Below, in pieces: positions 1 through 64,000 of a stretch of DNA of 64,000 nt; the first letter of the stretch is position 1, and each line of letters begins with the position of its first letter. This DNA comes from Phenylobacterium zucineum HLK1 (GTDB taxonomy: Bacteria > Pseudomonadota > Alphaproteobacteria > Caulobacterales > Caulobacteraceae), in assembly GCF_000017265.1 (NCBI RefSeq), contig NC_011144.1:2644001-2708000 (forward strand). Reading direction: 5' to 3'. Position numbers and translations under genes: made by a program. The notes under the pieces were generated by a model. That model worked only from the letters and a program-made list of their open reading frames with translations. It was not told where the DNA came from and searched no databases.

Positions 1-264
1 GAGATCGGCGCGGGAGACTCCGGCCGGCGCGATGCGGCCGCCGCCCCGGGCGTCCGAGAAGAGCGCCGCGCGCGTAGCGCCCACCGACAGCCAGACGAAG
101 CCCAGCACGAACAGCACCAGCACGAAGAAGATGCGCAGGCGCGTGTCGTCCTCGGCGCGGCCCGAGGCGCGAGCCCGCTCGAAGGCGTGCTCGAGACCCC
201 AGATGCGCTCCTTGAACCAGCGCGAGACGGCCGAGCCGCCGAAGGCCTGCTGGCCCAGGCTCAT
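1..264 (-). CDS. ftsI: FtsI (penicillin-binding protein 3), N-terminal part
   Basis: Septal peptidoglycan transpeptidase of the divisome; only the first 88 codons are in the window and the gene runs off the left edge. The N-terminus (starting [10 protein letters not shown]) is a basic cytoplasmic stretch followed by a single membrane anchor around residues 45-67 (rich in F, V, L), as expected for FtsI. Its ATG overlaps the stop of ftsL, and the position just after ftsL in the dcw cluster is the standard place for ftsI. The catalytic domain is not visible, so identity rests on the anchor and on gene order. Confidence 0.85.
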   Translation of the reverse strand, partial: MSLGQQAFGGSAVSRWFKERIWGLEHAFERARASGRAEDDTRLRIFFVLVLFVLGFVWLSVGATRAALFSDARGGGRIAPAGVSRADL

Positions 265-701
265 CGCCCGGCCTCGGCGATCCGGAGGCTGCGGCCTTCC
301 GGCGGCGGGGGCGGCGGCACGCCGGGGGTGGCGTCGCTCTCGTTCACCATGGCGGCCACGGCGGACGGGGCCTTGTCCTTCTTCGGCGGGCCGGCGCGGG
401 CGATGTCCATGAGCTGCTCGACCGTCGCCTCACGGCTGACGGTGACCGGCTCCATGTTCAGGTATTCGACGGACAGGCGCTCGATGCGGCCGGGCTGCTC
501 CAGGTGCGCGACCTCGGCCTGCAGCAGGCGGATGCGGGCCTTCTCGGCCTTGATCTGGCGTTCGATCTTGGCGATCTCGGCGCGTTCGTCCCCGGCCATG
601 GTCTTGGCCAGGTAGACCCCCAGGATCACCACCACCAGCAGGCCGACGCCGACCAGGTCCACCAGCCGGAAACCGCGAATGCGGCGGTTCAGCAGGTTCA
701 T
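261..701 (-). CDS. ftsL: Cell division protein FtsL
   Basis: Small bitopic divisome protein that links FtsB/FtsQ to FtsW/FtsI activation. The 146 residues show a short cytoplasmic head, one transmembrane helix (about residues 14-34, [20 protein letters not shown]) and a periplasmic heptad-like coiled coil (about 38-75, [20 protein letters not shown]). The C-terminal tail is proline-rich. It overlaps rsmH upstream and ftsI downstream by 4 bp each, which suggests translational coupling within the mra/dcw operon. The family diverges strongly in sequence, so topology and position are the main evidence. Confidence 0.88.
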
Positions 702-1630
702 GCCGCATCCCTCCAGACCGGCGCGTCGGTGCGCACGGCCGCCCTCAGCTTCGCCGAGCGGGCTCGGGGGTTTGCCGCCACCTCCGTCTCGGACGGCCCG
801 CGGGCGCCGTTGAACAAGAGCTGGAAGCTGGGCGCCGGGCCTTGGCGGACCGGGGGCGCGTGGCGCGATCCCGCCGGCGTTCTACCCGCTCGCACCGAGA
901 GGAAGCTCTTCACGATTCTGTCTTCCAGCGAATGGAACGTGACGACGCAGAGGCGGCCCTCCGGCTTCAGGACGCGCTCGGCGGCCGCAAGGCCGGCCTC
1001 CAGTTCGGATAGCTCCTCGTTCACGGCGATACGAAGGCCCTGGAAGGCCCGGGTCGCCGGGTGGATCTTCGCGCCGCGGCGGCCGCCCAGCGCCTTCTCG
1101 ATGAAGTCCGCCAGCTCCAGGGTGCGGGTGAAGGGCTGCTCCTCGCGCCGGCGCGCGATGGCGCGGGCGATGCGGCGGCTCTCGCGCTCCTCTCCATAGA
1201 CGAAGAAGATCCGCGCGAGCTCGGCCGGCTCGGCGGTGTTCACGAGGTCGGCGGCGGTGGGCCCGCTCGCGCCCATGCGCATGTCCAGCGGCCCGTCCTG
1301 CATGAACGAGAAGCCGCGCTCGGCCTGGTCGAGCTGCATGGACGAGACGCCGAGGTCCAGGGCCACGCCGTCGGCGGCGCCCTCGCCCAGCACCTCGTCC
1401 ATCTCGGAAAAGCGCGCCTCCACCAGGCGGAAGCGGTCGGCGGGAAGCCCCTCGGCGAAGCGCCTGACCGTGGGGTCGCGGTCGAAGGCCACCACCGAGG
1501 CGCCGGTCGCCAGGATCGCGCGGGTGTAGCCGCCGGCGCCGAAGGTCCCGTCGATGATCGTCCGGCCGGGCGCAGGGGCGAGCGCGTCCACGACCTCTTG
1601 CATCAGGACGGGGACGTGCGGGGTCGTCAT
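698..1630 (-). CDS. rsmH: 16S rRNA (cytosine-1402-N4)-methyltransferase RsmH (MraW)
   Basis: SAM-dependent methyltransferase that modifies C1402 in the decoding centre of 16S rRNA. The 310-residue protein has the family N-terminus ([13 protein letters not shown]), the SAM-binding glycine motif ([14 protein letters not shown], about residues 27-40), the [19 protein letters not shown] block (about 91-110) and the C-terminal [12 protein letters not shown] motif. Length is normal for the family. The start overlaps the mraZ stop as ATGA, typical of the mraZ-rsmH-ftsL operon. Confidence 0.97.
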
Positions 1631-2109
1631 CCGGCGCTCCCCTGTCCGGAGTGGGCGAGGCGTGCGGCCCGCTGCTGGGCGCGCAGTTCGGCCAGCCCCT
1701 GTCGGGCCAGCTCGCGCTGGGCGGCGCGGTGAGCGTTGAAAGCCTCGCGCTCCCAGATCTGGAAGCGGTCGCCGAGCCCCACGATGGTGACCCAGTCGGT
1801 CAGGCCGAACAGGTCGCAGAGGCTTTCGGGCAGGGTGATGCGGCCGGCGGTGTCGAACGACAGCTTGGCCATGCCGCCGAGGACCGAGGTCTCCAGAGCC
1901 GAGCGCAGGGGATCGCCGAACTCCAGCTCCTCGATCACGCCGTTGTAGCGGTCGAACAGGGCCTTGCCGCCGCCTTCGATGCAGTCGGCCTCGATGGAGG
2001 GGAAGCAGAAGACGCCGTCGAAGGGGCCGGCCGCCAGCGCGCGGAATTCCTGCGGCACGACGATGCGCCGCTTGGCGTCCAGTTGCTTCTCGAAGGTCGA
2101 GAGAAACAT
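1627..2109 (-). CDS. mraZ: Transcriptional regulator / SpoVT-AbrB-like protein MraZ
   Basis: DNA-binding autoregulator that heads the dcw cluster. I chose the ATG giving [23 protein letters not shown], the usual MraZ N-terminus; an upstream in-frame start would add 16 residues not typical of the family. The 160-residue protein carries two AbrB-like repeats, each with the (D/E)xxGR-type core; the second reads [14 protein letters not shown]. In E. coli MraZ binds TGGGN direct repeats upstream of its own gene, and three such boxes lie about 75-100 bp upstream of this start. Confidence 0.95.
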
Positions 2110-2184
2110 CCCGCCCCAGGTCCCCTGCCGCGTCCGCCGACCACCGCTCCGCCCCAACGCGGTTTTGGTTAGCGAGACGTTGAT

Positions 2185-2209
2185 TGGGGTATCATGGGAT
2201 TAATTGGGA
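2185..2209 (+). promoter_or_regulatory. Putative MraZ operator: three TGGGN boxes with 10-bp period
   Basis: TGGGG (2185-2189), TGGGA (2195-2199) and TGGGA (2205-2209) are separated by exactly 5 bp each. This is the spacing described for MraZ-binding direct repeats. They lie in the mraZ upstream region, with the TGGGN reading on the strand opposite to mraZ. Binding itself is inferred. Confidence 0.75.
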
Positions 2210-2281
2210 CACAATGACTCCGAATGACTATTTGCGGCTGAAACAAGAGCCTCGCAGCCAAGTATGGTTAACGCTCTTTAG

Positions 2282-2290
2282 TTATCCACA
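2282..2290 (+). promoter_or_regulatory. Consensus DnaA box between rnpB and mraZ
   Basis: TTATCCACA matches the DnaA-box consensus TTATNCACA exactly. It lies about 170 bp upstream of the mraZ start and about 65 bp beyond the 3' end of rnpB. A single 9-mer can occur by chance, so regulation of the division cluster by DnaA is only a possibility. Confidence 0.35.
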
Positions 2291-2353
2291 GAACATACAC
2301 TGAACTACTCGCGCCGCCTGATCGGCGCACTGGGCGCTTCGACTTGTGGAAGG

Positions 2354-2771
2354 GGATCAGACGGCCTGTAAGCCGGGTTCTGTGCCGCCCCGCCCGAGGG
2401 CGGAGCGCGGCGATCATTCCTCTGGACCGGCCCTCGCGGACCGGTTCTCGCGACCTACCCGGATCCCTCGGGCCGGCGGCGGCCCTACCGGCCCCTTTCC
2501 CGAAGGAGAGGCGCCGGCGCGGAATCCCTATTCGGTCTTGCTCCTGGCGGGGCTTGCCATGCGGCCTCTGTCACCAGCGACCCGGTGGGCTCTTACCCCA
2601 CCCTTTCACCCTTACCCTGCTCCGCACGAGGCTTCGCCGGGCGGTTTGCTTTCTGTGGCGCTATCCCTGGGGTCGCCCCCGGCGGGCGTTACCCGCCGCC
2701 ATGCCGTCGTGGAGCCCGGACTTTCCTCGACCCGCCCGAAGGAGGGCCGCGACCGCCCGGCCGTCTGATCC
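2354..2771 (-). ncRNA. rnpB: RNase P RNA (M1 RNA, type A)
   Basis: Catalytic RNA subunit of RNase P. On the minus strand the 5' end contains the universally conserved GAGGAAAGTCCGGGCTCCAC block just after the P1 stem. The 3' end holds the conserved AGAACCCGGCTTACAGGCC block. The first and last 11 nt (GGATCAGACGG and its complement) form a perfect P1 helix, which sets the ends at 2771 and 2354. Length about 418 nt is normal for alphaproteobacteria, where rnpB commonly sits next to mraZ. Confidence 0.96.
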
Positions 2772-2803
2772 GCGAGGAGAGATGGGCCGGCGCAAGGGCG
2801 CGG

Positions 2804-3535
2804 TCAAGCCGAGAGCCGCAGCAGCGCGATCAGCCGCGCCCGGGTCTCGCCGTCGGCGATCCCGTCGATCCGCTCGGGACGCCAATGGCGCTGGAAGGCC
2901 GAGACCACCGTCGTGGTGTCGGCGTCGAACCGGCCCGAAGGCGGCAGGTCGTATCCGAGGCGGGTGAGCCCCGCCTGCAGGGCGAAGACGGCCGCGCCCT
3001 CCTCCCCCTCGCCGATCGGCGCGCCGGGGGCCGGCGCCGCCTCGGCCCACAGGCCATGACCGGCCTGCGCGAGGCGCTTCCACGGGAACAGCTCGCCGGG
3101 GTCGATCTTGCGGTCGGGGGCGATGTCCGAGTGGCCCACGATGCGGCCGTCCTCGATCATCCAGCGGCTGCGGATGTCGGCGAGCAGCGCGATCACCGCC
3201 TCGACCTGCGGCTCGGGAAACGGCCGGTAGCCGAACTCGTGGCCCGGATTGACGATCTCGACGCCGATCGAGGTGTCGTTGAGATTGCGCTGGCCCTTCC
3301 AGAACGAGACCCCGGCGTGCCAGGCGCGCCGCTCCTCGGGCACCAGGCGGAAGACCCGGCCGTCCTCCTCCACCAGGTAGTGGGAGGAGACCTTGGCCTC
3401 GGGATCGCGCAGACGGTCCAGGGCCGCCTGCCCCGTCTCCATCCCCGTGTAGTGCAGGACGATCGTGTCCGGCGGGGCGAGGCGGGCGTTGAAGTTGGGC
3501 GACGGCGCCTCGATGAGCGTCATGGGGGGCGTCAT
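2804..3535 (-). CDS. ampD: N-acetylmuramoyl-L-alanine amidase (AmpD-like) with peptidoglycan-binding domain
   Basis: Zinc amidase that cleaves the muramyl-peptide bond during cell-wall recycling or remodelling. Amidase_2 domain spans about residues 20-150, with zinc ligands visible as His28 (VLHYTGM), His135 and Asp145 (VGHSDIAPDRKIDPG) and catalytic Glu93 (GVEIVNPGHE). A C-terminal PG_binding_1 domain (about 175-240) ends in a typical FDADTTTVVSAFQRHWRP block. No signal peptide is evident, in keeping with a cytoplasmic recycling enzyme. The ATG overlaps the stop of the upstream EamA gene; a second in-frame ATG lies four codons downstream. Confidence 0.9.
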   Translation of the reverse strand: MTPPMTLIEAPSPNFNARLAPPDTIVLHYTGMETGQAALDRLRDPEAKVSSHYLVEEDGRVFRLVPEERRAWHAGVSFWKGQRNLNDTSIGVEIVNPGHEFGYRPFPEPQVEAVIALLADIRSRWMIEDGRIVGHSDIAPDRKIDPGELFPWKRLAQAGHGLWAEAAPAPGAPIGEGEEGAAVFALQAGLTRLGYDLPPSGRFDADTTTVVSAFQRHWRPERIDGIADGETRARLIALLRLSA

Positions 3536-4425
3536 TGGGACCGGTTCCAGACGGCGAGCAGCAGCGGCATCACCTGGTTGCGGCGCAGGGCGATGATCAG
3601 CACCCCGGCGAGCGCCACCGCCGTGCCGATGGCCATGCGCGGGCCGAAGGGATCGCCCAGCAGCGCCACGCCCAGCGCGATGGTGGCCAGAGGGGTCATC
3701 AGCGTCAACGGCGAGATCAGGTTGGCCTCGTAGCGCTGGATGAGCGCGTAGTAGAGCGTGTGGGCGCCGACCGAGATCACCACGGCCGAATAGACCACCC
3801 CCACCCAGAACGGCCAGCCGGCCCGCAGGCCCGCCTCCACCTGGCCGGGCTCGAGGAGGGCCGACAGCAGGGCCAGCGGCGCGACCGAGGCCAGGCCCAC
3901 CCAGGCCTGGAACTGCAGCGGCTTCACGCCTTCCATCTGCTTCATCATCACCGCGCCCAGCGAGCCGGCGAAGGCGGAGGCGACGACGAACAGCAGGCCG
4001 CCCGAGAGGGCGAAGCCGCCCGGATCCCACATCACCGTCAGGGCGCCGGCCAGGGTCAGCGCGATGCCGATCCCGCGCCGCCAGCGGATGCGCTCGCCCA
4101 GCATCAGCACCGAGAGCAGGGTGGTCATCGGCACGCCCACCTGCCCCACCACCGCGGCGGCGGACGGGGTCGCGGTCTGCAGGCCCATGAAGAGCAGGGC
4201 GAAGTTGCCGCCGCCCATCAGCAGCGCCACGACGATCAGCCGCCAGGCCGGGCGCGGCATGGGGAACAGCCAGGGGAACACCGCTAGCGCGACCACGCCG
4301 AACCGCACGGCGGCGTAGAACAGCGGCGGGACGCCCAGCGTCGCGATCACGTACTTCGAGACGATGTTGTTCGAGGCCCAGAGCAGGCACACGAGGGCCA
4401 ACAGTCCGAAGTCGCGGAAAGACAT
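3532..4425 (-). CDS. EamA/DMT-family inner-membrane transporter
   Basis: 297-residue protein with about ten predicted membrane segments in two EamA repeats (roughly residues 5-135 and 145-285), for example LLALVCLLWASNNIVSKYV and ALGVALLGDPFGPRMAIGTAVALAGVLII. DMT family members export metabolites or amino acids; substrate cannot be read from the sequence. It lies upstream of the AmpD-like gene with a 4-bp overlap, so the two are probably co-transcribed. That does not establish a functional link. Confidence 0.88.
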   Translation of the reverse strand: MSFRDFGLLALVCLLWASNNIVSKYVIATLGVPPLFYAAVRFGVVALAVFPWLFPMPRPAWRLIVVALLMGGGNFALLFMGLQTATPSAAAVVGQVGVPMTTLLSVLMLGERIRWRRGIGIALTLAGALTVMWDPGGFALSGGLLFVVASAFAGSLGAVMMKQMEGVKPLQFQAWVGLASVAPLALLSALLEPGQVEAGLRAGWPFWVGVVYSAVVISVGAHTLYYALIQRYEANLISPLTLMTPLATIALGVALLGDPFGPRMAIGTAVALAGVLIIALRRNQVMPLLLAVWNRSQ

Positions 4426-4499
4426 GTCCGCTTCCGGTTAGGCCGCCCCGGGGCGGCGGGCAATGGCGGTCAGAGAATCCCGGGCGTCACCGGGACGAA

Positions 4500-4525
4500 C
4501 GGGTGGAGGACGGCCCCTCCACCCG
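4500..4525 (-). terminator. Hairpin downstream of acyl-CoA dehydrogenase gene
   Basis: A perfect 10-bp stem (arms 4500-4509 and 4516-4525, CGGGTGGAGG and its complement) with a 6-nt loop lies just after the stop at 4536. There is only a weak T-rich tail on the minus strand, so it may be an intrinsic or processing-type terminator. Confidence 0.6.
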
Positions 4526-4535
4526 TCATCGCCCC

Positions 4536-5678
4536 TTAGGCCGCCTGGCCGAGGCTCAGGGACTCGTAGCGGGCCAGGTGGTGGTCGACCGAGCCGAACG
4601 CGCTCTGGATCATCGTCGCGCGCTTGAAGTAGTGGCCGATGGCCATCTCGTCGGTCATGCCCATGCCGCCGTGCAGCTGGATGGCCTGCTCGCCCACGAA
4701 CTTGCAGGCCTTGCCGATCTGGACCTTCGCGGCCGAAACCGCCTTGGCCCGCTCGGCGTCGTCAGCCAGCTTGATGTTGGCCATGTAGGTCATCGAGATC
4801 GACTGCTCGAGGTTGATGAACATGTCGACCATCCGGTGCTGCAGCACCTGGAACGAGCTGATCGGCACGCCGAACTGCTTGCGCTGCTTGGTGTACTCGA
4901 CGGTGCCTTCCTGCAGGCGGCGCAGCACGCCGCAGGCCTCGGCGCAGGTGGCGGCGATGGCCTCGTCCACCACCTTCTCGACCAGCGGAAGGCCGTGGTC
5001 GGCCGGTCCGATCAGGGCGTCGGCGCCCAGCGAGACGTTCTCGAAGTAGACCTCCGAGGCCATGAAGCCGTCGACGGTCGGGTAGTCGCGGGTCGAGACG
5101 CCGGCCGCGCCGCGCTCGACCAGGAACACCGACACGCCCTGCGCGTCGCGCTGGCCGCCCGAGGTGCGCGCCGTGACGATGAAGTGGGTGGCGTACGGGC
5201 CGCCGATCACCACCGCCTTGTGGCCGTTCAGCACGTAGCCCGCGCCGTCCTTCTTCGCCGTGGTCGTCAGGTCGGCCATGTTGTAGCGCCCCTGCGGCTC
5301 GGCGTAGGCGAAGGCGAAGATGTTCGTGCCGCCGATGATGCCGCCGATCAGGTCGGCCGCGCCGGCGTGGCCCGAGTGCTTCAGGAAGCCGCCGCCGATC
5401 ACCACCGTGGGCAGGTAGGGCTCGACGACCAGCGCCTTACCCAGCTCTTCCATCACCACCATGTTCTCGATCGGGCCGCCGCCCAGGCCGCCCAGCTCCT
5501 CCGAGAACGGCGCCCCCAGGATGCCCAGCTCCTCGGCGAAGGCCTTCCAGACGTCGGGACGCCAGTGCGGCGCCTTGGCGAGCGCCGCCCGGCGCTTGTC
5601 GAAGTCGTAGTTGTCGGCCAGGTAGCTCGCGACCGTGTCGCGCAGCATCGACTGTTCTTCGGTGAAGCTGAAATCCAC
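4536..5678 (-). CDS. Acyl-CoA dehydrogenase family protein (380 aa)
   Basis: FAD-dependent alpha,beta-dehydrogenation of an acyl-CoA. N-terminal helical domain (MDFSFTEEQSMLRDTVASYL), middle beta domain, and C-terminal helical domain with LHGGMGMTDEMAIGHYFKRA are all present. The C-terminus lacks the usual YEGT/YGGSNEIQ segment that carries or flanks the catalytic Glu. It lies 48 bp downstream of a second, longer dehydrogenase gene. Paired ACADs of this kind are known as alpha2beta2 heteromers (FadE28/FadE29-type) acting on bulky acyl side chains, so heteromer formation is a reasonable inference. Start codon is GTG with GGAGC upstream. Confidence 0.85.
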   Translation of the reverse strand: MDFSFTEEQSMLRDTVASYLADNYDFDKRRAALAKAPHWRPDVWKAFAEELGILGAPFSEELGGLGGGPIENMVVMEELGKALVVEPYLPTVVIGGGFLKHSGHAGAADLIGGIIGGTNIFAFAYAEPQGRYNMADLTTTAKKDGAGYVLNGHKAVVIGGPYATHFIVTARTSGGQRDAQGVSVFLVERGAAGVSTRDYPTVDGFMASEVYFENVSLGADALIGPADHGLPLVEKVVDEAIAATCAEACGVLRRLQEGTVEYTKQRKQFGVPISSFQVLQHRMVDMFINLEQSISMTYMANIKLADDAERAKAVSAAKVQIGKACKFVGEQAIQLHGGMGMTDEMAIGHYFKRATMIQSAFGSVDHHLARYESLSLGQAA

Positions 5679-5726
5679 GGCGCTTGCTCCGTCTTAAATC
5701 TTCTAATCTGTGAATATCTTAGGCGC

Positions 5727-6932
5727 TTAGAGGCCCAGCACCATCTTGGCGATGATGTTGCGCTGGATCTCGTTCGAGCCGCCGTAGATCGAGGTCTTGC
5801 GGCCGTTGAAGTACTCGCCCGCGAGGCCCTCGGCGTAGTCCGGACCGATGCCCAGGTTGTGCCCGGTCATGTCGCGCAGGAACGGCGCGCCGTAGTGGCC
5901 CACCGCCTCCAGCGCCAGCTCCTGCAGGCGCTGCTGGATCTCGGTGCCCTTGATCTTGAGGATCGAGCTTTCCGGACCCGGGCCCTTGCCGCTGGACTCG
6001 CCGGCCAGGGTGCGCAGCTCGGTGAACTCCAGGGCCGTCAGGTCGATCTCCAGCTCGGCCACCTTGCGGCGGAAAAAGGCGTCGCCGATCAGCGAGCCCC
6101 CGGCGTCGGACCGCTCGGTGCCGGCGATCTTGCGCAGCTTCTCAAGGTTGCGCTTCGAGCGGGCGACCCCCGCGATGCCGGTGCGCTCGTGCGCCAGCAG
6201 CGCCTTGGCGCAGGTCCAGCCCTGGTTCTCGTGGAAGATGCGGTTCTCGACCGGCACCTTCACGTTGTCGAGGAAGACGTCGTTGACCTCGTGGCCGCCT
6301 TCCAGGGTGATGATCGGGCGCACGGTGATGCCCGGCGTCTTCATGTCGATCAGCAGGAAGGAGATGCCCGACTGCGGCTTGGCGTCGGGATCGGTGCGCA
6401 CCAGGAAGAAGCCCCAGTCGGCGTACTGGCCGAGCGTGGTCCACGTCTTCTGGCCGTTGACGATGTAGTACTCCTTGCCGTCGTCGGCGGTGATCCGCTC
6501 GGCCCGGGTCTTCAGGTTCGCAAGGTCGGAGCCCGCGCCCGGCTCGGAGTAGCCCTGGCACCACCAGACATCGCCGTTGTAGATGCCCGGCAGGAACTTC
6601 TTCTTCTGCTCGTCGGTGCCGAACGTATAGAGCACCGGCGCAAGCATCGAGAGGCCGAACGGCAGGGTCGGCAGGCAGTCGGCCTTCGCCGTCTCCTCCG
6701 ACCAGATGTACTTCTGGGTGGGCGTCCAGCCGGTGCCGCCCAGCTCCTTTGGCCAGCCCGGCGCGACCCAGCCCTTCTTGGCCAGCACCTTGTGCCACAG
6801 GAGATACTCTTCCTTGGTCAGGGGCCGCCGCTCGTCCTGCGCCTTGCGCAGTTCGGCCGGGTAGTTCTCCTTGATGAAGGCCCGGACCTCTTCGCGGAAG
6901 GCGTTCTCTTCAGGCGTGAAGTCGAGGTTCAT
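5727..6932 (-). CDS. Acyl-CoA dehydrogenase family protein (401 aa)
   Basis: FAD-dependent acyl-CoA dehydrogenase. The substrate and FAD-binding blocks are recognisable (WCQGYSEPGAGSDLANLKTRA; NGQKTWTTLGQYADWGFFLVRTD) and it ends with YGGSNEIQRNIIAKMVLGL. I chose the second of two close ATGs because GGGAG lies 6 nt upstream; starting at 6938 adds two residues. First gene of a two-ACAD operon reading leftwards; an operator-like repeat lies about 75 bp upstream. Exact acyl substrate cannot be read from the sequence. Confidence 0.88.
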   Translation of the reverse strand: MNLDFTPEENAFREEVRAFIKENYPAELRKAQDERRPLTKEEYLLWHKVLAKKGWVAPGWPKELGGTGWTPTQKYIWSEETAKADCLPTLPFGLSMLAPVLYTFGTDEQKKKFLPGIYNGDVWWCQGYSEPGAGSDLANLKTRAERITADDGKEYYIVNGQKTWTTLGQYADWGFFLVRTDPDAKPQSGISFLLIDMKTPGITVRPIITLEGGHEVNDVFLDNVKVPVENRIFHENQGWTCAKALLAHERTGIAGVARSKRNLEKLRKIAGTERSDAGGSLIGDAFFRRKVAELEIDLTALEFTELRTLAGESSGKGPGPESSILKIKGTEIQQRLQELALEAVGHYGAPFLRDMTGHNLGIGPDYAEGLAGEYFNGRKTSIYGGSNEIQRNIIAKMVLGL

Positions 6933-7004
6933 GGCCATCTCCCTTGCAGGCGTTCGTCGCCGGTTCGCGCGACCCTATACGCGCGCCTCCGCCGCCTGCA
7001 AAGA

Positions 7005-7040
7005 TGACGCTAACGTCAACGTAAACACCGATAACGTAAT
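7005..7040. promoter_or_regulatory. Operator-like repeats upstream of the acyl-CoA dehydrogenase pair
   Basis: TGACG-CTAA-CGTCA (7005-7018) is an inverted repeat. It is followed by AACGTCAACGTAAAC-type half sites and GATAACGTAATC (7029-7040), giving an ACGT-rich cluster in an otherwise GC-rich 118-bp gap. Such ACGT dyads resemble operators of TetR/MerR-type fatty-acid or amino-acid catabolic repressors, but the cognate regulator is not in view. Confidence 0.45.
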
Positions 7041-7050
7041 CGCCGATCAC

Positions 7051-7716
7051 TCAGTCCTTGGGCCGGGGATCGAACCGGACGGTCGTGCGCACGACGCGGC
7101 CGGTCGCCTGGGCGCCGCCGGGGGGCGGGCTGAGGCGCAGGGTCTGCTGCACCTTCAGGGCCGCCTTGCCGTAGCCGTAGCCTTCGGGCGTCTCGCGGAC
7201 CACTTCGCACGTGGCCTTGCCCTTTCGGCCCGGCGCGCACTTCACCTCCACCTCGCCGGCCACGCCCTCCTTGCGGGGGCGGTCGGGGAAGAACTCCTGC
7301 CAGACGAAGGGGGTCTGCAGTACAGCCCAGCCGTCGTGGGCGTCCACGCGGACCAACGGCCCCCAGGCCGGCCGGAGCCGGAAGCCGATCGCGAAGGTGG
7401 CCTCCGCCGGGAGGGCCGCGCCGGGAGCGGCGGGCTCGGCCCGGTAGCGCTTGGCCACGTTCGCCGCCGCGACGCCGAACCCGAACCCGGCGGGCTCCTC
7501 GCCCACGGGCCGGCAAGCCGACAGCGCGCCGTCGGCCGACACGGCGCAGGTCACGGTCCCGCTGCCCTCCACGCCGGCGGCGCGCGCAGTCTGCGGATAG
7601 ATGTAGAGGAGGTTCAGGTCCGGCGGCCGGACGATGCGGGCTTCGGGCGCAGGCGCGCTCGCGGCGGACTGCAGCAGGGCGGCGGCGAGCAGGGTCACGG
7701 GCGGCGCGACGGGCAT
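7051..7716 (-). CDS. Secreted TonB C-terminal-like protein
   Basis: The start chosen gives a signal-peptide-like N-terminus (MPVAPPVTLLAAALLQSAASAP); upstream in-frame codons lack this. The 221-residue protein has a segment like the TonB C-terminal fold (YIYPQTARAAGVEGSGTVTCAVSADGALSACRPV, about residues 45-80) and a second, similar unit near the C-terminus (GVAGEVEVKCAPGRKGKATCEVV). It lacks the long proline-rich membrane-anchored arm of true TonB, so it is more likely a periplasmic protein of the energy-transducer TonB family with unknown role. Divergent from the following gene. Confidence 0.65.
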   Translation of the reverse strand: MPVAPPVTLLAAALLQSAASAPAPEARIVRPPDLNLLYIYPQTARAAGVEGSGTVTCAVSADGALSACRPVGEEPAGFGFGVAAANVAKRYRAEPAAPGAALPAEATFAIGFRLRPAWGPLVRVDAHDGWAVLQTPFVWQEFFPDRPRKEGVAGEVEVKCAPGRKGKATCEVVRETPEGYGYGKAALKVQQTLRLSPPPGGAQATGRVVRTTVRFDPRPKD

Positions 7717-7816
7717 CGGCGATGCAACTCCAGGTTTCCAAGCGCAACTGAAACCAAGCGCTGCGGGTTGGCAACCTTGCCAATGTCGCATTCAGCGGCC
7801 ACACCTCCCCCGCCCC

Positions 7817-8548
7817 ATGCCACGTATCGTCACCTACAACGTCCATCGCTGCGTCGGGAACGACCGTCGCCTGGACGTCAGCCGGATCGCCGCGGTGCTG
7901 GCGGCGCTGAACCCCGACATCGTGGCCCTGCAGGAGCTGGACGTCGGCCGGCGGCGCACGAACTACGCCGACCAGGCGCACGAGATCGCCGAACAGCTCG
8001 AGATGGCCTGCCACTTCCACGCCGCCCTGCAGGTGGAGGAGGAGCGCTACGGCGACGCCATCCTGACCGCCTATCCCGAGCGGCTGGTGAAGGTGGGCCC
8101 CCTGCCCGGCTACGACCGGATGCGGGCGCTGGAGCCGCGCGGCGCCCTGTGGGTCGAGGTCGAGATCGGCGGCAAGCCCGTGCAGATCATCAACACCCAC
8201 CTGGGCCTGATCCCGCGCGAGCAGCAGATCCAGGCCGCGCACCTGGCCGGGACCACGTGGCTCGACCATCCCGACTGCCGCTGGCCGGCGATCCTGCTGG
8301 GCGATTTCAACGCCACGGCGACCTCGGTGGTCTATCGCACCCTGACGGCCCGGCTTAAGGCCGCGCGGCGGCTGACGCGACGGCGGACGGCGACCTCCAC
8401 CTTCCCCTCTCCGCTGCCGGTGCTGCGCATCGACCACGTGTTCGTCAGCCCGGGGATCGAGGTGCACGACGTCTTCGCCCCGTTCGATCCGCTGACCCGG
8501 GTGGCGTCGGACCACCTGCCCCTGGTCATGGACTTCGACGTGGCCTAG
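7817..8548 (+). CDS. Endonuclease/exonuclease/phosphatase family protein
   Basis: Metal-dependent phosphoesterase fold. The motif series is complete: YNVHR near the N-terminus, LQELD (about residue 38), NTHLG, GDFNA, RIDHVF and SDHLPL at the end, as in the DNase I/synaptojanin superfamily. The 243-residue length fits the catalytic domain alone. I started at ATG 7817 because MPRIVTYNVHR is the domain start; the reading frame extends further upstream without homologous content. It is convergent with a phospholipase D-like gene, and in related bacteria these two families often sit together. Substrate unknown. Confidence 0.88.
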   Translation: MPRIVTYNVHRCVGNDRRLDVSRIAAVLAALNPDIVALQELDVGRRRTNYADQAHEIAEQLEMACHFHAALQVEEERYGDAILTAYPERLVKVGPLPGYDRMRALEPRGALWVEVEIGGKPVQIINTHLGLIPREQQIQAAHLAGTTWLDHPDCRWPAILLGDFNATATSVVYRTLTARLKAARRLTRRRTATSTFPSPLPVLRIDHVFVSPGIEVHDVFAPFDPLTRVASDHLPLVMDFDVA

Positions 8549-8558
8549 CGCCGCCGGT

Positions 8559-10043
8559 CTAGCCCTGGGACTGCCGGTGCGCCTGGTCGGAGAGCTCGCG
8601 CGCCTCGGCGAACAGCCGCTCGCGCCGCCGGCCCAGCCGCCACGAGTCGGCCACGCCCGCGGGGTCGCCCACGTGATAGGCGGCGATGAACTCCTCGAAG
8701 TGCGAGCGGCGCGAGGGGTCGACCGGCACCAGCCGACCGTCGCGGTTCAGGGCGTCCACCGCCCCCACCAGGCCGCCGTGCTCGGCGCGGGCCTTGGTCA
8801 CCGAGTCGCCCGTCACGCCCAGGAAGTGGCCCACCAGGCGATCCCGCAGCGCCGAGACGTGCAGGCGGGCCGCCTCCTCCTGCGCCTCCACCCCGAGCTC
8901 GATCTCGGTGTCGAAGCCGAAGGAGCGGTTGTTGAGGTTCGCCGAGCCCACCCGGACCACTCGGTCGTCGAAGATGCTGGCCTTGGAGTGGACGATGATG
9001 TTCGAGCCGCCCGAGGTCGTCGGGTAGAACGCCCGGAAGCGTCCGAACACGTCGGCGGCGCGCAGCCGCCAGATGATCGCCCCGCGCGCCCGGTCCATGG
9101 TCAGCTGGTCGAACCAGCTCGGCGACTTGCCCGTGGTGATCAGCAGCACCTCGGGCCCGTCCGGTTCGGCCAGGCGGGCGGCCAGGGCCTCGGCCACCAG
9201 CGGCGAGGTGAAATACTGGTTCTCCAGGTAGATCACGTCCCGCGCCTTGCCGATGCACTCCAGCGTCAGGGCCTTGATCTCCTCGACCAGCGGCGCGCCG
9301 CGCCAGGCCGGACTGGTGCGGGCGATGGCCACCTCGGCGCCGAAGATGTGCGGCGGCACGTGATCGGGCCAGGGATCGCCCCCGGCGTCCGGGGGCGGCT
9401 CGATCGGTTCGGGCTCGGCGGCGCGCCAGCGCTCGCGGAAATGGTCGCCCAGCGCCCTGGCCGCGGCGCCGTCGACCATCATCATCACCTCGTGGCGCGG
9501 GGGGTGGTAGCTCTGGCTGGGCATGATCCGCCGCGGATCCACCTCCAGGTGGCCGGGGGTGTCCCAGCGGTCCACAGAGATGTCGCCGCCGCCGCAGAAC
9601 GCCAGGCGGTCGTCGATCACCAGAACCTTCTGGTGGTGGCAGGCGCCGAACGGGACCTGGTCGTCCAGCCGGAACTTGATGTTGGTGCCCTTGAACCAGC
9701 TGCGGGCCTTGTGCGGGAAGAACTGCTGGCTGGCGCTCACCGGCAGGGCCGACTTCCAGATCAGCAGGCGGATGTCGAGGTCCGGCCGGGCCTCGGAAAG
9801 CCGGAGCAGGATGCGCCCCACCTCGTCCGGGTCGGCGGGGCCGTCGTAGCCGTCGGGGAACAGCCGCGTACGCGGATCGAAGCCCCAGCCCAGCAGCAGG
9901 ATCGAGCGCCGGGCCTTCTGGATCGCCTCGAAGGCGGCGGTGAAGTAGGCCTCGTTGTCGATCAGGAACGCCACACGGTCGGCCGGGGCCGTACGCCAGC
10001 ACGTCTCGCCCGGAGTGAAGACCGTCATCCGCATCCTTGCCAT
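8559..10043 (-). CDS. Phospholipase D-like / cardiolipin synthase-like protein
   Basis: Two HKD phosphatidyltransferase motifs are present: HHQKVLVIDDRLAFCGGGD and VHSKASIFDDRVVRVGSANL, the hallmark of the PLD superfamily. Both halves are full-length (about 490 residues). No membrane anchor is obvious, unlike bona fide cardiolipin synthase A, so a soluble or peripheral PLD acting on phospholipid headgroups is more likely. The start is uncertain: in-frame ATGs occur at 10082, 10043, 10034 and 10028, the last with AAGG in RBS position directly before the conserved TPGETCW segment. Confidence 0.85.
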   Translation of the reverse strand: MARMRMTVFTPGETCWRTAPADRVAFLIDNEAYFTAAFEAIQKARRSILLLGWGFDPRTRLFPDGYDGPADPDEVGRILLRLSEARPDLDIRLLIWKSALPVSASQQFFPHKARSWFKGTNIKFRLDDQVPFGACHHQKVLVIDDRLAFCGGGDISVDRWDTPGHLEVDPRRIMPSQSYHPPRHEVMMMVDGAAARALGDHFRERWRAAEPEPIEPPPDAGGDPWPDHVPPHIFGAEVAIARTSPAWRGAPLVEEIKALTLECIGKARDVIYLENQYFTSPLVAEALAARLAEPDGPEVLLITTGKSPSWFDQLTMDRARGAIIWRLRAADVFGRFRAFYPTTSGGSNIIVHSKASIFDDRVVRVGSANLNNRSFGFDTEIELGVEAQEEAARLHVSALRDRLVGHFLGVTGDSVTKARAEHGGLVGAVDALNRDGRLVPVDPSRRSHFEEFIAAYHVGDPAGVADSWRLGRRRERLFAEARELSDQAHRQSQG

Positions 10044-10123
10044 GAGCCCGCGGCCGTCATGGCCACGCTCCAGAAAGCCCATGGCTCAGGTGGGGTTCCG
10101 CAGACCTTCCGCGCAAGAGAAAA

Positions 10124-10149
10124 GCGCGCCGCCCGGGCGGGCGGCGCGC
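10124..10149 (-). terminator. Rho-independent terminator
   Basis: A 10-bp GC stem (10124-10133 with 10140-10149, 6-nt loop) is followed on the minus strand by TTTTCTCTTGCG. It lies 37 bp downstream of the stop of the small secreted protein gene, so it should terminate that transcript. Confidence 0.8.
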
Positions 10150-10185
10150 CAAGTCGGCGGCTAGAAGATCGTGAGGGCGGAGAGG

Positions 10186-10530
10186 TCAGCGCTTGGCGGT
10201 GACCGCGGGGCCGCCGAGATAGGCCGAGCAGGGGCCGGTGAGCTCGGCCGTCAGGCGGGCCTTGCGGTCCTCGCTGCGCGCCTCGCGCTTGGCCCGGTCG
10301 AACTCGGCGTCGGCGCGGTCGTACACCACCGGCGATCGGGCGCCCTTGGCGGACTTCAGGTAGGCGTCGATCGAGCCGGCGTCGACCACGCCCGTCAGGG
10401 TGGTTGCCAGGCCCTTGCAGCGGCTGGCGCGCATGTAGTCCATGTCCGAGACGCGTTCAGCGGCGACGGCGGTCGAACCGGTGGCGGCGGCGAGGGTGGC
10501 GGCGGCGATGGCGATGGCGGCGAACTTCAT
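10186..10530 (-). CDS. Small secreted hypothetical protein (114 aa)
   Basis: Start at the ATG preceded by GGAGAAG gives a clear Sec signal peptide (MKFAAIAIAAATLAAATGSTAVA). The mature part is helical and charged, with two cysteines (Cys in SRCKGL and in TGPCSAYL) that could form a disulphide in the periplasm. I recognise no domain. It is monocistronic and followed by an intrinsic terminator. Confidence 0.7.
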   Translation of the reverse strand: MKFAAIAIAAATLAAATGSTAVAAERVSDMDYMRASRCKGLATTLTGVVDAGSIDAYLKSAKGARSPVVYDRADAEFDRAKREARSEDRKARLTAELTGPCSAYLGGPAVTAKR

Positions 10531-10701
10531 TGGACTTCTCCCTAGAAACCTGAGCGCAAACTGATCCCCGCCACCGCTTCTTTCAAATGAACTTGCCGCA
10601 ACAATCAGTATTCGCACATGAACCTTTAGTAATGATACGTCCATGTTACGCGTTTCGATAAAATACTTGTAATGATCCGGTCACCCGCGCCAGAAGGGGC
10701 C

Positions 10702-11127
10702 ATGGCCGCTCCCCCGCCCAAGCTGGACGCCGCCGGCGTCAACGCGCTGCTCGAGACCGCCTTCCCCGGCATCGCCGCGGGGGGACCGCAGGTCACGGAG
10801 GTGACGCCCGGACGGGTGCGCGTGGTCCGCCCGTACGGCGAAGGCCTGCTCCGGCCGGGCGGGGTGATCTCGGGCCCGACCCTGATGTCCCTGGCCGACA
10901 CGGCGGCCTACGCCCTGGTCCTGGCGCACGCGGGCGACCAGCTCATGGCCGTCACCTCGCAGCTCAACATCAGCTTCCTGCGGGGCGCCGCGCCGGGCGA
11001 CCTGACGGCCGAGGCCGAGATGCTTCGGCTCGGCCGGCGGCTGGCGGTCTGCGACGTGCGGATCTGGACCGAGGGACCCGACCGGCTGGCGGCCCAGGCG
11101 AACGTCACCTACGCTCTGCCCGGATGA
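10702..11127 (+). CDS. PaaI-type hotdog thioesterase
   Basis: Hotdog-fold acyl-CoA thioesterase family, hydrolysing acyl-CoA to free acid and CoA. The GGVISGPTLMSLADTAAYALVLAH segment matches the helix carrying the active-site residue in PaaI-like enzymes, followed by the VTSQLNISFLRGAAPGDLTAEAEMLRLGRRLAVCDVRI beta strands. The 141-residue length is typical. The ATG at 10702 has AGAAGGGG upstream and begins the recognisable domain. Overlaps the DUF1289 gene by 4 bp. Confidence 0.85.
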   Translation: MAAPPPKLDAAGVNALLETAFPGIAAGGPQVTEVTPGRVRVVRPYGEGLLRPGGVISGPTLMSLADTAAYALVLAHAGDQLMAVTSQLNISFLRGAAPGDLTAEAEMLRLGRRLAVCDVRIWTEGPDRLAAQANVTYALPG

Positions 11128-11330
11128 GCCAGCCCCCCGCCCCGATCAGGACCCCGTGCATCAAGGTGTGCGTGGTGGACGGCGAGAGCGGCCTGTGCCT
11201 CGGCTGCTACCGGCGGCTGAACGAGGTGGCCGGCTGGGCCCGCCTGTCCGAGACCGAGCGCGAGCGGATCATGGCCGAGCTGCCCACGCGCCGCAGTCTC
11301 ATCCGGCCCGAGAAGCTGGGCCTCCTCTGA
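11124..11330 (+). CDS. DUF1289 family small cysteine-rich protein
   Basis: 68-residue protein with the DUF1289 pattern: TPCIKVCVVDGESGLCLGCYRRLNEVAGWARLSETER. Four cysteines arranged CxxxC...CxxC suggest a bound metal or Fe-S cluster. The gene overlaps the thioesterase stop (ATGA), so the two are coupled. Function of the family is not established. Confidence 0.88.
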   Translation: MSQPPAPIRTPCIKVCVVDGESGLCLGCYRRLNEVAGWARLSETERERIMAELPTRRSLIRPEKLGLL

Positions 11331-11407
11331 CGTTCACCGGTTGAAAACGCTGGTCCGCTAGCCTCCCCCCTTCGGTCGGCCGGAAGGCCGCTTGCGGATG
11401 GCTCCGG

Positions 11408-11926
11408 GTGTCTAGCCTCACGAGATATGCGCTGGTCGCGGCGGTCGCCGGGGTGTCCGCCGTGCTGAGCGCCGGCGCCATGCTGGCCTTCGCTCCCGCC
11501 CCCCTGCGGCTGGCCAGGCTGGACGCGCCGGGCTTCGGGCCGCCGCCGCAGGGCCCCACCCCCGCCGCCGCGGTGCTGAAGGGCGCGGACGGCCACTTCT
11601 GGGCCGACGGCCAGGTGAACGGCGAGCCTGTCCGCTTCCTGGTGGACACCGGCGCCACGGCGGTCGCGCTCACGCCCCAGGACGCCGAGCGGCTCGGCTT
11701 CCGCACCCAGGACCTGGACTACTCCTATCGCGTGACCACGGCCGGCGGCCGCTCGCGGGCGGCGGCGGTGACGCTAGCCTCCGTGTCGGTCGGCGGGGCG
11801 CGTCTGGACGACGTCGGCGCCCTCGTCATCGAGCGGGGTCTCGACACCTCGCTGCTCGGGATGAGCTACCTAGGCCGCCTCGCCCGTTTCGAGGCCACCC
11901 GCGAGGCGCTGTTCCTGCAGCCCTGA
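11408..11926 (+). CDS. Clan AA (retropepsin-like) aspartic protease, TIGR02281 type
   Basis: Single-domain aspartic protease of the bacterial retropepsin-like group. An N-terminal membrane anchor (about residues 5-28) is followed by the catalytic motif FLVDTGATAVALTPQDAERLG (Asp-Thr-Gly at about residues 80-82). The closing segment LLGMSYLGRLARFEATREALFL is typical of TIGR02281. Start codon is GTG. The 3' end overlaps the convergent dusA gene by 57 bp. Confidence 0.88.
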   Translation: MSSLTRYALVAAVAGVSAVLSAGAMLAFAPAPLRLARLDAPGFGPPPQGPTPAAAVLKGADGHFWADGQVNGEPVRFLVDTGATAVALTPQDAERLGFRTQDLDYSYRVTTAGGRSRAAAVTLASVSVGGARLDDVGALVIERGLDTSLLGMSYLGRLARFEATREALFLQP

Positions 11927-12901
11927 GGCCCGCTCCGAGACCGCCGCCAGAGCTCGGTCGATCACCTCCAGACCCGCCCCCGCCTTCACGCCGTCCACCG
12001 TCAGGATCCGGCGCCAGGCGCGCGCGCCCGGCACGCCGTGGAACAGGCCCAGCATGTGCCGGGTCATGGCGGCCAGATGCGTCCCCCTCGCGAGCTGGCC
12101 CGCGACATAGGGCCGGAACGCCTCCACCGCCTCGAACGGGCTCACCCGCCGGTCCTCGCCGAAGATCCGTGCGTCGGCCTGCCCCAGGAGATCGGGCGTG
12201 TGGTAGGCGGCGCGGCCCAGCATGACGCCGTCCACGTGGCGCAGGTGGTCCTCAGCCTCATCCAGCGAGCCGATCCCGCCGTTGATGACGATGGTCAGGT
12301 CCGGGCGCTCGGCCTTCAGGCGCCACACCAGCGGATAGTCCAGCGGCGGGACGTCCCGGTTCTCCTTCGGCGAGAGCCCCTTCAGCCAGGCCTTGCGCGC
12401 ATGGACGACGAAGCTCGTGACCCCCGCCTCCGCGCAGAGGTCCACCAGGGTGAACAGGCTCTCCTCGGGGTCCTGGTCGTCCACGCCGATCCGGCACTTC
12501 ACGGTGACGGGGACCTTCACCGCGGCGCCCATGGCCGCCATGCACTCGGCCACCAGCTCGGGCTCGCGCATCAGGCAGGCGCCGAACCGGCCCGACTGCA
12601 CCCGGTCGGACGGGCAGCCCACGTTGAGGTTGATCTCGTCGTAGCCCTCGGCCTCGCCGATCCGGGCGGCGGCCGCCAGCTCGGCCGGCTCGGAGCCGCC
12701 CAGCTGCAGCGCCACCGGATGTTCCACGGGATCGTAGGCGAGCAGCCGCTCGCGGTCGCCGTGCAGCACGGCCCCGGTGGTCAGCATCTCGGTATAGAGC
12801 AGCGCCCGGGACGACAGCGTCCGGTGCAGGACCCGGCAGTGCCGGTCGGTCCAGTCCATCATAGGTGCAATGGCGAACCTATGAGCTTGATATTTCTGCA
12901 C
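11870..12901 (-). CDS. dusA: tRNA-dihydrouridine(20/20a) synthase DusA
   Basis: FMN- and NADPH-dependent reduction of uridine in the tRNA D-loop. The DusA signature HRFAIAPMMDWTDRHCR opens the protein. The active-site block NVGCPSDRVQSGRFGACLM contains the catalytic Cys, and VVHARKAWLKGLSPKENRDVPPLDY matches the tRNA and FMN-binding region. The frame stays open far upstream into integrated DNA, so the native 5' end has been replaced. The nearest sensible start is GTG at 12901 (MQKYQAHRFAIAP). The integrated element therefore supplies the start codon, RBS and promoter. Confidence 0.92.
   Translation of the reverse strand: MQKYQAHRFAIAPMMDWTDRHCRVLHRTLSSRALLYTEMLTTGAVLHGDRERLLAYDPVEHPVALQLGGSEPAELAAAARIGEAEGYDEINLNVGCPSDRVQSGRFGACLMREPELVAECMAAMGAAVKVPVTVKCRIGVDDQDPEESLFTLVDLCAEAGVTSFVVHARKAWLKGLSPKENRDVPPLDYPLVWRLKAERPDLTIVINGGIGSLDEAEDHLRHVDGVMLGRAAYHTPDLLGQADARIFGEDRRVSPFEAVEAFRPYVAGQLARGTHLAAMTRHMLGLFHGVPGARAWRRILTVDGVKAGAGLEVIDRALAAVSERASGLQEQRLAGGLETGEAA
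12860..12883. repeat. Putative attL core: inverted repeat in the dusA 5' end
   Basis: CATAGGT (12860-12866) and ACCTATG (12877-12883) are perfect 7-bp inverted arms around a 10-bp spacer, inside codons for dusA HRFAIAPM. Inverted core arms around a short overlap region are the usual architecture of tyrosine-recombinase crossover sites. dusA 5' ends are an established target of a dedicated integrase family. The right-hand copy was not found in this window. Confidence 0.6.
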
Positions 12902-13015
12902 TTTTCTCGTAAACTCAATTAGTTGGATCGGTATGCATTTGCGCCATTTTACGCTCCTGCACGCCGGTTTTCGCGGACTTTCGCGATCTCGCTGCACAGG
13001 GAGCGCACACGCAAA

Positions 13016-14077
13016 ATGGCCACGTTCACCAAGCTCGACTCTGGATCGTGGCGCGCCCAGGTGCGCCGCAAGGGCCGCTATGTAAGCGAGACTTTCCTCC
13101 GGCGCGAGGATGCGCGGCGCTGGGCGTTCGAGGCCGAGTGCGCCATCGATCGGGGTGATACGCCGCGCTCTTCTCGCGTACAGCGCGTTTCGAGCTTCGC
13201 CGACCTGATCGACCTGCACGTCGCCGACATGAAAGCTGTCGGCCGAGCTCCGGGCCGATCCAAGGACGCCACGCTCGCAATGCTCAAGCGCGAACTCGGC
13301 AGCCTGGACGCTGTCGAACTAGGCCGTGAGCGGCTCATCGCTTTCGGGCGAGCTCGCGCGGCCCAGGGCGCGGGACCCGTCACGGTCAGCATGGACCTCG
13401 GCATGATCCGGCTGGTGATTTCTCACGCGGCCGCAGTTCACGGCCTGCCGCTGTCGCTGGAGGCCGTTGACCTCGCACGCATCGCGCTCAAGCGGCTAGG
13501 TCTTATCGGCAAGAGCAACGAACGAGACAGGCGCCCGACCGAGGAGGAGATCGAACGGCTCGTCGCCCACTTCAATGACAACCCCCGCCAGGTCATTCCC
13601 ATGGCGCGGATCATCAGGTTCGCGATCGCGACGGCCCTGCGGCAGGAAGAGATCTGCCGGGTCACCTGGGCGGACCTGAACCCGCGCACCAAGATGCTGA
13701 CAGTGCGCGATCGAAAAGATCCGCGCGCTAAGAAGGGGAACGATCAGCGAATCCCGCTGCTGGCGGTGTCAGGATACGACGCCCTGGCGCTCATCGAAGA
13801 GCAGCGCGGATGTCGAGGCAACGAAGACGATCGCATTTTCCCCTACTGCCACCGGTCCGCCGGCACCGCGTTCACGCGCGCCTGCAAGGAGCTGCAGATC
13901 GAGGATCTTCACTTCCACGATTTACGGCATGAGGCGACAAGCCGGCTATTCGAAGCCGGCTTCACGATCGAGCAGGTGGCGCTCGTCTCGGGGCATAAGG
14001 ACTGGAAGATGCTGCGCCGATACACGCATCTCCGGCCAGAAGCGCTGCATGCCGTGGCCGCGTCAAAGGTGGCTTAG
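13016..14077 (+). CDS. int: Tyrosine integrase of the dusA-targeting type
   Basis: Site-specific recombinase that integrates and excises the element. It has an N-terminal arm-binding domain (TFTKLDSGSWRAQVRRKGRYVSETF), a SAM-like core-binding domain (about 55-165) and a C-terminal catalytic domain. Catalytic residues visible are Arg209 (TALRQEE), His301/Arg304 (HDLRHE), His327 (GHKDW) and Tyr336 (RRYTHL). The frame continues upstream, but ATG 13016, with GGGAG upstream, opens the conserved domain. Position immediately inside the interrupted dusA fits integrases associated with prophages and islands at dusA. Convergent 4-bp overlap with the AlpA-like gene. Confidence 0.95.
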   Translation: MATFTKLDSGSWRAQVRRKGRYVSETFLRREDARRWAFEAECAIDRGDTPRSSRVQRVSSFADLIDLHVADMKAVGRAPGRSKDATLAMLKRELGSLDAVELGRERLIAFGRARAAQGAGPVTVSMDLGMIRLVISHAAAVHGLPLSLEAVDLARIALKRLGLIGKSNERDRRPTEEEIERLVAHFNDNPRQVIPMARIIRFAIATALRQEEICRVTWADLNPRTKMLTVRDRKDPRAKKGNDQRIPLLAVSGYDALALIEEQRGCRGNEDDRIFPYCHRSAGTAFTRACKELQIEDLHFHDLRHEATSRLFEAGFTIEQVALVSGHKDWKMLRRYTHLRPEALHAVAASKVA

Positions 14078-14364
14078 CGCGCGGCTGGCCGCGGCAGCTC
14101 GCGCATAAACTGAAACGTCCGCTGCTCGGGCGTGGGCCTGGCAGGCTGTGTCCGACGGACATCGGACGTGGAGAGCTGGCGACCCTGCTCCGCCCACGCC
14201 TGCAGGTCCTCAACGGCATAGATCACCCGTCCGCCGACCTTCCGATAAGCCGGTCCAGTCCCGTAGACCCGATGCTTCTCCAAGGTTCGGCCCGAGAGAC
14301 CCAGGAACCTTCCGGCCTCATGAGTTCGAAGGAAGCGGGTGGGAAGCGGTTGCTCTTCGTGCAT
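14074..14364 (-). CDS. AlpA/MerR-type helix-turn-helix protein, putative excisionase
   Basis: 96 residues with one winged-helix DNA-binding unit of the MerR-like/AlpA class: FLRTHEAGRFLGLSGRTLEKHRVYGTGPAYRKVGGRVIYAVEDLQAWAEQ. Such small proteins beside tyrosine integrases act as recombination directionality factors (Xis/RdfS) or as activators of integrase genes. The direct neighbourhood of int supports the excisionase role, which remains inferred. Confidence 0.75.
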   Translation of the reverse strand: MHEEQPLPTRFLRTHEAGRFLGLSGRTLEKHRVYGTGPAYRKVGGRVIYAVEDLQAWAEQGRQLSTSDVRRTQPARPTPEQRTFQFMRELPRPAAR

Positions 14365-14879
14365 GTCTGGTTTCCCGTTGGCGCATCAGCCCAGAGTAAG
14401 GGGGCGGCGCTATCCGCCACATGCGCAAGCGTACGGGCTCTCTGCTCGCCCCCGCCTGCCGCCCCGAGCTGTCGGTCGTAACGCCGGCCTCCCTCGGGCT
14501 CTTCACGCGCTGGCCGAGACGCTCGTAGATGCACAACGGGCGGACATAAGCCAACTCGCCTGTGTCAGCTCGATCGCCATCCCCGAGGACCTGATTGAGC
14601 GAGTCTGCCCCAAGCCGGGAGAGCGCGCCTGGTGGTCTCGAATACCTCCGGCGCCCGACCGCGCGAGGAGCTCGCTGGATCGCTGATCTGGCGGAAAAGC
14701 TCCGCACGTCCGCTTCCGATCTGACGCCCGAGAGATCAGCGCCAACTCGCGACGTTCCCGCGGGCGGCTCAACAATAAGCGACGCGCAGATGCCCGAGCT
14801 TCTGCCGCCAGATCGCGTCTTTACCTGCGCCGTAAGATGGTATGACAAGGAATCACAAACGTGAGTTGTCTGTAGGCTT
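14365..14879. other. Non-coding gap of about 515 bp
   Basis: Between the excisionase-like gene and the XRE gene I see no open frame with a credible start, RBS and protein-like composition. The last 40 bp before 14880 are A/T-richer (TATGACAAGGAATCACAAAC) and probably hold the XRE promoter. The rest may hold regulatory or recombination sites. Confidence 0.4.
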
Positions 14880-15368
14880 ATGAGGACGGCGATCCCCAAA
14901 TCCTCCGCAGATCGCCGCGCGATGCTCTCGACCATGCTGAAGGCGCTGAGACGGCAGCGGGGCTTGAAGGCCGCAGATGTCGCCGGGCGCATGGGAATGC
15001 CGCTTCGATCCTACGAGCACTTCGAATCTGGAAAGGGCCGCATCGACGTTGAACGAATTCATCAGTTCGCCGAGGTGCTAGACGTCGACCCTTACGGCAT
15101 TGTCCTCGGCCTGGAGCTGGCCTCTCCGAGCTTCGCGCTGCGGTGCGCGGACAATAAGGCCGGCACCATCCTGTTGCTGGCGCTTCAGGACTTCGACGCC
15201 GGCATCGGCGATGAGCTGCGGGCCCTCGACCCCCACACGCTGATGCGCCACCTCACCGAAGCATTCGACCTGCTCGGCCAGCGCGCCCGGGTTCGGCGCG
15301 TCGAGGTGGAGGCGTGGATGCACGATCCGGCGATCGTCGGCCCGCCGCGCAGGGACGAGAGTTCATGA
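14880..15368 (+). CDS. XRE-family helix-turn-helix regulator of the element
   Basis: The N-terminal half is a Cro/CI-type HTH (MLSTMLKALRRQRGLKAADVAGRMGMPLRSYEHFESGKGRIDVERIHQFAEVLDVDPYGIVLG, about residues 15-77). A C-terminal helical domain (about 85-150) of unknown role contains a short acidic patch. Probably controls conjugation or excision genes, judged from its place beside int/xis and opposite the LuxR gene. The RBS before ATG 14880 is weak, and a start at the internal Met15 is possible. The stop overlaps the convergent LuxR stop by 6 bp. Confidence 0.8.
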   Translation: MRTAIPKSSADRRAMLSTMLKALRRQRGLKAADVAGRMGMPLRSYEHFESGKGRIDVERIHQFAEVLDVDPYGIVLGLELASPSFALRCADNKAGTILLLALQDFDAGIGDELRALDPHTLMRHLTEAFDLLGQRARVRRVEVEAWMHDPAIVGPPRRDESS

Positions 15369-15644
15369 CAGCCTCTCGCTGAGGCTTTCGGGAAGGAGAC
15401 CAAGTCGCCGCGCCCGCACCACGGCCTGTACGCGCGTCCGCACGCCCAGAACTGAACAGGCCTTCGCCAGATGCCCCTCAACGGTGCGCCCGGAGATCCC
15501 GAGGATCTGGCCGATGTCGGTTGCGCTCTTTCCCTCCTGAGCCCAGGTGAGACATTCCAGCTGACGCGCCGAAAGCGCGGCGGCGATGCGGTCCCGCTCG
15601 GGATGCGCGGGGCGCTCTGCACGGTCGCCGATGGCCGAAGTCAT
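15363..15644 (-). CDS. LuxR/GerE-type DNA-binding protein without a sensor domain
   Basis: 93 residues consisting almost only of a GerE HTH: LSARQLECLTWAQEGKSATDIGQILGISGRTVEGHLAKACSVLGVRTRVQAVVRARRLGLL. No autoinducer-binding or receiver domain precedes it, and no luxI is nearby, so it is not a complete quorum regulator. The ATG at 15644 has GGAGAA upstream. It is transcribed away from the virB operon across a region with three palindromes and is therefore a candidate regulator of conjugation. Confidence 0.85.
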   Translation of the reverse strand: MTSAIGDRAERPAHPERDRIAAALSARQLECLTWAQEGKSATDIGQILGISGRTVEGHLAKACSVLGVRTRVQAVVRARRLGLLPESLSERLS

Positions 15645-15682
15645 AAGCGTTCTCCTAAACGAGCACAGGTCGTGCACGGCGC

Positions 15683-15798
15683 TTTGAATATTCAAAAATG
15701 CAGACTCGTTCCGGAGAACTAAGCCGCGAACAAATACCCGCAACTCGGCTCCCTAACGCCCGCAAGTTTCTTGCGACTCAGCCACGCAAACTCTGCGT
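15683..15798. promoter_or_regulatory. Control region with three short palindromes between luxR-type gene and virB1
   Basis: Three dyads lie in 116 bp: TTTGAATATTCAAA (15683-15696, perfect 14-bp palindrome), CGCAAG-TTT-CTTGCG (15761-15775) and ACGCA-AACTC-TGCGT (15784-15798). The first lies 39 bp upstream of the LuxR-type start; the others lie 105-140 bp upstream of virB1. Likely operators for the divergent promoters; the binding proteins are not known, with the neighbouring XRE and LuxR proteins as obvious candidates. Confidence 0.55.
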
Positions 15799-15902
15799 GA
15801 ACGCAGCTTCGCACGAAGATCTACCTGCTCGCGCAAGTAGGCGTACGCATCGTCCGAGCGATGGCGCTCCGGCATCAAGGGGACCTGAAGACAGGGACCG
15901 CC

Positions 15903-16520
15903 ATGCCGCTCGATCTCGCCACCCTTCTGCCGCTCGCAAGCCAGTGCGCGCCCGCCGTCGCGCCATCGACGCTGCTGGCGATCGCAAAGGCCGAAAGCGC
16001 CTTCGATCCGCTGGCGATCGGCGTCAATGGAGCTGGCGGCGGCGCCCTTCGGCCGCGCTCGGCGGAAGAGGCGGCTGCAGTCGCCCGGCGCCTGATTGCG
16101 AACGGCCGCAGCATCGATCTCGGCCTGGGGCAGATCAATTCCCGAAACCTCAGCCGACTTGGCCTGACCGTCGAAGCCGCCTTCGATCCCTGCCGTAACC
16201 TGGCCGCGTCGGCGACGGTGCTCTCCGAAGGGTTCGACCGCGCCACGAAAGTCGCGCCCGGCGAACAGGCGGCGCTGCGCATGGCGCTGTCGATCTACAA
16301 CACCGGCCACCCAGAGCGCGGCCTGCGAAACGGCTATGTGACCCGCGTCACCCGCGCCGCCGCCAGCCTCGTCCCAGCGCTGCGGACACATGCGGCCGCG
16401 AATGTCTCGCCGCCTTCTGCATCTCCCCCCGCGGCGGCCCCGACGTGGGACGTGTTCGCACGCGCCCGGATCAGGTCCGGCGGCTTTGTGCTCACCCCCT
16501 CTTCTGGAGATCTCAGATGA
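15903..16520 (+). CDS. virB1: VirB1-type lytic transglycosylase
   Basis: Locally opens peptidoglycan for assembly of the type IV secretion channel. The SLT fold is recognisable by the catalytic Glu in LLAIAKAESAFDPLAIGVN, by SIDLGLGQINSRNL and by the later MALSIYNTGHPERGL. The 205-residue length and proline-rich C-terminus are typical of VirB1. I chose ATG 15903 (MPLDLATLLPLASQCAP). No cleavable signal is obvious. First gene of a 12-gene co-directional conjugation operon; its stop overlaps virB2. Confidence 0.88.
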   Translation: MPLDLATLLPLASQCAPAVAPSTLLAIAKAESAFDPLAIGVNGAGGGALRPRSAEEAAAVARRLIANGRSIDLGLGQINSRNLSRLGLTVEAAFDPCRNLAASATVLSEGFDRATKVAPGEQAALRMALSIYNTGHPERGLRNGYVTRVTRAAASLVPALRTHAAANVSPPSASPPAAAPTWDVFARARIRSGGFVLTPSSGDLR

Positions 16521-16816
16521 CTTTCGCCCGCCGGCGCCTGGCGCTCGCCGCCCTGCTTGCGCTCAGCGCCTCCCCCGCCTTCGCTCAATCCACCAGCGTC
16601 GGGGGCGATCTCGGCGGCTTCATCCAGAACATCATCGATCTCCTGAACAGCGGCGTCATCCGCGGTCTCGCCGTCCTGGCCGTGATCATCACCGGCATCG
16701 CGTGGATGTTCGGCCATCTCGATCTGCGCCGCGCGGGGACCGTCGTGGTCGGGATCATCGTGATCTTCGGAGCCACAACCATCGTCGATCTGATCACGGG
16801 AGGGGCCGGTGCGTAA
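16517..16816 (+). CDS. virB2: VirB2/TrbC-type pilin subunit
   Basis: Prepilin of the conjugative pilus. The 99-residue protein has a signal peptide ending at ASPAFA-Q and two hydrophobic helices (about 45-65 and 73-95: VIRGLAVLAVIITGIAWMFG and AGTVVVGIIVIFGATTIVDL) separated by a short basic loop. This is the VirB2/TrbC layout. Stop/start overlaps on both sides show translational coupling with virB1 and virB3. Confidence 0.9.
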   Translation: MTFARRRLALAALLALSASPAFAQSTSVGGDLGGFIQNIIDLLNSGVIRGLAVLAVIITGIAWMFGHLDLRRAGTVVVGIIVIFGATTIVDLITGGAGA

Positions 16817-17147
16817 CGCCGAGCGCCTGACCGAAGACCCCCTGTTCCTGGCCTGCACCCGGCCTGCCCTGTTCCTCGGGGTTCCGATGGAAGCGGTCGG
16901 CGCCAATCTGATCGTCTCGGCGACCGCCTTCCTCGCGGGGGGCTCCCTCGCCTGGCTTCTGGTCGCGCCCGCGCTGCATCTGGTGTTCCAGGCCATCTGC
17001 AAGTCCGACCCCAACGCGTTCCGGGTCCTCTACCTGTTCATTGAAACCAAGGGCCGGGCGCGCAATGGCCGGCTCTGGGGCGGCAGCTCGCCGACTCCTC
17101 TGCCGCTGCGCCGCCGCTTTGCGACCGCGGAGGTTACCCGTGGCTAG
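16809..17147 (+). CDS. virB3: VirB3/TrbD-type inner-membrane protein
   Basis: 112-residue protein with the opening LTEDPLFLACTRPALFLGVPMEAVGANL characteristic of VirB3, followed by one long hydrophobic region (about 30-65). It associates with the VirB4 ATPase at the inner-membrane base of the channel. The GTG start has GGGAGGGG just upstream and lies inside the virB2 3' end. Confidence 0.9.
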   Translation: MRNAERLTEDPLFLACTRPALFLGVPMEAVGANLIVSATAFLAGGSLAWLLVAPALHLVFQAICKSDPNAFRVLYLFIETKGRARNGRLWGGSSPTPLPLRRRFATAEVTRG

Positions 17148-19500
17148 CCTCTCCGCCCGCCGGCGCGAACCAGAACCGGCTCGCTTCCTGCCCTATGCCC
17201 TCCATGTCTCCGACAGCGTGCTGGCGCTGGATAGCGGGGCCTTGATGACCTGCTTCCGCCTCACTGGGGCGAGTTTCGAAACGGCCGACATTCGGGACCT
17301 CAACGACCGACACGTCAGGCTCAACGCCAGCTGGCGAAATCTCGCCAGCGACCGGCTCGCCGTCTGGCATCATCTCGTGCGGCGTCAGCAGACCGCGTGG
17401 CCGGACGGCGATTTCCAGTCGGCCTTCGCGCAAGAACTGGACGCGGCTTATCGCGGCCGCATGGCCGCAGGGCGGCTCTACGCGAATGACCTCTTCGTCA
17501 CCCTCGTTCTGCACCCCGGTGTTGACCCTGCGGAGCGCACCCAGGCGTGGGTGCAGCGTCTGATCGGCCGCGGCGTCCCCGCCGTCGATGACGCCGATGT
17601 CTCGCGGCTCGAGGAGATCGCCGAGGACCTGGCGCAACACCTCAGGCGCTATGAACCGACCCGGCTTGGTCTGCGTCACCTCGACGGTCTCGTCTTTTCC
17701 GAGCCGCTCGAGATGCTGCGCCTGATCCTCACCGGTCGTCCTGAGGCCGTCCCCCTCACGCGAGGTCACCTGGGAGCTGCGCTCTACGCCTCACGACTGA
17801 TCTTTGGCCGTGAGGCGATCGAGATCCGCGACGCCGCCGAGACGCGCTATGCCGGCATGCTGGGGTTGAAGGAGTATCCGGCCGCAACGCGGCCCGGGCA
17901 CTGGGACACCCTGCTCTCCGCCCCCTTTCCCTTTGTGCTCTCCCAGTCTTTCGCCTTCCTCTCGAAGCCGGCCGCCCAGGCGGTGATGAGCCGCAAGCAG
18001 AACCAGATGGTCTCGACGCGGGACCGGGCGGCCTCTCAGATCGCGGGACTCGACGAGGCCCTGGACGACCTGACCTCGAACCGCTTCGCGCTTGGAGAAC
18101 ACCAGGCCTCACTTCTGGTCCTGGGCGACACCGCTCGCGCTTTGGCTGACCACATGTCGCGCGCCAGCGCGCTCCTGGCCGAAAGCGGCCTTGTCGTCGT
18201 GCGCGAGGATCTCGGGCTGGAGGCCGGCTTCTGGGCGCAGTTCCCGGGCAACTTCCGCTATCGGCTGCGGCCCGCGGCGATCACCAGCCGCAATTTCGCA
18301 GGCCTGGCGCCCTTCCACACCCATCCCGCGGGACGCGGTCATGGCAATCACTGGGGCGAGGCCGTCGCCCTGCTGCGCACCACGGCTGGGTCGCCCTACC
18401 ACTTCAATTTCCACGCCGGCGACCTCGGCCACACCTTCATCTGCGGCCCCTCAGGCTCGGGGAAGACGGTCGTCCAGAACTTCATGCTCGGCCAGCTGGA
18501 GAAGCTCGGCTGCCAGCAGGTGTTCATCGACAAGGATCGGGGGGCGGAAATCTTCATCCGCGCCTGCGGTGGGACGTACCTCACACTGCGCCCCGGCGAG
18601 CCCACCGGCTTTGCGCCGCTGAAGGCGGCCGCGGATACGCCGCCAGACCGGGCGTTTCTCCGCGCATTGATCCGCAGCCTCGTCGCGGGCGCGGATGGCG
18701 CATTGGGCGTCGAGGACGAGAACGCCATCGAGCGGGCGGTCGCCGCCGTCCTGAAGCTGCCCGCCGACGAGCGCTCGTTCGCGGCGCTCCGCAGTCTCCT
18801 CGGTCAGCGGGAAGCCGGCGGGATTGGCGCGCGCCTGGATCGGTGGCGGCAGGGACGGGCGCTGGGTTGGGCGCTCGACGGCGAAACCGATGCGCTGGAT
18901 CTGTCTCCACGTCTCGCCGGCTTCGACATGACCCATCTCCTCGACTCCGCGGAGGTGCGAACTCCGTTGATGCTCTACCTCTTCCACCGGCTGCAGAAGC
19001 TGGTCGACGGCCGACGCCTCGTCATCGACATCGACGAGTTCTGGAAGGCGCTCGGCGACGAGGCCTTCCGGGGGCTGGCTGAGGACGGCCTGAAGACCTT
19101 CCGCAAGCAGAACGCCTTCATGGTGTTCGGCACCCAGTCCCCCGCTGACGTCCTGCGCTCGCCGATCGCCCACACGATCGTTGAGCAGTGCGCCACCAAA
19201 ATCTTCCTGCCCAATCCCCACGCCAGCGAGCGGGATTACGTCGACGGCTTCGGTCTCACATGCCGCGAGTTCCAGCTCATCCGCGACGAGCTCAGCGCCG
19301 AACAGCGCCGCTTCCTGGTGAAGCAGGGGCTCGACTCCGTCGTCGTCGAGCTCGACCTGGGCGGCCTCGAGGACGCCCTGGCGGTGCTGTCAGGCCGCGC
19401 AGAGACGGTCGACCTGCTCGATCGCATTCGCGGGATCCACGGCGACGATCCCACTGCCTGGCTCGCCCCCTTCCAGCAAGCCCGACGCGAGGCGCGATGA
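17140..19500 (+). CDS. virB4: VirB4-type ATPase of the secretion channel
   Basis: Hexameric AAA+-like ATPase that powers pilus biogenesis and substrate transfer. The 786-residue protein has an N-terminal CagE/TrbE domain (FLPYALHVSDSVLALDSGALMTCFRLTGASFET) and a C-terminal ATPase with Walker A CGPSGSGKTVVQNF at about residue 433. The Walker B-like element is LVIDIDEFWKAL, and FRKQNAFMVFGTQSPAD follows. The GTG at 17140 is chosen because GGAGG lies 6 nt upstream and the frame upstream has no family residues; it overlaps virB3 by 8 bp. Confidence 0.95.
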   Translation: MASLSARRREPEPARFLPYALHVSDSVLALDSGALMTCFRLTGASFETADIRDLNDRHVRLNASWRNLASDRLAVWHHLVRRQQTAWPDGDFQSAFAQELDAAYRGRMAAGRLYANDLFVTLVLHPGVDPAERTQAWVQRLIGRGVPAVDDADVSRLEEIAEDLAQHLRRYEPTRLGLRHLDGLVFSEPLEMLRLILTGRPEAVPLTRGHLGAALYASRLIFGREAIEIRDAAETRYAGMLGLKEYPAATRPGHWDTLLSAPFPFVLSQSFAFLSKPAAQAVMSRKQNQMVSTRDRAASQIAGLDEALDDLTSNRFALGEHQASLLVLGDTARALADHMSRASALLAESGLVVVREDLGLEAGFWAQFPGNFRYRLRPAAITSRNFAGLAPFHTHPAGRGHGNHWGEAVALLRTTAGSPYHFNFHAGDLGHTFICGPSGSGKTVVQNFMLGQLEKLGCQQVFIDKDRGAEIFIRACGGTYLTLRPGEPTGFAPLKAAADTPPDRAFLRALIRSLVAGADGALGVEDENAIERAVAAVLKLPADERSFAALRSLLGQREAGGIGARLDRWRQGRALGWALDGETDALDLSPRLAGFDMTHLLDSAEVRTPLMLYLFHRLQKLVDGRRLVIDIDEFWKALGDEAFRGLAEDGLKTFRKQNAFMVFGTQSPADVLRSPIAHTIVEQCATKIFLPNPHASERDYVDGFGLTCREFQLIRDELSAEQRRFLVKQGLDSVVVELDLGGLEDALAVLSGRAETVDLLDRIRGIHGDDPTAWLAPFQQARREAR

Positions 19501-20186
19501 AACCTCTTTGCCTTCCCCTGATGCTGGGGGCGATTTCAGCCGCCACGCCCGCCGCCGCCCAGCTCGTGGTGCACGATCCCACGAACTACGGGAGCCTGCT
19601 CAGGCAGGCCCAGACCGCGCTCGATCAACTGAACGCCATGAAGGCTCAGCTCGAGGAGAGCCGCCGGCTTTACGACGGCTTCAACACCGCCTCGGGCGCG
19701 GGAGGGCTCGCGCCCCGGCTGACGACGCCCGAGCTCCGGGACTTCATCCCGAACCTCGATGCCTATGTCGCTGCCGCCAGGGGTGACCTCGGCGGGCTCG
19801 GAACGCTGGGCGCGCAGGCCAAAGGCATTCGCGAAGGCGCTCGCCTTCACGCTGCGCCCGCCGATCCCGATCTCGAGCGCCAGGGCGACCGGGCGGCCCG
19901 CGACCTCGCAGTCGGCCTCGCGGCCGCACGCGCCGGCGGCGAACGTCTGACGGGCCTCCAGGACCTCGCCAGCGCCGTCGACGCGGCGCCCAACGTCCGC
20001 GCGGTCATGGACCTGCAGGCGCGGGTCTCGGCCGAGCAGGCGCTGATCGCCAACGACCAGATGCGGCTCCAGGGCCTGGCTATGGCCCAGGCCGCAGAAG
20101 ATCGCCTGCAGGCCCAGCGCCTGCGTGAGCGCGCTGCCGCGGCCTCGGAAGCGCGGCTCCAGCTCTACAGGCGCAGCATCCGATGA
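19497..20186 (+). CDS. virB5: VirB5/TrbJ-type minor pilus component
   Basis: 229-residue periplasmic protein with signal peptide (MKPLCLPLMLGAISAATPAAAQ), then VVHDPTNYGSLLRQAQTALDQLNAMKAQLEESRRLYDGF, the classical VirB5/TrbJ N-terminal coiled region. The C-terminus is a long helical stretch rich in Q, A and R. Probably located at the pilus tip, where VirB5 proteins act in recipient contact. The ATG overlaps the virB4 stop (ATGA). Confidence 0.88.
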   Translation: MKPLCLPLMLGAISAATPAAAQLVVHDPTNYGSLLRQAQTALDQLNAMKAQLEESRRLYDGFNTASGAGGLAPRLTTPELRDFIPNLDAYVAAARGDLGGLGTLGAQAKGIREGARLHAAPADPDLERQGDRAARDLAVGLAAARAGGERLTGLQDLASAVDAAPNVRAVMDLQARVSAEQALIANDQMRLQGLAMAQAAEDRLQAQRLRERAAAASEARLQLYRRSIR

Positions 20187-20374
20187 GATCCGCCCTGGTC
20201 ATCTGCCTCTTCGCGCTCGCGGCCTGTGATCCTTCACCGGGGGCGAACAGTGAGCGGACCGCGGCGCCTAAGCGTCTTGCGGACTGCGCGCCCGCCGACC
20301 GCGAGTGCCAGGCGGTCACCGCGCGGCAGGCTTCCGACGCTCGCTTGCAGCGGTTCAAGAAGGACATCCGCTAA
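20183..20374 (+). CDS. Small lipoprotein in the virB operon, EexN/TrbK-like
   Basis: 63 residues with a lipoprotein signal and lipobox FALAAC, so lipidation of the Cys is expected. The mature part has two cysteines (ADCAPADREC). Size, lipidation and position between virB5 and virB6 match entry-exclusion lipoproteins (EexN in pKM101-type systems, TrbK in IncP). Entry exclusion is inferred from position, not shown. Overlaps both neighbours by 1-4 bp. Confidence 0.75.
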   Translation: MRSALVICLFALAACDPSPGANSERTAAPKRLADCAPADRECQAVTARQASDARLQRFKKDIR

Positions 20375-21312
20375 TGGACGGCTCATTCCGGGTGTTCGGG
20401 CCGGCTTACCTCTTCATCGACGGCCGGCTCGACGTCTTCCTCGATCAAGGCGTGGGTCGTGCGATTGCTGAAGTCTCCGGACCGCTACGCCTTGGTCTGG
20501 TGCTGTACGTCCTGCTCTATGGCATCGCGATCCTGCGCGGCGCCATCGCTGAGCCGCTGATGGACTTCGCGGTGCGGTCCATCAAGCTAGCCGCGATTTA
20601 CGGGCTGGCGACGACCCCCGCCTATGGCGACTGGATCACTCAGCCGCTGTTTCACGTCCTGCCCGAGACCCTGGCGCGCACAGTCGCCGGAAACTTAGCA
20701 GTGGACGTCGGCAGCGCCTTCGACGACTTCTTTGCCCGTGTGGCCTACCTTGGCGAGACGGTCTCCCGAGAGGCATCCGCCTTCAACTGGGCGCCGCTGC
20801 TCGTCGCCGGTGGCGTCTATGTGTTCGGCGCCCTCGCCGCCGCCCTGGGTTTTGGCATCGTCACGCTTGCCAAGGTCGCCCTGGCGTTGCTGATCGCCCT
20901 GGGGCCGATCTTTGTCGGGCTTTCCCTCTTCGAGGCCACGCGGCGGTACTTCTTCGGCTGGCTCAGTCAGGCCGTGAACTACCTCGTGCTGTTCGCCCTG
21001 ATCCTGGCGATCCTGCAGCTCATCCTCGCCCTCGTCGCCCAGCAGTGGAGCGGGCTGGAAGGCCAGGACCCGGTTGTGGCCGGCCTCATGTTCATCGCGC
21101 TCTGCCTCCTGGCCGGGATTTTCTTCCTGCAGGTGCCCGCCATAGCCACGGGTATCGCCGGGGGCGCGAGCGCCGGTCTCGCCGACTTCGGCAACGCGGC
21201 GGCCGGCGCAGGCGGCGCCCGCATGCCCTTCACCAGCCACGCCACCCGCGGCGGTCGCACGCAGACGATGCGGGAAGGCGGCTCCGTCAGACCCGTGAGA
21301 GCCTCCGCATGA
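20374..21312 (+). CDS. virB6: VirB6/TrbL-type polytopic inner-membrane protein
   Basis: 312 residues with about six membrane segments (for example LRLGLVLYVLLYGIAILRGA; FGIVTLAKVALALLIALGPIFVGL; YLVLFALILAILQLILALVA). The conserved VirB6 Trp/Phe region FEATRRYFFGWLSQAVNYLVLF is present. Channel component that contacts the DNA substrate early in translocation. Start ATG 20374 lies in the TAATG overlap with the preceding lipoprotein gene; the C-terminus is basic and polar. Confidence 0.92.
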   Translation: MDGSFRVFGPAYLFIDGRLDVFLDQGVGRAIAEVSGPLRLGLVLYVLLYGIAILRGAIAEPLMDFAVRSIKLAAIYGLATTPAYGDWITQPLFHVLPETLARTVAGNLAVDVGSAFDDFFARVAYLGETVSREASAFNWAPLLVAGGVYVFGALAAALGFGIVTLAKVALALLIALGPIFVGLSLFEATRRYFFGWLSQAVNYLVLFALILAILQLILALVAQQWSGLEGQDPVVAGLMFIALCLLAGIFFLQVPAIATGIAGGASAGLADFGNAAAGAGGARMPFTSHATRGGRTQTMREGGSVRPVRASA

Positions 21313-21485
21313 GACGCGTTCCCCAGCTGCTGATCCTGGCGGCCCTTCTGACCAGCGCCTGCGCCAGCCACGGCGATGCGCCGGGCTGCCACGGCGCTCG
21401 TCGCCCCGCCAATCCGCACGGCTCCGTCCTGGCGCCGGACGCCCAGCAACCGCCGCTTCCGGCTGGCAAGGGAGGGTGCGCATGA
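21309..21485 (+). CDS. virB7: VirB7-type small lipoprotein
   Basis: 58-residue lipoprotein with signal MRRVPQLLILAALLTSAC and a lipobox Cys at residue 18, then a proline-rich tail. VirB7 lipoproteins anchor VirB9 and VirB10 in the outer-membrane core complex. Identity rests on size, lipobox and its exact place between virB6 and virB8. Overlaps both neighbours by 4 bp. Confidence 0.8.
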   Translation: MRRVPQLLILAALLTSACASHGDAPGCHGARRPANPHGSVLAPDAQQPPLPAGKGGCA

Positions 21486-22162
21486 CGGGCGTCCCGTCTC
21501 CGGACCTGAAGGCCTACTTCGCCGAGGCGCGTAGCTGGGACGCCGATCGCCTGCGCCAGGCGAACCGCTCCCGCCGCGTGGCCTGGAGCGTGGCCGCTGG
21601 CGCGTCCGCGCTCGCCACAGCCGCAGTGTGCGCCGTCGCCGCGCTCTCGCCGCTCAAGACCGTGGAGCCCTACGTGGTCCGGGTCGACCGGAGCACGGGC
21701 GCCGTCGAGGTGATGACAGGGCTCAACGAGGCCGGTGACCTGACTTACGAAGAGGCGGTCACCAAGTCCTTCCTGGCGACCTATGTCCGGGCGCGGGAGT
21801 CGTGGCTGCCGCCTGCCGCCGAGGCGAACTTCCGTCAGGTTTCAATCATGTCGACGCCAGCCGAGCAGCAGCGCTGGGCAGAGCGCTTCCGACCATCGAA
21901 CCCCCTGAGCCCTCAGGTGGCCTGGGGACCGAACGCGGAAGCTGAGGCGCGGGTCCGCGCCATAACCTTCGTCGCCCCCCAGGTCGCCAGTGTGAGGTTC
22001 CACCGGACCTTAAGACAGCAAGGTCAGCTGACCGAAAGCGACTGGATCGCAACCGTGGCCTTCGGCTACGCCCGGGCGCCGATGTCGGAGTCCGACAGGT
22101 TGCGCAATCCGCTGGGCTTCCAGGTTTCGAGCTACCGCGCGGACCCGGAGGTCATCCAATGA
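21482..22162 (+). CDS. virB8: VirB8-type inner-membrane assembly factor
   Basis: 226-residue bitopic protein with an N-terminal cytoplasmic segment (LKAYFAEARSWDADRLRQANRSRRVAW), one membrane helix (about 35-56) and a periplasmic NTF2-like domain. The domain starts with SPLKTVEPYVVRVDRSTGAVEVM and ends with RNPLGFQVSSYRADPEV. ATG 21482 has GGGAGG 6 nt upstream and lies in an ATGA overlap with virB7; a GTG at 21476 is less likely. Confidence 0.94.
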   Translation: MTGVPSPDLKAYFAEARSWDADRLRQANRSRRVAWSVAAGASALATAAVCAVAALSPLKTVEPYVVRVDRSTGAVEVMTGLNEAGDLTYEEAVTKSFLATYVRARESWLPPAAEANFRQVSIMSTPAEQQRWAERFRPSNPLSPQVAWGPNAEAEARVRAITFVAPQVASVRFHRTLRQQGQLTESDWIATVAFGYARAPMSESDRLRNPLGFQVSSYRADPEVIQ

Positions 22163-23007
22163 CGCTAAGGAACCTCATCCTTGTGGCCAGCCTGCTCGGC
22201 GCAGCGCCGGCCGTCGCCGCATCACCCCCGAAGACCCCGGCCAGCGACCCGCGCATCCGAACCGTCGACTACGATCCGCAGCAGGTGATGCGGATCGTGG
22301 GCGTTCACAGGACCGCCACCCAGGTGCTGTTCGGTTCGGACGAGACGATCCAGCACGTGGCGCTCGGCGACACCTCAAGTTGGGAGGTCGCGGCTGAGGG
22401 ATCGATCCTGTTCATCAAGCCGACCTCGTTGCGCGCGCCCACCAATCTGCTCGTGACCACGGCGACCAGCACAGGGGAGACACGCAACTATGTCTTCGAG
22501 CTGTCGGCTCGCTCCGGCAGCAGCGCCCGCACGGCGCCAGGCACGACCTTCGTGCTGCGCGTTCGCCATCCACAGCAGGACCAGGCTCGTCTGGTCGGCG
22601 CGCTTGCCGCGGAGACCCGAGCTCTTGAGCAGCGTCTGCTCACCCTGAAGCTCGAGCGCGGCGCGATCGAGGGAACGCGGAATCTCTCCTATGCGCTGCA
22701 GGGATCCCGGGCGATCGCCCCGTCCGAAGTTTCTGACAATGGACGTTTCACTGTCCTCAGGTTCCCGGGCGCCCAGGCCATTCCAGGCCTCTTCGTCGTG
22801 ACGCCCGACGGATCGGAAGCGCTCGCGCCCTTCGACGTCCGCGGCGAGTTCGTCGTCGTCCACCAGACCGCGCCGCAACTGCGACTTCGCCGCGGCCGCG
22901 AGGTGCTCTGCATCCATAATCTCGCCTGGAGCCCCCGTGGCCCGCGCCTGACCACCGGCACGGCCGCCCCTCAGGTCGATCGGATCCTGAAGGAACAACG
23001 CCGATGA
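22159..23007 (+). CDS. virB9: VirB9/TrbG-type outer-membrane core complex protein
   Basis: 282 residues with a signal peptide (cleavage near AAPAVAAS) and the VirB9 N-terminal domain (DPRIRTVDYDPQQVMRIVGVHRTATQVLFG...ILFIKPTSLRAPTNLLVTT). The C-terminal beta domain follows (LSYALQGSRAIAPSEVSDNGRFTVLRFPGAQAIPGLFVVTPDGSE). Forms the periplasmic and outer-membrane ring with VirB7 and VirB10. Overlaps virB8 and virB10 by 4 bp each. Confidence 0.95.
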   Translation: MTLRNLILVASLLGAAPAVAASPPKTPASDPRIRTVDYDPQQVMRIVGVHRTATQVLFGSDETIQHVALGDTSSWEVAAEGSILFIKPTSLRAPTNLLVTTATSTGETRNYVFELSARSGSSARTAPGTTFVLRVRHPQQDQARLVGALAAETRALEQRLLTLKLERGAIEGTRNLSYALQGSRAIAPSEVSDNGRFTVLRFPGAQAIPGLFVVTPDGSEALAPFDVRGEFVVVHQTAPQLRLRRGREVLCIHNLAWSPRGPRLTTGTAAPQVDRILKEQRR

Positions 23008-24044
23008 TCGACCGTCCCTACGCACAGGCGCCAGGGGCGGAGCCGCCCCTGAACCGCGGCATCTCCCCCATTGCGGGAGCCCAGCGCCGCCGGGTTGGCG
23101 CGGTCGTCGTCTTCGGGGGTCTGGTCGTCGGCTGCGCCGCCCTTGCTGCGTTCGGCTGGACGCCGGGCGGGACCACCCCCACGCCGCCGCCGCAGCAGCC
23201 AGCACGTCAGGTCGTCGCCTTTGAGGGCCTGCGGCCAACCCTTGATCAGCCTGGGCCGGACGCTCCGCAACTTGTTCCTGCGGACCCGGCCAGACCTGTC
23301 CCTGCGCTCGATCCCCAAGGAACGTCCCTCGCGGCGTCGACGCCCGGCGGCCGGAGCGCTCAGAGCGATGAAAGTGTCCGACGGGCGCCCCTGCTCGCCT
23401 ATAGTCGCCGCGTTGCGGTCGCCGCTCCCGACATGATCAGGCCGCCCGCGCCGCAGGCCGATGAGCCAACCGTGAAGGCGCGGCGGCTCGGAGACCGGAA
23501 TTATCTGATCCTCGCGGGCTCGAGTCTGCCCTGCGTGCTGCAGACCGCGATGGACTCCACCACGCCCGGCCCTGTCACCTGCGTCATCCCGTCGGACGTC
23601 CATTCGGATAATGGCGCGCTGGTTCTCCTGGAGAAGGGTACCCGGGTGAGCGGCGAGTACAGGACCGGCCTCAAGCGAGGGCAACGCCGTCTGCACGTGC
23701 TGTGGACCCGCGCCGTGACGCCGAACGGGATCGTCCTGCAACTGACGTCGCCCGCCGCCGACGCGCTGGGCCGCGCCGGATTCGATGGCGAGGTTGACCA
23801 TCACTTCTGGGAGCGCTTCGGCGCCGGCCTCCTGCTCACGGTCGTCGACGCCGGCGCATCCGGCGTCACGGCGGCGCTCGACACTCCTGGCCTGGTCAGA
23901 CTGCCGTCCCCAGCGGCGTCGACCGCCCTCGAAGGCGGTCGCGATATTTCGCCCACCCTGCGCAAGCCACAGGGATCAGAGGTGACCATCATGGCTGCAC
24001 ACGACTTTGATTTCTCTGAAGTCTACGGCCTCAAGGCGCGCTGA
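23004..24044 (+). CDS. virB10: VirB10/TrbI-type core complex protein
   Basis: 346 residues spanning the envelope. A cytoplasmic N-terminus is followed by one membrane helix (about 33-53), a proline-rich periplasmic linker (TPPPQQP), and the TrbI beta-barrel/antenna domain (GSSLPCVLQTAMDSTTPGPVTCVIPSDVHSDNGALVLLEKGTRVSGEYRTGLKRGQRRL). VirB10 senses ATP use by VirB11 and VirD4 and gates the channel. Start overlaps the virB9 stop. Confidence 0.95.
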   Translation: MIDRPYAQAPGAEPPLNRGISPIAGAQRRRVGAVVVFGGLVVGCAALAAFGWTPGGTTPTPPPQQPARQVVAFEGLRPTLDQPGPDAPQLVPADPARPVPALDPQGTSLAASTPGGRSAQSDESVRRAPLLAYSRRVAVAAPDMIRPPAPQADEPTVKARRLGDRNYLILAGSSLPCVLQTAMDSTTPGPVTCVIPSDVHSDNGALVLLEKGTRVSGEYRTGLKRGQRRLHVLWTRAVTPNGIVLQLTSPAADALGRAGFDGEVDHHFWERFGAGLLLTVVDAGASGVTAALDTPGLVRLPSPAASTALEGGRDISPTLRKPQGSEVTIMAAHDFDFSEVYGLKAR

Positions 24045-24045
24045 C

Positions 24046-25038
24046 ATGGGCGACGTGGCGATCCTCAATCACCACCTCCGCCCTTTGCGAGCTGCGCTCG
24101 ACGCCGACGGGACGACAGAGCTTGTGGTCAATCGACCAGGCGAGTTTGCGGTGGAGCGCCGCGGCGCCTGGTTGTGGCATGAGGCGCCGGAGCTGACGAC
24201 CGAGTGGCTGCGCACTCTGGCGATCGGGGCGGCCGCAGCGACGGCCCAGGATGTCAGCCCCGACCGTCCGATCTGCTCCACCGTCCTTCCGTCCGGCGAG
24301 CGCTGCCAGATCGTCCTGCCACCCGCAGCAGAGCACCCCTCGCTCACACTGAGACGCCCCTCGCCAACAGCCTTTGAACTCGCGGACCTGGCCCGGTCAG
24401 GGTTGTTCGAGAACGTCGCCACCGCCCCGGACGACGAGGCAGATGCGGCCATGCGCGCCCTGCAGGCCGCTGGAGACTGGCCCGGCTTCTTCGGCCGCGC
24501 CGTCCGCGCGCGTCGAAACATCGTCGTGAGCGGAGCGACCGGCTCCGGCAAGACAACGCTCGCCAAGGCGCTACTCCGCCTGATCCCTCCGGATGAGCGG
24601 TTGATCACGGTGGAGGACGCCCGCGAATTCATCACCCCGCACCGAAACGTCGTCCACCTGCTCTACTCGAAGGACGGACAGGGCCTCGCGAAGGTGGGCC
24701 CGAAGGCTCTCCTGGAAAGCGCGCTGCGCATGCGACCCGACCGCATCCTTCTTCAGGAGCTGCGCGACGAAAGCGCCTTCTTCTATCTGCGCAACGTCAA
24801 CTCAGGTCATCCCGGCTCGATCACCACCGTCCATGCCGACTCCGCGAGCCTCGCCTTCGAGCAGCTGACCCTGCTCATCAAGGAGAGCGAAGGCGGCCGT
24901 CACCTGGCTCGTGAGGACATCCGGGGCATGCTCCGCATGCTGGTCGATGTGGTGGTTCACGTCGTCCGCAGAGGTGAGCGCTTCGGGGTTCGCGAGATCT
25001 GGTATGATCCCGAGCTCAAGCGCACCCTCGCCGCTTAG
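24046..25038 (+). CDS. virB11: VirB11-type traffic ATPase
   Basis: Hexameric ATPase at the cytoplasmic face that switches the system between pilus assembly and DNA transfer. Walker A SGATGSGKTTLAK is at about residue 162, followed by the Asp box ITVEDAREF, Walker B-like RPDRILLQELRDESAF and the His box HPGSITTVHAD. The 330-residue length is standard. ATG 24046 begins one base after the virB10 stop. Confidence 0.96.
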   Translation: MGDVAILNHHLRPLRAALDADGTTELVVNRPGEFAVERRGAWLWHEAPELTTEWLRTLAIGAAAATAQDVSPDRPICSTVLPSGERCQIVLPPAAEHPSLTLRRPSPTAFELADLARSGLFENVATAPDDEADAAMRALQAAGDWPGFFGRAVRARRNIVVSGATGSGKTTLAKALLRLIPPDERLITVEDAREFITPHRNVVHLLYSKDGQGLAKVGPKALLESALRMRPDRILLQELRDESAFFYLRNVNSGHPGSITTVHADSASLAFEQLTLLIKESEGGRHLAREDIRGMLRMLVDVVVHVVRRGERFGVREIWYDPELKRTLAA

Positions 25039-26875
25039 GGTTGTCGGGTACGCCATCGCCGCAGCGGCGGGCGGCGTATTCGTGTTCTCCATGGCTGCGC
25101 TTGTCGCGCTGGCTGGCCTTGGCCGCCTCAGCCCCGACATCGATCCTGCCGCTATTCCGGGCTGGTTCTGGTACTTCCGGGGCGATCCTGAGGTCCGTCG
25201 CTGGGCGAGGATCGGGCTGCTTATTTCGACAGGCCTCGGGGCCCTCGTCACCGTCGGCGCCCTCCGCGGCCTGCGTCGCCCGCTGCATGGCGCGGCGCGC
25301 TGGGCCAGCGAAATCGACCTGCGGCGCGCCGGGCTGCGGGCCAGGGATGGCGTTCTGCTTGGACGCCGTAACGGTGCGCCACTCGCCTTTGGCGGGTCGG
25401 AGCACGTGATGCTCTACGCCCCGACCCGCACCGGCAAAGGGGTCGGCGTGGTGGTCCCCAACCTTCTGAACTGGCCCCATTCCGTCGTGTGCCTGGACGT
25501 CAAAGGCGAGAACTGGGCCGCAAGCGCGGGCTTCAGGGCCGCGCAGGGTCAGAAGGTCTACTTCTTTGATCCCCTGGAGGCGGAGGGTCGCACGGCCCGC
25601 TACAACCCGCTGGGCCATATCGACCGCCGGGATCCCACAGCCGTCCTGGACGAACTGCAGAAGCTCGCCGTCATGCTATTCCCGGCGCCGCCCGGCGCCG
25701 ACCCGTTCTGGGCGGAAGCCGCCCGCACCGGGTTCATCGGCGTGGGCGCCTACGTCGCTGCGACGCCTGAGCTGCCGTTCTCTGTTGGCGCCATCTACAC
25801 GGAACTGACGCGCGGCGATCCTCGCGCCCGCTTCCCGCGCGAAATGGCGGCCCGGCGGGCTGCAGGCCGGCCGTTTCACTGGGGGTGTGAGCAGGCGCTC
25901 GCCGATTTCTGCGCCAGCTCAGAGAACACCTTCGCCTCCGTCCGCCAGACGCTCACTTCGCGATTGAACCTCTGGCTCAGTCCACGGGTCTGCGCGGCGA
26001 CGCAGACCAGCGACTTCGACCTGCGAACTTTCAGGGATGAGCCCCAGTCCCTGTACCTGGCGACCAGTCCCGACAACCTCACCCGGGTCGCTCCCCTCTA
26101 CAATCTGCTCTTTCAGCAGCTCATCGACCTGAACACCCGCGAGCCGCCCACCTCCACATTCCACACCGTCCCGGTGCTCGTGCTGCTCGACGAGTTTGCC
26201 CGCCTTGGGCACGCGCCGGTCCTGGCTCACGCTTTTGCCTATGTCGCGGGTTATGGACTTCGACTCCTTCCGGTCCTGCAGAGCCCGGCTCAGTTGCGCG
26301 CTGAGTACGGACGCGATCTCGCCGAGGAGATCATCGCCAACTGCGGCGTCGAGATCGCCTTCGCGCCCAAGGAGCTGAAGGTCGCGCAGGAGCTCTCGGA
26401 GCGCCTGGGCTACACGACCGTCTCGAGCCCCTCGCGCAGCCGCCCGAGCGGCCTCGCCCGAGGCCACCGCAGCGTCAGCGAGTCTGAACAGCGTCGCGCT
26501 CTGATGCTCCCTCAGGAGCTTCTGCAGCTGGCTTCGGACGCGCTCATTGTCCTGCGCGCCGGGGTACCGCCCGTGCGGGGCCGCAAGATCGTCTATTTCC
26601 GCGAGCGGGTCTTCATACGCCGTCTGCGCTCCCCTCCTGTCGTCCCGAAACTCAGCGTCCCCATCGCTATGTCCCGAGACCCGCCAGTCGCGTCGGATGC
26701 CGTAGATGATCCCCTGACCCTGGACGCCGTGACGCGCGAACTCGCCGCTCGCAACCTCGAACCGCCGCCGCCCCCTGCCGCCAGCGAAGATGATGTCGCC
26801 GACTGGATCGACCGCTTCATCGACGCGGCCGTCCCGCCGGCCACGAGCGATCGGGAGGCGCGAAGTGAGCGATGA
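25004..26875 (+). CDS. virD4: VirD4/TraG-type coupling protein
   Basis: Membrane-anchored ATPase that delivers the relaxase-DNA complex to the channel. Two N-terminal membrane helices (about 15-38 and 65-90) precede the ATPase domain, with Walker A YAPTRTGKGVGVVVPNLL near residue 140 and Walker B VLVLLDEFARLGHAPVL. The C-terminus has the typical KIVYFRERVFIRRL segment and a Pro/Glu-rich tail. No start lies after the virB11 stop in this frame; ATG 25004 gives a 35-bp overlap with virB11, and upstream starts are possible. Confidence 0.93.
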   Translation: MIPSSSAPSPLRVVGYAIAAAAGGVFVFSMAALVALAGLGRLSPDIDPAAIPGWFWYFRGDPEVRRWARIGLLISTGLGALVTVGALRGLRRPLHGAARWASEIDLRRAGLRARDGVLLGRRNGAPLAFGGSEHVMLYAPTRTGKGVGVVVPNLLNWPHSVVCLDVKGENWAASAGFRAAQGQKVYFFDPLEAEGRTARYNPLGHIDRRDPTAVLDELQKLAVMLFPAPPGADPFWAEAARTGFIGVGAYVAATPELPFSVGAIYTELTRGDPRARFPREMAARRAAGRPFHWGCEQALADFCASSENTFASVRQTLTSRLNLWLSPRVCAATQTSDFDLRTFRDEPQSLYLATSPDNLTRVAPLYNLLFQQLIDLNTREPPTSTFHTVPVLVLLDEFARLGHAPVLAHAFAYVAGYGLRLLPVLQSPAQLRAEYGRDLAEEIIANCGVEIAFAPKELKVAQELSERLGYTTVSSPSRSRPSGLARGHRSVSESEQRRALMLPQELLQLASDALIVLRAGVPPVRGRKIVYFRERVFIRRLRSPPVVPKLSVPIAMSRDPPVASDAVDDPLTLDAVTRELAARNLEPPPPPAASEDDVADWIDRFIDAAVPPATSDREARSER

Positions 26876-27452
26876 AGCCCTGAACCGTATCGATGGAGCC
26901 GCAGGTTCGGATGGCCTGCGAGACCTGCCTGCCGCCGTCCTGCGTCGGTACCTGCGAGAACGCCAGGGCGGGCAGGTCGCCTACTTCATAGACGCCTCGG
27001 TCAGCACGCCGGCCTTCCGGGACAACGGGCGTCGCCTTATGACCAGTCGCAATGATCCGAATGTCGTGCGGGACATGATCGCGATCGCCGTTCACCGCGA
27101 GTGGAAGGAAATCGCTGTGCGCGGCACGTCGGACTTTCGCCGTGAAGCCTGGCTCGCGGCCCGGGCCGCCGGCCTGAAGGTGCGGGGCTACGAGCCCACC
27201 GCGCGAGACGCCCAGCTGCTCGCGCGTCGGACCCGCTCCAGTGAACGCAACGTCGATCACGACAGCCGCTCCTGGCCTCAGGCCCCACCGCTCAGGATCA
27301 TCGAAGCCGTGCTGAGGGCGCGGGTCGCGGATCCCGCGGCCCGGGAGCGACTGGCGGCGCGGGCTCGTGAACGACTTGCCGGATGGCTTGAACGAGACGC
27401 GTTCAAGACGCCGACCAGTCGCAACGCGCCTTCCCGGGAGCGGCCACGCTGA
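26865..27452 (+). CDS. LPD7-domain protein, a free-standing relaxase-associated domain
   Basis: 195 residues resembling the large polyvalent protein-associated domain 7, usually fused to MOB relaxases such as TraI or VirD2: VAYFIDASVSTPAFRDNGRRLMTSRNDPNVVRDMIAIAVHREWKEIAVRGTSDFRREAWLAARAAGLKVRGYEPTARD. The role is unknown, but it travels with DNA-processing proteins of mobile elements. GTG start with GGAGG upstream; overlaps virD4 by 11 bp and is the last gene of the virB operon, facing the convergent relaxase gene. Confidence 0.8.
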   Translation: MSDEALNRIDGAAGSDGLRDLPAAVLRRYLRERQGGQVAYFIDASVSTPAFRDNGRRLMTSRNDPNVVRDMIAIAVHREWKEIAVRGTSDFRREAWLAARAAGLKVRGYEPTARDAQLLARRTRSSERNVDHDSRSWPQAPPLRIIEAVLRARVADPAARERLAARARERLAGWLERDAFKTPTSRNAPSRERPR

Positions 27453-27513
27453 TACGGCGATCGCTCAGCGTCCCTGAGTACGCCAGGCGGGCGTCCAGAT
27501 CTGGCTCCAAGCG

Positions 27514-28518
27514 TCACCGTCGCCGCTGACGGCTCTTCCCCGCCAGCCGCTCCTCGCTTCGAGCACGAAGCTCCCGCGCCAGCGCCAGACGCTGGCTGTC
27601 GGGGCGCGGCATGCTGTTCACGAAGGTCTCAACAGCGCGGCCGAGCGCCTGGTCCTCAGGACGCCCTGCGACCTGCATCAGCCTTGCCTGGGCGAGCAAC
27701 AGAGCGCGAATCCGCACCTGTTTCTCGGCCAGCCGACGTTCCCACACGGCCGGCGCGACTTCGACCTGGAAGGCGGCTCGAGCTGCGTCGCGCCAGGCGG
27801 AGGCCCTCACACGCGGCATGGGGCCGCCCTGAGCAGACATCCGGTCGAGCAGTCTCCTGATCGGGCCGCGTTCAGCCTTCCGGGTGACGCCTCTCGCGCG
27901 CCGTGGCGTCGCCTCGGCCTCGATGCCCCGCTCGCGCAGCTCGCGCGCAAATACCTGCCGCCAGAGCTCCAGATCCGCCTTTTTCGGATTGAGGTGCGCG
28001 CCTGAACGACCGAGCGCCTGAACCGCGATATGCACGTGTGGATGCGGCGTATCCGTGTGCAGGACGAGCAGATAGTCGTGTTCGTCACCAAAGGCGCGGC
28101 GCGCAAAACCCCGGGCCGCATCCCTCACCTTCGACGGGTCAGCGCCGGCTGGCATCGACAGCATCACCGAGAGACTGACCGGCGTGTTCGAGCGCCGGCG
28201 AGGATCCAGGTCCGCCTCGAAGGCCCAGGCGGCGGCCAGATCGGCGACTGAGATTCTCCCGGCCGGGAGCGGTCCGTCCTGCCCCTCTGACTCGAGCTCA
28301 CCGCGCCGGGTGATGTATGTCAGGTGCGCAGCCAGATGCGTCCCGTCACGGGTGCGACCGGTAACCTTCACCATGACCTCGGGCGTCCGACGGACCAGTC
28401 TCGCCAGCCGGGTCCGGGCGTCATCTGGGCCGACGAACCGCGAGTTCGTCCAGACGCGCCCCGACACCGGCGGCCGCCAGACCTCCTCGAATCCGCGGAC
28501 GGTCCTGAACTCACTCAC
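27514..28518 (-). CDS. MOBP-type relaxase (VirD2/TraI family)
   Basis: Nicks oriT and pilots the transferred strand. Motif III HTDTPHPHVHIAVQ (the HxDxxHxHxH metal site) is clear. A Tyr-containing segment (HLAAHLTYITRRG) lies N-terminal to it and is the likely catalytic region. The C-terminal third is basic and helical, probably contacting MobC and VirD4. I chose GTG 28518, which overlaps the MobC stop (GTGA); an in-frame TTG at 28533 would add five residues. Transcribed opposite to the virB operon, with MobC immediately upstream. Confidence 0.9.
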   Translation of the reverse strand: MSEFRTVRGFEEVWRPPVSGRVWTNSRFVGPDDARTRLARLVRRTPEVMVKVTGRTRDGTHLAAHLTYITRRGELESEGQDGPLPAGRISVADLAAAWAFEADLDPRRRSNTPVSLSVMLSMPAGADPSKVRDAARGFARRAFGDEHDYLLVLHTDTPHPHVHIAVQALGRSGAHLNPKKADLELWRQVFARELRERGIEAEATPRRARGVTRKAERGPIRRLLDRMSAQGGPMPRVRASAWRDAARAAFQVEVAPAVWERRLAEKQVRIRALLLAQARLMQVAGRPEDQALGRAVETFVNSMPRPDSQRLALARELRARSEERLAGKSRQRRR

Positions 28519-29033
28519 CAGGCCGTGTCCCAATAGGCGAGGTTGCCCGCAAAGGCCTCGCGCAGCCCGAAGACGTGAGCGCGCAATTCGTTCTGCAATG
28601 CGCTGATCGACGTGAGCTCCGCGTCCAGAACGCGGCCTTCCAGAACCGCTGTGTTCAGCGCCCTGGCGATCTGGTTCACGTTGACGCCGATCCTCCGAAT
28701 CTCTCCGGCGATGGCGGCGAGCGCCCCATGATCCGAGGCCGCGAACGTCGGCCGTCCGCGAACATGGGCCGACACAAGGCCCGCCACCCAGGCCGCGCGC
28801 CGCAGGCCCATCTCGTGAGACTGCCGGTCGACCAGAGCCGCGTCCGCTGGCGTCAGACGGACCATCAGGCGAGCGCCGGTGCGAGGCTGTCGCAGCGACC
28901 TTCCAGGGCTGGCTTCCGGCCCGACGCCAGCTTCGTTGATCAGCCGGCGCAGCAGGGCTGAGCGTCCGCCTGCGCCCGCCGCCGCGGCGTCGAACCGGAC
29001 CGCCTGATCCTCAGAGACCCTGACACTGAACAT
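28515..29033 (-). CDS. mobC: MobC-like relaxosome accessory protein
   Basis: 172-residue protein ending in the MobC-type segment LAAIAGEIRRIGVNVNQIARALNTAVLEGRVLDAELTSISALQNELRAHVFGLREAF. The N-terminus (MFSVRVSEDQAVRFDAAAA) suggests a ribbon-helix-helix DNA-binding unit. It would bind oriT and aid strand opening for the relaxase. ATG 29033 lies 41-51 bp from an IncP-like nic sequence. Overlaps the relaxase start. Confidence 0.88.
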   Translation of the reverse strand: MFSVRVSEDQAVRFDAAAAGAGGRSALLRRLINEAGVGPEASPGRSLRQPRTGARLMVRLTPADAALVDRQSHEMGLRRAAWVAGLVSAHVRGRPTFAASDHGALAAIAGEIRRIGVNVNQIARALNTAVLEGRVLDAELTSISALQNELRAHVFGLREAFAGNLAYWDTAW

Positions 29034-29246
29034 GGGCAAGGGCGGCCTCCGTCATACATCGCTGCCGGCAAGGCTATCCTGCCCTCAACCGCGGCCTCAC
29101 CTTGCCCCCTCCCCTCAGCCGCCGCGACGCGCAGCCCTACGCGATCGCGCCACCACCCGCCGCGTGGGGCGCGCCCCAGCCGGGGCAGGCCAGGCCGCGA
29201 CCCTGGTCTGTATGCCTGTGACCTCGAACAGGCGCCCGAACATGAT

Positions 29247-29283
29247 GCATGACGTGAGCCGGCGGCGCCGGCTCACGTCATGC
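29247..29283. repeat. Perfect 17-bp inverted repeat with 3-nt loop
   Basis: GCATGACGTGAGCCGGC (29247-29263) and its exact complement (29267-29283) flank GGC. No T-run follows on either strand. It lies within the proposed oriT gap, so it may be a relaxosome or regulatory protein site rather than a terminator. Confidence 0.75.
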
Positions 29284-29304
29284 GTAAACGTGCAGGAAAG
29301 AAGC

Positions 29305-29330
29305 GACGCCCCGCCGGTGGGCGGGGCGTC
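29305..29330 (-). terminator. Intrinsic terminator after DUF736 gene
   Basis: Perfect 10-bp stem GACGCCCCGC / GCGGGGCGTC (29305-29314 and 29321-29330, 6-nt loop), followed on the minus strand by GCTTCTTTCCTG. It begins 10 bp beyond the DUF736 stop codon. Confidence 0.75.
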
Positions 29331-29339
29331 ACGGGCTGG

Positions 29340-29651
29340 TCAGTGGGCGCTGCGGCTGCGCGACCAGATCAGGTTGTAGCCGTCGTCCGTTTCGACGAGG
29401 GAGGCGAAGATCGGGAGCGGGAAGGAAGGGTCATCCAGCTTCACCGACAGGTATTCTCGGTTCTCGCGAGACGTCTTGCGCCAGGCCGCTCCGAATTCCG
29501 TCTCGCCCGCGAAGATCCGGTAGTCGGGCGCCTTCTCGTCGGTCTTGTCGTTGAGCCGCATCTGCGCCGACTTGACGTTGAGGCTGAGGGTCTTGATCGA
29601 GCCGGCATATGCGCCGTCCGCGGTCTTCACGAAGGTTCCGATGGTCGCCAT
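29340..29651 (-). CDS. DUF736 family protein
   Basis: 103-residue protein with the family opening [35 protein letters not shown], the central [44 protein letters not shown] block, and a C-terminal YNLIWSR. DUF736 genes are frequent in alphaproteobacterial conjugative elements and plasmids; the function is unknown. Good RBS (AAGGAG) before the ATG. Monocistronic, with its own terminator. Confidence 0.92.
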
Positions 29652-30016
29652 GGTCAGTCTCCTTGAGGTTCGGGCCGCGCCTGTCGCAGCCGCGATGGCG
29701 ATCCCTGGAACCGGCGGAAGGCGGCGGCGCAGGCAAAGCCCCGAAGCAGGGCGAAGGACGCTGGCGATGAGCTTTCTTGCCTCGCGAGGAATGGCCGAAG
29801 GCCAGGGGAAGAAAGACCATCGGCCAGCGTTGCGGCGAAGGCCCGCGGTTCAGATCAGCCACGGAGCGGCTGTGCAGGCGCGGCCAGGCCCCAGGTGAAC
29901 CCTCGGCCATCTCGGGACCTTGGCAGATCGCAGACGTATGCAGCCGAGTGATTGGCCCGGCCGGAGCATCAGGCGAGCGGGTTGCGGCGCGACGCCCCGC
30001 CGGCGAGAATGCGGGG
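29652..30016. other. Non-coding gap of about 365 bp
   Basis: It contains the RBS and presumably the promoter of the DUF736 gene at its left end. Open frames cross it, but none has a convincing start or protein-like composition. Nothing else is identified. Confidence 0.4.
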
Positions 30017-30199
30017 ATGACTCAGAGGTTTGTGGTTCGACAGGGAAGCGACGGCTACAGCGTCATCGACATGTGGACCGGGACACCTGCCGTTATTGCG
30101 ATGGCCCGACAGAGCGGCCTTTCTGAGATCGACGCCAGGCACACGGCCGACCTCCTGAACGGACGCGCAGCCGACACCGACCAGCCCCAGCACGCCTGA
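30017..30199 (+). CDS. Small hypothetical protein (60 aa)
   Basis: The short protein MTQRFVVRQGSDGYSVIDMWTGTPAVIAMARQSGLSEIDARHTADLLNGRAAD... has protein-like composition, including a two-strand opening (FVVRQGSDGYSVIDMWTGTPAVI) and a helix. This looks like small proteins seen on alphaproteobacterial mobile elements. ATG with GGGG upstream. Function unknown. An open frame extends upstream but without coding character. Confidence 0.6.
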   Translation: MTQRFVVRQGSDGYSVIDMWTGTPAVIAMARQSGLSEIDARHTADLLNGRAADTDQPQHA

Positions 30200-30241
30200 C
30201 CCCGCTCCCGGTGGCGATCAGCTGACGCCTGGGCAGGACCC

Positions 30242-30811
30242 CTATCTCTCGGCGGCAAGGATCGCCGCGGCGTAGGTGTGACGCTCGAAAATCGTGCGAC
30301 AGAACTTCAGCTCGCCATCCACCACCCCTGGCAGGGCAAGGAGTCCACGGAACCAGGCGTCCGCAACCGCTTCAGACGAGTGATAGGCTCGTACGAGATA
30401 GTCCCACGTGCCCGTAACCCGCACCGCGGTGGCGATCTGAAGATCCCGCGCGAGGCTCTCCTCGACAGCTTCGATGAGCTCAGGCGCCCGGCAGTCCAGC
30501 CTGATGGAGGCCCGGCACTCGCAGGCCCCCAGGACCTTCGTCGGGTCAACGACCGTCACCGATCTGACCGCACCCCTGCGGCGAAGGTCGTCATAGACGC
30601 CCCAGGCGTTGCGGGGCGTCGTGCCGAGCGCCTCCGCGAGCTTCGTCATGTCCATGCGCGGGATCGCCTCGAAGGACGCGATCCGCGCGAGCGCCTCGTC
30701 ACTCAGATCTATGCGGCGCGGGGCAGGTGTGCGGGCCCTCACAGGAACCTCGTGGACTGGAGCCGGCGGGTGCAGCGAGTGTCTTCGACGCCGTGGCGAA
30801 CTGGGGCTCAC
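30242..30811 (-). CDS. Lrp/AsnC-type regulator with divergent N-terminus
   Basis: 189 residues with an N-terminal winged HTH (LSDEALARIASFEAIPRMDMTKLAEALGTTPRNAWGVYDDLRRRGAVRSVTVVDP) and a C-terminal RAM/AsnC ligand-binding domain (TAVRVTGTWDYLVRAYHSSEAVADAWFRGLLALPGVVDGELKFCRTIFERH). It probably senses an amino acid and controls the adjacent ilvE. GTG 30811 overlaps the ilvE stop (GTGA). The first 30 residues are Arg/Pro-rich and unlike the family, so a shorter start near 30742 is possible. Confidence 0.78.
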   Translation of the reverse strand: MSPSSPRRRRHSLHPPAPVHEVPVRARTPAPRRIDLSDEALARIASFEAIPRMDMTKLAEALGTTPRNAWGVYDDLRRRGAVRSVTVVDPTKVLGACECRASIRLDCRAPELIEAVEESLARDLQIATAVRVTGTWDYLVRAYHSSEAVADAWFRGLLALPGVVDGELKFCRTIFERHTYAAAILAAER

Positions 30812-31881
30812 AATTGAACGCGGCGCGTCCAGCCGTGAGGATCGGGAGCCTGCCCCCGCTGGATGTCCGTAAGTCGCCGCCGCAACGTGCTCGTCACCGG
30901 ACCTTCCACCCCGCCGGCGATGGCGAACGCCCCCGCGGCGTGGCGCACTTCCCCGATCGCCGCCACCACCGCCGCCGTACCGCAGGCGAACGCTTCGGTC
31001 AGGCGGCCGCTGGCGGCATCGGCCTTCAGCGTCTCGAAGTCATACGGCCTTTCCTCAACCTTCAGCCCTTCTTCCCGGGCGAGGGTCAGGAGGCTGCTGC
31101 GCGTCACCCCTTCCAGGATGGTGCCGGTCAGCGGGGGCGTGATCAGCGTGCCGTCCACCAGGAAGAACACGTTCATGCCGCCAAGCTCCTCGATCCAGCG
31201 GTGTTCTGCCGCGTCGAGGAAGACCACCTGGTCGCAACCGTGCCGGATCGCCTCCGCCTGAGCGATGAGGCTTCCGGCGTAATTGCCGCCGCACTTGGCC
31301 GCGCCCGTTCCGCCGGCGGCGGCGCGCGTGAAGGTGGTCGACGCCCACACCGTGACCGGCTTGGCGCCGCCCTTGAAGTAGGCGCCGACCGGGCAAGCCA
31401 GCACGCAGAACAGATACTCGGTCGCCGGCCGAACGCCGAGGAAGGCTTCGGTGGCGATCATGAACGGACGCAGATAGAGACTGCCTTCGCCGGAGGGGAT
31501 CCAGTCGCGATCCGTCCGGATGAGCGCCTCCACCGCCGCGCTGAACAGCGCCTCAGGGACCTGCGGCATCGCCATGCGCTCCGCCGATCGGGCGAACCGC
31601 TTGGCGTTGACCTCGGGCCGAAAGAGCAGCACTTCGCCCTCCTCCGTCCGATAGGCCTTCATGCCTTCGAAGATTTCCTGGGCGTAGTGCAGGACCGCAG
31701 CGGCCGGATCGAGCGCCAGCGGCCGACGCGGCGTGATGCGGGGCGCGGTCCACTCCCCGTCGCGCCACCAGGCCATGGCCATGTGGTCCGTGAACACCTT
31801 CCCGAACCCTGGCTCTCGGAGCAGCTCGGCGCGGCGATCTGGCGGCGTGAGGCCGGGATGACGTTCAACGATGGTCTGCAT
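30808..31881 (-). CDS. ilvE: Branched-chain amino-acid aminotransferase
   Basis: PLP-dependent transamination of Leu, Ile and Val with 2-oxoglutarate. The 357-residue class IV enzyme has YAQEIFEGMKAYR, the PLP-lysine region GGTGAAKCGGNYAGSLIAQ, DAAEHRWIEELGGMNVFFL and the substrate loop FACGTAAVVAAIGEV, as in the long (class II, BcaT-type) family. It is followed by an Lrp-like regulator gene with overlapping start, suggesting amino-acid-responsive control. On this element it is more likely catabolic than biosynthetic, given the adjacent CoA-thioester genes; that is inference. Confidence 0.93.
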   Translation of the reverse strand: MQTIVERHPGLTPPDRRAELLREPGFGKVFTDHMAMAWWRDGEWTAPRITPRRPLALDPAAAVLHYAQEIFEGMKAYRTEEGEVLLFRPEVNAKRFARSAERMAMPQVPEALFSAAVEALIRTDRDWIPSGEGSLYLRPFMIATEAFLGVRPATEYLFCVLACPVGAYFKGGAKPVTVWASTTFTRAAAGGTGAAKCGGNYAGSLIAQAEAIRHGCDQVVFLDAAEHRWIEELGGMNVFFLVDGTLITPPLTGTILEGVTRSSLLTLAREEGLKVEERPYDFETLKADAASGRLTEAFACGTAAVVAAIGEVRHAAGAFAIAGGVEGPVTSTLRRRLTDIQRGQAPDPHGWTRRVQL

Positions 31882-31961
31882 CTGGGATCCCCTCGAGGCG
31901 CGTTAGGTGTGTTCGTAAGGTTCGGCTGGAAGCGGCGCGCCCGACGGCGGGCTCCCTCCCG

Positions 31962-33146
31962 TCAGACCAGCTCGACCGCCATGGCCGTGGCCTCGCCGCC
32001 GCCGATGCAGAGGCTGGCGACGCCCTTCTTGGCCCCGCGCGCTTCCAGCGCCGACAGCAGGGTCGCCAGGATCCGCGCGCCCGAGGCGCCGATCGGGTGG
32101 CCCAGGGCGCAGGCGCCGCCGTTGACGTTCAGCTTGTCGCGCGGGATGCCCAGGTCGCGCTCGGCGATCATGGCGACGACCGCGAAGGCCTCGTTGATCT
32201 CGAACAGGTCGACGTCCTCGACGCTCCAGCCGGCCCGCTTCAGGGCCTTCTGCACCGCCTGGACCGGCGCGGTCGTGAACTGGCTGGGCTCGTGGGCGTG
32301 GGCGGCGTGGCTGACCACCCGGGCCACCACGTTCAGGCCGAGCTTCTTGGCGACGCTCTCGCGGGTCATCACCAGGGCCGCCGCGCCGTCCGAGATCGAG
32401 CTGGCGTTGGCCGCCGTGATGCCGCCGTCCTTGGCGAACGCGGGCTTCAGCGTCGGGATCTTGGCCGGGTCGGCCTTCAGCGGCTGCTCGTCGTGCTCGA
32501 CCGTCGTCACGCCCTTGCGGTCGGTGACCTGCACCGGGACGATCTCCTTGGCGAACGCGCCGCTCTCGGTCGCCGCCTTGGCCCGCTTCAGCGAGGTGAT
32601 GGCGTACTCGTCCATGGCCTCGCGGGTGAACTGGTACTGCCTGGCCGTCTCCTCGGCGAAGCTGCCCATCAGCCGGCCGGGCTCGTAGGCGTCCTCCAGC
32701 CCGTCCAGGTACATGTGGTCGTACATGGTGTCGTGGCCGATCCGGGCGCCGCCGCGGTGCTTGGTCATCAGGTACGGCGCGCCGGTCATGCTCTCCATGC
32801 CGCCGGCGACGATGACGTCGGCCGTGCCGGCCGCCAGGGCGTCGTGCGCCAGGATCGCCGCCTGCATGCCCGAGCCGCACATCTTGTTGACCGTGGTGGC
32901 CTCGACCGAGGTCGGCAGCCCCGCGCCCAGCGCCGCCTGCCGGGCCGGCGCCTGGCCCAGGCCCGCCGGCAGCACGCAACCCATCAGGATCTGCTCGACG
33001 GCCTCAGGCGAGACGCCCGCCCGCTCGACGGCGGCCTTCACGGCGGCGGCGCCGAGCTCGGTGGCCTTCACGCCCGAGAGGACGCCCTGGAAGCCGCCCA
33101 TCGGCGTGCGGGCGTAGGCGGCGATGACGACGGGATCGGAGTTCAT
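31962..33146 (-). CDS. Acetyl-CoA C-acyltransferase (thiolase)
   Basis: Biosynthetic-type or beta-ketothiolase of 394 residues. The three catalytic motifs are present: nucleophilic Cys in NKMCGSGMQAAI (about residue 89), His in GHPIGASGAR, and the C-terminal CIGGGEATA Cys. It overlaps the MerR gene upstream (ATGA) and forms an operon with MerR and an acyl-CoA dehydrogenase. This suggests degradation of a short or branched acyl-CoA to acetyl-CoA. Acetoacetyl-CoA thiolase is the closest functional guess. Confidence 0.92.
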   Translation of the reverse strand: MNSDPVVIAAYARTPMGGFQGVLSGVKATELGAAAVKAAVERAGVSPEAVEQILMGCVLPAGLGQAPARQAALGAGLPTSVEATTVNKMCGSGMQAAILAHDALAAGTADVIVAGGMESMTGAPYLMTKHRGGARIGHDTMYDHMYLDGLEDAYEPGRLMGSFAEETARQYQFTREAMDEYAITSLKRAKAATESGAFAKEIVPVQVTDRKGVTTVEHDEQPLKADPAKIPTLKPAFAKDGGITAANASSISDGAAALVMTRESVAKKLGLNVVARVVSHAAHAHEPSQFTTAPVQAVQKALKRAGWSVEDVDLFEINEAFAVVAMIAERDLGIPRDKLNVNGGACALGHPIGASGARILATLLSALEARGAKKGVASLCIGGGEATAMAVELV

Positions 33147-33508
33147 GCGGCGCTGACTGCCTTGATAAGTTGATGTTCAGCGGCCTCCAGGGCGGCGACC
33201 CGGTTCGTCAGGTCCTCGCGCAAGGCGCTCAGGGCGGCCCGCGCCACCTGGGCGCGCTGAACGGATCCTTCCTGGAGGGCGAGGATGGCGCGGATGTCCC
33301 GCAGGCTCATTCCCGCCGTCCGGAGCAGTTTGATCAGCTCCAGGCGGCGCACGGACTGCCGATCGAAGCGCCGCTTATTCAGCCGGTCGCGCTTTGCGAA
33401 CAGCAGCCCGCGATCCTCGTACAGGCGGATCGCTCGCGGCGAGAGCGTCGTAATCCGGCTCAGCGCAACGACGCTGTAGGTGACGAGTTCGTCGCGATCA
33501 TAGGCCAC
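33143..33508 (-). CDS. MerR-family regulator (LiuR-like)
   Basis: 121 residues: a MerR winged HTH (SVVALSRITTLSPRAIRLYEDRGLLFAKRDRLNKRRFDRQSVRRLELIKLLRTAGMSLRDI) followed by a short coiled coil. No cysteine metal-binding loop is present. Metabolic MerR proteins such as LiuR control branched-chain amino-acid catabolism. The place between an acyl-CoA dehydrogenase and a thiolase, with overlaps on both sides, supports a similar local role. Confidence 0.85.
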   Translation of the reverse strand: MAYDRDELVTYSVVALSRITTLSPRAIRLYEDRGLLFAKRDRLNKRRFDRQSVRRLELIKLLRTAGMSLRDIRAILALQEGSVQRAQVARAALSALREDLTNRVAALEAAEHQLIKAVSAA

Positions 33509-34622
33509 GGCAGATCACCAGGCGCTGGATGTCCGACGTTCCTTCGTAGATCTGGCAGACGCGCACATCCCGATAGATCTTCGCGAGGCCGAACTCCTCA
33601 AGGTAACCGTATCCGCCGAGAGTCTGGATGGCGCCGGACACGACGGCTTCTGCGGTCTCCGACGCGAACAGCTTCGCCATTGACGCCTGGCGCAGCGCCG
33701 GCTCGCCGGCGTCCTTCAGCGCCGCCGCCGACAGGACCAGCTGCCGAGCCGCCTCAAGACGCGTGGCCAGATCGGCGAGCCGGAAGCCCACCGCCTGATG
33801 CTCGATGATCGGAACGCCGAAGCTCGTCCGCTGACGCGCATAACCCACGGCGATGTCCAGGGCCGCCTGAGCCATGCCGACGCTCTGGGCCGCGATGCCG
33901 ATCCGCCCCGTCTCAAGGTTGGACAGGGCGATCCCGTAGCCAGCGCCCTCTGGCCCAAGCCGCAGCTCATCTTCGATGAAGAGATCGTCAAAGCGCAGGG
34001 CGCAGGTGTCGGAGGCGCCCTGCCCCAGCTTGTGCTCCACCTTATCGACCGCATACCCAGGCCGGTCGGTTGGCACGAGGAACGCGCTGAGACCGCGCTT
34101 GCCCGCATCCGGGTCCGTCACGGCGAAGACGATCGCGAGCTTCGCGATCTTGCCAGACGTGATGAACTGCTTCGCGCCGTTGAGGCGATAGCCGCCCGGG
34201 ACGCGAGTGGCGCGCGTCCTGACCGCCGCCGCGTCCGAGCCAGCATCCGCTTCGGTCAGGGCGAAGGCGCCGATGGCGCGGCCGGCGACGAGATCCGGCA
34301 GGAAGCGCACCTTCTGTTCCGGACTCCCGTCCTTCACCAGCCCGCCAACGATCAGGCTGTTCTGGATGGAGACGATCGTGGAAAGCGCGCCATCTGCGGC
34401 CGCCAGCTCCATGAGACTGAGCGCGTAGCTCACGTAGTCGGCGCCCGCGCCGCCTTGGTCCTCCGGCGCCGTCATCGCCAGCAGGCCAAGGTCGGCCAGC
34501 TCTGCAAAGAGACCTGGTGGATACCCGCCAGCGGCTTCCCACGCCGCGGAATGCGGGCGGATCTTCGCCAGTGCGAAGTCACGCACGGTGTCGCGTATAG
34601 CGGTCTGCGTCTCAGTCAGCAT
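33498..34622 (-). CDS. Acyl-CoA dehydrogenase, short/branched-chain type
   Basis: 374-residue flavoenzyme with complete family blocks: ALTEADAGSDAAAVRTRATRV, NGAKQFITSGKIAKLAIVFAVTD and the C-terminal QIYEGTSDIQRLVICRGL. The latter carries the Glu that serves as catalytic base in short- and medium-chain enzymes. Likely substrates are isovaleryl-, 2-methylbutyryl- or butyryl-CoA. First gene of the ACAD-MerR-thiolase operon. A 34-codon frame with a good RBS lies just upstream and overlaps its start. Confidence 0.92.
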   Translation of the reverse strand: MLTETQTAIRDTVRDFALAKIRPHSAAWEAAGGYPPGLFAELADLGLLAMTAPEDQGGAGADYVSYALSLMELAAADGALSTIVSIQNSLIVGGLVKDGSPEQKVRFLPDLVAGRAIGAFALTEADAGSDAAAVRTRATRVPGGYRLNGAKQFITSGKIAKLAIVFAVTDPDAGKRGLSAFLVPTDRPGYAVDKVEHKLGQGASDTCALRFDDLFIEDELRLGPEGAGYGIALSNLETGRIGIAAQSVGMAQAALDIAVGYARQRTSFGVPIIEHQAVGFRLADLATRLEAARQLVLSAAALKDAGEPALRQASMAKLFASETAEAVVSGAIQTLGGYGYLEEFGLAKIYRDVRVCQIYEGTSDIQRLVICRGL

Positions 34623-34716
34623 CTCGTTCGGCTTCAGCTGTTCGTCGCGCAGCGAGCACCGTTGACGCGATGTTTGCGCGGTCAGGCGCCGAGGCGATTG
34701 TGAGTTCCAGCGCCAT
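34612..34716 (-). CDS. Possible 34-aa leader ORF upstream of acyl-CoA dehydrogenase
   Basis: ATG 34716 has GGGAG at ideal spacing, and the frame ends 11 bp inside the acyl-CoA dehydrogenase gene. The peptide (MALELTIASAPDRANIASTV...) has no recognised motif. It may be a coupling leader or the remnant of another gene. Weak evidence. Confidence 0.3.
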   Translation of the reverse strand: MALELTIASAPDRANIASTVLAARRTAEAERDAD

Positions 34717-34923
34717 CACGTGCTCCCTGCGCTAGATTTAGCCTCCTGCTGAGGGGATTTCCGGCCAAATTTGCGCGCAGATCCAAACCTTTTTGGTGAG
34801 AATTAGCTCAGTCTCGGACCAGCCCTAGGCGATATCACCACGGAGCAGCCTGCCGCTCGAACGGGCCCCGCTTGCCGTGAGCCGCCTTATCCCGTCTCCG
34901 CGGTACCGCCGCAGGAGCTCTGA
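34717..34923. other. Intergenic region of about 205 bp
   Basis: It holds the presumed promoter of the acyl-CoA dehydrogenase operon (A/T-rich patch around 34730-34810, with AAATTTG and AAACCTTTTTGG) and the region downstream of the MFS gene. No gene is seen. Confidence 0.4.
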
Positions 34924-36899
34924 TCAGACGCCGACTTCGGCTGCGGCCCGAGGCCTCTTCCCCATCATCAGCACGATGACGAGCGACACCAGAATGCACG
35001 CCACAAGGAAGATGAACGTCGTGCCGAAATCCCCGTCCGCGACCTGCAGGAGCGCGCCGATGCAAAGCGGCGAGATCAGGCCGCCGATCTGACCGCCGGT
35101 GTTTATGAAACCGGTTGCCAGGCCCATGTCGCGTTTCGGAATGGTGCTCATGGGAAGGGCCCAGAAGGACGACAGGAATACGCTCAGGAAGAAGCCCGCC
35201 GCAGTCTGGCAGAGGATCAGGGCCCATGTGCTCGTGGCGACGAACGTCAGATACAGGAACAGCGCCGAGCAAACCTGAGTGCCGATGACGAGGATGCGGC
35301 GATTGTCCTTGAAGAACCTGTCCGACAGCCAGCCACCTCCGACACGACCCACCGCGCCAACGATGAATGGGAGTGAGGCTGCGGCCCCCATTTCGACCAT
35401 CGAGAAGCCGCGCGCCTGCACGAGATAGGTCGGCAGCCAGCTGGTGAACCCCCAATAGGCGATGTCGAAGATGAAGAAGGCGAAGAAATACTTCCAGATC
35501 TCGGGCGTCAGGATGTCCTTCAGCGTGCGCCGCTGAGCTCCCTCGACCTCCCCTGGCGCATCATCGCCCTCAATCTCATTCAGCTCCTGCTCCGTGACGG
35601 AGCGAACCTCTGAAGGCCGATCCTTGACCACCAGCCAGAACAGGATCGAAACCAGAATTCCGGGGATCAGGAGAACGAAGAACACCGCTCGCCAGCCCCA
35701 CGTCGCCATGATCCCGACGACGATCAGCGGGCTCAGGGCGGCGCCCAGGGTGTTCGCAGTCAACATGACCGCGCTGGCCGTCGCGCGCTCCTTCTTCGGA
35801 AACCAGGCCGCGATCGTCTTGAATGAAGCCGCCGGGAACGCGCCCTCGCCGACACCGAACAGCAGGCGCACGACCAGCAGCTGCATGAGCGTGGTGGCTG
35901 CGCCAGTAACGGCGGTGAAAGCAGATGGGGTGGATGGCTCCCGCTCACGGCATCTGAGTGCCAGACTTGTGGAAGTTGTCGAACAACCACGAGCGAAGGG
36001 AGCCACCCAGATGGAGATTACAACGATCGGCCTGGATCTCGCCAAGAGCGTTTTTCAGGTTCACGCGGTTGACGCCGAGGGGAAGGTCATCGTCCGCAAA
36101 GCTCTTCGACGAGCCCAGGTTCTGCCGTTCTTCAAGACCGCGCCGCCCTGCCTGGTGGGGATCGAGGCCTGCGGCACGTCGCACCATTGGGCGCGCGAGC
36201 TGAGGCGGCTCGGCCACGAGGTGCGGCTGATGCCGCCGGCTTACGTGAAACCCTACGTGAAGCGCGGCAAGACCGACGCCAACGACGCCGAGGCGATCTG
36301 CGAGGCGGTGACGCGGCCGACGATGCGGTTCGTGGCGATCAAGTCCGAGCAGCAGCAGGCGGCCCTGGCGCTGCACCGGACCCGAGATCTGCTGGTCAAG
36401 CAGCGCACCCAGCTGGTCAACATGATCCGCGGCCTCCTGGCTGAGTTTGGGATCGAGATGGCGCGCGGCCTGCATCATGCCCTCGACCTAGCCGCACGGG
36501 TTGCTCAAGGCGCTGCGCCGGACGTGCCCGAGCTGGCGGCGCGAGTCATCACCGGCCTGGCGGGCCAGATCGGCGATCTGCAGGTCCGTCTCACGGCGCT
36601 GGAGAAGGAGCTGCTGACCTGGCATCGGACAAACGAGCTGTCTCAGCGCCTCAGCACCATCCCTGGCGTCGGCCTGATCTCGGCCACGGCGCTTGCCGCC
36701 TCAGTCACCGACGCCAGCCGCTTCCGCTCCGGGCGGCAGTTTGCGGCCTCGCTTGGCCTAACACCGCTGCAGAACTCCAGCGGCGGCAAGGAGCGGATGG
36801 GGAGGATCTCACGGATGGGCGATCGATATCTGAGACGTGACCTGCCCCCTTCCTGATCCCTCGGTTTGAGTGAGAGTCCGTCACCCTGAGGAGACGGAC

Positions 36900-37163
36900 G
36901 TGAAGAAGAGCAGGTTCAACGAGGCGCAGATCATCGGCGTGCTGCGGGAGCAGGAGGCCGGGAGCCCGACGGCGGAGGTTTGCCGGCGGCATGGGATCAG
37001 CGAGCAGACCTTCTACCGGTGGAAGGCGAAGTACAGCGGCATGAACGTGTCGGATGCCCAGAAGCTGAAGACGCTGGAGGACGAGAATCGGCGACTGAAG
37101 AAGCTCTTGGCGGAGTCCATGCTCGACGTGTCGGCGCTGAAGGACCTGCTGGGAAAAAACTGA
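36900..37163 (+). CDS. IS3 OrfA (HTH transposase subunit)
   Basis: 87 residues with the HTH_Tnp_1 fold ([47 protein letters not shown]) and a leucine-zipper tail ([30 protein letters not shown]). GTG start after GAGGAGA. Ends at a run of six A residues (37154-37159) where ribosomes can slip into orfB. Confidence 0.93.
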
Positions 37164-38065
37164 TCGGGCCTGCAGCGCGCCGGGAGGCCGTGCTTCGCCT
37201 GATGGCGGAGCGCGGCTTCTCGCAGAGGCGCGCCTGCGGGCTGGTCCAGGTCGATCCGAAGACAGTGCGCCGCGTGGCCCAGCCAGGCGATGCGGAGGTA
37301 CGCGCCCGGCTGCGGGGCCTGGCGGCGGAGCGACGCCGCTTCGGCTACCGGCGGCTCGGCATCCTGCTCGAGCGTGAAGGCGTCAGCATGAACAAGAAGA
37401 AGCTCTTCCGGCTGTACCGCGAGGAGGGCTTGGCGGTGCGAAGGCGGCGCGGCCGCAAGCGCGCCACCGGCACGCGGGCGCCCATGGCGCTGCCGGACGG
37501 GCCGAACCAGCGCTGGAGCCTGGACTTCGTGGCCGACACGCTGAGCTGGGGCCGGCGCTTCCGGATCCTGTGCATCGTCGACGACTTCACCCGCGAGGCG
37601 CTGGCGCTGGTGGTCGACACCTCGATCGGCGGCCATCGCATGGCCCGCGAGCTGGACGCCCTGATCGCCCGGCGCGGCCGGCCGGCGACCATCGTTAGCG
37701 ACAACGGGACCGAGATGACCAGCCGGGCCATGCTGGAATGGACCAACCGCACCGGCGTCGACTGGCATTACATCGCGCCCGGCAAGCCGCAGCAGAACGG
37801 CTTCGTCGAGAGCTTCAACGGCAAGCTGCGCGACGAGTGCCTGAACGAGGAGGTCTTCGCCAACCTCGCCGAGGCCCGGGCTGTCATCGAGCGCTGGCGG
37901 CTCGACTACAACCACGTCAGGCCGCACTCGGCGCACGGCGGACTGACCCCGGAAGCCGTGCGTCTGAACCCCGCGGCCGGCCGGCTGCGCAACTTGATCA
38001 GCTCCACCGCCCGGCCGCTACCGCCGGCGCTGGAGATCAGCTACCAACCCCCTGGGCTCTCATAA
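37154..38065 (+). CDS. IS3 OrfB (DDE integrase domain), made by -1 frameshift
   Basis: About 303 residues downstream of the AAAAAA slip site, in the -1 frame relative to orfA. HTH_21 region ([33 protein letters not shown]) precedes the rve core with Asp in [10 protein letters not shown], Asp in [10 protein letters not shown] and Glu in [15 protein letters not shown]. It ends with [19 protein letters not shown]. All DDE residues are present, so the fused OrfAB transposase is probably active. Confidence 0.93.
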
Positions 38066-38300
38066 TGATCGAGGGACCGGCGGGGGGCAGGTCAGACGCC
38101 TGCTGGTCGTCGGCATGACCTCGCTCGTGCGCCGTGCACGAACAAGACCGGACTCGGTCGACCCGCGCATCGCTGCGATGCTGGCGCGCAAACCCGCTCG
38201 CGTGGTGACGGTGGCCGCGGCCAATCGCACCGCCCGTGTCGCCTGGTCGATCATGGCCCGCGGCGGCGTCTACCGCGCGCCTCAGGGCGTGACCGCCTGA

Positions 38301-38548
38301 CAGATTAGCTGATCGTCGACGACCAGCTTCCGGAGGTTGCGAGCGCGATGTGAAGTGATGGCGAACCGGTCAGACCGGGAGCTGGGACACCCCGCGTAGT
38401 GTCCAAGGCGTCGAAGCCTGCAAAGCAGAGTGGGACCCAGCTTGCGGACACCATCAGGGCCAGCAGTCCTTGAAACGACTGCATCAACAGGCCGGACACA
38501 AGACTGCACCCGACCCAGCCGCCAAAACATCAAATCGAGCCTTGCAAC
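38301..38548 (+). ncRNA. Candidate bridge RNA / seekRNA of the IS1111-type element
   Basis: About 250 bp between the transposase stop and the right sub-terminal repeat are non-coding and belong to the IS. In IS1111-group elements this 3' region encodes a structured guide RNA that pairs with target and donor DNA. The assignment rests on position and family; I did not fold it or locate the guide loops. Confidence 0.45.
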
Positions 38549-38830
38549 GCGGGAGCCATCCACACAGGACCACCACAGCATCGCGATGGTGGCGACCTTC
38601 CGGGCTCCGATGCGGTCAGCAAGGATACCGCCCGGCATCTGCGCGAGCGCGTAACCTACGAAGAACGCGCTCAGGATGAAGCTCGTCTGGAACGGCTGAA
38701 GCCCGAACTCCTTGGCGATGTAGGGCAAGGCGACGGGCATCGCCATACGATCAAGGAAGGCGACGGCCCACGTCACGAAGAGCACCGCGAGAATGGTGTA
38801 GCGATGCTTCCACGTCGGCAACTTGGTCAT

Positions 38831-39289
38831 TTTTTGAGTAACTCGGCCTCATCCCTGTCGAGAGCTCAGACCGCCTGGCGGCACTCTGCACCACTCATCT
38901 CGAACTTTTGCGAACTGTCGCATGCCCGTCAAAGTCATTGAGGGGCATTGCCTATTCTCAACGGTTATGGGGCAGACCGAGTCCGCGGCAGGAGGGCTGC
39001 TCCTGGGAGCGCCACTACGGCTGTGCTTTGGAGCTCAGCGCAGGCCACGGGCTGCACGCGTTAATGGTGCGGGGCGTCTGCGCCGCGTTAGCGCGTGAGC
39101 TTTTACGAATGGATGTCGCGGGAATTGGAATTGGACCCCCCGAGCCCAAGACGCTCAAGATGGATGACGAAGACCAGCTGCGGCCCGGAAGGTTCCTGAA
39201 CTTGCAAGCACTTGCGCTCGATCAGGTCGCCCCCGACTGGGGACGCCGCAGCCGGATTCAACCGGTCGTCCCCGTCTGAAGGTGCTACC
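38831..39289. other. Intergenic region of about 460 bp
   Basis: It contains the shared operator copy A (38928-38970) and should hold the divergent promoters for the broken MFS gene and for the hydrolase gene. Open frames cross 38908-39342 on both strands but show no recognisable protein features. Confidence 0.5.
38928..38970 (-). promoter_or_regulatory. Two-part operator, copy A (MFS promoter)
   Basis: GTCAAAGTC (38928-38936), 14 bp, then CCTATTCTCAACGGTTATGG (38951-38970). Relative to the MFS gene the dyad is distal and the GTCAAAG part proximal, 97 bp from the start codon. This layout fits LysR recognition and activation sites. Confidence 0.7.
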
Positions 39290-40390
39290 ATGCTGTATAC
39301 AGCCGAGCGAAAGCGTGGCCGGCGCGTGATCAGCCGGCTCATGGTCCTCGCCGGTCTGGCGTGCCTGGGAGCTCCGAGCCCCAGCCTGGCGCAGGACGCC
39401 GCGCGTCTTGCGCAGGCCAGGACTCCGCTAAAGCTTGATGGCGTCGGGAGCTTCTACGTTGGCGGTCGGCCGGTCGCCCAGAGCCCCACGGAGATAGGTC
39501 TCTATGCCGGCGGCTCCGTCATCATCGACCAGATGTACGTACAATACATGCTGCCCGCCGGACCCAAAAAGACGCCGATCGTTCTCGTCCACGGTGGCGT
39601 TCTGAGCGGCAAGACGTACGAGACCACACCGGATGGTAGAATGGGGTGGTACGAGTACTTCACCCGCAAGCAGCATCCGACCTATGTCGTTGATCAGGTC
39701 GGGAGGGGCCGATCTGGCTTCGACCAGGCGCCCTATAATCGGGTCCGGGCGCGCGAGGCTCCGCCAGCCTCTCAAGGCAACATCAGGCGAGTGGCGACGG
39801 ATATCGCCCTGGTGCGTTTCCGCGTCGGATCAGCTGACGGACGTCCGTTCCCTGAAACGCAGTTCCCAGTGGAGGCTGCAGGCGAGCTGGCGAAGCAGAC
39901 CATCCCTGACCTGAGCGATGGCTCGCCATCTGAGGAGCTCAACGTCCGAGCCCTTGCCTTGCTGTCACAGCAGCTTGAAGGCGCAGTGCTTGTCTCTCAC
40001 TCCCAGTCTGGTCGCTTCCCTCTTGAGGCGGCGCTGCGCACACCTCGTACTATCCGGGCGGTCGTGAGCGTCGAGCCGCCGGGGTGCAATGCGACCGTCT
40101 ATTCTGATGCGCAGATCGCGCAGCTTTCGAGGGTGCCAATTCTGATCGTTTTCGGAGATTACCTGGATGCTCCGCAAACGATGGGGATCAAGTGGAATGA
40201 GGCCTATCGCGATTGCATGGCGTTCGTAGCCCGCGTCAGGGCGGCGAACGGAAATGCGACGCTCCTGCACACGCCGGAGCTTGGGATGCGCGGCAACAGC
40301 CACATGCTCATGCAGGACAGGAACAACCTGCAGATCGCCGATCTGATCCTCGAATGGCTCGACGGCCATCTCCCGCCAGCCGGAAGATGA
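39290..40390 (+). CDS. Secreted alpha/beta-hydrolase
   Basis: 366 residues. After a signal peptide (SRLMVLAGLACLGAPSPSLAQ) comes an alpha/beta-hydrolase fold: oxyanion region VLVHGGVLSGKTYETTPDGRMGW, DQVGRGRSGF, nucleophile elbow SHSQSGRFP and C-terminal His in GNSHMLMQD. Likely a periplasmic esterase or lactonase-type enzyme; substrate unknown. ATG 39290 has AAGGTG upstream. It is divergent from the MFS gene and convergent with the hydantoinase genes, so it may pre-process the same substrate. Confidence 0.82.
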   Translation: MLYTAERKRGRRVISRLMVLAGLACLGAPSPSLAQDAARLAQARTPLKLDGVGSFYVGGRPVAQSPTEIGLYAGGSVIIDQMYVQYMLPAGPKKTPIVLVHGGVLSGKTYETTPDGRMGWYEYFTRKQHPTYVVDQVGRGRSGFDQAPYNRVRAREAPPASQGNIRRVATDIALVRFRVGSADGRPFPETQFPVEAAGELAKQTIPDLSDGSPSEELNVRALALLSQQLEGAVLVSHSQSGRFPLEAALRTPRTIRAVVSVEPPGCNATVYSDAQIAQLSRVPILIVFGDYLDAPQTMGIKWNEAYRDCMAFVARVRAANGNATLLHTPELGMRGNSHMLMQDRNNLQIADLILEWLDGHLPPAGR

Positions 40391-40438
40391 CCCGGCTCTG
40401 GGCGGGACACGGCTGGTCCGATGGCGCCCAGAGCCGGG
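40391..40438. terminator. Bidirectional hairpin between convergent genes
   Basis: CCCGGCTCTGGGCG (40391-40404) pairs perfectly with 40425-40438 around a 20-nt loop, immediately after the hydrolase stop and before the hyuB stop. No clear U-tract follows, so it may act as a bidirectional or Rho-assisted terminator. Confidence 0.65.
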
Positions 40439-40455
40439 CCGGGCCCCCTCCAGTC

Positions 40456-42192
40456 CTAGAGCAGGTTGAGGGCCTCGCGAACTCGAGCCGCGCCATAGTC
40501 TCGTTCAGCCGCAGACTGGGTGATGATCCCGTCCCTCAGATCCCGGGCGATCTCCCCGAGCGGCCGCTCGTCACACGGGCCGAAGCCGCCGCCGCCCGGC
40601 GTTTGCACGCGAATGCTTTCCCCAGCGGCGAGCACCAGGTTCGGCACCTTGGTGGGCAGAACCTGCTCATCGGCGCGGCCCGCATTGCGAATAACGGAAC
40701 TCAGGCCCCCGGTGCGACCGCCATAAATTCCTTCGGCGCCATGGATGTAGGCGTCGGATCTGGCGGAGAAGACCGTGTTGTCCTGCAGCGCTCGGACATG
40801 CCTTACGATACCAAGACCGCCGCGCTGTCGGCCCGCGCCGCCTGAGTCCACGGCAAGCGAGTAGCCCTCGCAGAGCAACGGGTACTCGTTCTCCATCGCC
40901 TCGGTCGGCAAGTTCAGGCTGTTCGTGATATGCACGTGGATGGCGTCCGCGCCGTCGTCGTTTTCGCGAGCGCCGCTGCCCCCGCCGACGGTCTCAGCGC
41001 ATACATAGAAGCGGCCGGTTTCGGGATTCACCCCAGAGAAAAAGAAGGACGGAAGCAGATCGTGACTCGATGCGATCTGCCGATCGGTCGGCACGAGCCC
41101 CCGGAAAGCGCCGAATACAGCGCCAGCGATCTTCTGACAGGTGTTGCTTCGGACGCCGGTCGCCGCCGGATAGTTGGGGTTTGCGATCGAGCCCTTAGGC
41201 GCTGAGATCGTCACCGCTTCGAACATGCCGCTGTTGGGCATCAGCTCCGGGTCCAGCAGGGCTTTGACGCAATAGTACACCGTCGCCCTGAGCGCGCTCG
41301 CCGGAACGTTGAAGGCGCCTCCGGCCTGGGGCCCAGTGCCCTCAAGATCGAGATGGAGCGCATTGCCGCCAGTCTTGGCAGTGACAACGATAGGAACCGG
41401 GCCGCTGCCGGCGCCGTCGTCGTCGAGCCAGGTCCGGAAGGTGTGCTCGCCTGCCGGGAGCGCAGAGATCCGCCGCCGCAGCCGCTCGGCTGTGTAGGCG
41501 AACACGTCCTCCACGGCGGCCTGCGCATTGGCCAGCCCCATGCGCTTGAAGAGGGCTCGCGTCTCGTCGCCGCCGCGTACGTTGACGGCGACCTGAACCC
41601 TGAGATCGAGGCGCCGCTCTTCTGGCATGCGCGAGTTCGCCGCGATCAGGTTGAGCAGGTCCTCATCAATTTCGCCACCTCGCGCGATCCGGATGATCGG
41701 AAGGCGAAGGCCTTCTTCGAAGATCGAGCGAGCGTCGGGTGAGATCGAGCCCGGAACCGCACCACCGAGGTCGGAATGGTGCCCAATGTTGGCGGCGAAG
41801 GCCGCCACCTGGCCATCGATAAACACGGGGGTGACGATGGAGACGTCCGGCATGTGCGTCCCCCCGGCGAGATAAGGATCGTTGCAGATGAAGGCGTCAC
41901 CCTCCACCATGTCGGTGATCCGATAGCGAGCCAGCAGAGCTTCGACCGATCCCAGCAGTGACCCAAGGTGGATCGGAATGTGGGTGCCCTGGGCGATCAG
42001 GCGGCCTTGGGCGTCGAAGATGCCGACTGAGAAGTCGCGGCGCTCCTTGATCTGCGCCGAATAGGACGACCGCATCATGTGGATCGCCATGTTCTCGGTG
42101 ATCGAGAGCATGCGATTGCTGAAGACTTCCATCGCGATCGCATCGAACTGGCGTTGCGGCGCGGCGTCCTGGGTTTGCGTTCTCTCTGCCAT
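40456..42192 (-). CDS. hyuB: Hydantoinase B / 5-oxoprolinase beta-type subunit
   Basis: 578 residues of the HyuB family: IAMEVFSNRMLSITENMAIHMMRSSYSAQIKERRDFSVGIFDAQGRLIAQGTHIPIHLG, then ICNDPYLAGGTHMPDVSIVTPVF. A C-terminal glycine-rich closing motif reads VQTPGGGGFGPCDERPLGEIARDL. With HyuA it forms an ATP-dependent amidohydrolase opening five-membered lactam or imide rings (5-oxoproline, N-methylhydantoin) or carboxylating related substrates. Lies 10 bp downstream of hyuA. Confidence 0.93.
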   Translation of the reverse strand: MAERTQTQDAAPQRQFDAIAMEVFSNRMLSITENMAIHMMRSSYSAQIKERRDFSVGIFDAQGRLIAQGTHIPIHLGSLLGSVEALLARYRITDMVEGDAFICNDPYLAGGTHMPDVSIVTPVFIDGQVAAFAANIGHHSDLGGAVPGSISPDARSIFEEGLRLPIIRIARGGEIDEDLLNLIAANSRMPEERRLDLRVQVAVNVRGGDETRALFKRMGLANAQAAVEDVFAYTAERLRRRISALPAGEHTFRTWLDDDGAGSGPVPIVVTAKTGGNALHLDLEGTGPQAGGAFNVPASALRATVYYCVKALLDPELMPNSGMFEAVTISAPKGSIANPNYPAATGVRSNTCQKIAGAVFGAFRGLVPTDRQIASSHDLLPSFFFSGVNPETGRFYVCAETVGGGSGARENDDGADAIHVHITNSLNLPTEAMENEYPLLCEGYSLAVDSGGAGRQRGGLGIVRHVRALQDNTVFSARSDAYIHGAEGIYGGRTGGLSSVIRNAGRADEQVLPTKVPNLVLAAGESIRVQTPGGGGFGPCDERPLGEIARDLRDGIITQSAAERDYGAARVREALNLL

Positions 42193-42202
42193 AGCCTGAT
42201 GC

Positions 42203-44254
42203 TCAGCTCGTGATGATGATGTTGCCGTAGGCGTCGATCGTGGCGGTCTGACCGCGGAGCACCACGGTCGTGGAGCTCATTTCCTCGATGACGCAGGGTC
42301 CCACGACGTTCGTACCGACCGGCAGGGCGGACCGACGGAAAATCGGCGTCTGAAGCCAGCCTTCCTCGGGCCCGTAGTAGACGGAACGCACGTCCGTCTC
42401 TGCCGCCGCGAGGCTCGAGCCGCCCTTGTGACTGGGCTCAAGCTGCTTGGGAACAACGCCGACCGCGCGCAGACGGCAGCTCACCAGAAACACCGGCTGG
42501 CCGGCGTTCTGGTATCCGAAGGCGGCCTCGTGCGCGTTGCCGAACCGGGCGAGGAAATCGTCGAGGCCCGACGGGTCTGCCGCCTCAAGCGGCACGCGCA
42601 GTTCGTGGCTCTGGCCAGCGTAGTGAGCGTCGATCGCGAGCTCCGCGCGGCGCAGCTCGGGCTCGACATTCTCGCCGGCCAGCCACCGGTCGCCCTCATC
42701 CGCCATCTCGCGCAAGGCCGCGCAGGCGCGCTCCCAGGAGGACTGCGTCGCGGCCGTCAGCTGCATCCGCACAAAGTCGAGGCTCACGTCCGACAACAAC
42801 ACGCCCCGAGCGCACATCGTACCGGGTTCCTGCGGCACGAGAATGCGGCGGATCCCCGACTCGCGAGCCACCTCGGAGGCATGCAGAGGACCGGCGCCGC
42901 CGAACGCGAAGAGAGCGATGTCCCCGACATCGTGTCCCTGCTCCGTCGTGACCGCTCGAATGGCGCGGCTCATGTTGGCGGCGGCGACCTGGATGACGCC
43001 GTAGGCGGCCTTCTCAACCGAGATGCCGAGCGGCCGCGCGATCTTCTCCTCGATGCTCGTCCAGGCGGCCTCTCGATCCACCGGCATGCGGCCGTCAAGA
43101 AGCGCGACGGGGTTGAGCCTGTTCAGGCAGATGTTGGCGTCAGTCAGCGTTGGCAGGTCGCCGCCGCGCCCGTAGGCCACGGGACCGGGATGCGCGCCGG
43201 CGCTGCGCGGACCAACCTTGAGAGCCTGGGCGTCGTCGACCTGCGCGATGCTTCCGCCCCCGGCCCCGATCACATGAATGTCGATCATCGGCAGACGGAC
43301 GGGGTAGCCGGCGACCTCGCGACTGGAGGCGAGTTTGGGCTTGCCGTCGACGACCAGCGAGACATCGGTGCTCGTGCCTCCCACGTCGAACGTGACCAGA
43401 TCCCGCACTCCAGCGGCAGCCCCCACGACGGCAGCGCCGATCACGCCGGCTGCCGGGCCGGAGAGGCAGGTCGTGACCGGCAGGCGCTTTGCGCTGTCGA
43501 TGGAGAGCAGCCCGCCGTTCGAGTGAATGATCATCGGAGCCACGGAGATGCCCCGCTCGGCGATCTTGGCCTTCAGCCTGTCGAAATAGGCCGCCATCCT
43601 CGGGCCGACATAGGCGTTGAGGACGGTCGTCGACGTCCGCTCGAACTCGCGGAATTCAGGGAGCACGCTCGACGAGGTGCTTACATACACGCCTGGAAGC
43701 TTGCGGGCGGCGATCCGGGCCGCGGCCACCTCATGTTCGGCGTTCTTGTACGCGTGGAGGAACGATATCGCGATCGCCTCGACACCCGTGGCCGCAAGCT
43801 GGTCGAGCACCCGCTCGAGTTCCGCCTCGTCGAGTGGGGAGAGCTCCTCGCCCTTTGCATTCAGTCGCTCAGCGACTTCCAGCCGGCGGTAGCGCTCCAC
43901 CAGAGGCGGCGGGCGTTTAACGGTGACGTCGTAGAGGGCGGGTCGCGTCTGGCGCCCGATCGCCAGGACATCCCGGAAGCCCTGGGTGGTGATGAGGCCG
44001 GTCGGCACCCCACGCCGCTCGATGATCATGTTGGTCGCGACGGTCGTGCCGTGGCCGATGTAGGAAATCTCGGCCGCCCCGATCTGGAACAGCTCCAGGA
44101 TCTGGGAGATGCCGTTGACGATGGCGTCGGACGGGTCGTCCGGCGTGGACGAAAGCTTGAAGTAGAGAAAGTCGCCGCTGCTCACGTTCTCGATCGTGAA
44201 GTCGGTGAACGTTCCACCTACATCGACGCCAATACGATACATACCCTTAGCCAT
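42203..44254 (-). CDS. hyuA: Hydantoinase A / N-methylhydantoinase-type ATPase subunit
   Basis: 683 residues with the ASKHA ATPase signature at the N-terminus (YRIGVDVGGTFTDFTIEN) and the second phosphate motif LVTFDVGGTSTDVSLVVDG. HyuA_N, Hydantoinase_A and a C-terminal domain ending in GPCVIEEMSSTTVVLRGQTATIDAYGNIII are in order. Exact substrate (hydantoin, oxoproline or acetone-type carboxylation) cannot be separated by sequence. It follows the TonB-receptor gene by 158 bp on the same strand, so both may share the promoter with operator copy B. Confidence 0.93.
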   Translation of the reverse strand: MAKGMYRIGVDVGGTFTDFTIENVSSGDFLYFKLSSTPDDPSDAIVNGISQILELFQIGAAEISYIGHGTTVATNMIIERRGVPTGLITTQGFRDVLAIGRQTRPALYDVTVKRPPPLVERYRRLEVAERLNAKGEELSPLDEAELERVLDQLAATGVEAIAISFLHAYKNAEHEVAAARIAARKLPGVYVSTSSSVLPEFREFERTSTTVLNAYVGPRMAAYFDRLKAKIAERGISVAPMIIHSNGGLLSIDSAKRLPVTTCLSGPAAGVIGAAVVGAAAGVRDLVTFDVGGTSTDVSLVVDGKPKLASSREVAGYPVRLPMIDIHVIGAGGGSIAQVDDAQALKVGPRSAGAHPGPVAYGRGGDLPTLTDANICLNRLNPVALLDGRMPVDREAAWTSIEEKIARPLGISVEKAAYGVIQVAAANMSRAIRAVTTEQGHDVGDIALFAFGGAGPLHASEVARESGIRRILVPQEPGTMCARGVLLSDVSLDFVRMQLTAATQSSWERACAALREMADEGDRWLAGENVEPELRRAELAIDAHYAGQSHELRVPLEAADPSGLDDFLARFGNAHEAAFGYQNAGQPVFLVSCRLRAVGVVPKQLEPSHKGGSSLAAAETDVRSVYYGPEEGWLQTPIFRRSALPVGTNVVGPCVIEEMSSTTVVLRGQTATIDAYGNIIITS

Positions 44255-44412
44255 CTTTCTTCCCGGTGACGTCGCCAGCCTTCATCGGCTCAGCTCAGAA
44301 ACACCTGCCGCCTGGGAGCTACGCGCGCCGTAACGCGCGCGACATTGAGGTCCACAGCGGACGGATGCGCGGACTACTGCAATCATCCGCCCGCTGAGGC
44401 CATGAGAACGAA

Positions 44413-46914
44413 CTAGAACTTCACCTCGACACGGCCATAGTAGAAGCCGCCGGTAAACCCGAACGGACCGAAGCGCGGATATTGGTTGTAGCCGTACTGC
44501 GCGAGCGGAATGTTGTTCGCTGGCGGATACTCATTGAAAATGTTGTCCGCGCCGGCGGCCACGGTCACCTGATCGGTGAGGCTGTACCTGACCTGAGCGT
44601 TCGCGATCCACTGGGACGGGAAGAAGCGATCCAGCGCGGCGGTTGAGCCGGGCGCTGTGAACTCATCGTAGCGAACACCCTGGAGATTGAGCTCGAACTT
44701 GTCCCGGGTCCAATTGACCCCCAGGGCGACTTTGCTCTCCGGAACAGCTTCGGTCAGGTAACCGCGAGCCACGCGATCCACCTGGACGTATGCGGCGCCC
44801 AGCGCGCTGAGCGCCGCTGGATTGGGATCGATGTGAGTGATCTTCGTCTTGTTGATGTTGACGGCCGCCGTCAGCTTCAGATTGCCGAAGTTCTCAAGAT
44901 CCTTGCGATATGTGGCGATGATGTCGACGCCCGACGTCCGTGTGCTCACCGCATTGGTGAAATACTGTCCCGTCAGGTTTCGATCGATACCGTTCGCCGC
45001 AAGAATATTGGCGACTGCAGCGCCTTGCAGGATGCTCCCAAGGACAATCCGGTCGTCGAGTTTGACGGTGTACCCGTCGATGGTGACGTTGAAGTTGGGA
45101 GCTGGGCTGATCGTGAGGCCCACGCTCGCGTCAACCGACTTCTCCGGCTTCAACGGCGATGAACCAAGCGCGACCGCCGCCGGGTGTCCAACCGGCAGAA
45201 TCTGGTTGGTGATGACCGTGCCCAGGTTCGCTGCGGCGGTGCTCGGGGTCACGCTCGCCTTGGAATAGTGCTGCTGCGCCAGGCTCGGCGCACGGAAGCC
45301 GTTGCCGAAGGAGCCCCGCAGCGACAGCCATTCATTGAGCTTGTATCGACCATCGATCTTTCCCACGAGGCTCGTGCCCGACGAGTCGTCGTAGTTTTCG
45401 ATCCGCCCCGCCGTCCCCACGAACAGACGATCCGTCGGCTCATAACCAAGCTCGACATAGCCGGCGACGACGTTCCGGCTCCACGAGCCGGAGTCGGCGG
45501 GCCGCAGGCCCGGAGCGAAGAACGCTCCGCCCGGCAGCGGCACGCCCGCGAACGCCTGGCCGGCGGGCCTCACGTAGGTCCCCAGGACGTAGCTCGCCGG
45601 CTCGCCGGGGGAGATCTTGAAACGCTCCAGTCGGTGCTGAGCCCCGAACGACACCTGCAGCGCGCCGCCCCCGGCAAGATCGAAACGACGCGTGACGTCC
45701 AGCGAGTTTACCCACTCGCGCGCGGAGAGGGCGCCGATGTAGAAGTCGGTCTGGGTCGTCGGCCCGAGGCTCGCATTCAGGCTTTCCAGCATATCCTGCG
45801 GGGCGCGGTTCTCGCCGAGGCTGGACGAAAGGTTCCAGTTCCAGTCGTTGAGGTCCCCGCGGAGACCGATGGCGAGCGCGCCGTCCGTTTCCCGGATCCG
45901 CTGAACCGGATAGGCGAAGTTCGGGTAGATCTCCGGAAGTGCGACCGACTGGTTGGGAATGATCGGCGGGTAGATGATGTCCGTGATGCGGCGGCCGTAC
46001 GTACCAAAGGCGTACGCCTCGAGCTCTCCGATCTGTTGTTTTCCGTTGAACCCGATCTGCCACTGCTTGGCCGGGAAGATGCCAAAGCCGCGACTGATGA
46101 GGCGATTGACCGTGGCCTCCCGCGGATCGGGCTGGCCATTCGCCAGCCTCGGATAAAGCTGAACGGTGGAGGCGACGGGGAATGAGCGGTCGGATCGGTT
46201 CTGCCGGGTGACGGAAAAGAACAGGTTCAGGGAGCCGGCGTCTGATATGCCGAAGCCGTAATCACCCCGGATGAGCAGTTGCTCGCCGTCGCTACGGTCC
46301 ATGTTCTGGCCGTACTGAGCGCTGAGTGAGCCGCCCTCGGTGTCCTTGAGCAGGACGTTGATGACACCGGAGATCGCGTCCGAACCGTACTGCGCCGCCG
46401 CCCCTTCCCGAAGGACTTCAATTCTGCTGATGGCGGATGTCGGGATCATGCCCAGATCGACTGGGGCAGAACCGTTGTAGAGGCCCTGGCCGACGTTGAT
46501 CAGTGACGTGTGGTGACGGCGCAGACCATTCACCAGCACAAGGGTGTGATCAGGATTCAGGCCTCGCAGGCCGCCGGTCAGAATAGCGCTTGAAGTGCCC
46601 GAACCCGCCTTCGTGGTGTAGTTGAACGACGGGACCTGCAGTTGCATGTCCTGGTAGAGGTTGGCGTGACCGCCCTTCGCAATCTCCTCCCCCGAGAGGA
46701 CGTCGATCGGAGTCGGGCTATCCAGCTTGGAGCGAGGCTGCCCGCGGACACCCGTGACAACCACTTCAGTCAAGGTATCCGCCCCGCCTTGCCCGCTGGG
46801 GTCAGCCGCCTGGGCATGAGCCGATGAGGCGAACACCGCCCCCGCGAAAATCGCTGCGGCTGAGGTGTTCCGGAAGAGCCGAACCCGCCCGCCCCGATTG
46901 CATTCCTGCGCCAT
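44413..46914 (-). CDS. TonB-dependent outer-membrane receptor
   Basis: 833 residues. Signal peptide (FRNTSAAAIFAGAVFASSAHAQ), then TonB-box-like LTEVVVTGVRG and a plug domain (SPTPIDVLSGEEIAKGG...EVLREGAAAQYGSDAISGVINVLLKD). A 22-strand barrel ends in the C-terminal aromatic motif GGFYYGRVEVKF. ATG 46914 has AAGGGGG at good spacing; codons further upstream lack a signal sequence. It imports a substrate too large for porins, or scarce. Operator copy B lies 81 bp upstream. Confidence 0.93.
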   Translation of the reverse strand: MAQECNRGGRVRLFRNTSAAAIFAGAVFASSAHAQAADPSGQGGADTLTEVVVTGVRGQPRSKLDSPTPIDVLSGEEIAKGGHANLYQDMQLQVPSFNYTTKAGSGTSSAILTGGLRGLNPDHTLVLVNGLRRHHTSLINVGQGLYNGSAPVDLGMIPTSAISRIEVLREGAAAQYGSDAISGVINVLLKDTEGGSLSAQYGQNMDRSDGEQLLIRGDYGFGISDAGSLNLFFSVTRQNRSDRSFPVASTVQLYPRLANGQPDPREATVNRLISRGFGIFPAKQWQIGFNGKQQIGELEAYAFGTYGRRITDIIYPPIIPNQSVALPEIYPNFAYPVQRIRETDGALAIGLRGDLNDWNWNLSSSLGENRAPQDMLESLNASLGPTTQTDFYIGALSAREWVNSLDVTRRFDLAGGGALQVSFGAQHRLERFKISPGEPASYVLGTYVRPAGQAFAGVPLPGGAFFAPGLRPADSGSWSRNVVAGYVELGYEPTDRLFVGTAGRIENYDDSSGTSLVGKIDGRYKLNEWLSLRGSFGNGFRAPSLAQQHYSKASVTPSTAAANLGTVITNQILPVGHPAAVALGSSPLKPEKSVDASVGLTISPAPNFNVTIDGYTVKLDDRIVLGSILQGAAVANILAANGIDRNLTGQYFTNAVSTRTSGVDIIATYRKDLENFGNLKLTAAVNINKTKITHIDPNPAALSALGAAYVQVDRVARGYLTEAVPESKVALGVNWTRDKFELNLQGVRYDEFTAPGSTAALDRFFPSQWIANAQVRYSLTDQVTVAAGADNIFNEYPPANNIPLAQYGYNQYPRFGPFGFTGGFYYGRVEVKF

Positions 46915-46995
46915 ACCAACCCCCTTGAATTGCTGTCGTTTGGCCGCATTGGGCATGCGCCATGGACGTGCACTATGCTGAAGCCAATCGATGCA

Positions 46996-47038
46996 CTCAA
47001 AGACCGATAACGCTGTCACGTATTCTTCAAGGTTATGG
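46996..47038 (-). promoter_or_regulatory. Two-part operator, copy B (TonB receptor promoter)
   Basis: CTCAAAGAC (46996-47004), 14 bp, then CGTATTCTTCAAGGTTATGG (47019-47038). Same orientation relative to its target as copies A and C, with the same 14-bp gap. Confidence 0.7.
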
Positions 47039-47111
47039 GACCTGGGCTGTCACATTTCACCGGGACGCGCGCCATTCCCGGCTTGCCCCTCGTCATTTGG
47101 ACCAGCGTCAG

Positions 47112-47145
47112 GGCCTAAAAAGAACCCCGGCCGTTACGACCGGGG
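47112..47145 (-). terminator. Rho-independent terminator of the oxidase-ridA operon
   Basis: CCCCGG (47125-47130) pairs with CCGGGG (47140-47145), extended by two more inner pairs. On the minus strand it is followed by TTCTTTTTAGG. It lies 66 bp after the RidA stop and separates that operon from the TonB-receptor promoter. Confidence 0.78.
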
Positions 47146-47211
47146 CGAAGTTCTGCGTCCGGCGGGGAGGAGAATGCCGGACGGGTCGTGTGTCGGGCGC
47201 GCGACGGAGGC

Positions 47212-47571
47212 TTAAGTGGCCACCGCCGCCACCATCGTGATCTCGACCAGGACGTTCGGCGCTGCCATCTCGCACTGAGCTGTGGCCCTTGCCGGCGCAT
47301 GCTCGGGCGACATCCAGCCGTCCCAGACCTCGTTCATGCCAGCGAAGTCGCGCGCGATATCCTTGAGCCAGATCTGCGCCGATAGGATTCGGGTGCGGTC
47401 CGATCCCGCCTCCGCGAGCGCCTTGTCCGCCTTCGCCAGCGCTTGCGCCGTCTGGCTACGAATGTCGCCGCTACGATCATCAGCGGCCTGGCCGCCCAGG
47501 AAGGCGAGCCCATTGTGAATCACGACGCGGCCCCGCCGAGGATTCGTCGCGATCCGTTCGATGTCGCTCAT
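47212..47571 (-). CDS. ridA: RidA/YjgF family enamine/imine deaminase
   Basis: 119 residues of the RidA fold (VVIHNGLAFLGGQAADDRSGDIRSQTAQALAKADKALAEAGSDRTRILSAQIWLKDIARDFAGMNEVWDGWM...PARATAQCEMAAPNVLVEITMVAA). The Arg in PARATAQCEM matches the substrate-carboxylate-binding Arg of active RidA proteins. It would hydrolyse imine intermediates released by the flavoprotein oxidases of the same operon. Gap to the upstream oxidase gene is 35 bp. Confidence 0.92.
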   Translation of the reverse strand: MSDIERIATNPRRGRVVIHNGLAFLGGQAADDRSGDIRSQTAQALAKADKALAEAGSDRTRILSAQIWLKDIARDFAGMNEVWDGWMSPEHAPARATAQCEMAAPNVLVEITMVAAVAT

Positions 47572-47606
47572 GTACGTCTCCGGTCCTGCGCTCTCTGGCG
47601 GAATGG

Positions 47607-48788
47607 CTAATCGTCGGAGGCGGCGAGCGGCGCGCGCGCTTCGCCGTCCCGCGTCGAGCGCCTGTTAAGTTTTCCCGCTGTCATCAGCCGACCGGGTTGG
47701 AGTCCGTTCAGGTCGAACGCCGTCTGTCCCGTCAGCATCAGATCGGCCGCAGCCACGCCCAGAGCCGGCACCAGCTGAAAGCCGTGCCCACAAAACCCGA
47801 ACAGGTGCAGCAGACCCGGCGCCGTCGGCGACAATCCGGCGATCGCAATATCATCGCTGGTCCTGGCTTCGAGCCCCGCCCAGCTCCGGACGATCCTCAG
47901 ACCGGCGACGCTCGGGAAGAGAGCGACCGCCGCCGCGGCGGATCTGGCCAGGGTGCGGATGTCGACCTCGGCTGTCTCGTTCGCCAGATCGGCCCGCCCC
48001 TGCTGGCCGCCGCCGATCAGAAGCGTGCCCTGGTCGGTCTGCTTGAAGGAGAGCTTGCGGCCCGCGGTGCTCACAGTCGGGCGGACAAAAGGTGCGATGC
48101 GCTCGGTGACGATCATCATCGAGGCCTTGGTGTCGAGCGGGATGTGGTCACCGGCCATCGCGGCGATTTCTCCCGCCCAGGCCCCGGCTGCGTTTACGAC
48201 CAGCGGCGCTTCAAACCACGCCGGCCCGGCGCCAATGCGCCAGACGCCATCGCGTCGCTCCAGCTGTGTGACGCCCGTTCCCTCGCAGACGACGACGCCC
48301 GCCTCGGTTGCTGCACGAAGATAGGCGGCCAGCGTCCGGTGAGGATCGGCCGCGCCATCGTCCTTGGCGAAGGCGCCACCGATGCAGTGGCGGGCCAGGC
48401 CAGGCACGAGTTCGCGGAGCTGCGCGGCGTCCACCAGCTCCTCGTTGTAAAAGCCGTCTCTGCGGAGGTGGTCCACACGGGCCCTGATCCGCTCGAGCTC
48501 AGCCTCCGTCTCAGCTACCTGAAGCTGGCCGTGCGCATGGAAGCCGCAGTCATCCCCGACGATCTCGGCGATTCCGTGCCACATGGTCATCGCGGCCAGC
48601 GAAAGCGGCAGTTCGGCGCGCGCCCGGCCAAGCGTGCGAACGCCGGCGGCCGAGGCGCCGGATGAATGCCGGCCGACGCGGCGGCGTTCCAGCAGGGTCA
48701 CCCGGGCCCCGCGGCGGGCGATCTGCAGGGCGGCCGACAGGCCATGAAGGCCGCCGCCGATGACCAGCACGTCGGCCTTGGCGCTCAT
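47607..48788 (-). CDS. FAD-dependent amino-acid oxidase/dehydrogenase subunit (DadA/HcnC/OoxB-like)
   Basis: 393 residues. The N-terminal Rossmann motif VLVIGGGLHGLSAALQIARRGARVTLLERRRVGRHSSGASAAG binds FAD. The DAO fold continues to VRSWAGLEARTSDDIAIAGLSPTAPGLLHLFGFCGHGFQLVPALGVAAADLML. It has the gene order of the beta subunit in HcnABC, octopine/nopaline oxidase and D-hydroxyproline dehydrogenase complexes, beside a 2Fe-2S and an FAD/NAD subunit. It would oxidise the C-N bond of a secondary or D-amino acid-like compound; the substrate is not defined. Confidence 0.88.
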   Translation of the reverse strand: MSAKADVLVIGGGLHGLSAALQIARRGARVTLLERRRVGRHSSGASAAGVRTLGRARAELPLSLAAMTMWHGIAEIVGDDCGFHAHGQLQVAETEAELERIRARVDHLRRDGFYNEELVDAAQLRELVPGLARHCIGGAFAKDDGAADPHRTLAAYLRAATEAGVVVCEGTGVTQLERRDGVWRIGAGPAWFEAPLVVNAAGAWAGEIAAMAGDHIPLDTKASMMIVTERIAPFVRPTVSTAGRKLSFKQTDQGTLLIGGGQQGRADLANETAEVDIRTLARSAAAAVALFPSVAGLRIVRSWAGLEARTSDDIAIAGLSPTAPGLLHLFGFCGHGFQLVPALGVAAADLMLTGQTAFDLNGLQPGRLMTAGKLNRRSTRDGEARAPLAASDD

Positions 48789-50143
48789 GCGTCAGTCTCC
48801 AGGGAGGCGAGCTCCTTCAGGGTCAGCGGCTTCAATGGCGGGCGGATCTTCAGGAACCCGACGGCCCCAAATGGCAGCTGATGGGTCTCGGCCGTCAGGC
48901 GGGAGAGCGTCGGCGCGCATTGCCGCCCCTGGCACGGCCCCATACCCGCACGGGTCGTCGCCTTCACACCGTCGGGACCAAGGTGAGGACGATCTCGCAA
49001 GGCGGTCCGGACCTGCCCGGCCGTCACCTCTTCGCAGCGGCAGACCATCGTCGAGTCTGGGATGCCCAGCGTCATCCCCGGAAACGCGGCGTCGAGAAAC
49101 CGTCGGAAACGGGCATTGTTCGCCAGCGTCCGGCGAAGCGGCGCCGCTTCGGCCTCCGCCTCCCTCGGTGAGAGCTTGCCGGCCGCCCTTGCGACGCCGA
49201 TTGCGGCCAGACGGCCTGACACTGGCGCCATACGAGCTCCGCCGATCGTCGCCGCGTCGCCCGCGACAAAGATCGACGGTTTCGACGTCGCGCCGTAGCC
49301 ATCCGTCACAGGCTCGAATGCCCGCTGCGAAACGTTCCACTGATGCTCGCAGCCGGCGGCGAGGGTCGCGTGAACCCCCGGGATGACGCCGTCGTGGACG
49401 AGCAGATGCTCGGTCGGGATCTCACCCGTCCGTCCGCCGCGCGTCTTATAGCGCACTCCCGTCAGCCGTTCGGAACCGAGCGCTTCGAGCGCTACGACGC
49501 CGCGGATGATCCGCCGCCGCGAGCGCGGCAGCAGCCAGTTCAGGCCGCGGATCAGATCCGCGGCGCCATAGCGGAGGGCTCCGAGCAGATGCGGGGCGGC
49601 TGCCACAGCGCGTCCAGGCGGCGTCGTGTCGATGACGCCGGCCACCTCTCCGCCCGCGTCGACGAGCTGCTGGATGTACAGCAGCAGCAGCGGACCGCTG
49701 CCCGCAAGCCAGACCGGACGATCCGGGATCTGCCTGGCGGTCTTGAGCAGGATCTGCGCGGCCCCGACTGTCATCACCCCGGGCAACTGCCATCCAGGGA
49801 ACGGCATCGGCCGCTCCTGAGCGCCCGTGGCGAACACCACGAACGCCGGTTCCAGCATCCGCGCCTCACCCCCGCTGGACAGGAACACCCTCGGCCCGCC
49901 CTCGATCTGCCAGACTTCGGTCGAAGGCAGATAGTCTCCCCCACCATGGCGGAACCGCGTGACCAGCGCGGCGCCGCCCTGTTCTTCCGCTGTCTTCGCT
50001 TCGCGGGTTTCGATTGCAGCGAAGATGCGCCCGCCGGGCGCCGGCTGATCGTCGACGACGGTGACGGAAAAGCCCCTGGCCTGCAGGTCCAGGGCGGCGG
50101 ACATGCCGGCCGGACCGGCCCCGATGACAAGGACGTCCGTCAT
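48785..50143 (-). CDS. FAD/NAD(P)-binding oxidoreductase subunit (HcnB/OoxA-like)
   Basis: 452 residues. GAGPAGMSAALDLQARGFSVTVVDD binds FAD, a central ATGAQERPMPFPGWQLPGVMTVGAAQILLK and NADH-type LAGSGPLLLLYIQQL follow, then FVAGDAATIGGARMAP. The C-terminal region has a Cys-rich BFD-like cluster (MVCRCEEVTAGQVRTALR...GMGPCQGRQCAPT). This is the alpha-subunit architecture of opine oxidases, HcnB and D-hydroxyproline dehydrogenase. Overlaps its neighbours by 4 bp. Confidence 0.9.
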   Translation of the reverse strand: MTDVLVIGAGPAGMSAALDLQARGFSVTVVDDQPAPGGRIFAAIETREAKTAEEQGGAALVTRFRHGGGDYLPSTEVWQIEGGPRVFLSSGGEARMLEPAFVVFATGAQERPMPFPGWQLPGVMTVGAAQILLKTARQIPDRPVWLAGSGPLLLLYIQQLVDAGGEVAGVIDTTPPGRAVAAAPHLLGALRYGAADLIRGLNWLLPRSRRRIIRGVVALEALGSERLTGVRYKTRGGRTGEIPTEHLLVHDGVIPGVHATLAAGCEHQWNVSQRAFEPVTDGYGATSKPSIFVAGDAATIGGARMAPVSGRLAAIGVARAAGKLSPREAEAEAAPLRRTLANNARFRRFLDAAFPGMTLGIPDSTMVCRCEEVTAGQVRTALRDRPHLGPDGVKATTRAGMGPCQGRQCAPTLSRLTAETHQLPFGAVGFLKIRPPLKPLTLKELASLETDA

Positions 50144-50451
50144 TGCTCGACCGAACTCAGAGGATCGGGTCGGCCGGATTGTCGTCGGACGACCATGCCG
50201 TGGCGCGCGCGGATCATGCAGGTCCGGCTGCTCACCTCGCCGTCAACCTCGGCGAGACAGTCGAAACAGACACCCATCATGCAGAAGGGCGCACGCGCAG
50301 CGCCCCCGATGGGCGTCGTGCGAGAGATATGAGGCGGAGTCCGAAGAAGGATGGCGGAGAGCGGCTCACCCTCCTCCACCAGAAGGGCCTGGCCATCGAC
50401 CATGATGGTCACGGATCTGGCTGACCGCTTGGACTGGAGCTTACGGAACAT
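50140..50451 (-). CDS. (2Fe-2S)-binding subunit (HcnA/Fer2_4-like)
   Basis: 103-residue ferredoxin-like subunit. The cluster ligands are visible in APFCMMGVCFDCLAEVDGEVSSRTC (CxxxxCxxC...C). ATG 50451 gives the family-like start MFRKLQSKRSARSVTIMVDGQALLVEEGEPLSAILL; the frame is open further upstream but without matching sequence. First gene of the four-gene operon that ends with ridA. Confidence 0.9.
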   Translation of the reverse strand: MFRKLQSKRSARSVTIMVDGQALLVEEGEPLSAILLRTPPHISRTTPIGGAARAPFCMMGVCFDCLAEVDGEVSSRTCMIRARHGMVVRRQSGRPDPLSSVEQ

Positions 50452-50724
50452 CTGATACTTTCGGTCTGCGGATGCGCAGATGGATCGCGGGCTGCCGGCT
50501 CGGTGGCCGGCGCGGCGGCGCCATTCAACCAGCGCCTGACTCCACGGAACGCCGGGCGCCGGGCGCCCTGCGGGCTTCAGAGGCTGCTGCCGGCGACCAT
50601 GACGTTCCGAGGCAAGCGAAGCTGAAGCTGACGGGTCGCTTCGTGACCGTTCATCCTGACGTCCCCCTGTCGCCCAGATGGCGAGTTTTCTGGAGACGCC
50701 ATTCGGCGCAAACGGCACAATTCC

Positions 50725-50767
50725 GTCAAAGTCGAAAAGGCGAGAGGCCTATTCGCCAGGGTTATGG
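50725..50767 (-). promoter_or_regulatory. Two-part operator, copy C (oxidase operon)
   Basis: GTCAAAGTC (50725-50733), 14 bp, then CCTATTCGCCAGGGTTATGG (50748-50767). It is oriented toward the oxidase operon, whose first start lies 273 bp away, implying a long leader or a promoter well upstream. Confidence 0.68.
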
Positions 50768-50787
50768 GAACCGGTCGGCGAGGAAGT

Positions 50788-51711
50788 CTATGGCTCGATC
50801 ATCAGAGACGAAGAGATCTCCGTGGCTTTGCGCCGGAGCTCCTCAACGAAGGCGTCGACGATATGCGCATTCCGGCTATCTGCACTCCGGCAGAGCTGGA
50901 AGTTGTAGGGCAACTCAGGTGCGAAGCGTCGGACTGTCACCCGGCTTTCCAGACCGCTCACCATCAGCGGATGGACAAGGGACACGCCAAGACCAGCTCC
51001 GACGAATTCGCAGACGGTCAGGGCGTTGTTGGCGACGAGGGCGATCTGCGGCGTGACCCTGTAGGACTCGAACATCTCGCTCACCAGGTGGCTCACATAG
51101 ATGTCCGAGTCGAAGGCGATGAACGGCGCCCCCTCGAGGTCATCGGGTTCGATCAGGCGCTTCGTCGCCAGCGGGTGATCCTTGGGCATGACGCAGGCCA
51201 GGGGCTGAAGCATCAGCGGCTCGAGCGTGACGTAAGGATTGTCCACCCTTGCGCTGACCAGCCCGACATCGAGCTTCCGGGCGATCAGCCAGTCCACCAC
51301 CCACTGCGAGCTCAGGGACTGGACCGAGCAGAAGATGGCGGGCCTCGCCTTCAGGAAATCGGTCGCCGCCTGCTGGATGAACGAGCTCGCCAGGGCGGGG
51401 AGCACTCCGATCGCCAGGCGCCCCTGCTGCTCGCGCCGGATCGCCTCCACGACATTCTCGACCTGACGGATGCCGCCGAAGATGCGGCCCACTTCCTCAT
51501 AAAGGCGCATCCCGTGCTCTGTCGGCGCCAGCCGGCCCTTCACCCGGTCGAACAAACGGAGGCCAGTGTCGTATTCGAGATGAGCCACAAGCTTACTCAT
51601 GGCGGGTTGCGAGACATTGAGGACCTGCGCCGCGCGGCTGATGGTGCCGTTCTCTATGACCGCCTTGAAGGCCTCGATCTGGCGCAGGTTCAGATGACGC
51701 CGCATTGCCAT
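50788..51711 (-). CDS. LysR-family regulator (OccR/NocR-like), probable regulator of the nitrogen-compound regulon
   Basis: 307 residues. HTH: HLNLRQIEAFKAVIENGTISRAAQVLNVSQPAMSKLVAHLEYDTGLRLFDRVKGRLAPTEHG, close in style to the opine regulators OccR and NocR. A LysR substrate-binding domain follows (about residues 95-290). ATG 51711 lies inside operator copy D; a second ATG at 51705 is also possible. It stands next to the oxidase operon, and the four operator copies have a T-N11-A core, as LysR sites do. Confidence 0.88.
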   Translation of the reverse strand: MAMRRHLNLRQIEAFKAVIENGTISRAAQVLNVSQPAMSKLVAHLEYDTGLRLFDRVKGRLAPTEHGMRLYEEVGRIFGGIRQVENVVEAIRREQQGRLAIGVLPALASSFIQQAATDFLKARPAIFCSVQSLSSQWVVDWLIARKLDVGLVSARVDNPYVTLEPLMLQPLACVMPKDHPLATKRLIEPDDLEGAPFIAFDSDIYVSHLVSEMFESYRVTPQIALVANNALTVCEFVGAGLGVSLVHPLMVSGLESRVTVRRFAPELPYNFQLCRSADSRNAHIVDAFVEELRRKATEISSSLMIEP

Positions 51712-51749
51712 AACCTTTGCGAATAGGTCGGTGATGTCTCGCCTTTGAC
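51708..51749 (-). promoter_or_regulatory. Two-part operator, copy D (lysR start region)
   Basis: On the minus strand GTCAAAGGC (51749-51741), 13 bp, then CCTATTCGCAAAGGTTATGG (51727-51708). The dyad overlaps the lysR start codon, suggesting autoregulation. Confidence 0.68.
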
Positions 51750-51855
51750 GAATATACACCGACTGCGTAGCGTCAAGCCGTGCAGCCTCATCCGCCGGGA
51801 TGGTGTCCGTCAGCTCCTCTTTCCGCCCGCATGCGCACCCTTCAGGCGCCAGCGG

Positions 51856-53157
51856 TCAGTGACCGTGACGGCCGTCCTCGTCACGGCCGCCGCGGTCTTG
51901 CCCGAGCTCATCGCAGATCGCGCGGGTAAGCTGGCCAAGCTCGTCATCCGACATGACGAACGCCGGCGTGAGGTAGACCACCTTTCCAAACGGGCGGATC
52001 CAGACCCCGCGTTCGGCGAATCGCCGGCAGAGCGCGCCCGCGTCGGCCGCACGCTCGAGTTCGACGACGCCGATCGCGCCGAGCACCCGAACGTCCACGA
52101 CTCCGTCAGCGGCTCGACATGGTTCAAGGCCCGCCTTCAGGCCGGCTGATACCCGCGCCACATTGGCGAGCCAGTCGCCGTCTTCGAACAGATCGAGCGA
52201 AGCGTTCGCGGCCGCACAGGCCAGCGGGTTGGCCATGTAGGTGGGGCCGTGCATGAGGGCGGCGCCCGTGTCATCGGACCAGAAGGCTTCGAAGACCCGC
52301 CGCGACGCCACGGCCGCCGACAGCGGCAGCGTCCCGCCGGTGAGCGCCTTCGACAGCGTAATGATGTCCGGAGTGACGCCGGACCCGGCGCAGGCGAACA
52401 GGTCTCCGGTGCGCCCGAACCCGGTGAAGATCTCGTCGAAGATCAGCAGGACGTCATGGCGATCGGCCAGGCGCCTGAGCCTGCGCAGGACGTCGTCATG
52501 GTGGAACAGCATGCCGCCCGCGCCCTGCACGCGCGGCTCGACCAGGATCGCGGCGATGTCGCGACCGTGCGCCGACAGCTCACGATCGAGCTCGGCCTCG
52601 GATGCGTCGTCTTTCGGCAGATGGGCGATCACCTGTGAGGGCAGCACGCCGGCGAACAGTCCGTGCATCCCCTCTTCGGGATCGCACACCGTCATCGTCG
52701 CCAGGGTGTCGCCGTGATAGCCGCCAAAGAACGACAGGAAGCGCGTCCGGCCGGCGACCCCGCGGTTGATCCAGTACTGCAGCGCCATCTTCATGGCGAT
52801 CTCGACGGCGACGGAACCGGATTCGGCGAAGAAGACGTGGTCCAGCTCGCCTGGGAGGAGCGCCGCCAGCCGCTCGGCGAGCACATAGGCGGGCTCATGC
52901 GCGAGGCCGCCAAACATCACATGCGGGGCCCGCTCCAGCTGCCGCGCGACGGCCGCCCGGATGTGCGGATGATTGTAGCCGTGACAGGCCGTCCACCAGG
53001 AGGCGACGCCATCGACGAGGACCCGGCCGTCCTCGAGCACGATCTGCGCGCCCTGGGTCCGGGCCACCGGCAAAGGCGGGGGCGCGGTCTTCATCTGGCA
53101 GTAGGGACGCCAGACATGCGGCGCGCCGCGTTCGTACCAGCCAGGCCTGTCGTTCAT
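51856..53157 (-). CDS. bioA: Adenosylmethionine-8-amino-7-oxononanoate aminotransferase
   Basis: PLP enzyme converting KAPA to DAPA in biotin synthesis, with SAM as amino donor. The 433-residue class III aminotransferase has the BioA-specific opening HVWRPYCQMKTAPPPLPV and LVDGVASWWTACHGYNHP. PLP contacts are FFGGYHGDTL and LLIFDEIFTGFGRTG, and the PLP Lys is in ITLSKALTGG. HGPTYMANPLACAAANASLDL is also diagnostic. Divergent from bioF across a 50-bp gap. Confidence 0.95.
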   Translation of the reverse strand: MNDRPGWYERGAPHVWRPYCQMKTAPPPLPVARTQGAQIVLEDGRVLVDGVASWWTACHGYNHPHIRAAVARQLERAPHVMFGGLAHEPAYVLAERLAALLPGELDHVFFAESGSVAVEIAMKMALQYWINRGVAGRTRFLSFFGGYHGDTLATMTVCDPEEGMHGLFAGVLPSQVIAHLPKDDASEAELDRELSAHGRDIAAILVEPRVQGAGGMLFHHDDVLRRLRRLADRHDVLLIFDEIFTGFGRTGDLFACAGSGVTPDIITLSKALTGGTLPLSAAVASRRVFEAFWSDDTGAALMHGPTYMANPLACAAANASLDLFEDGDWLANVARVSAGLKAGLEPCRAADGVVDVRVLGAIGVVELERAADAGALCRRFAERGVWIRPFGKVVYLTPAFVMSDDELGQLTRAICDELGQDRGGRDEDGRHGH

Positions 53158-53185
53158 GGGCTCAGGATCCTTTGGAATTGCGCTG

Positions 53186-53202
53186 GTTTACGTAGGGTAA
53201 GC
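53186..53202. promoter_or_regulatory. Inverted repeat in the bioA-bioF divergent promoter
   Basis: GTTTAC-N5-GTAAGC is a near-perfect dyad occupying much of the 50-bp gap between the divergent bioA and bioFD starts. It does not match the TTATCTATAA-type BioR box. A repressor acting on both directions is plausible but unidentified. Confidence 0.45.
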
Positions 53203-53207
53203 TCATT

Positions 53208-54368
53208 ATGCCAGCGCCGATGGACAGCCTTGCCGCCTTCGCCACGGACAAGCTCGCGGCTCTTGAGAGCCAAAGTCTCCGGCGCAGGCTGCGGCCGACG
53301 CGCCGGACGGACGGAGTCTGCGTGGAGCGCGGGGGCCGGCGCCTCGTCTCCTTCTCCTGCAATGACTATCTCGGCCTCAGCCACCACCCCGCGGTGAAGG
53401 CTGCTGCCGCGGCGGCGATTGAATCCGAAGGGCTCGGCGCGGGCGCGTCCCGCCTGGTGACGGGGGACAATCCCCTGCTCGCCACGCTTGAACGACGGCT
53501 CGCCGCGCTGAAGGGCGCAGAGGCCGCCTGCGTCTTCGGGTCGGGCTACCTGGCCAACCTCGGCATCATCCCGACCTTCATGGGCGCGGGCGACATTGTC
53601 CTCGTGGATGAGCTCGCCCATGCCTGCATCTGGGGCGGCGCGCGTCTGAGCGGGGCTCAGGTCATCAGCTTCAGGCACAACGACGTCGACGACCTCACGG
53701 GAAAGCTGGCCGCGGCGCGGGGCTCCGCCCGGCGGGCGCTCGTGGCCACGGATGGCGTCTTTTCGATGGATGGCGACATCGCGCCGCTCGACGACATCTC
53801 ACGGACCGCGCAGGCCTGGGACGCCTGGCTGCTCGTGGACGATGCGCATGGCCTGGGGGTCGTGGGGGGCGGCGTCGGCGTAGGGGCCCTTTTTCCCTCG
53901 GCCAGGATCGACCTGTCCATGGGCACGCTCTCCAAGGCGCTCGGCGCATACGGCGCTTATGTGTGCGCTGCGCAGCCAGTCATCGATCTCATCAAGTCGC
54001 GGACGCGGACCGTGGTCTACACAACCGCCCTGCCCCCCGCCGTGGCGGCGGGCGCGCTGGCGGCCCTCGACATCATCATCACCGAGCCCAAGCGGGTCGC
54101 CGCGCCCCGGCTGCGGGCGCGACGCCTCACCAGATCGCTCGGCCTGCCGACGGCGGAGAGCGCGATCGTCCCGATCGTGCTCGGCGACGCCGAAACGGCG
54201 CTGGCCGCGGCCGCGGACCTGGAGCGCCAGGGCCTGCTCGCCGTCGCCATCCGGCCGCCGACCGTTCCGGCCAACACCGCGCGGCTGCGCATCGCCTGCA
54301 GCGCCCTGCACACCGAAAGCCAGATCGATGACCTGGCGGCCGCGCTTCAGCCCTGGATGCAGGCATGA
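53208..54368 (+). CDS. bioF: 8-amino-7-oxononanoate synthase
   Basis: PLP-dependent condensation of pimeloyl thioester with L-alanine to KAPA. The 386-residue protein shows VSFSCNDYLGLSHHPAV, GAGASRLVTGDNPLLATLERRLAALKGAEAACVFGSGYLAN, DDAHGLGVVGGGVG and the PLP-Lys region MGTLSKALGAYGAYVC, all diagnostic of BioF-type alpha-oxoamine synthases. Overlaps bioD by 4 bp. Confidence 0.95.
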   Translation: MPAPMDSLAAFATDKLAALESQSLRRRLRPTRRTDGVCVERGGRRLVSFSCNDYLGLSHHPAVKAAAAAAIESEGLGAGASRLVTGDNPLLATLERRLAALKGAEAACVFGSGYLANLGIIPTFMGAGDIVLVDELAHACIWGGARLSGAQVISFRHNDVDDLTGKLAAARGSARRALVATDGVFSMDGDIAPLDDISRTAQAWDAWLLVDDAHGLGVVGGGVGVGALFPSARIDLSMGTLSKALGAYGAYVCAAQPVIDLIKSRTRTVVYTTALPPAVAAGALAALDIIITEPKRVAAPRLRARRLTRSLGLPTAESAIVPIVLGDAETALAAAADLERQGLLAVAIRPPTVPANTARLRIACSALHTESQIDDLAAALQPWMQA

Positions 54369-55069
54369 GCCGTTACTTTGTGGCCGGGTCCCATACGGAT
54401 GTCGGCAAGACCTTCGTCAGCTGTCAGCTGATCCGCGCCGAACGGGCGGCGGGCCGAAGCGCGACCGCCTTCAAGCCGGTTCTGAGCGGCTTCGATCCTG
54501 ACCGCGCGGAGGCCAGCGACGCCGGCCAGCTTCTCGAGGCGCTCGGGGAGCCGGTGACGTCCACCCGTCTGGACCGGATCTCGCCCCTGCGCTTCATCGC
54601 CCCCCTGGCGCCGCCCTCGGCGGCAAGGCTCGAGGGCGTTGTCCTCACCCGAGACAGGCTCCTCACGCTCTCGAACGCCTGGCTGTCGAGAACGGACGCG
54701 GACCTGAACCTGCTGGAAGGCGCCGGCGGGGTGATGTCGCCGATCGCCGAAGACGCCACCAACCTCGACCTGATGACGGGTCTGGGCCTGCCGGTGATCC
54801 TGGTCGGCGGCTCCTACCTTGGGGCGATCAGCCATACGCTCACCGCACTGGAAGTACTGCGCACGCGCAGCCTGACCATCGCCGCGGTCGTCGTGTCCCA
54901 GTCAGCCGATCCGGAAGCGCCGGACTTCGCCGAGACGGTCGAACTCACCCGTCAGCATGCCGGAGGCGTTCCGATCTTCGCGGCGCCCCGCAACGGTCAT
55001 GCTGCGTGGGCTTCGGCATTGACCGAGGCCCTGGCCGCCCGGCGACGGCTGAGGACCAGCGCAGCCTGA
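54365..55069 (+). CDS. bioD: ATP-dependent dethiobiotin synthetase
   Basis: Closes the ureido ring of dethiobiotin from DAPA, CO2 and ATP. The 234-residue P-loop protein has YFVAGSHTDVGKTFVSCQL (Walker A) at the N-terminus, the conserved FKPVLSGFD, and LLEGAGGVMSPIAEDATNLDLMTGLGLPVILVGGSYLGAISHTLTALEVL. ATGA overlap with bioF. No bioB follows in this window. Confidence 0.94.
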   Translation: MSRYFVAGSHTDVGKTFVSCQLIRAERAAGRSATAFKPVLSGFDPDRAEASDAGQLLEALGEPVTSTRLDRISPLRFIAPLAPPSAARLEGVVLTRDRLLTLSNAWLSRTDADLNLLEGAGGVMSPIAEDATNLDLMTGLGLPVILVGGSYLGAISHTLTALEVLRTRSLTIAAVVVSQSADPEAPDFAETVELTRQHAGGVPIFAAPRNGHAAWASALTEALAARRRLRTSAA

Positions 55070-55101
55070 CGCAAGCCAGCGACGCTGGAGCCTCCGGCCG
55101 A

Positions 55102-55581
55102 TCAGCGCCGCGTTGAAGGCTCGAGCAGCGGGGCGTCGCGCGCAAGAAACGTGTTCAGTACGAAGCTCGACTGAATGTGCGCGATCCCCGGAATCTGGGT
55201 CAGCCGGTCCAGCAGAGACCGGTAGTGTTCCATGTCACGGACATAGGCGTGCAGGAGGTAATCCTGCGTGCCGCTCATGAGGTGACCGCTCATCACCTCG
55301 GGCAGATCCGCGACCGCCCTCTCGAGCCCCGCCAGAGCGCTTGCAACCTGCCGCTCCATGGTGACGGACACGAAGACCGGCATCTCGCCGATCAGCCGGG
55401 TGACATCGAGATGCGCGCCATATCCACGGATGACGCCCGCCTCCTCCATCTGCCGCACGCGCCGCATTGTCGGCGTCACTGAGAGGCCGACTTCCTCTGC
55501 GAGGTCGCTCCAGGTGATGCGCCCATCCCGAATGAGCGCATTCAGGATCCGCGTGTCGATCGCGTCGAGTTTTGTCGCCAT
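55102..55581 (-). CDS. Lrp/AsnC-family transcriptional regulator
   Basis: 159 residues with the standard Lrp layout: HTH (KLDAIDTRILNALIRDGRITWSDLAEEVGLSVTPTMRRVRQMEEAGVIRGYGAHLD) and RAM domain (SGTQDYLLHAYVRDMEHYRSLLDRLTQIPGIAHIQSSFVL). ATG 55581 chosen; an in-frame TTG three codons earlier is less likely. Divergent from the indolepyruvate ferredoxin oxidoreductase gene, so it probably controls it in response to an aromatic or branched amino acid. Confidence 0.92.
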   Translation of the reverse strand: MATKLDAIDTRILNALIRDGRITWSDLAEEVGLSVTPTMRRVRQMEEAGVIRGYGAHLDVTRLIGEMPVFVSVTMERQVASALAGLERAVADLPEVMSGHLMSGTQDYLLHAYVRDMEHYRSLLDRLTQIPGIAHIQSSFVLNTFLARDAPLLEPSTRR

Positions 55582-55702
55582 GACTTTCAACTATTCCGAA
55601 GCTGAAACGTGGCGGGTTTCACCACGGATTGGCCGAGGTGGCGAGAACTTTGGTCGGAAACCCTCGCGGAGCGTAGGGCAAACTGCAGGCATGGAGCCTG
55701 CC

Positions 55703-58700
55703 ATGACCACCAAGCGCATCACCAGTCTGGACGCGATCTATAACGCCGAGGACGGCCCGACCTTCATGACCGGCATCCAGGCCCTTGTGCGCCTCCCGCT
55801 CATGCAGCGTCGCCTCGACCGGCTGCGTGGCCTGAACACCGCAGGCCTGGTGTCCGGCTATCGCGGCTCCCCGCTGGGCGCCTACGACCAGCAACTCTGG
55901 AAGGCCTCGAGACATCTCGCGGCCCACGACGTCACCTTCCTGCCCGGGCTCAATGAAGATCTCGCCGCCACCGCGCTGTGGGGCGCCCAGATCCACCGGG
56001 CCTATGGCGACACGCGCGTCGATGGCGTCTTCGGCGTCTGGTACGGCAAGGGCAACGGCGTAGACCGCTGCGGCGACGTCTTCCGCATGGCCAACATGAT
56101 GGGCGCGTCCGCCCTGGGCGGAGTCCTGGCCGTGGGCGGGGACGACCATGCCGCCCAGTCCTCCATCTTCCCGCACCAGACGGACGGCATCTTCCAGGCC
56201 GTCATGATGCCGGTCCTGCAGCCGGCCGATGTTTCGGAGATCCTCTCCCTGGGCCTGGCGGGCCTCGAGCTGTCGCGCTTCAGCGGCCTCTGGGTGGGCT
56301 TCAAGACCATCGCCGAGGTGGTCGAAAGCGCCGCCAGCTTCGAACTGCCCGCGGCAGATCCCGGATTCGTTCGCCCGGCCACGCTGGCGCCCGCGCACGG
56401 CCTGAACTGGGACCCGGGTCTCGCCTGGCCTGCTCAGCGGGCCGAGTACGAGCGGCGCGCGGTCGAGGAGCGGCTGCCGGCGGCGATCGGCTGGGCGATC
56501 GCCAACCGTATCGACCGTCCGGTGATGACCGCGCGACGCCGCGACCTCTGCGTCGTCACCGTGGGCAAGGCCCACCAGGATGTGATGCAGGCGCTGCACG
56601 ATCTGGGCATTGGCGGGGCTGAAGCCGAGGCCATCGGTCTGTCCATCTACAAGGTCGCCATGAGCTGGCCTCTGGCCGCCGAGCCGCTGATCGCCTTCGC
56701 TGACGGCGCACGCGAAATTTTGGTGGTCGAAGAGAAGGCGGCGGTGGTGGAGGAGCAGCTCAAGGCCGCCCTCTTCAACCGATCCGGGCCGCGAGCAAAG
56801 ATCAGCGGCAAGACCGATCCAGAGGGCCGGCCGCTGCTGCCGCAGACGGGCGAGTTCAACGCCAGCCTCGTGGCCGAGGTTCTCGCCGCCCGGCTTGGCG
56901 ATGGCGAGGCGATCGGTCTTGCGGACCGCCTGGCGGCGCTGCGCAGCCGCAGGCGCTCCGCCGAGATCGTGCCCTTCCCGGCCCGCAAGCCGTTCTTCTG
57001 TTCCGGCTGCCCGCACAATACGTCGACGAAGACGCCGGATGGCTCGATCTCGGGCGGCGGCATCGGCTGCCACGTGATGGCCGTGTCTCAGCCGGCGCTG
57101 AAGACCTCGACCTTCAGCCAGATGGGCGGTGAAGGCCTGCAGTGGGTGGGCGCAGCGCCCTTCTCCAGGACCGGCCACATCTTCCAGAATCTCGGCGACG
57201 GCACCTACCAGCATAGCGGGCTGCTGGCGATCCGCGCCGCGATCGCGGCCAGGTCGAACATCACCTACAAGATCCTCTACAACGACGCCGTGGCGATGAC
57301 CGGCGGCCAGCCCGCCGAAGGATCGCTGGCGCCGGAGAAGATCCTCGCCCAGCTGGTCGCGGAAGGGGTGGAGGACGTGCGGCTGGTCAGCGACGACGCC
57401 GCACGCTGGCGCGGCGCGAGCCTTCCCCAGAGCGTGCGCATTCACGACCGGGATGACCTGGACGCGGTCCAGCGCGAGCTGCGGGAAACTCCGGGCGTCA
57501 CCGCGATCCTCTACGAGCAGACCTGCGCGGCTGAGAAGCGGCGCCGGCGCAAGCGCGGCGCCTTCCCTGATCCGGACCGCCGCCTGTTCATCAACCCCCG
57601 GGTCTGCGAGGGCTGCGGGGACTGCTCGGTGCAGTCGAACTGCATCGCCGTCGAGCCCCTCCAGACCGAGTTCGGGCGCAAGCGCCGCATCAACCAGTCG
57701 AGCTGCAACAAGGACTTCTCCTGCGTCAAAGGCTTCTGCCCGAGCTTCGTCGAGATCGAAGGCGCCAGGGTCCGCAAGCCGGACGCCGCCGCCGTCCGGG
57801 CCTTCGAAGCCGAGCGCTTCCCGACCCTGCCTGAGCCGACGCGCCTTTCGCAGTCGGACGTCTGGAACATCTATGTCGCCGGAATCGGCGGCCTGGGCGT
57901 CCTCACCGTGGGCGCCCTCCTCGGCACGGCGGCGCACCTGGACGGCAAGGCGGCGACGGTCCTGGACTTCACCGGTCTTGCGCAGAAGAACGGCGCCGTC
58001 GTCAGCCAGGTGCGCATCGCGCCCGAGCCCGGCGACATCGCCGCGGTCCGGATCGGACCTGGCGAGATCGACCTGATGATCGGCGCCGACGCCGTGGTCG
58101 CGGCCGGTGCCGACGGCCTCGCCAAGCTTGGCCGAGGCCGCAGCGCGGTCGTCCTCAACACGGACGAGAGTCCGACTGCGGACGCGGTCACCGATCGCGA
58201 CGCCGCCCTGCCGATGGCGGCCATGACCAGGACCCTGCTGTCCCGGGCCGGCGAGCGAGGCTTCTCACTCTCGGCGACCCGGATCGCCCAGGGCCTGTTC
58301 GGCGACAGCGTGCCGGCGAACATCTTCCTGGTCGGCTACGCCTGGCAACAGGGCCTGATCCCGGTCTCCGCGAGCGCCTTTGAAGCCGCCATCGAAGCCA
58401 ATGGCGCGGCCGTGGAGCTGAACCGGCGGGCGTTCGCCTGGGGACGGCTCGCGGCCGTGGATCTCGCCGCCGTGGAGCGGGCCGCAGGTCTCGCGATGGC
58501 TCCTGCGAACGCAGCGCCGGAGAGCCTCGACGACCTCATCGCCCGCCGTGCGGGGGATCTCACCGCCTACCAGAACGGCGGGTACGCGCGTCGTTATCTC
58601 GAGCTCGTCGAGCGCGCGCACGAGGCCACCCGCGCCTTCGGCCCCGCAGGAGAGGATTTCGTCCGCGCGGTCGCGGTCAACGCCTACAAGCTGATGGCCT

Positions 58701-59176
58701 ATAAGGACGAGTATGAGGTGGCGCGCCTCTATTCCGAACCGGAGTTCCGGCAGGCGCTGGCGGGTCAGTTCTCCGACTCCAGACGGGTCTCCGTCTGGCT
58801 CGCACCGCCGCTGCTGTCCCGCACCGACCCGCGGACCGGCCGCCCGGCCAAGCGCAGGTTCGGGCCCTGGGTGTTCACGGCCTTCGCGGCCCTCGCTCGT
58901 CTCAAGAGCCTGCGGGGCACGTGGGCCGATCCTTTCGGATACACCGAAGAGCGGAAGAACGAGCGGCGCCTGGCGGCCGCCTACGATCGCGATATCCGTG
59001 AGCTGTCCGCCCGTCTGACGCGGCAGACGCTCCCGGCCGCCACGGAATTCGCCAGCCTGCCGCAGGGCGTGCGGGGGTTCGGCCCGGTAAAGGCCAAAGC
59101 CATGGCGGCGTACGAGGCCCGTCGCGCCGAACTCCTGGCGCAGCTTGTCGCCGCGCCCATTGAGCAGGCCGCCTGA
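55703..59176 (+). CDS. Fused indolepyruvate ferredoxin oxidoreductase (IorA-IorB type)
   Basis: 1157-residue single-chain 2-oxoacid:ferredoxin oxidoreductase, decarboxylating aryl- or branched-chain 2-oxoacids to acyl-CoA. The N-terminal pyrimidine-binding domain (about 1-330) includes VSGYRGSPLGAYDQQLW. A thiamine diphosphate domain has GCPHNTSTKTPDGSISGGGIGCHVMA and ILYNDAVAMTGGQPAEG. Fe-S cysteines are CEGCGDCSVQSNC. The gamma domain VAGIGGLGVLTVGALLGTAAHLDGK and a DUF6537-like C-terminus complete the chain. ATG 55703 has GGAG 6 nt upstream. It works downstream of a transaminase. Confidence 0.93.
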   Translation: MTTKRITSLDAIYNAEDGPTFMTGIQALVRLPLMQRRLDRLRGLNTAGLVSGYRGSPLGAYDQQLWKASRHLAAHDVTFLPGLNEDLAATALWGAQIHRAYGDTRVDGVFGVWYGKGNGVDRCGDVFRMANMMGASALGGVLAVGGDDHAAQSSIFPHQTDGIFQAVMMPVLQPADVSEILSLGLAGLELSRFSGLWVGFKTIAEVVESAASFELPAADPGFVRPATLAPAHGLNWDPGLAWPAQRAEYERRAVEERLPAAIGWAIANRIDRPVMTARRRDLCVVTVGKAHQDVMQALHDLGIGGAEAEAIGLSIYKVAMSWPLAAEPLIAFADGAREILVVEEKAAVVEEQLKAALFNRSGPRAKISGKTDPEGRPLLPQTGEFNASLVAEVLAARLGDGEAIGLADRLAALRSRRRSAEIVPFPARKPFFCSGCPHNTSTKTPDGSISGGGIGCHVMAVSQPALKTSTFSQMGGEGLQWVGAAPFSRTGHIFQNLGDGTYQHSGLLAIRAAIAARSNITYKILYNDAVAMTGGQPAEGSLAPEKILAQLVAEGVEDVRLVSDDAARWRGASLPQSVRIHDRDDLDAVQRELRETPGVTAILYEQTCAAEKRRRRKRGAFPDPDRRLFINPRVCEGCGDCSVQSNCIAVEPLQTEFGRKRRINQSSCNKDFSCVKGFCPSFVEIEGARVRKPDAAAVRAFEAERFPTLPEPTRLSQSDVWNIYVAGIGGLGVLTVGALLGTAAHLDGKAATVLDFTGLAQKNGAVVSQVRIAPEPGDIAAVRIGPGEIDLMIGADAVVAAGADGLAKLGRGRSAVVLNTDESPTADAVTDRDAALPMAAMTRTLLSRAGERGFSLSATRIAQGLFGDSVPANIFLVGYAWQQGLIPVSASAFEAAIEANGAAVELNRRAFAWGRLAAVDLAAVERAAGLAMAPANAAPESLDDLIARRAGDLTAYQNGGYARRYLELVERAHEATRAFGPAGEDFVRAVAVNAYKLMAYKDEYEVARLYSEPEFRQALAGQFSDSRRVSVWLAPPLLSRTDPRTGRPAKRRFGPWVFTAFAALARLKSLRGTWADPFGYTEERKNERRLAAAYDRDIRELSARLTRQTLPAATEFASLPQGVRGFGPVKAKAMAAYEARRAELLAQLVAAPIEQAA

Positions 59177-59188
59177 GACGGCCGGAGG

Positions 59189-59220
59189 CGACGCGCCGGC
59201 GCACACGCGCCGGCGCGTCG
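59189..59220. terminator. Strong hairpin between convergent genes, followed by poly-C
   Basis: A perfect 14-bp stem (59189-59202 with 59207-59220; loop ACAC) starts 13 bp after the ferredoxin oxidoreductase stop and lies before the convergent SWIB stop. It is followed on the plus strand by 12 consecutive C residues instead of T residues. Confidence 0.75.
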
Positions 59221-59252
59221 CCCCCCCCCCCCGGCCCGGGTGGGCTGCGATC

Positions 59253-59510
59253 TTACTTCAGGTGCCCGGAGAGATGCTTGCTCATCTCGAACATCGAGAC
59301 ACGGTCCTTGCCGCCGAAGATCGGCTTCAGCTTCGCGTCGGCGACGATCTCGCGCTTGTTCTGCGGGTTCTGCAGCCTGTTGGTCTTGATGTAGTCCCAC
59401 ACGCGCGAGACGGTTTCACCGCGGGACAGCTGACCGGCGCCGACGATCTGGGCGAGTTCGGCTGAGGGGGTGAGAGGCTTCTGCAGCGCGTTGGTCGTGG
59501 CCTTGGCCAT
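59253..59510 (-). CDS. SWIB/MDM2 domain protein
   Basis: 85 residues forming one SWIB domain (LTPSAELAQIVGAGQLSRGETVSRVWDYIKTNRLQNPQNKREIVADAKLKPIFGGKDRVSMFEMSKHLSGHL). Small SWIB proteins of this kind occur in alphaproteobacteria and Chlamydia. The role is unknown; a chromatin-like or DNA-topology function has been proposed for the Chlamydia fusion proteins. Good RBS (GGAGACA) before the ATG. Confidence 0.92.
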   Translation of the reverse strand: MAKATTNALQKPLTPSAELAQIVGAGQLSRGETVSRVWDYIKTNRLQNPQNKREIVADAKLKPIFGGKDRVSMFEMSKHLSGHLK

Positions 59511-59612
59511 TGATGTGTCTCCTGTCCAGACCGCAGGTTTCGGCGAGTCGCCGCGGCCGGAAAGCCGGGCCGTAGCGTTGCGTCCGCGGGCCTGCCTCGC
59601 CTAGGCTCCGGT

Positions 59613-60812
59613 ATGGCTGTCCCTGTGCTTTTCCATGGCGGCGCGCCGCACGCGCTGACGCGACTTCAGGTCGCCGACCGGGGCGGCGGCGCCTATGACG
59701 AACGCTGGCTCCAGACCCTCATACAGACCTGTCCCGAGGTGCTGCCCACCCAGGAGATCGAACCCCTCTTCGGTCGCCTGATCCCGGCGGCGATGGAGGT
59801 GCCCTGCGGACACGGCGCCATCGACAACCTCTTCGTGACGCCGAATGGCGGCATCGCCCTCGTCGAAACCAAGCTCTGGCGGAACCCCGAGGCGAGACGA
59901 TCGGTCGTCGCCCAGGCGCTCGACTATGCGGCCGCCATCGCCCGAATGGACTACGGGCAGTTCGAGGCGGCCGTGCTGGCGGGGCTGCCCAACCCCGGCG
60001 CCGGCCGACCGCGCGCGCTCTACGACCTTCTGGCGGAGGAGCCGGAAGCGCTCGAAGAGCCTCGCTTCATCGATGCGGTGGCGCACAACCTCAAGACTGG
60101 CCGCTTCCTGGTCATCGCCGCCGGCGATGGGATCCGGGCCGAGACCGAGACCCTCGCGGGCCTCCTGCAGTCGCATGCGGGCGCGCGGTTCACCTTCGCG
60201 CTCGTGAGCCTCGAGCTGTTCAGAACGGCGACGGACCAGATCCTCGCCGTTCCACGGACTCTGGCCAGGACGGTGCTGATCGAGCGTGGCGTCGTCCGCA
60301 TCGTCGATCCCCGCATCGAGATCGAGAGCGCCCCGGCCGCGACCGCGACCGCGCCCCGGACGTCCATGACCGAAGAGCTCTTCATGGAAGCGCTTGCGGC
60401 CCGCAGCCCCGCTCTGCCCGGCCACCTGCGCGCCTTCCTCACGCGCCTGACATCGCTTGGCGTCGAGCCTGAATGGCGCGCGAGCCTGAACCTCAAGTGG
60501 TACGGCGAGAACCTGGCGGTGAACCTGGGCTACATCCGCAAGGAGGGCTTCCTGTCGACGGACGCGACCTCCTACACAGCCAGGTCAGCGCGAGACGCGG
60601 CCGTGCGCTACCAGCAACGGCTCGCCGACCTCGTCGGAGGCCGGGTCGTCCAGCGCTCGGAGGTCAACGGTCCATACCTGACCACCCGCGACGGGCGCAG
60701 CAATGTTCGACTGGAAGCCCTGCTCCCGGAGCACGCGGAGGCCTGGGAGGCGGCGGTGGCCGAATTCATTGAGGCGCTGCAGCAGGCGCCCGCGATCGCC
60801 GACGCCGACTGA
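59613..60812 (+). CDS. PD-(D/E)XK nuclease-like protein (399 aa)
   Basis: The putative active site is Asp71 (GAIDNLFVTPNGG) and Glu85-x-Lys87 (IALVETKLW), followed by an Arg/Gln helix (RRSVVAQALDYAAAIARM). This is the PD-(D/E)XK core of restriction-type endonucleases. The C-terminal domain (about 255-395: LKWYGENLAVNLGYIRKEGFLSTDATSYTARSA...) is unrecognised and might bind substrate or partner. It heads a five-gene plus-strand cluster. Not part of any restriction-modification system visible here, because no methyltransferase is present. Confidence 0.65.
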   Translation: MAVPVLFHGGAPHALTRLQVADRGGGAYDERWLQTLIQTCPEVLPTQEIEPLFGRLIPAAMEVPCGHGAIDNLFVTPNGGIALVETKLWRNPEARRSVVAQALDYAAAIARMDYGQFEAAVLAGLPNPGAGRPRALYDLLAEEPEALEEPRFIDAVAHNLKTGRFLVIAAGDGIRAETETLAGLLQSHAGARFTFALVSLELFRTATDQILAVPRTLARTVLIERGVVRIVDPRIEIESAPAATATAPRTSMTEELFMEALAARSPALPGHLRAFLTRLTSLGVEPEWRASLNLKWYGENLAVNLGYIRKEGFLSTDATSYTARSARDAAVRYQQRLADLVGGRVVQRSEVNGPYLTTRDGRSNVRLEALLPEHAEAWEAAVAEFIEALQQAPAIADAD

Positions 60813-60836
60813 CGCCCCGCCAGACAGAGACAGAAG

Positions 60837-61178
60837 ATGCCCAGGAAGAGACTGCTGCTCGTGGCGTTTGACCTGACGGAAACCACCCCAGGCGACGACC
60901 GCTACCGCGTCGCCGACAGGACGCTGTCCGAGTTCGGCGAGCTCTTTCGCCCCGTGAAGCAGATCCGTCTCCTGCTCTCGGACAGGCCGGCGGACCAGAT
61001 CAGAAACTCGCTCCTGCAGAAGATCGGCGGCGGGGAAACCGTGCTCATCGCCCGGGTGAACAATATCCCCGCCTGGCGGATCACCCGCGCCAGACAGGCC
61101 CAGTGGCGCGCCTTCGTGGACGCCGTGGACGCCGCCGGCGTTCCCATCACCAATCTCACCCGCTCGGTTCAGAGCTGA
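60837..61178 (+). CDS. Small Cas2/SinR-like protein (113 aa)
   Basis: The pattern RLLLVAFDLTETTPGDDRYRVADRTLSEFGELFRPVKQIRLLLSDRPADQIRNSLLQKIGGGETVLIARV reads as beta-alpha-beta-beta-alpha-beta with an Asp at the end of strand 1. This resembles the ferredoxin-like fold of Cas2 and of the SinR-like proteins related to it. No CRISPR array or cas1 is present, so it is not an adaptation module; it may be a stand-alone nuclease or a structural partner. The fold call is my pattern reading and needs structural comparison. Lies 24 bp after the nuclease gene. Confidence 0.5.
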   Translation: MPRKRLLLVAFDLTETTPGDDRYRVADRTLSEFGELFRPVKQIRLLLSDRPADQIRNSLLQKIGGGETVLIARVNNIPAWRITRARQAQWRAFVDAVDAAGVPITNLTRSVQS

Positions 61179-61267
61179 CCCTGGGCTCGGGGACGCCCAG
61201 CCAGGGCCTTCACCTGCGCCCCCGCCCCAACTAGGGTCAGGCGCCCCCGCGTCCCTGGAGCGATGAG

Positions 61268-61714
61268 ATGGCTGAGGTCCATCCTTACGTCCAAGATCTG
61301 CTTTCGCCCCTGCTCAGATCGCGTCTCGCCGCCGTCGGAGAGGTCGCGCTCTCGCGGCTCGTCGCGGCCGAGACAGCGCCGGAGCGGGAAATCGAAGGGA
61401 TGGGCGCCCGTCCTGATGAAACGGCCGGCGATCGCGGCCGACGGCAGCTGGAGCTCGCCGATCGCGTGGTCGCCGGCGCCCTGAAACGGGAGCTCCTCCT
61501 GTTCGAACGCACCCTCGAACTGCTCCGGCGGATCGGCGCGGACCAGCGACAGCGCGAAGAGGTACGCCTGGAATCGATCCGGGTGGGCGATGACGGGGAC
61601 CGTGCCGAGGATCTGATCACCGGCGCCCGGCGTGCGGGCCTGCAGACGCTGCTCACAGCCTGGAGGAAGGGCGTCGAGGTCACCCGCGAAAGGCTCGCCG
61701 CCGATGGAGACTGA
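61268..61714 (+). CDS. Hypothetical helical protein (148 aa)
   Basis: No domain recognised. The sequence is charged and mostly helical (LADRVVAGALKRELLLFERTLELLRRIGADQRQREEVRLESIR...), with a short basic C-terminus. Its stop overlaps the start of the next nuclease-like gene by 11 bp, which argues that both are real and co-translated. An antisense open frame covers the same span but lacks family features. Confidence 0.55.
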   Translation: MAEVHPYVQDLLSPLLRSRLAAVGEVALSRLVAAETAPEREIEGMGARPDETAGDRGRRQLELADRVVAGALKRELLLFERTLELLRRIGADQRQREEVRLESIRVGDDGDRAEDLITGARRAGLQTLLTAWRKGVEVTRERLAADGD

Positions 61715-62519
61715 AGACGTCGAACAGGAAATCGAAGACGCCGCCGATGCGCTTGGCGTCGTTGCGCCCGGGCTCGGGTCTGGCAAGGGCAAGGCCTACG
61801 AGGCGTGGGTCCTGTTCGAGATCGCCGCCCGGCTTCTCGGCCTCGGATATCCGGTCGAGGCGCACGCGCCAGACGGCCAGCCGGTTAGCACGTTCCGGCT
61901 GCGCGGCTCTCCGAGCGGCATGTCCGCCGCGAGCTTTGGCCCGACCTCGGACAAGCCGTCTCACTTCAGGGTGGAAGGGCAGCGGACGGTCCTGGAAATT
62001 CATGCCGGCGTGCAGATGCTGGGGGTCAGCGGCACGCCCCACGAGGTCGACGTCAGCGTACTGCCTGCCACGGCCGGCGAGCAGCTCCGCGCAGCCGGCG
62101 GAGGCGCGTACCTCGGGCGGCTGCACCATTGCCTCGAACTCAAGGCCTATGACGCCGAGTACAAGCTGAGCCAGGGAATGCCGCGCGCGCTCCTGGGCGT
62201 TGCGCTCGATCTTGACCCCGCCTGGGCCATCCCCCAGGTGGGCTACATCACGCATGGCGGCGCAGTGCGCGTCCATACGCGGGCGCAACGCATACGCTAC
62301 GCCCTGCTCACCAGCACCGACCTATACGACCATTCCCGCACTCTGCTGGAACACCACGGCGTGCTTGCCGGCGAGCAGGTGCTCCCACGGCTCGACGAAG
62401 GTCCGATCGACCTGATCGTTCAGGAGCTCATCGAGATCCTGGGGCCGCCGCCGCCGCCTCCGAGCTACGCCCGTCCGCTACGGCCCCTCAGCCGCAGGCT
62501 GAAGCTCTCGACGCCCTGA
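61704..62519 (+). CDS. PD-(D/E)XK-like protein (271 aa)
   Basis: Contains TPHEVDVSVLPATAGEQ (Glu114, Asp116) and HHCLELKAYDAEYKLSQGMPRALLGVALDL (Glu145-x-Lys147). This is the spacing and strand pattern of the restriction-endonuclease-like fold. Glu39 in an N-terminal helix (KAYEAWVLFEIAARLL) is the extra acidic position often seen in this superfamily. The C-terminus is proline- and arginine-rich. ATG 61704 opens within the previous gene. Function unknown; second nuclease-like protein of the cluster. Confidence 0.6.
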   Translation: METEDVEQEIEDAADALGVVAPGLGSGKGKAYEAWVLFEIAARLLGLGYPVEAHAPDGQPVSTFRLRGSPSGMSAASFGPTSDKPSHFRVEGQRTVLEIHAGVQMLGVSGTPHEVDVSVLPATAGEQLRAAGGGAYLGRLHHCLELKAYDAEYKLSQGMPRALLGVALDLDPAWAIPQVGYITHGGAVRVHTRAQRIRYALLTSTDLYDHSRTLLEHHGVLAGEQVLPRLDEGPIDLIVQELIEILGPPPPPPSYARPLRPLSRRLKLSTP

Positions 62520-62535
62520 CGCGGCGAGGCTGGTC

Positions 62536-63372
62536 ATGGGTGAATCCAGGCTGAGGCTGCGCAGACGGGACCGGCTGCTGCAGCTCCATCGCTTCTGCTG
62601 TTTCTGCAACGGGGATCGTCCGGCCACGACGGTGGACCACGCGCCGGCCCGCATCTGCTTCAAGGGCAAGGTCGGCCCGGAGGGGTTCGAGCTTCCGGCA
62701 TGCGAGCCCTGCAATCGGCAGACCGCGCTCAGCGAACAGGTCGCGGCCCTGTACCTGCGGATGGCCGACCAGGGCGGCCGCCACTTCGACGCGGCCGACC
62801 TGAACAAGCTGATCTCCGCCGTGGCGAACAACGCGCCTGAGTGTCTTCCCGATCTGGGGCTCTCCGCCAATGAGAAGCGCCGGACGCTGCGGGAGCGCGG
62901 CCTCGCCTCACCGCCCGGCGCCTTCCTTTACGATGCGCCGGTCGTGGGCATCCCGGCCGCCGTGAACCGGCACCTCGAAGTCTTCCTGCGCAAGATGCTC
63001 GCGGCCCTGTTCTATCGGGAGGCCGGGGGATTCGTCGGGCCCGGTCACGGGCTGATCCTCCAGTGGGCGCAGGCCGGAACATCCGCAGCGGCGGACCTCG
63101 AGCAGAACGCAGCCGACTGGTTCGGCGTCTTTCGTCTCGGCGGCCGCCCCAATGTGGACATCGGCGATCAGTTTGCATTTCGCTACGGCTATCACCCCGG
63201 CCACGGGTTCTTCGGGCTCTGGATGGCCTTCGCCTCGTCGTTCAGGTTCTTCGCCGTGGCAGGGCCACGTGATGAGCTGGCGACCATCGACGACCCGTCC
63301 TTCGTCCATGACTGGATGCCGCTGCATGCCTGTCGCGGCGTGATTGAAGACCGCACGCGACCAGAGCGCTAG
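62536..63372 (+). CDS. HNH-type protein (278 aa)
   Basis: An N-terminal HNH-like zinc module reads FCCFCNGDRPATTVDHAPARICF...FELPACEPCNRQTALSEQ. It has CxxC (21/24), the Asp34-His35 pair, CxxC (56/59) and Asn60, matching HNH endonucleases with structural zinc. The remaining about 200 residues, including FGLWMAFASSFRFFAVAGPRDEL, are unrecognised and could carry recognition or effector functions. Last gene of the five-gene cluster, 16 bp downstream of the PD-(D/E)XK-like gene. Confidence 0.7.
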   Translation: MGESRLRLRRRDRLLQLHRFCCFCNGDRPATTVDHAPARICFKGKVGPEGFELPACEPCNRQTALSEQVAALYLRMADQGGRHFDAADLNKLISAVANNAPECLPDLGLSANEKRRTLRERGLASPPGAFLYDAPVVGIPAAVNRHLEVFLRKMLAALFYREAGGFVGPGHGLILQWAQAGTSAAADLEQNAADWFGVFRLGGRPNVDIGDQFAFRYGYHPGHGFFGLWMAFASSFRFFAVAGPRDELATIDDPSFVHDWMPLHACRGVIEDRTRPER

Positions 63373-63447
63373 GTGATGCCGTCCATTGCATCACTCGCGA
63401 TGTTGATGCTGTGGCCTGCATCAGAAGTTGCCTCCAGAGCCCCGGCG

Positions 63448-63485
63448 TGATATCTCACAATACATCAACCTCGTGGTCGATATCA
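63448..63485. promoter_or_regulatory. Operator-like inverted repeat upstream of XRE gene
   Basis: TGATATC (63448-63454) and GATATCA (63479-63485) form an inverted pair separated by 24 bp, 12 bp before the start of the HipB-like regulator, within an A/T-rich promoter-like stretch. Autorepression is plausible for this family. Confidence 0.45.
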
Positions 63486-63496
63486 TACACGACATC

Positions 63497-64000
63497 ATGC
63501 CGACGGCCCTCCTCACCCAGCTCAGGGATGCACGCAAGGCAAAGCTCTGGTCGCAACGGGATCTGAGCGAGCGCGCGGGCATTCCTCAGGCGCATATCTC
63601 CCGCATCGAAAGCGGGGCGATCGACCCCAAGGTTTCCACCCTCCAGGATCTCGCCCGCGTTCTGGACCTCGATCTCGTGCTGGTGCCCCGCACGACGCTC
63701 ACGGCCGTAGACGCCCTGGTCCGTGAAAACGCCGGCCAGGAAGACAGCCAGCGCCTCAGGGAAGTGGTCGCGGAAATGTATTCCGCCGCCGAAAAGCTGC
63801 AGGCGATGGCCGGCGGTCTCAGCGACCGGGTTGCCGACGTCGCCGACGAGCTGTCGAAGCTCGAACTCGCCGAGATCCCTCCCTGGATCCGAAGCGACAT
63901 CCTCACGTCGACCTACGGGATCAGCAAGGCCATCAGGGCCGCCAACACCCGGGCCCTGGACGATGCGCTGACGCACCTGCGCCCGCTCCTGACTGACGCC
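63497..64000 (+). CDS. XRE-family regulator, HipB-like, cut by window end
   Basis: The open frame runs to the window edge with no stop (168 codons). The N-terminal HTH is clear: LTQLRDARKAKLWSQRDLSERAGIPQAHISRIESGAIDPKVSTLQDLARVLDLDLVLVPR, the style of HipB antitoxins. The C-terminal half is helical (about 80-168) and longer than typical HipB. A HipA-type kinase gene downstream would be expected if this is a toxin-antitoxin pair, but that region is out of view. Confidence 0.75.
   Translation, partial: MPTALLTQLRDARKAKLWSQRDLSERAGIPQAHISRIESGAIDPKVSTLQDLARVLDLDLVLVPRTTLTAVDALVRENAGQEDSQRLREVVAEMYSAAEKLQAMAGGLSDRVADVADELSKLELAEIPPWIRSDILTSTYGISKAIRAANTRALDDALTHLRPLLTDA

Follow-up and report, generated by a model that had tools for sequence, protein, structure and literature searches.

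A LysR-type regulator and four copies of a two-part operator in the window (the whole 64-kb stretch of DNA that was analysed) appear to control genes for the import and breakdown of an opine-type compound, a reading to which we give a probability of about two in three and in which ligand, binding and chemistry are predicted. The putative operators and the regulator gene are as follows.

38928..38970, minus strand: S1, predicted operator (20-mer and TTGAC box), pointing left toward the split MFS gene
46996..47038, minus strand: S2, predicted operator, facing the TonB receptor gene and probably also hyuA and hyuB
50725..50767, minus strand: S3, predicted operator, facing the 2Fe-2S/FAD/FAD/RidA genes
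51708..51749, plus strand: S4, predicted operator, whose end is 3 bases short of the likely lysR start; the TTGAC box faces rightward
50788..51705, minus strand: lysR, LysR-type regulator (HTH_1 and LysR_substrate by domain search)

The two-part module in the window

Read toward its targets, the module has the layout CCATAACC-N5-GAATA(G/C)G, then 13-14 bp, then GNCTTTGA(C/G). Allowing up to three mismatches, the 20-mer CCTATTCNNNANGGTTATGG has exactly four matches in the 64 kb, at 38951(+), 47019(+), 50748(+) and 51708(-), where 0.09 are expected by chance and none of 100 shuffles reached four, so the four modules are indeed present where the original prediction placed them. The (G/C)TCAAAGNC half lies at 38928, 46996 and 50725 (+) and at 51741-51749 (-); it has eight window matches in all (2.5 expected) and is by itself unspecific, since four of these are unrelated to modules. 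Gaps between the halves are 14, 14, 14 and 13 bp and the 20-mer is invariant at 15 of 20 positions, exactly as had been proposed. A search of the whole 4.38 Mb genome, suggested along with the prediction, turned up no close full-module copy beyond the four sites: the 20-mer with up to two mismatches has one further, two-mismatch match at C2:598124, within whose 3-kb locus there is no two-part match, and the full module with a 14-bp gap and up to three mismatches recovers only the three 14-bp copies (the reversed-pattern control gives one match). With a matrix built solely from other genomes, the four sites take the top four places in the window, with scores of 44.3, 43.7, 42.1 and 36.6; the next window score is 9.8 and the best across 10 simulated windows is 11.4.

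In target orientation the module contains an imperfect dyad, TAACC-N5-GAATA, which includes a T-N11-A and has its centre near -64. A further conserved box, GNCTTTGAC, overlaps the TTGAC -35 hexamer of the target promoters. This arrangement fits the LysR-type operator layout, in which a T-N11-A-containing dyad near -65 is joined by another site near -35, with the geometry counted from the predicted -35. The recognition and activation sites envisaged earlier are retained, and the proximal element has to be read differently: because the module is read toward the target genes, its 'GTCAAAG' half holds the targets' TTGAC -35 box. By eye, a clear -10 at 17-18 bp is absent for both S1 and S3. The spacing of dyad and -35 box is matched by the OccR operator of the octopine system (occQ-occR), for which the accessible part of PMC5002191 reports inverted repeats at -64 and -33; the likeness drawn between the two operators is one of geometry, and the OccR effector domain has only weak sequence similarity to the window LysR (E 1.2e-11).

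S1, S2 and S3 face the MFS, TonB (with hyuA and hyuB) and oxidase genes named as targets at the outset, except that the MFS target is the front part of a split gene. S3 is about 270 bp from the start of the 2Fe-2S gene, versus about 55 bp in loci L020 and L081. The fourth copy was said to overlap the lysR start; it abuts it, facing away, with the 20-mer 3-22 bases upstream of the likely ATG at 51705 (chosen from homologues that begin M-x-R-x-L-N-L-R-Q), and this register is nearly kept, one base closer to lysR, in relatives such as L010 and L040. S4 as the driver of a divergent gene was considered and rejected, as the rightward neighbour (a bioA-like class-III aminotransferase, 51856-53157) is on the minus strand, and comparison with ORFs from eight relative loci found no homologue of a divergent partner to the right of S4.

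The module beside relatives of the regulator

The lysR product has an N-terminal HTH_1 domain and a C-terminal LysR substrate-binding domain, as LysR-type regulators do, and is 44% identical to its homologue on pTi Sta004 and 53% to that on pAt2788b. Among the top candidates scored per genome, no relatives were found at E 1e-60/1e-90 in 198 other genomes of the family and 397 others of the order.

A matrix made from the window alone was scanned over 40 loci with a relative of this LysR (44-70% identity) and 45 loci with a distant LysR. At a score of at least 20 it finds 48 sites in 34 of the 40 relative loci, leaving six close relatives that lack one, versus sites in 6 of the 45 distant loci and none in three simulated sets. 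With the threshold lowered to score 16, sites appear in 17 of 45 distant loci, and the module is therefore not exclusive to the LysR clade. Of the 54 sites scoring at least 16, 49 have a 14-bp gap and five a 13-bp gap, and the ATAAC columns of the dyad half are conserved in 53. Forty-four of them lie no more than 400 bp upstream of a pathway-type gene (measured to the start of homology) and point in the predicted direction, and the other ten have no target; the genes behind the 44 are SBP5 (23), ThiO-like FAD (11), Fer2 (4), MFS (2) and TonB, hyuA, MmgE and DAO (one each). An exact-pattern search of 385 genomes matched only the window's own genome and two others, in both of which the site adjoins a LysR of the same family (58% and 71% identity; gene neighbours were read from ORF translations). 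It is thus strongly supported that the module accompanies this LysR subfamily across alpha- and betaproteobacteria, before the same kinds of genes. Strong computational support likewise attaches to the prediction that it is the LysR operator common to a small regulon, with predicted binding and co-expression.

The modules might instead belong to a different regulator or to a housekeeping promoter pattern, lysR being merely a neighbour, as the -35 hexamer within half the module and the six site-bearing distant loci could suggest. We consider this improbable, given the conservation of the dyad half as well, the way the module tracks the LysR clade, and the lysR genes beside both exact matches elsewhere. 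The DNA that carries the modules is probably mobile. Transposase and type IV secretion genes are present in the region, which would suit modules that are a dispersed repeat, or what is left of a mobile element, brought along with the island; that explanation is nevertheless very improbable and already largely refuted by the genome's want of further close full-module copies, by column-specific conservation and fixed spacing in other genera, and by the placement of most sites upstream of pathway-type genes.

The recognition helix reads (S/T)QPAxSK in all 42 close LysRs, with or without a scored site, and the six site-bearing distant LysRs have R, as do 40 of the 45 distant ones; the helix marks the clade only and does not tell loci with an operator from loci without one. 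De novo motif discovery upstream of the relatives' lysR genes yielded no operator and caught conserved coding sequence instead, first from the start of LysR itself and later from the N-terminal part of a divergent flavin enzyme. No published operator for this LysR branch was found in the open-licence papers searched.

Oxidase, lactam and transport genes

The genes that the putative operators face, and the elements that split one of them, are listed here.

50140..50451, minus strand: 2Fe-2S protein (Fer2_4), gamma-subunit type of opine dehydrogenase (domain search, homology)
48785..50143, minus strand: alpha-subunit-type FAD protein carrying a BFD-like 2Fe-2S domain, 47% to its pTi Sta004 homologue
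47607..48788, minus strand: FAD amino-acid-oxidase-like (DAO) protein, beta-subunit type (domain search, homology)
47212..47571, minus strand: RidA family protein, likely imine hydrolysis (domain search)
44413..46914, minus strand: TonB-dependent outer-membrane receptor (domain search)
42203..44254, minus strand: hyuA, hydantoinase/oxoprolinase A, 73-74% to pAt2788b and Novosphingobium homologues
40456..42192, minus strand: hyuB, hydantoinase/oxoprolinase B, 71-73% to pAt2788b and Novosphingobium loci
38507..38830, minus strand: MFS transporter, N-terminal fragment (domain search)
36980..38065, plus strand: ORF with integrase-core (rve) transposase domains, inside the MFS insertion
35594..36856, plus strand: ORF within the split MFS gene, with domains of an IS110-family transposase at about 36023-36838
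34924..35925, minus strand: MFS transporter, C-terminal fragment, parted from the front by insertion sequences

By their domains, all three subunits of a predicted OdhABC-type oxidase occur together, alpha (FAD, 2Fe-2S BFD), beta (DAO-type) and gamma (2Fe-2S), the same three-subunit make-up as in Pseudomonas putida and Bradyrhizobium japonicum, and the Bradyrhizobium order B1-C-A-B2 is that of the operator-bearing Bradyrhizobium locus L015. According to the accessible part of PMC4575208, OdhABC complexes of this make-up use nopaline or octopine as the compound to be oxidised; neither the word LysR nor the word hydantoin appears in that paper. Fer2 and FADa homologues lie within the 10-kb flanks at 33 of 35 genome loci of LysR relatives. 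Homologues of hyuA and/or hyuB lie within the flanks of only seven of the 40 relative loci (two are weak hyuB matches), so lactam opening is no constant part of the pathway; LysR, oxidase and hyuAB occur together on two of the Agrobacterium plasmid loci analysed.

The succinamopine (sac) and leucinopine (lec) catabolic clusters of Ti plasmids (pTiEU6, pTiBo542 and pTiChry5; SacR/LecR) likewise have a LysR gene with 2Fe-2S/FAD/FAD oxidase genes and a hydantoinase/oxoprolinase pair nearby, a likeness drawn through the pTi Sta004 and pAt2788b homologues rather than SacR or LecR themselves. They have an ABC importer (PMC6733357, in part), whereas the window has the TonB receptor and broken MFS genes in place of an ABC importer with solute-binding protein under the operator. 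In the same source pTiEU6 has two noxB-like FAD subunits and an asparaginase, whereas the window has one beta-type subunit, a RidA gene and, among the genes scanned, no asparaginase. The accessible text of PMC6733357, the only open-licence paper found to name SacR with succinamopine, contains no operator description for these clusters. pTi Sta004 carries a LysR/oxidase/hyuAB/asparaginase cluster that resembles the published succinamopine one and adjoins an octopine/nopaline-type dehydrogenase; the window DAO protein is 54% identical to the SacH-position homologue of pTi Sta004 and 26% to the SacE-position one. Operator matches there lie 55 bases before the substrate-binding protein gene and 49 before the ThiO-like FAD homology region, not before that gene's annotated start, which is upstream of the match.

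Something can be said of the compound, since these genes match the catabolism of an opine and probably of an opine lactam. The original proposal of a LysR regulon for an unknown nitrogen compound therefore stands as to the regulon, and its compound narrows to the opine type, probably including lactam forms; no gene of the pathway fixes the opine's amino-acid part. PMC6733357, in the part seen, assigns such a Ti cluster to succinamopine and suggests HyuAB as a possible opener of opine lactams; a similar remark on rideopine is made in PMC8554961 (in part), and some rideopine plasmids lack hydantoinase genes (PMC10410297, in part).

The operator could be right and the substrate another, such as D-hydroxyproline, a lactam resembling caprolactam, or an N-methylhydantoin- or creatinine-like ring. 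Hydantoinase A and B domains span most of the two Hyu proteins, which belong to the N-methylhydantoinase/5-oxoprolinase/caprolactamase family, and the top PDB sequence match of HyuA is N-methylhydantoinase, followed by 5-oxoprolinase; the oxidase subunits are homologous to D-hydroxyproline dehydrogenase (PMC4575208, in part). The best NCBIfam matches of HyuAB are caprolactamase subunits, but at 547 and 257 bits against an equivalog cut-off of 1000, and both proteins stay below the curated cut-offs of the named subfamilies. With the LysR and oxidase core on a Ti plasmid beside asparaginase and octopine/nopaline-type dehydrogenase genes, and neither an epimerase nor a deaminase for hydroxyproline seen in the scanned part of the window's ORFs, we judge such a substrate unlikely.

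Proposed mechanism and wider occurrence

From the modules, their conservation and the gene families, all of them computed, we infer the binding, ligand, direction of regulation and reaction chemistry of the opine pathway. A LysR tetramer would hold the dyad near -64, and the ligand would shift its contact at the -35 box such that RNA polymerase can start; S4, just upstream of the lysR start codon, probably has a further role in negative autoregulation. The TonB receptor, and formerly the MFS carrier, would import the compound, HyuAB would open the lactam ring with ATP, the 2Fe-2S/FAD/FAD complex would oxidise the secondary amine, and RidA may help imine hydrolysis to a keto acid and an amino acid.

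More tentatively, one LysR operator may mark a portable opine or opine-lactam regulon of soil proteobacteria and crown-gall plasmids, with a fixed core (regulator, oxidase and sometimes HyuAB) and exchanged importers and amino-acid-specific genes. The importers would be of ABC or TonB/MFS type, and the exchanged genes nearby would be asparaginase, arginine-succinyltransferase-type, pipecolate-oxidase-like or branched-chain. If so, the window opine could be branched-chain (leucinopine-like, or its lactam), because branched-chain aminotransferase, acyl-CoA dehydrogenase, thiolase and indolepyruvate-oxidoreductase-type enzymes are neighbours in the window.

The module is a testable candidate operator for a LysR branch to which regulators from many soil bacteria and from succinamopine-type Ti-plasmid clusters belong. 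Its 43 bp could serve to locate more genes of opine-type catabolism and to assign importers, oxidases and enzymes that open lactams to a common regulator. The findings also suggest that bacteria without any known plant-tumour link make use of opine-like compounds. No tRNA genes were found in the 64-kb window. We note that the arginine-succinyltransferase genes near the Novosphingobium copy adjoin another LysR gene.

Putative operator modules in the window and genome

Four copies of a two-part module lie in the window, and a pattern search places them exactly where the original prediction had put them; pattern, genome and matrix searches together confirm that observation as a whole.

Putative operator modules of the window
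38928-38970, S1, reads leftward, faces the MFS gene
46996-47038, S2, reads leftward, faces the TonB receptor gene
50725-50767, S3, reads leftward, faces the 2Fe-2S/FAD/FAD/RidA genes
51708-51749, S4, mirror arrangement, adjoins the lysR start

The 20-mer part is matched four times in the window against 0.09 expected (none of 100 shuffles gave four), and in each module the second box stands 13 or 14 bases from it; the second-box 9-mer by itself has four further window matches outside the modules. Searched against all 4.38 Mb of the genome, the 20-mer pattern (≤2 mismatches) finds one extra weak match beyond S1-S4, with no two-part match at its locus, and the full module (14-bp gap, ≤3 mismatches) has no additional copies, the reversed-pattern control giving one. 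The modules are thus not a dispersed repeat, which had been raised as a possibility and would have appeared as many unrelated genomic copies.

The lysR gene is on the minus strand, its start indicated by homologues at 51705, and the MFS, TonB receptor and 2Fe-2S genes are likewise transcribed leftward. In target-gene orientation the module is CCATAACC-N5-GAATA(G/C)G, followed after 13-14 bases by GNCTTTGA(C/G); because the modules read leftward like their targets, the opposite strand of the originally described (G/C)TCAAAGNC box holds a TTGAC -35 hexamer, and a conserved extension precedes this hexamer. Calculated from this predicted hexamer, the dyad TAACC-N5-GAATA is centered at about -64; a computational study of LysR sites (PMC5002191) places two OccR inverted repeats at -64 and -33, the one at -64 being the strongest. 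No clear -10 boxes are seen by eye at S1 and S3, and S3 is about 270 bases from the 2Fe-2S gene. The fourth module does lie at the lysR start as predicted but does not overlap it, since its dyad is 3-22 bases ahead of the start and its TTGAC box points away from lysR. On this outward side is TTGACG-N17-TAGCGT, in which TAGCGT is -10-like, and S4 faces right into a gap (51708-51855) followed by a gene on the opposite strand; this arrangement may be what is left of a divergent gene that has been lost.

The module among LysR relatives

The best 80 genome loci among the LysR matches listed and five plasmid loci were fetched; the 40 closest among the matches listed (L007-L040, L081, L087-L091; LysR identity 44-70%) form a test set that includes many similar Achromobacter/Bordetella loci and two loci, L014 and L081, on one contig, and the other 45 (29-40%) serve as contrast. 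A bipartite matrix built from the window's four sites alone finds, at score ≥20, 48 sites in 34/40 close loci versus 6 sites in 6/45 distant loci, and none in three simulated sets. At score 16 these become 54 sites in 36/40 and 19 sites in 17/45, respectively, and two of the simulated sets yield one site each, the third none. The 54 close-locus sites have a spacing of 14 (49 sites) or 13 (5 sites) and retain the ATAAC columns (53/54) and the GAAT columns (50-54 of 54), and the CTTTGAC columns are conserved in 46-49 of the 49 gap-14 sites apart from one T position (39). A relatives-only matrix, whose sites were originally picked with the window matrix, ranks S1-S4 first in the window (36.6-44.3; next 9.8). 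Two attempts at matrix-free motif discovery in the relatives both failed.

An assigned target lies within 400 bases downstream in the predicted direction at 44 of the 54 sites, the other 10 having none.

Assigned targets of sites in close relatives
SBP, 23
ThiO-like FAD enzyme, 11
2Fe-2S protein, 4
MFS, 2
TonB, hyuA, MmgE and DAO, one each

With this distribution, and with sites so often ahead of pathway-type genes, the predicted LysR regulon is well supported by sequence comparison. When 385 genomes of the class are searched with the exact pattern, matches occur only in the window's own genome and two others, the sites in these two both adjoining a lysR of the same family (58% and 71% identity); by eye, ORF translations show FAD-enzyme-like and 2Fe-2S-like neighbors at one and an MFS-like neighbor at the other.

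In six of the close loci no site reaches score 20. Of the six distant loci with one, four (L042, L043, L045 and L063, which we take to be Halomonadaceae) carry a variant near 10913-10960, CCATAACA-N5-GAATA-N16-GCATT(A/G)G. The K/R residue of the recognition helix does not account for the sites, since (S/T)QPAxSK is present in 42/42 close LysRs whether or not a site was scored, and R replaces its K in 40/45 distant LysRs, including all six with a site. The Novosphingobium genome of L081, where the lysR match covers only the first ~97 residues, has 10 matches (≤3 mismatches), six of them on one contig (200.9-238.8 kb); these six operator-like matches, within 38 kb, are close to arginine-succinyltransferase-type genes.

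The putative pathway and its compound

Homologues of the 2Fe-2S protein and the alpha-subunit-type FAD protein accompany lysR in 33/35 genome loci. On pAt2788b, lysR faces a row of 2Fe-2S, FAD, FAD, hyuA and hyuB genes, the last two products 71-73% identical to those of the window, and the operator match scores only 16.3. Ti plasmid Sta004 encodes LysR, FAD, 2Fe-2S, FAD, FAD, ABC, HyuAB, asparaginase and an octopine/nopaline-type dehydrogenase. One operator match there is 49 bases ahead of the homology region of the first FAD gene, inside an annotated reading frame that is probably over-long, and another is 55 bases ahead of the substrate-binding protein gene. One paper ascribes a cluster of this kind on pTiEU6, with a LysR named sacR, to succinamopine and proposes lactam-opine opening as a possible role of the hydantoinase pair (PMC6733357); another describes nopaline or octopine oxidation by enzymes of 2Fe-2S/FAD/FAD subunit make-up (PMC4575208). 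The gene content of the window is thus in keeping with an opine-type pathway, and the nitrogen compound of the original prediction is narrowed, with moderate confidence, to opine type. We infer both regulation and chemistry: the TonB receptor would import the compound, HyuAB would open the lactam, the 2Fe-2S/FAD/FAD complex would carry out the oxidation and RidA would aid imine hydrolysis. Ring opening appears optional, because hyuA and/or hyuB homologues occur in only 7/40 relative loci within the fetched flanks, two as weak hyuB matches. Within a known kind of system, this copy differs in its predicted TonB/MFS import and in lying on the larger contig of a two-contig assembly. At L020 (11389-20566), aldehyde dehydrogenase, pipecolate-oxidase-like, acyl-CoA dehydrogenase and 2-oxoacid-dehydrogenase-type genes are near the regulon, and the compound there is perhaps a lysine-type opine.

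State and origin of the window locus

The MFS gene was rightly predicted to follow a module; it is not intact, and since it is in two pieces S1 lacks an intact carrier gene.

Pieces of the MFS gene
38830-38507, leftward, front piece, S1 ahead of it
35925-34927, back piece of the same split gene

The split gene spans 34924-38830, and between its pieces is a nested insertion with IS110-type and integrase-core transposase genes. The window copy also looks rearranged, because its lysR and 2Fe-2S genes run in the same direction, whereas they are on opposite strands in 31/33 loci with both. VirB4-, VirB10- and VirD4-type conjugation genes at 17041-26875 suggest an integrated conjugative element; their presence, and searches that find no similar LysR among the leading candidates scored in 198 other genomes of the family and 397 others of the order, fit lateral acquisition of the locus.

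Branched-chain aminotransferase, thiolase and acyl-CoA dehydrogenase genes (30808-34622) lie behind the MFS back piece on the same strand, and an indolepyruvate-ferredoxin-oxidoreductase-type gene (55682-59176) is further right. The matrix search of the window places no operator before either group, and they may form an amino-acid-specific module.
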